This document shows, piece after piece, positions 1 to 40,069 of a stretch of DNA of 40,069 nucleotides (within the stretch, counting starts at the first letter, position 1; every line of letters starts with the position of its first letter). The notes beneath the pieces are model-generated. The model saw only the letters and a list, made by a program, of their open reading frames with translations. It searched no databases and was not told the origin of the DNA. The stretch is taken from assembly GCA_025201365.1 (NCBI GenBank), contig JAIXMF010000099.1, positions 1 through 40,069 of the forward strand, given 5' to 3'. The position numbers and the translations under genes were made by a program. Source of the stretch: Syncephalis plumigaleata (lineage: Eukaryota; Zoopagomycota; Zoopagomycetes; Zoopagales; Piptocephalidaceae).

Positions 1-1737
1 TAATCAAATGACTTACCTTGATGTCTAGTCGTTGTAGTTCGAGTATATTGAACAAGTTATTATTAATAAATACTATTAGTTAGCAGTAAACACCATCAAT
101 TACTTACCAAGGTGGGCTATGCCCATGTTGTGTAAGTCCTAATAATATATGGTTAATATGGTTCTAGTATTAATTATAGTTATATTGTTTACCTGGAGCC
201 CCAGCAGAATTTGTCGAACGATTGTTTTCACCTCGGCTTCAGGAAGAGGTCGAAGGCGCTCTATCCCGTAGCGGAAGAGGTCTCCTCCTTTGGCTAATTT
301 GATAATAAGGAATGTTCCATAACCATTCTGATGGAAACTAATACCGCGCAATATATGTCGCTGTTGTCGAAATATTTGCATAATAGCCCACTCTTTTTGC
401 AGCGATGTATCCTGGTCATTGGCTGTTTAATGCGACCTCTTCTTCAGTGTGGCGGATATTCCCCTGTAGACTGTGCCAAAGCTACCACTAGATGCGCACG
501 TTAGCTATTCATTATAGCACTTCCCTGTATTTAGCTATTTGTTCACTTACCTGCCGAGACGCTCCGTAGTATGATAGTAATCGCCGAGCATCTGTACGTG
601 TTAGTAGTAATATTGTATACATTTGTTTCATTTACCTGTGTATAATAAACAGGCAACATGCTCTAATCCGGCTGTTCTAGCGCGGTATATACAAAACTGT
701 CTGTATATATATTATTAGCTTAAGTTTATAAAGAAGTCGTAACTTACAACACCAACGCTTATTTCATAATACCAACATTTCCAAATGCGCTGTGTTTATC
801 TTCTGTTGATTGTTTACTACAGAATGATTAGCTTGAATATTTGATCGCACATACCAACAACTTACTACTTAAGGCAACCGAACCTTCATTCTAATAAATG
901 GTTAGTTAAACGTTCAATACATTTGAGCATAGACTTACTGTGATATGGATCATGCCATTCTTCTAATGAGCTGCAGGTTAGATTAAATTCATCGTTTAAT
1001 ATGGTTATGATCTTACCTCTGATATGACTACAGCACAGTTCTTATCGAGAGGAAACGTATAATCACTGATGTATTGCAATTAGTAAGTAGATCAGGGTGA
1101 CATAATAGTAACTTACCAGCCAGCCTCATTACCGAATGATAGCTTGTCATCACGGTAAAGTAGCAATTCTGTAGATAGGTTAGTTATTGTTGTCAATATC
1201 ATTTAAACACAGCTTACCTTGCTTATCATCATCTACCGTCACCCACCCTACTAGCTTCGCGCGTTTCTCCTGCTTCAGCTCGAGCCACTCAAAAGGCACA
1301 TGAATAAATTTATTGTGTTTTTTCCCTACACCTGAGCCATCGTCGCCAGCAGTTGATGGTTGCGCTGGCTTTGGTGATGGCTCTGCTGATTGGAGTGGCA
1401 CCAACTCCGAGGCAGCAGCAGTAGCAGTAGCAGGAGAAGGAGTAATGGCGGGGACGGGAGTAGGAGTAGTGGTAGGAGCAGTGGTAGTAACGGGAGCGGT
1501 GGCAGCGGCAGGAGCAGGAGCGGTAGCAGGAGCAGGAGCGGTAGCAGGAACAGGAGCAGAATTAGAGGCGGCAATAAGTACTCTTCCCTCGCCGATACCA
1601 GCAGTGGTAGCTGGTATTAACATAGGCGCGGATTTTGATGCTGGCACTAGCAGTGGAGCTGAAACTGGAGCTGGAGTTGATGATTTAGTGCTATTGCTGC
1701 CATTGCTAGCACTAATAGAGGAGGCACCTTGTTCCAT
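1..1737 (-). pseudogene. Left copy of FHA-domain Ser/Thr kinase, disrupted, 5' part identical to intact copy
   Basis: Exon 1 (1737-1218) and the next three small exons, to about 933, appear identical to the intact right copy, including the Ala/Pro/Thr-rich N terminus. Beyond 933 the copy decays. The FHA exon near 790-835 has a 1-nt deletion that shifts frame. The linker exon near 650-720 contains an in-frame TAG. The exon over the glycine loop and VAIK motif (about 385-487) carries three separate 1-nt deletions relative to the right copy, which put a TAA where the ATP-binding lysine should be. Downstream exons for the alphaE region (139-381) and the 8-nt microexon site (about 17-24) are still recognisable. 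The rest lies outside the window. It cannot encode a complete kinase as it stands. Confidence 0.85.
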
Positions 1738-1919
1738 CTTGAAAGCGTAGTCGTTGAGTATATCGCGGTAAGAGTATAGAAAGTAGGGGTGGAGCTGTAT
1801 GAAACTTAAGTAAAAACTTGCGCGTAAACCGAGGTTGAACTAAATAGTGGATAGAACTGGAAGAGTAGCGGAATAAGAGGTTGTGCATAGCCCAGTACCT
1901 ACTGTCGCCATCACTAGTG

Positions 1920-1929
1920 GCTTTATATA
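1920..1929 (-). promoter_or_regulatory. TATA-like box of left kinase copy
   Basis: A TTATATAAAG match on the minus strand lies about 180 bp upstream of the left kinase start codon. It is the mirror of the site at 10338-10347. The surrounding 1738-2080 holds no other gene signal and is the duplicated promoter and leader. Confidence 0.5.
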
Positions 1930-2080
1930 ACGCAACACATAGGTCATAAAACTGTAGCTTCAGTTTATACCGCTACACTTCCTCTAGTACGCTTTGTACC
2001 TGGGAATATTTCAAACTCATACTGCGTAGAACTGAGCAGAACTGAACAGCTCTAGCACTATAATAATCACATTTTTTTTC

Positions 2081-2945
2081 GATCTTTGCCAATACTTGAC
2101 CAATTTCGACGCGGCAAGTTCGCTTACATTGCTTGACATTTGACTAAATACGCTGTGCACATTTAATGTAGATATCTTTATTCATGATAAATTTACAGAG
2201 TGTAGAAGATATTGGTCGTCAAGATAAACAAGCAAAGTGACTGCGCTCTTGCATCGTCTTTATTTGGAAGGTGGTTTTGCTCTATGTAAGCAGACACGAT
2301 TTGCCTGATTATTGACAAAGCACTTCCGCACCGATACCGTTTACCAAGATTTCCTTCCATCCATTCATCCATTTTTTACGATCTTTGCCAATACTTGACC
2401 AATTTCGACGCGGCAAGTTTGCTTACATTGCTTGACACTTGGTAGAATACGCTGTGCACATTTAATGTAGATATCTTTATTCATGACACATTTACAGGGT
2501 GTATAAGATATTGGTCGTCAAGATAAACAAGCAAAGTGACTGCGCTCTTGCATCGTCTTTATTTGGAAGGTGGTTTTGCTCTATGTAAGCAGCCACGATT
2601 TGTCTGATTATTGACAAAGCACTCCCGCACCGATACCGTTTACCAAGATTTCCTTCCATCCATTCATCCATTTTTTACGATCTTTGCCAATACTTGACCA
2701 ATTTCGACGCGGCAAGTTTGCTTACATTGCTTGACACTTGGTAGAATACGCTGTGCACATTTAATGTAGATATCTTTATTCATGACACATTTACAGGGCG
2801 TATAAGATATTGGTCGTCAAGATAAACAAGCAAAGTGACTGCGCTCTTGCATCGTCTTTATTTGGAAGGTGGTTTTGCTCTATGTAAGCAGCCACGATTT
2901 GTCTGATTATTGACAAAGCACTCCCGCACCGATACCGTTTACCAG
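2081..2945 (+). repeat. Tandem array of three 299-bp units
   Basis: The landmark GATCTTTGCC recurs at 2081, 2380 and 2679, a period of exactly 299. Variant positions define unit types. The kinase-proximal unit (B) reads TTGACTAAATAC, ATAAATTTACAGAGTG and CACTTCCGCA. The middle unit (A) and inner unit (A') read TTGGTAGAATAC and CACATTTACAGG, with A' differing at GGGCGT against GGGTGT. The order from kinase to IleRS is B, A, A'. No ORF spans a unit. Each contains TTGACAAAG next to an imperfect inverted repeat (TTTGTC / GACAAA). Confidence 0.93.
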
Positions 2946-4087
2946 GATCCCCTTCCTTTCTTTCCTCTTTTACTAGTGCTTATGAGGTTGACAGTTCATC
3001 CCATTCTTTCGACGCTGTTGGCTCATCCCAATTCAGATATCGCAAGCTATCGTTTTCCTCATTTCTTTGTTCACTTATCCAACACAACGCTTCCAAAAAC
3101 GATTATCAAACAGCTATTCCACTATGTTACACAATCCTTGCCAAAAAATTCACACGCCGTTATTCCACTTATGCACTGCAGCCACGTCCTTACAATATCG
3201 CGCTGCAATCTGGCTTAATCCTGTGCACGTTGTCACCGTCAACTACTATTTAATCCTATCCTATCGGAACTAACCGACCGCACACTGCATCCGTTACCTA
3301 CCTCAACTGTCTACGTCTTTTGCGCTTTTGTTTTTCTTTCGTTTTCCACCATCATTCTGCTACTCTTTTCTTGTAATGACACTTTCTACATAATACTGTC
3401 GCTTATATAATAGAATGAGTTATTCTTTATTATATTTGTTTGTACGGCGTTAATAATAAGTATACTATTAGGTATTATATATTTGCCCTTTATTTGCTTG
3501 AATGTACACATGCATGGGACATTGGTTGTTGGATCTACAGCAGAAAGTAGCAGCTACTTAAGCGATTGGGACTAGTGCAGAGTAGTGGAACGGGGCACGC
3601 ACTGCGATACAGTTTGCATCGAGCGCTAATTACCCAAATTCTTAAGTATGCTGCTATGGGCTGTAGTAATCCGCAATCAATGTAAGCGGTACTTGAGTGT
3701 CCTGGATAGTTGGAAGGCTAACGCCGTGGCAGAGTTCTGCTATTACAAGACCCTCATTTATTGCGGTAGGTGGATGCTGTTTATGTTCGCTATTACGCAG
3801 ATCGAAAGATTGCTCAATAGTATTCCGTGGGGAATTCTAGGACATACAACGGCATCCGCCTCGCTACCCTTTTGCTACTAATTATTTTGATTAATTAGAT
3901 AGCCGTCTATTCATATTACGAGGATACACGCAACGCACAACAATAATTAGAAGGTAAGTAAATATAGCCACTCGTGCATACAATCAATACTAATAGCTGC
4001 CGTTTACTAATTATACTCTTTATTATTCATTTACAACGCTATCAACCATTTAATTGCTGCCATTATAGTCTAAACATTGTAATCATA
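2946..4087 (+). other. Non-coding left-arm stretch between array and IleRS fragment
   Basis: The first 400 bp are pyrimidine-rich on the plus strand. The rest is mixed sequence with only short ORFs, the longest being 77 codons at 3648-3881 and 102 codons at 2910-3218, and neither resembles a known family. Near 3905-3958 a plus-strand reading (TAT-TAC-GAG-GAT-ACA-CGC) faintly resembles the YxxD segment that follows the KMSKS loop in class Ia synthetases, but it contains a TAA. No catalytic-domain HIGH or KMSKS motif was found. This may be decayed upstream IleRS sequence. Confidence 0.4.
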
Positions 4088-4195
4088 GGAAGCATATTTG
4101 GGTTGCCTAAGCCAGCATTGTTTGGCTTAGGAGGGATAGGGGTAGCTTACTGGTCTATGGCCGGTATTGCTTTGGGTGTACACAAATATGCTTCC
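4088..4195 (+). mobile_element. 108-bp MITE-like element (left arm)
   Basis: Terminal inverted repeats GGAAGCATATTTG / CAAATATGCTTCC are perfect over 13 bp and bounded by TA on both sides, as in Tc1/mariner-type target duplications. A second perfect hairpin (CCTAAGCCA / TGGCTTAGG) lies inside. No transposase is encoded. It sits in or next to an intron-like region just before the recognisable IleRS exons. The same element is present in the other arm, so it was inserted before the arms became identical. Confidence 0.6.
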
Positions 4196-4260
4196 TATGC
4201 GGGTTTTCCTTCACTTAATAAACATATTATAACATAATACAATCAACTTAATAACAGTGG

Positions 4261-5496
4261 ATATTGATTACGTTTATCTTTTTGCATTCTCATCGTTACT
4301 TGATAAATCATTATATCTTACATGGGGCTACATTTTCTGCCACGTTAATTAGCAATACTTACAAAGTATTCTCGTTCAATAAAGGTATGTCGATAAGAAG
4401 TGTGAATAGCATACATAACGGTAGAACTAATACTTGCCTTGTTTATTGTAGTTATTCAAGAATTGAATCGCTTTACCAACTCACAACTATCGGCGTTCTA
4501 CTTTCAATCTATCAATGAGCGCGTTTACGCTGACGACAAATTATCGTTGGCACGAAGATCAGCACAGACTGCCGTATACCGCGTAAGGAGGCATTGATAC
4601 TTGGTATGCAATTGTAGCTAAACAAGGAATGCCGCATAGATTATTGAGATGTACACACGCGCACTCGCACCAATTACTTGTCATTTAGCCGAGGAGGTTC
4701 AGCTTTTCTCCTCGTCGAGTTGGTCGACACCGCTTGATAGCGTATTCCAGTCGGGATGGATATCTCTGGTAAACACTTACAATCACTGTGCTATGTGTGG
4801 TCTAATACTCGAGCATTGGCAATGAATAGGATGATCGTTGGCATAATATTGTTTTGGAGCAGGACTGGACAGTGCTACGACACCTTTGTAGTCAGTACTA
4901 CCAGCTAGTCGGAAGGCGCGACAGGTCAAGTAAGTGCTATATGCAGTATACCAAATGATTTGTTTACAAATTTCATTGGCTGACAAGGGAATCAAGACAA
5001 GCGCGCAAATCGATCTGACACTAGAACTAGAAGACAGTGCAATATCTCCACTGGGCCAACTGCTACATAAATACGGTAAGACAGTAGTAGTAATAATAGC
5101 GATAGTGATATTGTTTGTATATATTTTATTAAGCAATACGCATTAGCATCACAACTACTTGAACTGTTCTTGTGTGCATCGGTTAATATTGCTACACAAT
5201 CGACATTAACCGCGAGAAATGACACTGTTCTTATTAGTGAAACGATATCATTACCAAGTAAGTATGAAGTGTGCAGTGTGAGTATGCCATGATAATGACT
5301 ATTGAGCGACAACGTAATAGACACTATGAATGGTGCATCTGGTCAAATGATTCTACGCTTATCGGCACGACATAAATGTCCGAGATGTTGGAGCTATCGA
5401 TCTAATCAACCGGAATGTCTATGCAATCGATGCCAGCTTGTTGTGAACAATACCAAGGGACACGTCATTGACACTGCTATGCATTCATATCACTAA
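4261..5496 (+). pseudogene. Mitochondrial-type isoleucyl-tRNA synthetase, C-terminal fragment (left copy)
   Basis: Exons read about 4261-4384, 4452-4582, 4640-4768, 4830-4929, 4988-5075, 5147-5257 and 5321-5496. The joined reading shows IleRS anticodon-binding-domain landmarks: LSAFYF, RRSAQTAVY, LAPITCHLAEE, SVFQSGWISL and DWTVLRHL. The C terminus is the zinc finger CPRCW...CLCNRC. Introns are 49-71 nt with good consensus sites. The N-terminal two thirds (Rossmann fold, HIGH, CP1 editing domain, KMSKS) is not found upstream. The junction from the 4830 exon to the 4988 exon is out of phase by one base with the strong donor at 4930; a weak donor at 4925 with the acceptor before 4998 would restore phase but drop the KTS segment. 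I call it a 5'-truncated, probably inactive copy. A short expressed C-terminal protein cannot be excluded. Confidence 0.7.
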
Positions 5497-5519
5497 TAGC
5501 AGCATCCCATCAACGGTGT

Positions 5520-6149
5520 ACTCGATATTCATGTTCTTACCAATGCTTTACACAATAAACATCCATCTTTACAATAACTATACATTGATTCTTCGAGTAA
5601 CTGCTGTTCTACATTAATGCAAATGGTGTATGTCGTGGATGAATCTATACTAGATGATTAGCCTTGCTGGGCCTTGACGACGACTGAAACGGTTAGTCCA
5701 CTCACTGACCGAGAATAACATCCGACTCCATTCTAACTGCCGAATACTTACTGCGGTATGTCAGCCATGTGATATGCTCAGTTTAATCTACCGATTGAGA
5801 TGACGACTGCCCATACTCATATAGAAATGCCGTCAATGGCAATAATCGAGTGTTTGCTGTGTTGGCAGTAATTAATGTAGCATAGATTGCATAATAGCAG
5901 TATCGCGTGTATCAATATCTATAATTGATCATATCATATGGATGTTAATAGATGATGATGATGATGATGGTATCATTAGTAGCAATAATTGCTAGCTGAT
6001 CATTCTAATCCATTCAACTAATAATGGATATCGTACACGAGTACTATATGATAAAGTAACGGTTTATAATTGGTATGTGTCTAACAACTAGATTCTATGT
6101 GTTTAGGATGATCGAATGAATCAGGTCGTTATTCAATAGGCTTGCTAGG
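5520..6149. other. Unique spacer at centre of inverted repeat
   Basis: These 630 bp show no similarity between the two halves. They contain a short trinucleotide run (GAT)6 at 5951-5969 and no ORF or exon chain that I can support. A few minus-strand splice-like sites (GTAAGT near 5755) do not connect into a protein. It separates the two convergent IleRS fragments and so contains both 3' ends. Confidence 0.7.
5951..5969 (+). repeat. GAT trinucleotide microsatellite
   Basis: About six GAT units lie in the palindrome spacer, with no coding context. Confidence 0.8.
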
Positions 6150-6172
6150 ACACCATCGATGGGATGTTGCTA

Positions 6173-7408
6173 TTAGTTACATGAATGCATAGCAGTGTCA
6201 ATGACGTGTCCCTTGGTATTGTTCACAACAAGCTGGCATCGATTGCATAGACATTCCGGTTGATTAGATCGATAGCTCCAACATCTCGGACATTTATGTC
6301 GTGCCGATAAGCGTAGAATCATTTGACCAGATGCACCATTCATAGTGTCTATTACGTTGTCGCTCAATAGTCATTATCATGGCATACTCACACTGCACAC
6401 TTCATACTTACTTGGTAATGATATCGTTTCACTAATAAGAACAGTGTCATTTCTCGCGGTTAATGTCGATTGTGTAGCAATATTAACCGATGCACACAAG
6501 AACAGTTCAAGTAGTTGTGATGCTAATGCGTATTGCTTAATAAAATATATACAAACAATATCACTATCGCTATTATTACTACTACTGTCTTACCGTATTT
6601 ATGTAGCAGTTGGCCCAGTGGAGATATTGCACTGTCTTCTAGTTCTAGTGTCAGATCGATTTGCGCGCTTGTCTTGATTCCCTTGTCAGCCAATGAAATT
6701 TGTAAACAAATCATTTGGTATACTGCATATAGCACTTACTTGACCTGTCGCGCCTTCCGACTAGCTGGTAGTACTGACTACAAAGGTGTCGTAGCACTGT
6801 CCAGTCCTGCTCCAAAACAATATTATGCCAACGATCATCCTATTCATTGCCAATGCTCGAGTATTAGACCACACATAGCACAGTGATTGTAAGTGTTTAC
6901 CAGAGATATCCATCCCGACTGGAATACGCTATCAAGCGGTGTCGACCAACTCGACGAGGAGAAAAGCTGAACCTCCTCGGCTAAATGACAAGTAATTGGT
7001 GCGAGTGCGCGTGTGTACATCTCAATAATCTATGCGGCATTCCTTGTTTAGCTACAATTGCATACCAAGTATCAATGCCTCCTTACGCGGTATACGGCAG
7101 TCTGTGCTGATCTTCGTGCCAACGATAATTTGTCGTCAGCGTAAACGCGCTCATTGATAGATTGAAAGTAGAACGCCGATAGTTGTGAGTTGGTAAAGCG
7201 ATTCAATTCTTGAATAACTACAATAAACAAGGCAAGTATTAGTTCTACCGTTATGTATGCTATTCACACTTCTTATCGACATACCTTTATTGAACGAGAA
7301 TACTTTGTAAGTATTGCTAATTAACGTGGCAGAAAATGTAGCCCCATGTAAGATATAATGATTTATCAAGTAACGATGAGAATGCAAAAAGATAAACGTA
7401 ATCAATAT
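6173..7408 (-). pseudogene. Mitochondrial-type isoleucyl-tRNA synthetase, C-terminal fragment (right copy)
   Basis: This is the mirror copy of 4261-5496 (coordinates sum to 11669) with the same exon chain, the same out-of-phase junction and the same CPRCW...CLCNRC zinc finger. It is identical until the last codons. The left copy ends MHS-Tyr-His-stop and this one ends MHS-Cys-Asn-stop, because exact arm identity stops at 6181. The two fragments converge on the unique spacer. No N-terminal synthetase exons precede it. Confidence 0.7.
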
Positions 7409-7473
7409 CCACTGTTATTAAGTTGATTGTATTATGTTATAATATGTTTATTAAGTGAAGGAAAACCCGCATA

Positions 7474-7581
7474 GGAAGCATATTTGTGTACACCCAAAGC
7501 AATACCGGCCATAGACCAGTAAGCTACCCCTATCCCTCCTAAGCCAAACAATGCTGGCTTAGGCAACCCAAATATGCTTCC
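7474..7581 (-). mobile_element. 108-bp MITE-like element (right arm)
   Basis: This is the mirror of 4088-4195, with the same 13-bp perfect terminal inverted repeats, internal hairpin and flanking TA dinucleotides. Confidence 0.6.
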
Positions 7582-8723
7582 TATGATTACAATGTTTAGA
7601 CTATAATGGCAGCAATTAAATGGTTGATAGCGTTGTAAATGAATAATAAAGAGTATAATTAGTAAACGGCAGCTATTAGTATTGATTGTATGCACGAGTG
7701 GCTATATTTACTTACCTTCTAATTATTGTTGTGCGTTGCGTGTATCCTCGTAATATGAATAGACGGCTATCTAATTAATCAAAATAATTAGTAGCAAAAG
7801 GGTAGCGAGGCGGATGCCGTTGTATGTCCTAGAATTCCCCACGGAATACTATTGAGCAATCTTTCGATCTGCGTAATAGCGAACATAAACAGCATCCACC
7901 TACCGCAATAAATGAGGGTCTTGTAATAGCAGAACTCTGCCACGGCGTTAGCCTTCCAACTATCCAGGACACTCAAGTACCGCTTACATTGATTGCGGAT
8001 TACTACAGCCCATAGCAGCATACTTAAGAATTTGGGTAATTAGCGCTCGATGCAAACTGTATCGCAGTGCGTGCCCCGTTCCACTACTCTGCACTAGTCC
8101 CAATCGCTTAAGTAGCTGCTACTTTCTGCTGTAGATCCAACAACCAATGTCCCATGCATGTGTACATTCAAGCAAATAAAGGGCAAATATATAATACCTA
8201 ATAGTATACTTATTATTAACGCCGTACAAACAAATATAATAAAGAATAACTCATTCTATTATATAAGCGACAGTATTATGTAGAAAGTGTCATTACAAGA
8301 AAAGAGTAGCAGAATGATGGTGGAAAACGAAAGAAAAACAAAAGCGCAAAAGACGTAGACAGTTGAGGTAGGTAACGGATGCAGTGTGCGGTCGGTTAGT
8401 TCCGATAGGATAGGATTAAATAGTAGTTGACGGTGACAACGTGCACAGGATTAAGCCAGATTGCAGCGCGATATTGTAAGGACGTGGCTGCAGTGCATAA
8501 GTGGAATAACGGCGTGTGAATTTTTTGGCAAGGATTGTGTAACATAGTGGAATAGCTGTTTGATAATCGTTTTTGGAAGCGTTGTGTTGGATAAGTGAAC
8601 AAAGAAATGAGGAAAACGATAGCTTGCGATATCTGAATTGGGATGAGCCAACAGCGTCGAAAGAATGGGATGAACTGTCAACCTCATAAGCACTAGTAAA
8701 AGAGGAAAGAAAGGAAGGGGATC
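7582..8723 (-). other. Non-coding right-arm stretch
   Basis: This is the mirror of 2946-4087. It has only short ORFs without recognisable similarity and a purine-rich plus strand near 8300-8720. No gene could be supported. Confidence 0.4.
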
Positions 8724-10186
8724 CTGGTAAACGGTATCGGTGCGGGAGTGCTTTGTCAATAATCAGACAAATCGTGGCTGCTTACATAGAGCAAAACCAC
8801 CTTCCAAATAAAGACGATGCAAGAGCGCAGTCACTTTGCTTGTTTATCTTGACGACCAATATCTTATACGCCCTGTAAATGTGTCATGAATAAAGATATC
8901 TACATTAAATGTGCACAGCGTATTCTACCAAGTGTCAAGCAATGTAAGCAAACTTGCCGCGTCGAAATTGGTCAAGTATTGGCAAAGATCGTAAAAAATG
9001 GATGAATGGATGGAAGGAAATCTTGGTAAACGGTATCGGTGCGGGAGTGCTTTGTCAATAATCAGACAAATCGTGGCTGCTTACATAGAGCAAAACCACC
9101 TTCCAAATAAAGACGATGCAAGAGCGCAGTCACTTTGCTTGTTTATCTTGACGACCAATATCTTATACACCCTGTAAATGTGTCATGAATAAAGATATCT
9201 ACATTAAATGTGCACAGCGTATTCTACCAAGTGTCAAGCAATGTAAGCAAACTTGCCGCGTCGAAATTGGTCAAGTATTGGCAAAGATCGTAAAAAATGG
9301 ATGAATGGATGGAAGGAAATCTTGGTAAACGGTATCGGTGCGGAAGTGCTTTGTCAATAATCAGGCAAATCGTGTCTGCTTACATAGAGCAAAACCACCT
9401 TCCAAATAAAGACGATGCAAGAGCGCAGTCACTTTGCTTGTTTATCTTGACGACCAATATCTTCTACACTCTGTAAATTTATCATGAATAAAGATATCTA
9501 CATTAAATGTGCACAGCGTATTTAGTCAAATGTCAAGCAATGTAAGCGAACTTGCCGCGTCGAAATTGGTCAAGTATTGGCAAAGATCGTAAAAAATGGA
9601 TGAATGGATGGAAGGAAATCTTGGTAAACGGTATCGGTGCGGGAGTGCTTTGTCAATAATCAGACAAATCGTGGCTGCTTACATAGAGCAAAACCACCTT
9701 CCAAATAAAGACGATGCAAGAGCGCAGTCACTTTGCTTGTTTATCTTGACGACCAATATCTTATACACCCTGTAAATGTGTCATGAATAAAGATATCTAC
9801 ATTAAATGTGCACAGCGTATTCTACCAAGTGTCAAGCAATGTAAGCAAACTTGCCGCGTCGAAATTGGTCAAGTATTGGCAAAGATCGTAAAAAATGGAT
9901 GAATGGATGGAAGGAAATCTTGGTAAACGGTATCGGTGCGGAAGTGCTTTGTCAATAATCAGGCAAATCGTGTCTGCTTACATAGAGCAAAACCACCTTC
10001 CAAATAAAGACGATGCAAGAGCGCAGTCACTTTGCTTGTTTATCTTGACGACCAATATCTTCTACACTCTGTAAATTTATCATGAATAAAGATATCTACA
10101 TTAAATGTGCACAGCGTATTTAGTCAAATGTCAAGCAATGTAAGCGAACTTGCCGCGTCGAAATTGGTCAAGTATTGGCAAAGATC
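8724..10186 (-). repeat. Tandem array of five 299-bp units
   Basis: The junction ...CAAAGATC recurs with its C at 8990, 9289, 9588, 9887 and 10186, exactly 299 apart. From the IleRS side the unit types are A', A, B, A, B, against A', A, B in the left arm. The extra 598 bp is therefore one duplicated A-B dimer. The B unit next to the kinase is shared by both arms. No coding potential was seen. Confidence 0.93.
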
Positions 10187-10337
10187 GAAAAAAAATGTGA
10201 TTATTATAGTGCTAGAGCTGTTCAGTTCTGCTCAGTTCTACGCAGTATGAGTTTGAAATATTCCCAGGTACAAAGCGTACTAGAGGAAGTGTAGCGGTAT
10301 AAACTGAAGCTACAGTTTTATGACCTATGTGTTGCGT

Positions 10338-10347
10338 TATATAAAGC
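10338..10347 (+). promoter_or_regulatory. TATA-like box of FHA-kinase gene
   Basis: TTATATAAAG lies about 180 bp before the ATG at 10530 and is followed by a pyrimidine-rich leader (CCACCCCTACTTTC). 10187-10529 contains no other gene and is read as the promoter and 5' UTR, directly adjoining the 299-bp array. Confidence 0.5.
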
Positions 10348-10529
10348 CACTAGTGATGGCGACAGTAGGTACTGGGCTATGCACAACCTCTTATTCCGCT
10401 ACTCTTCCAGTTCTATCCACTATTTAGTTCAACCTCGGTTTACGCGCAAGTTTTTACTTAAGTTTCATACAGCTCCACCCCTACTTTCTATACTCTTACC
10501 GCGATATACTCAACGACTACGCTTTCAAG

Positions 10530-13016
10530 ATGGAACAAGGTGCCTCCTCTATTAGTGCTAGCAATGGCAGCAATAGCACTAAATCATCAACTCCAGCTCC
10601 AGTTTCAGCTCCACTGCTAGTGCCAGCATCAAAATCCGCGCCTATGTTAATACCAGCTACCACTGCTGGTATCGGCGAGGGAAGAGTACTTATTGCCGCC
10701 TCTAATTCTGCTCCTGTTCCTGCTACCGCTCCTGCTCCTGCTACCGCTCCTGCTCCTGCCGCTGCCACCGCTCCCGTTACTACCACTGCTCCTACCACTA
10801 CTCCTACTCCCGTCCCCGCCATTACTCCTTCTCCTGCTACTGCTACTGCTGCTGCCTCGGAGTTGGTGCCACTCCAATCAGCAGAGCCATCACCAAAGCC
10901 AGCGCAACCATCAACTGCTGGCGACGATGGCTCAGGTGTAGGGAAAAAACACAATAAATTTATTCATGTGCCTTTTGAGTGGCTCGAGCTGAAGCAGGAG
11001 AAACGCGCGAAGCTAGTAGGGTGGGTGACGGTAGATGATGATAAGCAAGGTAAGCTGTGTTTAAATGATATTGACAACAATAACTAACCTATCTACAGAA
11101 TTGCTACTTTACCGTGATGACAAGCTATCATTCGGTAATGAGGCTGGCTGGTAAGTTACTATTATGTCACCCTGATCTACTTACTAATTGCAATACATCA
11201 GTGATTATACGTTTCCTCTCGATAAGAACTGTGCTGTAGTCATATCAGAGGTAAGATCATAACCATATTAAACGATGAATTTAATCTAACCTGCAGCTCA
11301 TTAGAAGAATGGCATGATCCATATCACAGTAAGTACTATGCTCAAATGTATTGGACGTTTAACTAATTGTTTATTAGAATGAAGGTTCGGTTGCCTTAAC
11401 TAGTAAGTTGTTGACATGTACGGTCAAATATTCATGCTAATCAATTCTGTAGTAAACAATCAGCAGAAAAATGGAAACAGCACATTTAAAAATGTTGGCA
11501 CGATCAATCTACGCGTTTATAGTTGTAAGTTACAACGACCTTCTTTATAAACTTAAGCTAATAATATATATATACAGACAGTTTTGCATATACCGCGTTA
11601 GAACACGCAGAATCAGAGCAGGTGTCGCCTGTTTATTATACACAGGTAAATGAAGACAAATGTATACAATATTACTACTAACACAATACAGATGCTCGGT
11701 GATTACTATCACACTACGGAGCGTCTTGGCAGGTAAGTGAACAAATAGCTAAATACAGGGAAATTCTATAATGAATAGCTAACGTGCGCATCTAGTGGTG
11801 GCTTTGGCACAGTCTACAGGGGAATGTCATCCACTACTGAAGAAGAGGTCGCGATTAAACAGGCAGGTAGCGGCGATACGTCGCTGCAAAAAGAGTGGCT
11901 TACCATGCAAATGTTTCGACAACAGCGACATATACTGCGTGGTATTAGTTTCCATCAGAATGATTGTGGAACATTTCTTACCATCAAATTAGCCAAAGGA
12001 GGAGACCTCTTCCGCTACGGGGTAAAGAGCCTTCGACCCCTTCCTGAAGCCGAGGTGAAAACAATCGTTCGGCAAATTCTGCTGGGACTCCAGGTAAGTA
12101 ACACAACTATGATTAATACTAGAACCATATTAACCATATATTATTAGGACTTACACAACATGGGCATAGCCCACCTTGGTAAGTAATTGATGGTGTTTAC
12201 TGCTAACTAATAGTATTTATTAATGATAACTTGTTCAATATTCTCGAACTACAACGACTAGACATCAAGGTAAGTCATTTGATTATTTGCTTTATTACAA
12301 ATATTAACACAAACATAGCCGGAAAATGTTCTTTTCAAGGACGAGGGTCATACGCACGCCCTCCTAGCAGATTTTGGATTGTCGCACGTATTCGCATATT
12401 CATATATGCCTATCCAGTCGCTTATTGGTACGCCGTCGTATATGGCACCTGAGATTCTCTTGTGCCAGGAAGGTGCGAGTAAAATTATGCAATCCTTCAT
12501 AAAGCAAGGTGATGCCGGTATGAAGAAAGTTGCTTATATCTTAAATTCATACCTTGGATGCAGTACAAGTGGCGATATGTGGGGCGTAGGCGTGCTTACA
12601 TATTTGCTGCTATGCCGTAAGTTAATCTCTGCTTAAAATTAATGATAGCTAACGCGATATACTATAGATGATCATCCATTCCCGGGATGCATGGGTAATG
12701 ATGATTATGAAGAATGCCTAAAGGAAATTTTAAATGAACAAACACCATTTAAAACTATAAATTTCAATGAACCTGTGCATGAAGGTAGGTTACGAGTACA
12801 CCAATAAAATCAGCTAACTACAATTAATACTGTTTAGGGATTGATTTTATTAACCGCCTTCTTCAGTTGAATCCTATCCAACGAATGACGGTCAAGGATG
12901 CCCTGCAGCATCCATGGCTTAAATCGTTGGAAGAAACGAACAAGCGCGAGCTTGCTAGCCACTCACAATCCGAGCAGTCTGAGCAATCACCAAAGCGACC
13001 ACGGTACGCTCCTTAA
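10530..13016 (+). CDS. FHA-domain Ser/Thr protein kinase (Chk2/Rad53-like architecture)
   Basis: Fourteen exons give 594 codons with every phase consistent: 10530-11049, 11099-11150, 11202-11250, 11305-11328, 11378-11402, 11453-11524, 11578-11645, 11692-11732, 11796-12093, 12148-12178, 12262-12269, 12319-12616, 12668-12784, 12838-13016. Residues 1-130 are Ala/Pro/Thr/Ser-rich. An FHA-like fold follows (LSFG, KNGMIHI, NGNSTF). The kinase domain has GSGGFGTVYRG, VAIK, HLDIKPEN, ADFGL, GTPSYMAPE and DMWGVGV. The tail is Ser/Gln-rich and ends in a basic SPKRPRY that may be a nuclear signal. FHA kinases of this type act in DNA-damage or meiotic checkpoints; that role is inferred. Oddities: the phosphothreonine-binding Arg expected after FG is Asn, the catalytic loop is HLD rather than HRD, and one exon is only 8 nt. 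Confidence 0.88.
12262..12269 (+). other. 8-nt microexon encoding the catalytic-loop Asp
   Basis: ACATCAAG is bounded by ...GACTAG upstream and GTAAGT downstream. Joined to G from exon 10 it reads Asp-Ile-Lys, completing HLD-IK before PEN in exon 12. Skipping it shifts frame and removes the catalytic base. The same site is conserved in the left pseudogene copy. Confidence 0.85.
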
Positions 13017-13900
13017 ATGCCCTCTCTAGTGCATCATACAATCTTGTTCAATAAATGTATTACTATTGTCATTAACAATTTAAATTACTGCATACAAACA
13101 TTTCTATACTTGCTACTCCATTCATTCTACTATTGCTCTCTTTATTCACTATACTTATTTATTTCCATCATTCTATCTTTTCACTACCTATACATGCTTG
13201 CCACTATCCCCATTTCACACTGCATGTATTCACTATTCCACCTATTGCTCATTCCCCTTGTTGTTTACTTCTTTACACAGCACGCGTCTTCTTAGTGTCA
13301 ACTGCATTTCCCCGTCATTTCCCTTACCACTAAACAGTAAGTGCCTTCTTTGTGTCAACTACATTCCACTTGTCAGTAAACAACCCGCGTCCACTTCTTC
13401 TTGGCTATATGTTAGTTATCCCTCTTTCTTTTATTTACCTATTTACTTTCTCAATGATACGCGTCTTCTTCGTGTCATTCTATTCCACTTACTCCATCTT
13501 TCACTTTAGCATACACATTCCCAATAGCAGCTATTCTGCCATACTATCTTTATGACTTTTATTTATCTCTCTGTTTTCCTCTTGCTCTAAACTATCTACA
13601 TGCTCACCTGTCGTTATTATTACTATACCAATAAGCCTTGTTTATTGTTTGTTCTAGTCTTTTGTTTTCTATCACTGTCCTGCTTATTTATCAATGTTTA
13701 AGCGTTCACTACTCTCGTTGTAATATGCACCTTTCACTTTTACCACTCTCTTCCGTCATCTGTTTGTATGCCACCATTACGTCATGCTTTTATTTGTATT
13801 TTTATTTGTTTACTGCCATCTCCATACTCTATTCACCACATACAAGCATACACTGCTTCTTCGAATAAACTAGCATACGTGTTCATGCGCCCTTTCTTGC
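13017..13900. other. Pyrimidine-rich intergenic stretch
   Basis: A possible polyadenylation signal (AATAAA) lies near 13050 for the kinase. The rest is C/T-rich on the plus strand. It includes three diverged copies, near 13282, 13342 and 13460, of a roughly 30-bp motif (CTTCTTxGTGTCAxxxxATTCC). ORFs of 60-100 codons here are low-complexity by-products of the base bias. Confidence 0.6.
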
Positions 13901-14036
13901 TCATTCCTTGCTCATTCGTGACAATTCAGTCATTCCACTAACTACTGCTTGTTTATTACATTGTTTATCATATATTCACTTTGTTCACTCGTTGCTCTCT
14001 ATGCAATCAATCGTAAGCATTATCACCATAACTTAT
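13901..14036 (+). repeat. Small inverted repeat, left copy
   Basis: About 136 bp are reverse-complementary to 14683-14818 with only scattered mismatches. The shared core includes TACTGCTTGTTTATTAC and GTTGCTCTCTATGCAATC. The copies flank about 650 bp containing the PUF60-like fragment. Confidence 0.88.
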
Positions 14037-14045
14037 CTATCATAC

Positions 14046-14200
14046 TAGTTTATTGTTACTTATAAGTACATGACATGGTAATATTCAATTATACTAGTAC
14101 ACTTGTATCGTCTACCTTATAGAATTGATGATGATAGTTATCGCTATCAATGAAGGATCCATTACCAAATACTGAATTATTATTATTACACTTGTCATTA
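14046..14200 (-). repeat. Dispersed repeat, copy 1
   Basis: Read on the minus strand this matches 21700-21848 on the plus strand (shared GATAACTATCATCATC, TACAAGTGTACTAGTAT). Copy 2 lies directly before the second WNRD element, while here it lies at the 3' end of the PUF60-like fragment. Confidence 0.82.
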
Positions 14201-14454
14201 TGGTGATGCTTGATGTAATCCCAATCCTTTTAATGCCTTCATGCCTTCGATCAATGTGCCAGGTATCATCGCCGTAATGACATGGAGACTATTGCCGCCT
14301 ACTTCAAATCCATTCATTGCTGCTATGGCCACCGGGACTACATCATCCGATTCGAAATCAATAAATCTAGTGCAGTTTATTAGATGGATTTACACGCATG
14401 TCTTCTGCTACCATCTTACTCGTAAGTCTTGTGCTGTCTTGTAGCCATATTCGG
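14198..14454 (-). pseudogene. PUF60-like RRM fragment
   Basis: Two exons on the minus strand, 14454-14420 and 14366-14198, joined in phase across a 53-nt intron with donor GTAAGA and branch CTAATA. They encode an RNP1-like stretch (RQHKTYEFIDFE) and the end of an RRM (AMNGFEVGGNSLHV), followed by about 25 residues and a stop. The spacing and the GG-x-L-x-V ending resemble the second RRM of the poly(U)-binding splicing factor PUF60/FIR. Nothing before or after it forms the rest of such a protein, so it is a truncated duplicate. The parent gene is not in this window. Confidence 0.55.
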
Positions 14455-14682
14455 CTAATGCTATTAACAATTTAATGGTTAACAAACTAGTGAATGAAAT
14501 GATCACATATGCATATATGCTTACAACAAGAATGCAATACTCGATTTTACCAAACTGCTTCAATGATAGTTTACAGTGTCAACTATACCATATTAAATAA
14601 ATTGGGTTTACATTACAAATACTCGCATACTCTATAATCATATGCTGTATTTGATGAGCATTGTAAATCGTGTATTTATTGA

Positions 14683-14818
14683 ATAAATTATGATGATAAT
14701 GCTTACGATTGATTGCATAGAGAGCAACGAGTGAACAAAGTGAATATATGATAAACAATGTAATAAACAAGCAGTAGTTAGTAGAATGACTGACTTGTTA
14801 CGAATGAGCAAGGAATGA
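14683..14818 (-). repeat. Small inverted repeat, right copy
   Basis: This is the partner of 13901-14036. It ends a few bases before the WNRD-element ORF at 14815. Confidence 0.88.
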
Positions 14819-15065
14819 ACAAGGATTGTAAAGATGACATGAAAGGTAAAGGATTCGAGTATCATGTATGGAATCGGGATATGGCAGCATGTCTGAATTC
14901 TATTCAGATTATTCTCAGTCTTCGCAATGGAAATGGTGTTACAGAACAACTTCACCAAAGTGCCATTACTTCTAAACGTTCAAGAAATGATGGCCAAGGA
15001 CAACGAAGAACCCAAACACTAAAAAAACAAATTAACACACACACCGGATTGTATCGTCAATCACA
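14815..15065 (+). mobile_element. WNRD-motif element remnant, copy 1
   Basis: The ORF from 14815 contains VWNRDMAACLN-x-IQIILS-x-R and then a basic, low-complexity tail. The DNA is similar to 21846-22090 over its length, including the tail TTGTATCGTCAATC. The RD-x-A-x-x-N pattern at the C-terminal side, with a downstream arginine helix, recalls the RuvC-III motif of TnpB/Fanzor-type nucleases. No RuvC-I, RuvC-II or zinc finger precedes it, so at most this is a 3' remnant. It ends about 20 bp before the POP4 start codon. Confidence 0.45.
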
Positions 15066-15086
15066 CACCCTTTTTTGCTTATAATA

Positions 15087-16030
15087 ATGACGGAATCATC
15101 TACACTATACTCTCCATTACCAGCTGATCTAGAGCAGCATCCTGCTATCTCGTCTGAAGCGGATAAAGAGGTATGTTTACACGATTAATTCTAGTTGGTA
15201 ACCGCTAGAATAATGTTGATCCACTAGATTGCTGTTGATCCAACTACACGACGATTTACGCCAAAATTCGTATGCGAAGCGTTGGAAGAAGGCCCGCAAT
15301 TAGATGCAACAGCCCAACGAGTTTACCAAACGAAAGTGGCTAGTCGCGCGATTCCTATAGAAAAGTCAGAGCTGAAGTCATTACGTAAACGACGACACCG
15401 ACAACCTCGCAACAAAATACCCGTTCTTACGGCGAAACAAAAACGCGCAGCAGACGTGCATACCATTCCTGTAGACTGTCATCGGTAGGTGTTATCAATA
15501 TCGATTTGATCATCGCGTAGTTACATTCGCTTATTGACAATACTAGCTATGAGTTGTTCGAGCCGCTTCATACATTGTGGACGCAGTACATATCGGAAGT
15601 GCAAGGTACAAGCAATAGTCCTCATACGCTTTTACCCAAACTACTAAAAGCAGATCTACATGGTAGTGTTATGAAAGGTAGGCGATACAGCTACTGTTGT
15701 TGTTTAAAGCGCATATCTCTTACAATAGAATAATAGTGGTACGCTCTCGTTGCCCTAGCTATGTTGGAACTACTGGTATAATGATTATGGAGACTAAAAA
15801 TCTATTTCGTATTATTGATCAACGCAATCGTCTTATTTGTAAGTAGCGTAAAACGATATTCTCAATGGAACATGTTTATTTATTTATATTTAGCGGTACC
15901 AAAAGCGAATAGTGTCTTTGCATTATCGATCAATCAGCACGAGTACATCATCTATGGTAGTCAGTTTTGCTATAGAGCGGCCGATCGAGCTGTCAAGAAA
16001 TTTAAAGGACAAAATACGATTGATTTGTAG
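15087..16030 (+). CDS. POP4: RNase P/MRP protein subunit Pop4 (Rpp29)
   Basis: Five exons: 15087-15170, 15228-15484, 15547-15677, 15737-15838, 15894-16030. The first half is polar with a basic stretch (KSLRKRRHRQPRNK). The second half is the Rpp29/Sm-like barrel: LHTLWTQYI, LKADLHGSVMKV, VRSRCPSYVGTTGIMIMET, LFRIID, then SVPKANSVF and IIYGSQFCYRAADR. These match the conserved ADLHG, VG-x-x-G and ET-x-x-x-F-x-II pattern of the family. Pop4 binds the RNA core of RNase P and MRP and is needed for tRNA 5' and rRNA processing in the nucleus. The fourth exon uses the second of two closely spaced AG sites (ATAG then AATAATAG), because the first gives a stop. The start ATG lies about 20 bp after a repeat remnant. 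Confidence 0.9.
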
Positions 16031-16133
16031 CTGTTGTTCATCGGCTTAAATTTATTAAATAAAAATAGTTGTATTTTACATTCATATTTTATTATATTTA
16101 GTTTTTCTCACTTTCTTTTCGTATACACATACT

Positions 16134-18932
16134 ATGACACGCTCATTTATTCTTTTCCGACGAAATGGACTAGGGACACTTTTACAAATGCGAGTCACTG
16201 CGGGCATTTCGCGGAATGTGTGGCGTTCCATGTCTACAGACTCGTCGGTAGTTTCGGAATTGTTGGAGTATATGAAGGAAACAAAACACGCTGAATCTAC
16301 TACAGTTAACGATACATCGAGCTCGATTTACCAAAATGATGGATTTCCAGTTATAAAGCGTACTACAACAGCGATAACGCCATTAAAGGATATTGTTATT
16401 GAACATGGACAATCAGCAAACCATGGCAGGCCGTTCGAGCGAGATAATCTAGCTTCTGTGCCTACCGTCAATCTTCGTAAACATTCCAAACTAGTAGAAG
16501 AACTTGAGCTGCATACAAAGTCTAGCGATATCGAAGGGATTAATGCGACAATACAAAAAATGAGCACTAATGAAACCATTACTCAGGTCGACACGACATT
16601 AATGGGAAGTGTATTTCAACGAATGCTTAATGGAGCAAATCCCTCAGTTTTGCAAGCATTTCTCAATACATTATATGCGAAGGATATTCGATTACCTACG
16701 GCTGATCATTACGTACAATGGATTCGATATCACATCCGTGTGTCTCAGTGGTATCGCGGGATTTGTGTTTACGAGAACTATCGAGTGCGTGCTGAATTGC
16801 ATAATAGTGTCGATGCAATTGTCGCAATGGTGGACGCGTTTATCGCCAATGAACAAGTACAAATCACCATTGATCGAAAGTATGGATTCGGTCATCAGCG
16901 ATGTCGGGTGCTTTGCTACGATATAATACAACGTTGTAGTCCATTATTGAATGAAGCGTTAAATCAATTCCTGATATCGTTATGTACACGTGCTATGCCT
17001 GATAAACTGGCGCTCTATCAAACTGCTCTGTCTAAGGGATATACGGTTTATATGGAAACGCAACGCGAACTATTTCGTAACTTGTACATTGATCGAGACA
17101 CGGAAATTGAACCAATCCTAGCGCTGTACTGGAGTATTCGACAATCGGGCTCCACGCCGGATCCCAACACAACATTTCACTTGATGCATTTGTTACTTAC
17201 CAAGCAGCAAACTAGCGCTTCATCATCTGCACTGGAAAAGCCGGAAGATATAGCGTTGAATATTTTCAATGATGTCTACGCAAATGGTGGCACATCTTCC
17301 GTAAGGATAGCAGTGTATCTAATAATGAAATTATCCAAATTAAATCGGCTTGCGGATGTTAAACTCGTATATGACAAGGTTAAAAGCAATCATCCCGATT
17401 CTAATCACATTCTCGAATTGGACTGTGGCTACGCGAAGACATTGCTACACACAGGAAACATCGAAGAAGCGCAAGCAATGCTTGAAACTATGATGACCTA
17501 CACTTTTCATGAACAGATAGACGGGCATTACATTGGCCCTAATGGCGAGATGTTAGTGGATTCTAGTACGTCAGAGAGACTGATAAACGTTCATAATAGG
17601 CAGTTTGAATTGATAGCATCGTTTAACGAACGGTTTATTAAAAAGTCAGCCATGCAAGAAGTATTGACAACGGAGGAATTACTTGTTAATGCAATACGTG
17701 AACTCGAGTTGAGACATTCGGATTATAGCGTGACGAGCGACGATTCAAAGTTGTCATTCATTCGACCTTTGGATGTCAAGCACGATTACGTCGCTGATGT
17801 CCAGTCTAAAACGATCGATATATTGCCGATTACCATGCTGGCCGGAGAGCTTATTACGAAATATCGCGTAGATGCCAATATTACTGCAGCCTATGCGTTG
17901 TACAATAGATTACGTGATCTAGGATACATCAATCATAGTCTAATAGGAGTAATGCAATGGGTACCATTTTACCAAAAGGATTGGGCAGGCGTTCTACATT
18001 TATTGGACGATATGCGTTCGTTTAAAATTCCACTTACAACCGTCTTGCTTACTGCATTCATCAAGAGCTACGTACACCTAAAGGAACCATTCAAAGCCGA
18101 GGGATTATTACTTGCCTATTTGTCTACACGAAATCACGTTAAACATTTGGAGGATACTCGATGGCTTAGTCCCGAGAAGTTATGCCTGAGGATCGTTTCT
18201 TGCTACATAGAGACGAAGCAATCGGCCAATGCAGCTCAGTTCATTCTTCGATGTCATGAACGTCATTTAGATATATCTGCAAAAACCACGAAAATGCTAC
18301 TGGATGAAGCGATATTACGTGGTTCGGTAGACGATACGGTAGCCCTGCTAGACTTTATCAAACAGAATGGATTAAAAATGAGTGCTGCCGCCTACTCGCG
18401 TGTCATGAGTTTCATGGCTAAACAAGGACGACTTCCCATTGTACTTGCCTATTACGCCGAGGCAGATGCGCACAATCTACAGGGCAATCCTTACTTGATC
18501 ACCAGTGTACTTCAGGCGTACATGCGTACTCGTCAGCACACGAATGGTTGGCAGTTCTTCTTGGAAGCACGGCAACGACATCAATTTTGCCTAAACGCCG
18601 TCAGTCTCTCGGTAATGCTTAGCATAGTTACTTATATGAAATCTATAAAGATAGTTGACGAGCTACTACGTCTTGCACAAATCGATGCCGTGCCATTCAA
18701 CGAACGACACTGGTTGATGCTCGAGAAAGCGTATCGCTACCATGGTGCATACGATCAATGTCTTAACGTGCTGCTCGATAGAATGCCACAAGCTGGATTT
18801 ACTCCACCTTATGATATATTACAAAGAGTTGACGATAAACTAAAATCCCGCGGTCTAACTGCTATGCAGTGCAAGCTACAACAAGCTATTCGTAACTGGT
18901 ATCCTAATTATCAGCAGCAGCAGCAGCATTAG
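16134..18932 (+). CDS. Mitochondrial PPR/helical-repeat protein, intronless
   Basis: A single 932-codon frame begins 103 bp after POP4. Residues 1-35 are rich in Arg, Ser, Thr and hydrophobics without acids, like a mitochondrial presequence. The rest is alpha-helical with PPR-like units in several places, clearest toward the C terminus (AYSRVMSFMAKQGRLPIVLAYY, then ITSVLQAYMRTRQHTNGWQFF). Such proteins usually bind organellar transcripts and act in their processing or translation. The individual repeats are divergent and I cannot name an orthologue. It ends in a CAG run (YQQQQQH) just before the stop. Lack of introns contrasts with most neighbours. Confidence 0.75.
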   Translation: MTRSFILFRRNGLGTLLQMRVTAGISRNVWRSMSTDSSVVSELLEYMKETKHAESTTVNDTSSSIYQNDGFPVIKRTTTAITPLKDIVIEHGQSANHGRPFERDNLASVPTVNLRKHSKLVEELELHTKSSDIEGINATIQKMSTNETITQVDTTLMGSVFQRMLNGANPSVLQAFLNTLYAKDIRLPTADHYVQWIRYHIRVSQWYRGICVYENYRVRAELHNSVDAIVAMVDAFIANEQVQITIDRKYGFGHQRCRVLCYDIIQRCSPLLNEALNQFLISLCTRAMPDKLALYQTALSKGYTVYMETQRELFRNLYIDRDTEIEPILALYWSIRQSGSTPDPNTTFHLMHLLLTKQQTSASSSALEKPEDIALNIFNDVYANGGTSSVRIAVYLIMKLSKLNRLADVKLVYDKVKSNHPDSNHILELDCGYAKTLLHTGNIEEAQAMLETMMTYTFHEQIDGHYIGPNGEMLVDSSTSERLINVHNRQFELIASFNERFIKKSAMQEVLTTEELLVNAIRELELRHSDYSVTSDDSKLSFIRPLDVKHDYVADVQSKTIDILPITMLAGELITKYRVDANITAAYALYNRLRDLGYINHSLIGVMQWVPFYQKDWAGVLHLLDDMRSFKIPLTTVLLTAFIKSYVHLKEPFKAEGLLLAYLSTRNHVKHLEDTRWLSPEKLCLRIVSCYIETKQSANAAQFILRCHERHLDISAKTTKMLLDEAILRGSVDDTVALLDFIKQNGLKMSAAAYSRVMSFMAKQGRLPIVLAYYAEADAHNLQGNPYLITSVLQAYMRTRQHTNGWQFFLEARQRHQFCLNAVSLSVMLSIVTYMKSIKIVDELLRLAQIDAVPFNERHWLMLEKAYRYHGAYDQCLNVLLDRMPQAGFTPPYDILQRVDDKLKSRGLTAMQCKLQQAIRNWYPNYQQQQQH

Positions 18933-19111
18933 TAGTTGCTGTATTTCATCACAGTATGGCATCATTCACAATGAATATAATTCTGTAATAAATTCGCATC
19001 ATTCATTATAATAAGCGTGTGTGCTTTCTTACTATTATTTTTCTCTTGTTTTTTCTATATTTTTATTGAAGTTAGTACTTTCTTCTTGAATAATCTATCT
19101 CCTCTTAGTTA
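18933..19111 (+). other. Intergenic gap with poly(A) signal
   Basis: AATAAA occurs near 18987 downstream of the PPR gene. The remainder is T-rich and contains the short promoter of the next gene. Confidence 0.45.
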
Positions 19112-20392
19112 ATGTTACTAACTCGAGGACAAACACGATTGTTACCTTGGGTCAACGTGCACTGGGCAGGCGTACAACGCAGTCAACTGCAACGCTTACT
19201 ACCGCAATACTGGGCATGCTCGTCGGTATATTGGAATTCAGCCATGCGGATAGAACGACAACATACTACTAAGAGCACTGGCCCTAAGCGCCAGGCTAAA
19301 CGTGATAGTACACACAAGTATACACCTTATAATAAGGATAATTATCGTGGCACTAACAGGAATATTCGTAGTACACGCTACAACAACGATAACAGTAGTA
19401 GCAATCACAACAATAGCAGTAGCAGTAGCAGTATCCGCTATAATAATAGCAATCACAATAGCCATTACAACAGTTATAGCAATTATAACAATAACGAATG
19501 GCGTACACCGTCAAGGTATCAGGAAGAAATAAGGGAAGCTAACACGCATATTAGGTTTGAGAAACATAGCGTTGCTATTACTCGTCAGCCAGGACGCAAC
19601 GACTCCCGTGCCAATGTAACGAATAGTTCGCGTAAACTGCCGTTGCAACTTCGATTCTACCCGAATGAAGGTGGACTATTCGAGAGCAGCATCACCGAGG
19701 ACTATCTACTTCGACGTGCGACGCAAATCACACAACGACCACTACTGGTATTGGATCTGAACGGCACGTTAATACATCGTACAAAGAAGACGAAACAATT
19801 CTACGCACGTCCACATCTTGGTGAATTCTTGGAGCGTGTCCTAAAGCGTTACGCAGTGCTAATTTGGTCATCGGCACGACCCGAGAATGTACGCTTAATG
19901 GCGAGCCATTGTTTCAAGGAATACGAGACTTATCGTCGTAAACAACAAGACAGCGTTACATCGAGTACATCTAAGACGCAACAAGAAGTGTCTCGTCAAG
20001 TTGAACGAGTACGTTATCAAGATTATCTGGCGGCGTTGTGGGATCGTCGTGCATTCAAATTTACTCGCGAGGAGTATGCGGGCAATCCGGTTACCGTTAA
20101 GAATCTCGAGTTTATCTGGAATTGGCGAACTTGCTGGCATGCACGTAACACGCTCATTGTTGATGATTCACCGGAGAAAGTGGAGAGACAACCAAAGAAC
20201 TGGATCTACCTGTCGACATTTACTAATACACAGGAGCAACAAAATGATAGTGAACTATTACGATTGGCCACCTATTTAGAGGAGATTGCTCATGTTAAGG
20301 ATATTCGAAGTGCACTGGATGTCAATCCATTTAGCAAATACGTAGCATCAATTAATAGCGGTAGCGGTAGCAATACCAATAATACTAAATAA
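19112..20392 (+). CDS. FCP1/NIF-family HAD phosphatase-like protein
   Basis: One 426-codon exon. Residues 1-45 are Arg-rich and free of acids, a possible mitochondrial targeting signal. Residues about 70-130 are Asn/Ser/Tyr-rich from AAC/AGT codon runs. The FCP1-homology domain occupies about 205-400: RPLLVLDLNGTLIH (motif I), YAVLIWSSARPENV (motif II) and NTLIVDDSPEKV (motif III), followed by the typical P-x-N-W-I-x-L. Motif I reads D-L-N-G-T rather than D-x-D-x-T. The nucleophile Asp is kept but the general acid/base Asp is Asn, so activity may be altered. TIM50-like import components share this fold, and a mitochondrial role is an inference. The gene ends tail-to-tail 34 bp from PIGX. Confidence 0.85.
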   Translation: MLLTRGQTRLLPWVNVHWAGVQRSQLQRLLPQYWACSSVYWNSAMRIERQHTTKSTGPKRQAKRDSTHKYTPYNKDNYRGTNRNIRSTRYNNDNSSSNHNNSSSSSSIRYNNSNHNSHYNSYSNYNNNEWRTPSRYQEEIREANTHIRFEKHSVAITRQPGRNDSRANVTNSSRKLPLQLRFYPNEGGLFESSITEDYLLRRATQITQRPLLVLDLNGTLIHRTKKTKQFYARPHLGEFLERVLKRYAVLIWSSARPENVRLMASHCFKEYETYRRKQQDSVTSSTSKTQQEVSRQVERVRYQDYLAALWDRRAFKFTREEYAGNPVTVKNLEFIWNWRTCWHARNTLIVDDSPEKVERQPKNWIYLSTFTNTQEQQNDSELLRLATYLEEIAHVKDIRSALDVNPFSKYVASINSGSGSNTNNTK

Positions 20393-20426
20393 ATCATATG
20401 TGTTGTAATGCAACTTTATTAAAACA
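20389..20426. terminator. Shared 3'-end region of convergent genes
   Basis: Only 34 bp separate the two stop codons. AATAAA-type signals lie on both strands: AAATAAAT at the plus-strand stop and TTTATT at 20413-20418, which reads AATAAA on the minus strand. Each transcript probably ends inside the other's coding region or overlaps its 3' UTR. Confidence 0.55.
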
Positions 20427-21506
20427 TTATTCCTCCTTTTCTACATCTGCGTCATAGGCATCAGCGTTAGCCTTTTTCGTTTGTACTCGATCCGTGCTGA
20501 CAGGTGTCGTTCTACGTGATTGACCAGTTGATTTGTCGCTTGTTCCACCGCGCTGATGTCTTACCGCGAATATCGTCCACATTAACCATAATAGACCGAT
20601 GATAACACATGCCAATGTACCCAGTGCCACAATAGAGGCATCCTCTAATCGACCACTAGGCAGGGTAATGGTAATCGTATTCTGTGGTTGCTCGCTTACA
20701 CTGCTAGTTGCATCTTGACTGGATGTGGTGGCAATCACTTGAATGGATTTGACTTGATAAGCGTATTTGTCATTAAATAGTTGTGCTATCTCCGTGTCTT
20801 TACTTGCAATTAGATGATTATTAGATTGCTTTAATTCTATTCATGATTCATTAGTCATTGTTGCTATATCCAATGTTGTATAAATACCTTGTTGGCATAA
20901 CCAGTAGAACTGGCCGGGTTGAACGGTGATATGTTTTTCCTCACCGCCGAACAATGGTATTTGATATCGACCATGAAGTGGTAATTCCACGATATCCGTC
21001 ACTTTCCATGCTGACGTTGCGTGTTGTTCCGCGGTTGCATCGTCAAGCTTATTATGTACATGATAGTTCCATACGGTAATCGATACACCGGTAGGCGAGG
21101 CTTCATTCACTGGATTCTCCAATTCTATTTGGCCATAATGATGGACGCGTTCAGCGCCTTGCTCCAACACGTCGTGTAACTGGTAAGGATCGGCGAAAAG
21201 TGCCGCTGGTAGTGACTGATACAGGACAAGCTCGTTGCAGTGACTAGCTGGTCGTAGGACCGCCGACGAGGTCAACGCCAACGAGGACAGATTGTAGTGA
21301 AGGACCGGATGAAATGACTGAGCTGGCAAAGCATACACCGAGACGCGCTGTCGTTCAACTGGCCAGATCCCGACACGCGTTTCTTTATTGGGGCTCTCCT
21401 CGATCATGGTAGTACCTAGTACGCTTTTTATCCAACTGTTGAACATGGCGAGATACACAAATAGAGAGGATATAATAATAATAACGAAAAACAACGACAA
21501 TGACAA
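20427..21506 (-). CDS. PIGX: PIG-X/Pbn1, GPI mannosyltransferase I stabilising subunit
   Basis: Exons 21506-20888 and 20785-20427 join in phase across a 102-nt intron (donor GTATTT, branch TCTAATAA, acceptor GATAG), giving about 325 aa. Without splicing, the reading meets TGA at 20841-20843 and then continues in the same frame. The intron removes the stop and directly joins WLCQQ to AQLFNDKYAY. An N-terminal hydrophobic segment (residues 3-22) is signal-like. The PIG-X landmarks are LPAALFADPYQL in the middle and LPLHGRYQIP later. A single transmembrane helix (IVALGTLACVIIGLLWLMW) is followed by a basic cytosolic tail. PIG-X partners PIG-M/Gpi14 in the ER to add the first mannose of GPI anchors. 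A (CACT)n run lies immediately before the ATG. Confidence 0.85.
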
Positions 21507-21510
21507 ATAG

Positions 21511-21526
21511 AGTGAGTGAGTGAGTG
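21511..21526 (+). repeat. AGTG microsatellite in PIGX leader
   Basis: Four AGTG/GTGA units end within about 5 bp of the PIGX start codon. On the mRNA strand this is a CACT repeat in the 5' UTR. Confidence 0.8.
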
Positions 21527-21553
21527 AAGGACAATCCTGTAATTAGCCGCATT

Positions 21554-21725
21554 AATACGAGGAATATTGATGATGTGCATGTGTGTGTGAGTTACAGTGT
21601 TTTTCCATCCAATTTGCGCATTTATCCTTTAACATTTGCAGTTCATTAATAAATGGATTTACACAATTGTTAACACCATTATTACCATAGAAATGCCAAT
21701 TGACACAGCATGATAATAATAACAA
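21554..21725 (-). other. Possible exon or repeat carrying a CANWMEK motif
   Basis: The minus strand reads an open frame of about 50 codons (CVNPFINELQ, then KDKCANWMEKHC). A matching plus-strand segment at 22110-22175 reads KANCANWMEKAC. The two lie as an inverted pair around the second WNRD element. No family was recognised. Confidence 0.35.
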
Positions 21726-21848
21726 TTCAGTATTCAGTAATGAATCATTTATTGATAGTGATAACTATCATCATCAATTCTATAAGATAAATGATACAAG
21801 TGTACTAGTATAGTTGGATATTGCCATGTCATATACTTACAAGTAGCT
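21700..21848 (+). repeat. Dispersed repeat, copy 2
   Basis: This is the match to 14046-14200 in inverted orientation. Here it directly precedes the WNRD element. Confidence 0.82.
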
Positions 21849-22090
21849 ATTGATTATCGTTTGTGGAATCGGGATATGTCTGCATGTCTGAATTTTATTC
21901 AGATTATTCTCAGTGTTCGTGCGGACAACCTTATTCCAACACAATTCCAACGAGGTGCCGTTTCTCCTCCTGAGCCTAGTACATCCACAAAACATTCACT
22001 AAATGAAGATCAAGATCAAGATGGACAAGATCAAGAGGGATCCAAACATCAAAAAACAAATTAACCAGGTTGTATCGTCAATCGTCTAAA
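21846..22090 (+). mobile_element. WNRD-motif element remnant, copy 2
   Basis: The frame contains WNRDMSACLN-x-IQIILSVR, then PTQFQRGA, and ends at 22064 in an Asp/Gln/Lys-rich tail. It is close to 14836-15065 at the DNA level (around 85-90% over the WNRD part). Differences are spread over all codon positions. The WNRD-x-x-A-x-LN...P-x-x-F-x-R signature recalls C-terminal ends of TnpB/Fanzor-type proteins in fungal genomes. The upstream catalytic regions are absent. Confidence 0.45.
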
Positions 22091-22109
22091 ATACAGGAGT
22101 CCTTGTAAG

Positions 22110-22175
22110 TGTTAACTATTATTTATTCGTAAAACAGAAGGCTAACTGCGCAAATTGGATGGAAAAAGCCTGTAC
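22110..22175 (+). repeat. CANWMEK segment, inverted partner of 21554-21725
   Basis: TGCGCAAATTGGATGGAAAA here is identical to the minus strand at about 21601-21620. It follows an intron-like GTAAGTGTTAAC...ACAG. Confidence 0.6.
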
Positions 22176-22725
22176 TAGATTGGTAATTCAGTATGTTCTA
22201 ATGTCATGCTGACTTCATCTATAAAAGACAATTGATTATTATTAGATAACACATTAACTTGTATATTCTATTTCATTAAGTAATAAATAGTAATGATATT
22301 CATTGCATATACTCGATTCTTACAACTATACTTGAATAGCATCATCGTGATTACTTTTACTACTTGATAGTACTCGATGACAAAGCCCTTCTCGCTTCTC
22401 TCCCCTTAATCAACGAATGTTAACATGATTGCACGGTCACGCTATTCCAAATGCCACTCCCGGAGTTGTCAAGCAATCATTGTCATTTGCATTCTTTTTC
22501 TTCTTTTATCTTCACCTCCTTTAGGACACTCCTATTACTCTTATTACCATTTTATAGCGTATATTTTACTCGTATTCCAGCATCGTTCTATCTACTTGTA
22601 TGTAACATGTCATGATAATTATTAGAATTCATTGATATTTACTAATCTACCATCTACTTGTTACACATAGACATACACAGACATATATAATCATTTTGAT
22701 AGTGTACACTGGCTACTAGTTACAT
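22176..22725. other. Intergenic region upstream of MARVEL-like gene
   Basis: AT-rich and T/C-rich sequence without a supportable gene. It contains the promoter of the following gene, but no clear TATA box was recognised. Confidence 0.5.
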
Positions 22726-23730
22726 ATGGCATCGATTGATCCATCAAATACTGATGTTCCTTTTGATACCAACTGGATACCATCGTCAACACGTACTCGT
22801 CTTGCATTAGATGACGTGCAACATCTTAATATTAATACTAATGATGTTGATGATCATCATCATCGTGATCCCTCTATCCCCATGACACCAATGGATGAGT
22901 TAATACTTGAGGATAGTCCTAGTCATCCTGTAACTACCGATCAGCGAAAGATGTCGATAGATCATCCGACCATGTCTCGTTTCACCGTGCACGATCGATC
23001 AATTGACATGCCAGCGCGTGTACACGGCGTTACTTGGACGGTAACTGAACCGGAACAAGCGCGTATCATGATGGTGGAGGGAAATCATCGTCGTTGGTGG
23101 CAATACACATGGGAGAAACGCTCGCTTCTCCGTGCCATTGGATTGTTATCCGCTATAAATACCGTAGGTTTCCTAGGCGGTGCTAGTCCAGTAAGTCAAA
23201 CCTTTTATTTATACTATATCATATCTACCGCTGTAATAACCATGATGATGATGACTAGTATTCTAGTTATGACATTCCATTCTCATCAAGTTGGTTCGTT
23301 ACTGTTACCCTTGTGGCAGCCATTCTTACTATCGTGCTGAATCTCCTTTATTTGGTACATACATTTCGTATTATTCGATCGTCACAGCTAAACATGGATC
23401 GTAAGGGCCGTTTATGGATTGTTAATTGGCGCACGCGTGATGCACTCGTCGCTTTAATGGACGTAGTCATGACAGCTACTTGGATGGCAGGTCTAGTGGG
23501 TATTTATCAACACAAGTGTTCACCGGGTAGTCTTAATGGATGGTAATCTACACGATATCGCGCTACATTGATCGCTTGTTAACTATCTAGTGTATATTAG
23601 GTGTGATTTCTACAATACATCCATACTATTCGGTACTATTTCCCTAGTCATTCAACTCATCGTCACTACATGGGAGGTGCACAGGGAAGTGTTATTCTGG
23701 TGGAGTAGCAAGCATAACAAACACATTTAA
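22726..23730 (+). CDS. Four-TM MARVEL-like membrane protein A
   Basis: Three exons, 22726-23190, 23259-23542 and 23601-23730, give 292 aa. The first 125 residues are polar and predicted cytosolic. Four hydrophobic helices follow: AIGLLSAINTVGFLGG, WFVTVTLVAAILTIVLNLLY, ALMDVVMTATWMAGLVGIY and SILFGTISLVIQLIVT. Between helices 3 and 4 lies C-x-PGSLNGWCDFYNTSI, with two cysteines in the extracytosolic loop as in fungal MARVEL proteins. It is a paralogue of the convergent gene at 24077-25114, sharing the GASxxYS junction, intron 1 position and the NGWCDF-x-NTSI motif. MARVEL proteins organise membrane domains or vesicle traffic; no specific role can be read here. Confidence 0.8.
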
Positions 23731-24076
23731 TTGTACATCGTGGAGGAGAGACAGCGAGAGACTAGTATATCAATTCTATTATAACATGTATCGTAAATTA
23801 GTTATTCAGTTCATTCCAATGCATGATTATTGCTAGTATTATACTGTATTTTAAATTGCTTTTAATTACACGATTGTCAATTAAATATGAATATGTAGAT
23901 AATACATAGTAAACGTAATCATCAATCTAGTATACTCATTATAATTTCACTTTATATATAAGAAATAATCAACGACGATATAGTAATAACGATAATAGTG
24001 ATAGTACTATATGATAATGGGCGCTACTAAAATGAACAATCAAACGTCATCTATCTATCTATCTATATTGCTTTCT
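23731..24076. other. Intergenic 3'-3' gap between MARVEL paralogues
   Basis: 346 bp, very AT-rich, holding the 3' UTRs of both genes. A (CTAT)n run lies at about 24050-24066. No other feature was seen. Confidence 0.6.
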
Positions 24077-25114
24077 CTAATTGCGTCTCCAACGTTTTCC
24101 GCGTAATCCTTCCGATAACCGACCTCGATTGCCGCCACAACAGTTAAAGTAGACATCCCATCCCATTGCCATAGCATAGGTAAGGAATGCCACTACACCA
24201 AAGAAGATTGATGTATTAAAGAAGTCGCACCATCCATTACGCGAACCAACTGGACATTTCTGCGTGCCAATAATGATAAACACATCAGCACCCCAGATAC
24301 ACGCCATAATAAGATCAATGAGGAATTGAGTATACTGGCCGATGACTCGACCCGGTTTAATCCAACGGAGTAGCATAAAGCCTAGGAGAAATAGACTGAC
24401 CGCACACGATATCGAACTAACCACGTAGTATAGATCAACGGCAGTACGACCTGAGAATGGACTTGATTCACCGGAATACTAAATAATAGTATTAAGCATC
24501 ATTAGTACTTTTCTCTAACGCATTACATTATTACTACTTACCGATGAGGCACCGGCTAGGAAACCTAGTGTACCCACTGATGCCACCAACTGAATGATTC
24601 TAATAATCAGTATCACTCTGTGCGGTACTTGTCGTTGTGTTGGTGGTGCGGGAATAGCACTGCCACTTGTAGGACCGGCACCGTTAAGCTTATAGTCATT
24701 CGACGTATTCTGGAAGTGTGGATCATTAGGAGATAACGGTGCTGCTAGTCCGTGTCCACCGGTGTGTTCGAGAATTTGAGCAGGGGCTGGCACTACCACT
24801 ACCGTACCATCATCACCATCATTCGTAGTAGTAGCGATCTTAGCGGGTTCATCACTATGACTAGGATAATCGACGGTAGTCATGGATGGATTATCATACG
24901 GTGTAGCATAGGCGTTGGGTCGTACGTAATGAGCGGCGTCTGGCATAGTTACTTCGGTGGCAGCAGGAACTAGACTAGGCGAGGAGGATGCAGCATCAGT
25001 GGAAGTAAATGTCGATGCGGGAGCAGCATAAGCATTGAGGGTTGGAATTGAGGGTTCAGGCATTGGTCCTGTCCATGCAGTAGAAGCACGCTGATGATCA
25101 TTATCTGACGACAT
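24077..25114 (-). CDS. Four-TM MARVEL-like membrane protein B
   Basis: Two exons, 25114-24542 and 24478-24077, give 324 aa. The frame stays open to an ATG at 25267, but the added residues are His/Thr repeats from a CA-rich leader. I chose MSSDNDHQ at 25114 as the start. The N-terminal 160 residues are polar and low in complexity. Helices are RVILIIRIIQLVASVGTLGFL, VVSSISCAVSLFLLGFMLL, FLIDLIMACIWGADVFIII and SIFFGVVAFLTYAMAM. The loop C-x-VGSRNGWCDFFNTSI matches protein A. A glycine- and arginine-rich tail follows. Gene A keeps an additional intron inside the WC-DF codons that is absent here. Confidence 0.8.
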
Positions 25115-25858
25115 TGCTAATGACGTATTTGCTTGTATGCTTGTATTTGTATGCTTATGCGTGTGTTGTACTTGTGCGTGTGTCCGTTGTCTGGATGAAT
25201 GAGTAGTTATAAACAAAGGCGCGTTTGTATGCGTGTATGCGTGTGTGTGTGTCTGTATCAAGTACAAACAAAGTAGTCGGTTTCCGAGGAAATAGAAGGA
25301 AAAAGAATAGACTGAATACTAAGCCGTCGTTACTGCCGTAATCAACTTCTTATATAACCACAGTGATAATAATAATAGAACGAGAGTAATAATAATAATA
25401 ATAAGCAGGATAGTTACTAATAGTACGGGAGAATGTCCGTGTTAACCAAGAAAGAAAAGAGAGAAGGGAGAGAAGAAAGAAAGGGGTGAACCAAAATGCA
25501 TTGACATTTATCAGTTTAAAATTTTTGCTATCCGCTTTCATCTGCGCTTCTTGGCATTAAAAAACAAGTGTCGTAAAAAAACTCAACTAATGATTGGATA
25601 TCGAAATGAATAGCACGATGTTGTCCTTTACTATTAGATAGAAAGATGAATGCACTAGATCCATTTATGATTATCAATGACAATAAGGAATAAACATATG
25701 TATTTATTAATGAATAAAGTGGCCACAACATAATACGAGTAAATCATGACATCATAATTGCTATTGCTACTACTACTACTAGCGTATCATCATCATCATC
25801 ATCATCATTCACTACAAACAAGATGTGGTTTTTTTGGTATAAATCTTTTTCTAATTCA
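25115..25858. other. Intergenic region with CA and ATC microsatellites
   Basis: This is the 5' region of the MARVEL B gene, with a (TG/CA)n-rich segment at 25136-25258, and the 3' flank of the HECT gene. (TAA)n-like tracts lie at 25365-25405. An ATC run lies at 25786-25809. No gene was supported; the short ORFs here are composition artefacts. Confidence 0.55.
25786..25809 (+). repeat. ATC trinucleotide microsatellite
   Basis: Eight ATC units lie about 50 bp beyond the HECT gene stop codon. Confidence 0.85.
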
Positions 25859-28800
25859 TTAACTGAATCCAAATCCAGTTGAACACTCTTCAATAGCCAA
25901 AAGTAGCATAGAGCGTAGTTGCTCGTAGGACGTGTACATGGGTAGATCCAATTGATTGAAACTATAGAATAAATAGTAAATTAGTATAATGCCATAATAG
26001 CAATAACGAGTAATACAACTTACCATGTATGAGCTGATGGCAAGCGAGAGGTAGAACCGAAATCTTTATGAATCTGGAATTTCTGTAAACCACCCGAGCC
26101 TTGTAATGCGACAAATCCTTCTAGTGGCACCTTCGATGTACCTGTAACGAATTGTACGAGTTTCGCTCGTTCTTCCCTATTGAAGCTACGTACGGCACGC
26201 CAGAACCATTGGATTTGCGGTGCTGACGCGTTGTAGCCTTGATAGTCGGTATTGTTCTTCCAGTCGTCGACATCGATATCAAATAGGCCGGAGATGAGCA
26301 GTTCAAGCTCTTGCTCGTTAAAGATACTAACAAGCGAGGCCGGTATAATCTCGTGGAAACCAGCGAGGAAACTGTCAATTTGCTTGCGTATCGATAGGGT
26401 TAAGCGTTGCTCCACCACCAGTTTAACGTAGTCCATCTTGTTCTCCTCGGTTACCGGGATATTGTGTCCGTCTGGCTTCAAGTCGATGATCTTCTTAACA
26501 CCGAAGTGATCCACCTCCATACTGAATGTAAGATCGATGACATCGGTAATATCGTTGTTGAGCATCCATTCGAGACTCTTGTAATAGTCGGGGTCGACCG
26601 CTTCAACGTCCTTGTAGTCGACCTGACGAGCAAGCATGTGTTTGTAGAATGAGCGTGTAAAGTGACAATCCAACAGTCGACCATCGTAGATTGCCTTGCC
26701 AATAACACGACCGATGAATTTGAAGTAGAGTAAATGGTCGGGATTAGCCCATGATAATGGATTGGGCTGATACGTGACACTATCCACGGCGGATGCCACG
26801 AATAACGCGTAGTTAGGATTGAACATTTGACGCGATAACACTTGGAACCATTCGCGTGACACGCCACCGGCATCGACACCTTCCTCGCCGTGGAATCGTA
26901 CGTTCAATTTGCCATACTTGATCTCATCGCCCGTACGACCCTGCCATTGATGATACGAGTCTTCGAACACGTATTGACGACGCACGTTCAAATGTAGTGT
27001 CGAATAATGCTGGACACGTTGTTGCGGGGTACGCTTGTGCAATTGTTGCGAAAAGTATTTACGCTTATTATCGAATTCAAGCACCTTTGGATTATGAATA
27101 AGTAACGAGAAGGATCCGTTCATGAGACCGGGATTGTGTCGCACAAGCATATTCAATATTTTACGATGATCCTCAATGAATCGGAAGAATGCATCGGCTG
27201 GATCCAGTGAACCACCGCCACCGTTCGACTGATTGTTCTGCGTTAATCGACTGTCACGCGATGTGGCCGCACTCGACGATGCCGATGATTGCATCTCGGC
27301 TGATGCGATCTTTTCGGTCATACGATTGGCCACCGCTTCCAGTACGGTATGCTTCGACACCACCATAAATGACTCGATTAATGGTAGTAGCACGGTGGCT
27401 ACTCGTGTCGTATCGGGATTATCCTGCAAACGTGTGAGACACTCGCCCAGTCGTTGCCAAAGACCATCGAGAGCAAGTCGATCGTAAACCGCTTGTAGTC
27501 GCGCCACATTCTCTTTCTCCTTTTCCTTTTCCTCGACACTGGGCGTACGCTCCTTATTCGATGGTGTGACATACAAATAATCGATGGTCTTGAGAATACG
27601 TAATAATTTAGCTTGACGAGCGGAAGCAGGTGAGAATTTAAGTAGAACAACGTTGAGATCATCCTCTGATACAGAATGCGATTGAGCAACTTCATCATCT
27701 CCTCCTTCTTCTTCCTTAGTAGTAGAGGACAGCGTTGCCTTGTTTGATGCCTCTTCGTCGATAGACATGCTCGTAGTGCTGGTGGTGGTGGTGGCTGGTC
27801 CCAACACGGTTAATAGCTGGGCCAGATCGAGCATTGTTGCTTCTGACCAACGAGCCGCATTCGTCACAAGTTCATCCACCATGATATCAAAGCCATGAAG
27901 GGCCGACAAATGCTGAATCGTTAATATTGTACATTGGAAGGCGCGCATACTACAAATATCCAGGGCCAGTACACGCGACACCGCTCGATAGGCATTCTCG
28001 GGGATAATCGGCGGTTTAAATACGGGTGTACTCGTCGTCGAACCAGTGGTATCCGAGTTCAATCGACGTGCTTCCTCCTTCTTCATTAGCGCGGGTAATG
28101 GTCGAGTAATACTCGTGATTAGATGCATCAGTTGATCGAGTAGTGCCGATTGATTCAAGAATACCGGATGATCGAGCAAACTCAATAAAGTGACAAGTGG
28201 TGACTTGGGTAATCGTTCGCGACCTAGTCGTTTCGTGTGCTCGTGTTCAACGAGGAAATACTGTAAGCAACGATCATTAGCGCCTACTAGATGCGATATC
28301 ATCTCGAGACTATGTCGTAGAATAGTGTTGATATCTTGATCGGATAGACGGGTATTTGTGGATGTTCCTGCTAGTATTTTACCGGTAGCACCTTCGGTTG
28401 CCAAAGTGGATGAGCCCGCCACCATTGATCGAGATGGGCTTGTAATGGCAGATGCCGAAGAGGAAGCAGTAGCAGTATTGGTAGAAGTAGTATGCGTTGT
28501 ATTGGCACGTTGAACAAGATGATCGAAACTAGCATTAAATGCCGCGGTAGTTTGACTTCCTTCGTAGATCATGGCCAATAGCAACGATAGTATATCAAGA
28601 CGCGTCTTACTATTCTCGCATAGATTCAATATAACACGCTGGTATAGATCCTTGGAGAAGAGTAGCTGCGATCGTCCAAATAGTAAACGCATCAAGGCAG
28701 CCGTACCTTGTCGGTCGACAATACCCAATGCATCTCGATGTACCGCGGAGGGTCGTTGTTCCGCAGATAATGCATTACTAATGGATGAAGATATGCCCGC

Positions 28801-31800
28801 TGCTGCTACTGCTCCTGTTGCTCCTGCCGGTGTTGCTCCTGTTGCTCCTGTTGCTGCTGCTGCTGATGTCGACGTTGATGCATCTCCATGAGCGGTAGCA
28901 CCTGTGGCATGAACACCAGACGGTGTACGTGTGGCATCATCACGCGAACGAGATGCCGACCTTGTTGCATCGTTCATTAGACGTTGTCGAGTTGCTTGAC
29001 CGAATAGTGCATTGGCACCGGCAAACGACGATGACACAAAGGGGAATTGCATATCTGCAGCACTCTGACTAGGTGTCGTCGTACTTGCTAATTGATGCTG
29101 TTCATCGCGTAATACTTCAGCGCGAATATCCGGCGGCAATGCATCAAGGAATTCCTCGCTGATACCCATGTTATCGTTGGATTCGGTATCGGTGGGTGGT
29201 ATCACCGTATTCGTTGCAGTCGTACTAGGTGCAGGTCTACTGGCAGCTAAACGTTGTTCACGTAAATGCTGTTGAATAACTTCTTCGCGTAGATCATCGG
29301 GTAATGCCTCCAAGAAAGTGGGATCAATACCAGTATCACTAATATCCACTAGTTGACCATTGACCATGACAGTGAGTCGCTCGGTACTGGTAGCGGAAGC
29401 CTGACTATCCTGTACTTCCTCGGTAGCAGTCTCTGCGGCAGCATCAGTAGCAACATCAGTAGTTGCCTCTGTGGAAGCATCTGCAGTAGTGGTAGTGGTT
29501 GGTGTTTCCGCTTCAACGGGTATCTCTGTAGTTTCCGTCGTTTCAACCGCTGTTTCTTCACGAGTAGGCTCATTCGTAGCACTTGCTGATTCCTCTACAG
29601 CTTCAGATGGTTCTACCGTAGTGGTGGATTCATCAGTGGTGGTGGTGGTGGTGGCTGCTGCCGTTGTTTCTTCAGTTTGTTGAGGTTCGGCTTCTGCTTC
29701 CGTCTCCATTTCCGCTTGCGAATCTTCCTCTGTAGTCGCTTTCTTTGCAGCATCTCTCGCTTCCATTTGCTCTACTAGTTTTGCATGTTCCGCTTCCGCT
29801 TCCTTCTTCATTTCTTCTCGACGCTGTTGCTCTTCCTCACGCGCTATAGGCACCATCGCATTCAATAAATGATTCACTAATCGCGATGCTTTCTCTACCA
29901 TCGTGTCACCGTAAATCAGCTGAACCATTTGTTGCCAACGCTCACGTGTAGACAATGGACTCGATTCTTGTATCACGAGTAATGCTTGAGCAATCCTATC
30001 CTCGATTGTAGGTTCTGGTGCAGCATTTCCTATAACACCACATTATTATTATTGTTATTATTATTATATCATTCATATACTTACCATCAGTGGCCGAGGT
30101 TGTTGTGGCACCGGCAGCAGCTGTAGTTCCTACTTGATTACTACTGCTAGCACCGCCTCCCGCGCCAGCACCACCTCCAAATGAAAAGTCTATACGATGA
30201 CGTTCATGATGTCCGCCTAAACCATCGATAATCTCCAATTCTCCATGTCGTCCATGTTGACCCAACAATTGTTCAAGTAGTTGTACGGCATTCTGAGACG
30301 AATTACCATTCATAACATCGTCAAAGGTACGCCAACCATGAATATCACGTAGACGCGATGTAACATGCAACGATCCTTGATGTCCATTTAATAGTGGCAC
30401 CGAATGTGGATTTAACGCATTAACACTCGCTAGTGGACTATTAGCAGCGCCACGAGTATTACCACTAGTTGCTAATAAAGGATGTCGAGATACATCACGG
30501 AATCGTGAATTAAGTCGAAGGAAACGATTCTCATCCTCTAATGGAGAGTAGCGTATTGGATCTTGAATCCAATGATCTCGCGATTCATCACCCAATTCGA
30601 ATCCAAATATGCTACGATTCAATCGATAGGCTCGTCCACCCGAACCTCCTCCTTGATGCATCGATCGACGACGATGTTGACCATGAGAGGGTGCATGACC
30701 TACATATATCTGAAATTAGTTCATTCATTCATTAACTAGTTAATAAGACTTACCAGTAACAGCCAATGTAGATTGACCATGTTGACCACCACCTAATGCG
30801 TTAGAAGCAGTAGTAGCTAGTAATGGATCCATAATAATCAATGGATTCTCTTCTTCATCCAATCCCTCTACCGACCACGTTACAGGGAAACGACCCTCTA
30901 ATAGTAGCGGATTATCCTGATCTTCATCACCATCCTCGTCTTCATCTTCATCGTCTTCATCGTCATCCTCATCGTCGTCATCTTCATCTTCATTATCTTC
31001 ATCTTCACCCATCATATCGGCACTACCATCTACTACACGTAGTAGTGCTCGTCCTAGAGCCATAGATGTAGGTGTTCCATCTAACATGTCATATCATCAT
31101 TACTCAATTAGTTACTATTACTCTTAACATTATTTATATTGCTTACCTGTCATATCATCTGATCTAAAAAGATCATTAAAGTTGGCTTGATGCCAATCAA
31201 TATCCGAAAAGTCTATAGGTGATCGATTGGATCCTGTAATGTCAATCATGTAATTATTAGCTAGCTAGCTAGTTAGATATCATTATTATAATTACCATTA
31301 TTACGGCCACCTTCTCCTGTTTCTCCTTCACGTAACATCTCATGTATTCCATTCTCATCGATCATACGCATAAATTCATCTTCTCGATCAAATGCATCAG
31401 AATCTAGATCACCGGATATGGATATGGTGGCTTCATCATCATGAACATCATCATCATCGTCAATATCATCATCGTCGTCATCATCATCAATATCACTATG
31501 ATCATGACCGCTATCTGGATGAGTGTCATTATCTAGATCAGATGAGGACATGACTGCCAATGAACCATTATCATATGGCTCATGCACGACAATCTCCATA
31601 TCAATCTCATCACTATCTACGTCATCATGTTCATCTGTAGTGATATCAGGTTCACTACGATCACTACTCGTGTCATAATGATAGTTTGCTTCATTCGTGT
31701 CGTGTGCATCAACATCGTCTTCATCGTCGTCATCTTCATCGTCGTCGTCGTCATCATCCATCACATCATTGTCATCATCTTCATTATCATCATCATGAAT

Positions 31801-34800
31801 GTCATTATGGTCATCTTCATTAATGACACCACGATCACTCATAAATATATCATCTAGACCATTACGATTACCAGTATCTCCTTCATCATCTTCATCATCA
31901 TCTTCATCAAATGAGTAGTCATGATCTAATCGACCACCTGCCTCATACATGCCTAATGATGAGTGTCGGTATAGATCTGGTGTATCATCCATTAAATTGG
32001 ATCGATTCCGTTCAATGAACACATCTAGTGAGGGACGTTCCTCTTCTTCGCCTCCATCGGCATTCGGTTTCTTAGTGGATGATTGTGATTGAGTGGCGGC
32101 TCTCCATCGACTTAACTTGATGGCCGATTTGGCTAGTGGATCCAATGTACGTAATAGTGTATTAACTACAGTTTTAGCCATAGGGAATGCCAAATCAACT
32201 TGTGCTAGTATATTGGTAAGTAGAGCGACATAACCTCGATCTAACATAAGTTGAGCCATTTGTAATCCACCCGAGAGTTCCGAGGATCGATTACCATTAT
32301 TGCTGTTGTCACGATTAGCTAGGCTATTCGATGGATTATTAGATGAAGATGATGCTGATAATGGTGAAGATGATGTAGTCGTTAACAATCGATGACATAG
32401 ATCGGATAATGTTAGAATACGGCCGTATTTCACATCTAGCGGTAGTTTACTCTTGCCGGCCTCTTTTAGTGCACGCCATACACCATCTAGTACGGTACGT
32501 CGAACTTGAGATAGACTCTCATTATCAACTCGTTTATCATCTTTGGAGCCGGTACACATGGCAACTAGGAAGGTGTCGACACAAATAGCCAAGTTCATCT
32601 GCTTCTTAGCCTCAGCATCTCGCGTGCCTAGACTTGCATTGTGATCCAACAAGTCATAGAGTAAATGATGAATTAATGGATGTTGTTGTTGATGTGATGA
32701 TAAAGTACTAGTAGCACTAGTAGTAGATCCATTGATTGTAGTCGATTTCACCGCCATTTGTTGATCTTTACCGCTTACTACATCAACAGGTACGGAAAGT
32801 ATACAATGCTGACAGTGTGGATAGGCTAGCAGTAATTCAACTAATACTTGTAATAAGAAACATCGATATACATATACGAATTGACTCTTTTCATCTGATA
32901 TCGAAGTAGATGTGGTGACCTCCTCGTGTTTCAATCGTAAAAGTTGTTGCAGTAATAGTTGTACTACTGTTTCTGCTCGCATATCTGACTCGCGTTTTAC
33001 TTCTTCACTCAATGATTGATTACTAGTACTTTCATCAATGGACATGGCTTCTTCTGGTGAATGATCCGACTTTTTCTTATCTTCCTCGTCGTTGTTGTTA
33101 GATGCTAAATCCGCAGGTTTCTTCAAAGTAATCTGAGGTGAAGGTCCATTAGTGGATATATGACTAATACGACAGATGGCTGTAGTGGCCTCAATAAACA
33201 TTTGCGGATCACGTAGGGCAACGCGTGTATGTGTGCGCAAATAGTTGTTTACATCTAGAGCGCGTGGTCGATGGAAGTTGTAATAGGTCATAATCTCACG
33301 TTCCATCGTATCGCGTAGCACTTGAGGTGACTCGACGACATTACGTAGAATCATGGTAATATAGGCTTGATTAGCGTGGAGTGTAGGGAGACCACCTTGT
33401 TTCAACGAGGGAAGAATCACCGTCAAGTAGGTAGGATCTGCCAATTCACCGGCCAAGTGTGGATCACGACTAAGCATGACGAGTAGACGAAGTGAACCCA
33501 CACGTAACATTGCCTCATTCGTTGAGCGTAATAGATTGATACAATGTTGTAATAGGGTACGCTTCTGTTCAAAGCTCATCTTCACTATGGGCTGTGTGTC
33601 AGCCTCTGTTACCTCGAGACCACCCTCGGCCAATTCAGCTGATAGTTTAACTGGTCGTGGTTCACTGGCCATTGATAGGAAACATTCAACAACAGCCAAT
33701 AAGGGTGCTAACCATTGAGGAATAGTATCAGATGAGGTAGTCGAAGTAGAATTGGCCACTATACGATCAGTTTGTTGTGCCACTCCATCCAATAGAATTG
33801 ATAGGAAATTAGGAATATGCTGTTGTATTTGTTGTGCCATTGAATGATCCTTGAGCAATAGATGACCTAGTAACTGATAGCGTACAAATAAACGATGTTC
33901 TGGTGTCTTCTTCTCAGCCGATTTATCTGCAGTATCTGTTGAAGTAGAAGCTGTTGTTGTTGCACACTCCTCTTGTATGGTAACCAATTCATCTAATAAT
34001 CGATGAATAATATCATCTGGACGCTTCTTACTCATGAGCAGTAGTAGTTCAGTGACCTCAACTAGAATGTCATCAATAATATCGACTAGTTTTAATGCAT
34101 GATCCAGAATAGTAACTTCACTATCTTGTCGCAACTGTTTCAACTCGTCTCGTGGTGCAGGACGTTTAGGTAAAGGAAGAATGGGATCCTCTTCAACAGT
34201 AGGTGCGGGTTCTGTTGATTCCGCCTCTGCTTCATTATCTTCTGTAGTTGCTTCTGTTATAGTAGCATCTTCTGTAGCTGCTTCTGTTGCTGTAGTTGCA
34301 TCAGTTGCATCTTCTGTCGTACCTTCAGTTGCTTCGGTATTATTAGTCGTCGTATTTGATGATTCTGTCGATTCTACCAATTCCATATCTTCTCCCGCTA
34401 CACTGTTGTGCTCTTCTTCGGCTTCATTATCCTCTGTCGTTGTTGCATCTGTCGTTGTGTCGGTGGTGGCAGGATCTGTAGCTGTAGCTGTTGCTGTTGC
34501 TGTTTCATTTGTATCTTCTGCCATTAATAGCTCTGAATGAGATAGAATGTAATCTGTTGCGCGCGTTACATTGTTATGTGTACGTTGAAGAGCGGTAATT
34601 ACAGCATGACGCGGGAAACCCATTTCTACCATGACTTGTATGGAGGCCTCATTGGCAACTACAGGTCGAGGTGGTGACGGGACAACAAGTGTAGATCGTT
34701 GATTTGGATTAGCCAATGCTGCCAATGTTGACACAGCTATCGAGGCAGCTGAATCATCGGGTCGTGTATTCACTTCACCATCTGCACGCATAATCTGAAT

Positions 34801-37800
34801 GATGGTCTGTAAAAGTGTACGCACCATCGAGGATGGACAATGCACGAGGAATGAACTACGCCATAGAAGCATTATTACGGGTAGAACAGTATAACGAATA
34901 TCGACTAGATGATCATATGGATCGAATGTATTATCATTCTGACGATCTGTATTCGCACTATTCGAGGTAAGTGACGTGATATTCGATGAATGATGTAATA
35001 ATTTAGATGAGGTAATCACTCTAAACCAGCCTATAATGGCCTCCATCGACAAGTGGATATCCTTGTAATAATCGGTGGATGATGGTGATGATGTAGAGTC
35101 TTCAGGTGCTGGTTGCTCGTAGAGTGTACACAATCCATCTAACATTTGGAATACTACATCTAATCCATCAATACGAGCAAATGCAACTACCATAATAAAG
35201 TATAAGCTAAGATTGCTTCGTTCTAGACAAATGATAATAATTAGATTCAAATACATTATTATTATTATTACAACGAGTATTTACCTTCAACAAATAGCTG
35301 TGGTAATAAACGTAGTGCATTCGTCCAATAAAGTAGTTCACTCGACTTTATACCTTGTTCTATGTTTATTATATTAATATATGCACATATATATAGAGCA
35401 TAAACAATCACTCACCTGGTTGACCCCATGTAAAGATATCCTTTAGTGATTGAGCAACAGAACGAGCAATCTTCAATACTAGAACACGTTGTGCATTATC
35501 GGCAAAGCGACGTGGCAATAACATACGAACAATACCTAATATATTATTACATTATTAATAATTAATTAATTAGATATATAGTCAACAATATACATTAATG
35601 ATATTACTTACCTTGGTATAGTGGTCCTACACAGGAAGGTAGTTCAGTAAGTAAATAGGTGAATGCTGCCATATTGCCTGATAGACGAAGTTCAACTACT
35701 TCCTCGGTCGATGTTGATTTAGTAGTCTCATTATTACTATTACTGCTGGTTGTAGTAGTAGTAGTATCTGTTGTATCAACATCCATTGAAGTAGGTTCCT
35801 CCGTCGTAGATGATGATTCTACAGCTGTCGTGTTCTGTTGTTGATTCGAACTAGTATTACTATTGCTCGTTGTGTTGGAGTTCACCTTGGATTCACGAAG
35901 CTTCTCGGCTGCTGCATTCCAACTGGCCGGAACTGCTTGACGCAATTGAATGGTTTCCCATGTACACATGCTACAAGATGCTTACTATGTTAGTGAATCT
36001 ATTCATATTTATGCGTATATATATCAATCTTACCGGTATAACTGTCCCATCATAGGTAATACAAGTTGACCATGATCATCCATAGGTACCTGGATGACTG
36101 GATGGGTCCATCGTCCTTGAGAGAATAGAGGTGCTGCATAAATATCCGACAATAAGCCTACTAGACCATGCATGGTGACCATAGAGCGGAACATTCGATT
36201 GGCCTCTTCCAATTGGGATTCATCTATAGTTCATCGTGTTATAGAATTGTTGTAGCATACAATAAATGCTAAGATAATCACTTACTCGTAATATCAATGA
36301 ATGAGGAGAATGCACTCTTTTCCTTGCCTCGTTCCAATAGCGGTAATAATGGTTCGCGTGCTAATCTCAACTGATTCAATACAGCTGATAGTACAGCATT
36401 TGGATCCACTTCACAAATACTACGGAATAGATTCGATAATGAGTAGGATGCATGCGATGAGGCAAAGTCATAGGGTAACGTGGTTAATGTAAAATAACGA
36501 AGTAGCTTGTCAACACCGCCTAATCGAATGAAATCACGACAATGGGTAAGATTCTGAAGGACACCTTCTAAGAACTATATACGATTTCACATTAATATAG
36601 TTAATTACATTTCTAATAAATATGACTATGTAAATGTTATTATAGCTTACCTTTACGGTAATTTCAATGTATTCAGCCACGTAATTGTCCTTTTCTTTCT
36701 CCTTGACTGGATCTTGTTCTTCATTGCTACTTGTCTCGGTATCATCCTCTTTACTCGAGGTATTTGCCGCTTGAAGGTAGATATTCGGACGTGAACGAAG
36801 CCATTCAGGTGCTTCAGTAGAACCGAGTACAACTACTCGATCCAGTACACTAATGATCTCCTCGAATATCTTATCTTTAAGTGAGGGCTGATGTCGCATC
36901 AATTCATCCATGGCACCACCGGCAGATCCGGCCACTTCACTGTCTTGCAGAATACGAACAAATTCACTCATGGTAAATATTCTGAAGAACACCGATAATG
37001 GCTGACGTTCATTGAATAGAGCAAGTCCAGTGCTATTCAAGCAAATAGCACCGAAAGCATTAGGTACAGCTGCAATCATCTATAATGACATTAATTAGTA
37101 TATATACATATACATATATGCATATATGTATGCATATTGATGATTAACTTACATCAGATGCTGGAGGTATTCCTAGATCTACCATATCTAAGAATATATT
37201 GGGTAGTTGAATCTCTTGGAATACGGATAACGAGGCTGGTTCATTGTGAATAAAGGTAGCCATAATATTTACCGCTATATACATTATGGTATATTAGTAA
37301 TGACTATCTTATTGTATATATACTAGTTAGTAATCACTTACCCAATGCCAAAATACTACTACCAAATACACGAGAATTCTGCATGACACGACCAATGGAT
37401 GCTGGCAGTGTAGTATCAATTAGATTACGCATACCTTCCGCATTACCGGATGATTGCATCAAATGAAGTACGAATTTGAATAAGCTTTTAATCAAAGCAA
37501 TACGTTCATGCGGTACAGCAGTGGCTATTGTTGTTCATAATATTACGTATTAATCATAGTGAATAAGTAGTTGCACTTTTATTTGTTGCTGTATTGATTG
37601 CTTACCTGCTGCTGTAGTCGGTTTCGATGCCATAATCTCTTCTAATTGATTGGTTTCTTGTAAATGTTCAATAGATAAATCAACTTGTTCCTGTATCATT
37701 ATTACTATCAGTTTAATATACGTGTAAATATGAATGATTAACAAGACATACCTTAATACGATCGACTAGCACTTCGCGTCCTCCTACATCATAGAAATTA

Positions 37801-39738
37801 TCAAAGGCCTTCCAGCCATAGACTGTACTATCAAGAAGTGCTGCCACTTTTGCCACATTCTAATCATCATTACATATACATATATTAATATATATATATT
37901 AATAATAGAAATATATATCAAGTACCTTAATTTGTGAAAATTGCTGTGATCGCATCATTGAAACTAGTATTGGCACTAAACCAGCAGATACAATCATACC
38001 ACCACTCGTGTGTGCCGACACTAGATACGTGACAAATGACAATAGTGCCTCAATGAATTGTTGCGTATAAATGACTAGTTGTATATCAATCACGTTAGTT
38101 ATATGTGTGTATATGCTAGTGATAGTTGCTAGACTAATTACCTTCATCTTCACACATATTACTTGCCACTTTACGTAATAGATATAGTAGAACTCCATGA
38201 CTAGCCGATGCATTCATTGCACTAAGTACGTCATTAATACGAGCACTTGATCTACCAATAGCCTCTAGTGTTAATATGGCCATTGATTGCAATTCCTATT
38301 TAGATGATGGTATGAGTTGAGAGGATACAATAATAATAAGAGAATGTTATATTAATCTACTTACCATAGGCACATCTTTACTATCCGATTGCACCATTTG
38401 ACTAAGTGATGCAATCAATGTGGGATCATGTTGGAAGAAGCGTGACTGAGCTGACACTTCAGGAATCATTAAGGCTAGTAATAAATAATAGTATAATTCG
38501 TGTCAATCATTGTGATATCCTAATCTCACCTATACCAACTTACCTGTAATGCAAATGGCTTGCAATCGAATGATTAAGTATTGTCGACGTAATGCAGCAT
38601 CACCGATACTTGTAGATAGACGTATAGTATGGAACAAGTCATAGTAGACGTCTTCAGGCATATGATGCTGTTTGATCAATTGTTGGAATATTTCCTCGTT
38701 ACTTTTTCCTATTTGTTCGGCACGTTCACAGCGAACAGTGATCATTCCCTCCGAGGATGGTGATAACAATGATGCATCAGTCGAATCTGCTGCATTCTCT
38801 GGTTTAGGACTAATATCCATACTACTCGTAGAAGTCGAAGAGGTTGCCGGCTTGTTTCCCGATGCACCAGTCGATTCCTCCTGTGTGTCTACGATGGATT
38901 CTTTGGCAGCAACTGCTCGACGTGCCTCATCGGGCGAGAGAACTCGGTAGAAATTGTATGAAATCGTGTAGAGTTCCTCGGGTACAACAAGATCATCCCG
39001 ACATAAATCGGCAAGATCAATACCGTAGTTTTTCGTACCCCAATTCTGAGCAAGTGTAAGAATACGATCCTGACTAATTGTAAAGTTATGTCGATAGGAT
39101 CGTTGCATACTAATACGCTGCGCTTGTCGTAAGGCCACCCACAGACATGCCTCTAAGATAGCAGCATCGTTTGTATTGAGTAATGCATTAAGATGCTAAT
39201 AATCATTCATTAATATCAACTATTGTATAGTACACAATAATACACTTACCTCATAGGAATTATAAATGTTACGATTAGTGCAATTCTCTACTAGTAAACG
39301 AGAAAACTTTAGAATGCCTACGATAAGACGTTTCTCATCCAAAGTAAAGGATTGTAATTGTATTTCTTGGTCTAAACGATACTGTTTAACTAGACGCTCT
39401 AGAATGACATCAAATCGATCGAGTACAGCCACCCAGTGGAACATATCTCCACGAGGTAGTGTCCAATTGTCGAATTGCTCGAGACGCGTCATCAACTCTG
39501 ACTCTGATGAATCACGCAGTTGCGTAATTATCGTGGCAATAGAAGCCACCTATATTGTAGTTGCGAGAATACAGTTCGTGTACATAAATAGGAAGTGATA
39601 ATGGGATAGCGTATTATTAGTATAGTGATCAATAGTGAGATTAACTTGTTACTACTACCACTACTGTAGTAGTAGTAATAATCGAATAATACTTACCGGA
39701 GGCGCTAGACGCCGCGGAGCAGCCTTGGCTACTTTCAT
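25859..39738 (-). CDS. TOM1: Giant HECT E3 ubiquitin ligase (Tom1/HUWE1/UPL1 type)
   Basis: Twenty-two exons, phase-consistent, 12,396 nt and 4,131 aa. Boundaries: 39738-39697, 39549-39250, 39195-38544, 38474-38365, 38295-38142, 38074-37926, 37859-37752, 37690-37606, 37524-37342, 37274-37153, 37079-36651, 36574-36286, 36223-36034, 35970-35612, 35535-35416, 35359-35285, 35186-31296, 31233-31147, 31080-30754, 30699-30085, 30029-26024, 25961-25859. Residues 1-1120 are the DUF908/DUF913-like armadillo region. A UBA domain lies near 1300-1340 ([16 protein letters not shown]). Acidic Asp/Glu tracts and Thr/Ala/Glu low complexity follow. Ubiquitin-binding motifs ([27 protein letters not shown]) lie near 3000. 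The HECT domain fills the last ~350 residues ([22 protein letters not shown]). Catalytic Cys4098 has its codon split TG|T by the last intron. The family ubiquitinates histones, ribosomal proteins and DNA-repair factors. Length is close to that of HUWE1. Confidence 0.95.
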
Positions 39739-40069
39739 GGCGTCTGTTTTGGCAATGCAGCCTACTGCTATTACCGTCTACCGTCTACGATAACAATGAA
39801 TGAAAGTGTCAAACTCGTATGACGTATATGTGAGAAATCAATCGCGTTTGTATGGACAAAAGAGACGACCACCAGATGCTGAACTGTACACAAAAGAATA
39901 GATGTAGATCGTACTTTAATCGGATATAGTCAGTAATATGTGACCGTGATCGTAGTGCACGTCCTAGTTACAATATTGTGGTGCTTGTAAAAGAGATGAG
40001 AGAAGAAGAAGAAATAAGTTGTGCTCTGTGTGGGTGAGTGAGTGAGTGAGTGGTTGTGTGGTTGTTGAG
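39739..40069. other. Upstream region of HECT ligase gene
   Basis: The 5' flank of the giant minus-strand gene. It contains a GAGT tandem repeat at 40033-40052 and a purine-rich stretch just inside it. No plus-strand gene was recognised before the window ends. Confidence 0.5.
40033..40052 (+). repeat. GAGT microsatellite upstream of HECT gene
   Basis: About five GTGA units lie roughly 300 bp upstream of the start codon. The same repeat motif occurs in the PIGX leader at 21511-21526. Confidence 0.8.

Follow-up and report, generated by a model that had tools for sequence, protein, structure and literature searches.

The 40,069-nucleotide stretch analysed here (the window, which is the entire contig C383) very probably holds a single haplotype of a palindrome that belongs to an old, dispersed family of kinase-gene pairs, homogenised by gene conversion. 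Each member has two head-to-head CAMK-type kinase genes around a central core of three segments, I-S-U, with 299-bp tandem repeats and a segment M lying between kinase and core.

In the window, the left arm (933–5488) and the right arm (6181–11334) differ only in array length. Base-by-base alignment of 933–5488 with 11334–6181 gives 0 mismatches, and the sole indel is one gap of 598 bp, corresponding to two units of the 299-bp tandem repeat, of which there are three at 2073–2969 and five at 8702–10197. The homology continues outward, and 1–932 and 11336–12285 are separated by 76 substitutions (summed over 100-bp bins; 78 when realigned with the family) and by indels. At 73/932 differences per site, the probability of finding none in 4556 bp would be ~10^-161. 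The identity drops within a few bp at 932/933 and 11334/11335, positions that fall in intron 4 of the kinase gene (11329–11377 in the gene model). The initial annotation described identical arms, diverged flanks with indels and an abrupt step in a kinase intron, all of which are confirmed, and the binned arm alignment that it proposed, run in 100-bp bins, reproduces the step. A sharp edge beyond which homology continues, as found at 932/933, characterizes palindromes under conversion. The inner edge is softer, with 6 differences in 34 bp (5489–5522), and past 5522 lies an unrelated spacer S of 624 bp (5523–6146).

The outer left arm (1–932, minus strand) is not homogenised and carries a decayed kinase copy from the region of exons 5–11, in which the projected exons have three in-frame stops and 11 of 13 GT donors. 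As the window is all of C383, this arm is truncated by the contig end. Its differences from the right arm comprise 60 transitions and 18 transversions, and 59 of its 78 variants are also present in another copy of the family, where 25.7 would be expected at random. This transition excess and recurrence make contig-end noise a poor account of the divergence. The palindrome had been thought to end at 12285, which is wrong, since the left arm is cut and the arms of C24a, the corresponding palindrome on the other haplotype, reach 7.4–7.5 kb around a 634-bp spacer. On the right, the domain extends through segment T (13342–14007), a dispersed repeat of the outer right arm that also adjoins solitary I-S-U copies, to an outer end at 14008–15000, where identity between haplotypes rises from ~88% to 98–100% at ~15,000. 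Segment M lies at 2974–4236 and 7433–8695. With an E limit of 1, a search of positions 1–15000 against Rfam gave three matches, none of which came near the curated scores. A Fanzor/TnpB-like tail was considered at 14857–14973 and 21852–21968 and dropped; the 66-residue piece compared with Pfam had no match.

The kinase gene (10530–13016, plus strand) has 14 exons, 13 of 13 introns with GT-AG borders and an open frame of 593 codons. Exons 1–4 (10530–11328) are mirrored in the left arm at 939–1737 on the minus strand. The product contains a kinase domain (Pkinase match, 3.1e-46), its best solved relatives being DAPK1 (1.8e-34) and RAD53 (1.4e-26), and it is predicted to be a CAMK-type kinase. 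An N-terminal motif may resemble the FHA domain of CHK2/RAD53-type kinases; no Pfam FHA match was found N-terminal of the kinase domain up to E 10. The frame is fully open in 14 of the 21 projected arm copies, and dN/dS ranges from 0.26 to 0.65, with a mean of 0.35 (28 pairs from eight chosen copies). At the level of sequence, this shows a kinase evolving under purifying selection.

The palindrome centre derives from an isoleucyl-tRNA synthetase gene whose 3′ end was captured. Segment I (4241–5522, plus strand; second, inverted copy at 6147–7428, minus strand) corresponds to the anticodon-binding part and a zinc-finger-like end, and S to sequence downstream of the gene. In the L037 copy, segment I matches PF08264 (3.4e-6; 27.4 bits versus a cut-off of 25.1), and the zinc finger scores under the cut-off. 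The catalytic domain, tRNA-synt_1, has no match on C383. The full-gene region is found on C112, where I, reversed S and U are contiguous (C112:1367900-1371300) and tRNA-synt_1 matches lie upstream (C112:1365732-1368414).

The structure is not confined to one locus, as the initial annotation had viewed it, but is dispersed over many contigs, which also leaves its parallel with sex chromosomes or mating-type regions unsupported. The 32.6-Mb assembly contains 38 matches to the kinase segment, 26 of which form 13 inverted plus/minus pairs, all facing outward, and 12 of which are unpaired. Contig C24 (741 kb) carries three palindrome pairs and one unpaired match, and several copies each are found on C373 and C329, the latter with two widely spaced pairs. 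Ten further loci, picked for being pairs, were read, and all ten are palindromes, with arms of 3.6–7.5 kb that are 93.8–99.9% alike. Together with the window this makes 11 palindromes, and segment M is present in both arms of every one (the C111 copy being 1122 bp). Solitary I-S-U loci were considered as additional palindromes and rejected, none of the three read being palindromic. The M/I and M/U junctions are common to the copies, suggesting that a single ancestral palindrome was copied later to other places.

Window positions 16100–18930 have one other place in the genome, on C24, with 99% identity, and by flank similarity, the sole basis of all haplotype assignments given here, C383 appears to be the second haplotype of C24. 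Comparison of the four arms at each locus shows arm-to-arm conversion. The arms are clearly closer within a chromosome than between homologues at C24c/C290 and in the inner part of the window and C24a; at the locus C24b/C324 this holds for C24b and not for C324. Within C24c and within C290, each 300-column bin shows 100% arm identity, for ~4.1 kb and ~6 kb, respectively, versus 92.0–99.7% per bin between the two haplotypes, and their right flanks differ by 1.03% substitutions. Likewise, the inner arms of the window and of C24a are 100% identical within each and 88.6–98.8% between them (bins 3645 to 5393). The assembly arms carry scattered 1–2-nt indels, and contigs C373, C90, C157, C267 and C383 start inside kinase arms, so that a consensus of both arms could hide differences below ~1%.

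The C24b arms are mutually 100% identical over 4257–8734, and both are 92–100% identical to the right arm of C324 and 85–98% to the alignable parts of its left arm. Moreover, the left arm of C24b carries I where that of C324 carries U. One haplotype at this locus has the sequence of its right arm in both arms, its palindrome extending ~1.3 kb further inward. The spacer has opposite orientations in C24b and C324; this inversion, and the differing flanks of the near-alike palindromes C24a and C157b, are compatible with rearrangement without proving it. At C373b/C72 all four arms are alike, which makes this locus uninformative on the comparison within and between haplotypes.

A tree of segment M places the two arms of a palindrome as sisters in 8 of the 11 cases. 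The exceptions are C324 and C24a, the two not homogenised (arms 93.8–95.3% alike), and C157b, whose left arm groups with the right arm of C24a. The window and C24 are 84.5–94% identical inside the palindrome (13,250 to 15,000) and 97.6–100% outside it, from 15,000. Out to 14188, the window right arm is 98.9% identical to the left arm of C24a versus 93% to the colinear right arm, and past 932 the window left arm is close to neither. Comparing haplotypes at this locus and at three others supports the proposal that an old inverted duplication had its inner part recently converted.

It is proposed that when one arm suffers a break or a stalled fork, it is repaired from the other arm of the same chromosome. 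Such repair would erase arm differences over kilobases, the pattern observed, and leave sharp edges like that at 932/933. Copying of I over U, as the haplotype comparison suggests, would move the palindrome centre inward, and arm-to-arm repair could flip the spacer, as seen in the difference between haplotypes. Occasional exchange with other loci, suggested by the grouping of C324-left with another locus, may import divergent sequence and so account for haplotypes that differ more within the palindrome than just outside. Many kinase copies stay readable under purifying selection.

A Foldback-like transposon with terminal inverted repeats, half palindromes being its solo or damaged ends, is an unlikely alternative source of the family. 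The dispersed copies, the long inverted arms whose tandem arrays vary in length, and the occurrence of 12 unpaired matches alongside 13 pairs resemble Galileo, for which long, internally repetitive inverted repeats, solo repeats and exchange between copies are described (PMC3573991). C24b and C324 even have the inverted end TACAGGGTTTTTCC on both sides. However, these are haplotypes of one locus, and they alone among the 11 palindromes have the TACAG end on both sides; the TA-CAG boundary was rejected as a transposon end, being two-sided only there and without a target duplication. The arm ends differ among loci, with no outer terminus common to all copies, in contrast to Galileo. No target-site duplication stands out in eight palindromes: the longest word common to both ends is 3–6 nt, and random end pairs do equally well in 5–99% of 500 draws, the lowest value being that of C24c (6 nt, 5.2%). 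Unlike those of Galileo, the arms include a kinase gene, and the sequence outside the 3.9-kb-type spacers (those of C373b and C72) showed no transposase. Flanks were searched for an empty site at four places: the right flanks of the window and of C373a each led to a second haplotype, also with the family, the left flank of C24a had no second copy, and the right flank of C111 is itself repetitive. It is very unlikely that the palindrome is instead a selfish gene unit that spreads through recombination and needs no transposase. In such a unit, breakage-prone arms would be mended from the sister arm or from another copy, which would at once homogenise and spread the palindrome; the centre would move inward as one flank is copied over the other (B to A; at C373b/C72, B to U-x-U), and the kinase, which distantly resembles DNA-damage kinases, would have a bearing on that repair.

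An assembly artefact, by collapse of the arms to one consensus or a chimaeric contig from an inverted read, might be suspected from the absence of differences in 4556 bp, when other arms show 1–2-nt indels, and from the contig starts within kinase arms. This is hardly probable in view of the asymmetric spacer, the unequal arrays, the transition bias in outer arms 8% apart and the graded arm identities of the ten other pairs; the assembler separated haplotypes differing by 0.3–8%, and would likewise have kept arms of such divergence separate. The single sharp boundary between near-zero and 8% divergence could also reflect two duplications of unequal age, a recent inner one and an older, separate outer one, without conversion. 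Yet the haplotypes share the palindrome architecture while each has its own identical arms, and conversion is far likelier than a series of new duplications that independently produced the same junctions at several loci, which makes this account most improbable.

Comparable structures are known from other systems. Inverted paralogous gene pairs in Caenorhabditis are reported as divergent or convergent homologues with long, near-perfect inverted intergenic sequence (at one locus, 2207-bp arms, a 126-bp spacer and 99.7% identity), their structure being kept as the sequence drifts, and gene conversion is proposed (PMC1803023). Here, in contrast, one dispersed kinase family has a common captured core and arms up to 7.5 kb, and conversion is visible from two haplotypes in one genome. 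Mammalian X and Y palindromes are described as having arms >99% alike through conversion, sharp edges and rare inversions (PMC3723533, PMC8981503), whereas the present arms are far smaller, lie on many contigs and bear no sex-chromosome sign. The centromeres of Candida tropicalis are likewise fungal inverted repeats, of 3–4 kb, around a core (homogenized and alike genome-wide; PMC7292649). These occur once per chromosome, whereas the present palindromes have gene-bearing arms and occur several to a contig, as the three pairs and one unpaired match on C24 and the multiple copies on C373 and C329 attest, which excludes an inverted-repeat centromere. Gene-bearing palindromes in parthenogenetic animals such as Adineta vaga and Folsomia candida are thought to permit conversion, and are mostly larger synteny blocks rather than a single gene family sharing a core (PMC7953838). 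The top-ranked literature matches contained no report of a fungal palindrome family of this kind. That the present genome is fungal is suggested by its 24 chitin synthase matches (best 9.0e-259), although 4 of 14 bacterial control genomes give such matches too; Fungi_U3 scores 59.1 bits, under its cut-off of 95.

The best-known conversion-homogenised palindromes are those of mammalian sex chromosomes. Here, a whole family is present on both haplotypes of a compact, apparently diploid or dikaryotic fungal genome, offering many independent replicates of conversion, and each locus has a nearby outgroup haplotype with which to measure the length of tracts, their edges, the inward growth and the flipping of spacers. 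A kinase family evolving pairwise in concert would give misleading gene trees and copy counts.

The arms of the palindrome, 933–5488 on the left and 6181–11334 on the right, each hold a copy of a kinase gene, the two copies lying head-to-head, and base-by-base comparison with binned identity shows that two units of a 299-bp tandem repeat are the sole difference between them. The initial annotation was thus right that the arms agree apart from array length, that identity ends abruptly within a kinase intron (the step falls in intron 4) and that the flanking homology, 1–932 against 11335–12285, is diverged. From 11336 outward, 76 differing positions were counted in the binned comparison and 78 in a second alignment, in addition to indels. 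Of the 78 variants in the left outer arm, 60 are transitions and 18 transversions; 59 recur in another copy of the family, against a random expectation of 25.7, so the divergence is not sequencing noise. Near-100% arm identity could mask small differences if the arms were polished together, while arms several percent apart would have stayed distinct, since the same assembly separates haplotypes 0.3–8% apart. Segment M, between the 299-bp array and the core, contains an inverted repeat at 4084–4199 (CATAGGAAGCATATTTG / CAAATATGCTTCCTATG) around a smaller inverted repeat, for which no Rfam match was found.

The right-arm kinase model has 14 exons, 593 codons and GT-AG borders in 13 of 13 introns. 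It matches Pkinase at 3.1e-46, and among proteins of solved structure it is related to DAPK1 (1.8e-34) and, ranking below it, RAD53 (1.4e-26); Pfam detected no FHA domain. The left outer copy is decayed, with three in-frame stops on exon projection. A full open frame is present in 14 of 21 projected arm copies across the assembly; the left copy on contig C111 has a single stop four residues before the end, and at C290, C24a, C373a, C373b and C111 (letters tell apart palindromes on one contig) short indels throw the other arm out of frame; these could be real, or assembly errors of the sort present elsewhere in the arms. Among eight chosen copies dN/dS is 0.26–0.65 (mean 0.35, 28 pairs). A protein search gave 179 exon matches, other kinases included. 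Just past the gene, 13001–14000 shows strong strand bias (GC skew -0.47, AT skew -0.31). Two direct copies of a possibly coding short piece, 75% alike, lie at 14857–14973 and 21852–21968; their presumed likeness to a Fanzor/TnpB tail is without Pfam support. ARAGORN calls a tRNA-Pyl at 30504–30581, on top of coding sequence that resembles a HECT ligase; the call is probably spurious.

The palindrome had been viewed as a single locus, a view that does not hold. With 933–2500 as the query, 88 matches were found in the genome, and with 1–932, 38, which by contig and strand sort into 13 pairs and 12 unpaired matches. All 13 pairs face outward (+ then −), eleven at distances of ~7–13 kb and two, both on C329, at ~21 and ~33 kb. 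Ten pairs besides the window's, picked for looking like pairs, were examined and all are palindromic, with arms of 3.6–7.5 kb (some ending at a contig end) that are 93.8–99.9% alike. The spacer is ~0.6 kb in the window, C24a, C157b, C24b and C290, 2.4 kb in C24c, C324, C373a and C111, and 3.9 kb in C373b and C72. Five contigs (C373, C90, C157, C267 and the window's own, C383) start within kinase arms; the assembly therefore breaks at palindromes and undercounts them. Chitin synthases found in this genome indicate that it is probably fungal.

The window spans contig C383 from end to end. The single-copy stretch 16100–18930 of its right flank has one further match in the genome, 99% identical, in C24, and flank identity to C24 is 97.6–100% over 15,000–20,400 but 84.5–94% over 13,250–15,000. 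Judged by flank similarity, C24a is thus the other haplotype of the window's palindrome. The flanks of C24b/C324, C24c/C290 and C373b/C72 are also alike (0–1.1% substitutions). The palindrome C157b, at a contig end, is 97–98% like C24a, but its left flank differs.

Independent evolution of the arms would predict that left matches left and right matches right across haplotypes. The pattern at C24c/C290 is the opposite: the arm body is 100% identical in all bins within each haplotype and 92.0–99.7% between them, with whole-arm left–right substitutions of 4/4471 and 17/6634, respectively. In the inner arms of the window and C24a (bins 3645 to 5393) the values are 100% within and 88.6–98.8% between. 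These comparisons support the gene conversion between arms proposed in the initial annotation. Both arms of C24b resemble the right arm of C324, its left arm holds segment I where the C324 left arm retains U, and the spacer orientation is opposite in the two; at C373b/C72 all four arms are nearly alike and the four-arm comparison is silent. Left and right arms are sisters in the segment M tree in 8 of 11 palindromes, the exceptions being C324, C24a and C157b. In both trees the C324 left arm clusters with a different locus, C24c/C290, a placement suggestive of exchange among loci. Two results fit the pattern less neatly. The arms of C324 and C24a are only 93.8% and 95.3% alike, respectively, and the right arm in the window, out to 14188, is 98.9% identical to the C24a left arm versus 93% to the colinear right arm, which does not single out a donor or a direction of conversion there.

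The main rival explanation is that the palindrome is a foldback-like element. An inverted end does bound both sides at one locus, in two haplotypes (C24b/C324), but only there; the outer arm ends vary between loci, and no target duplication stands out among eight palindromes. Flank searches for an empty allele returned two occupied second haplotypes, one flank without a match and one repetitive flank, and mobility of the palindrome is unsupported. A short Tc1/mariner-like element at 21593–22174 (TA followed by CAGTGTTTTTCCATCCAATTTGCGCA, with the inverted copy at its opposite end) has an end that recurs left of C157b, and a variant of it bounds C24b/C324. At the outer right palindrome edge lies a small second inverted repeat, 13896–14036 / 14683–14823 (141 nt, 96%, 646 bp between).

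The core consists of segment I, spacer S and the sequence beyond it, U. Segment I matches the end of an isoleucyl-tRNA synthetase: the solitary copy L037 scores above the PF08264 cut-off (27.4 versus 25.1 bits), its zinc finger below cut-off. On C112, catalytic-domain matches at 1365732–1368414 are followed, unbroken, by I, S reversed and U; I-S-U is thus the 3′ end of the synthetase gene with its downstream sequence. As an oddity, this 3′ end has turned into a dispersed repeat (L037, L038, L039, L040), with at least 75 genome-wide matches for I+S and at least 41 for U, and no palindrome was found at three solitary copies examined. Many solitary copies lie next to a dispersed repeat that contains a gag-like frame, as at L037 (2045–2708) and L039 (6395–7057). 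A 3.4-kb flank, C111:16500–19900, has 118 matches and is nearly full-length at eight other places. The M/I and M/U junctions are common to type B palindromes on four contigs, so the simplest reading is one ancestral palindrome around I-S-U that would have spread afterwards. Conversion across the centre, in one direction or the other, would then give rise to type A (I-S-I) and to the U-x-U form seen in C373b and C72, and we infer a polarity from type B to these two forms.
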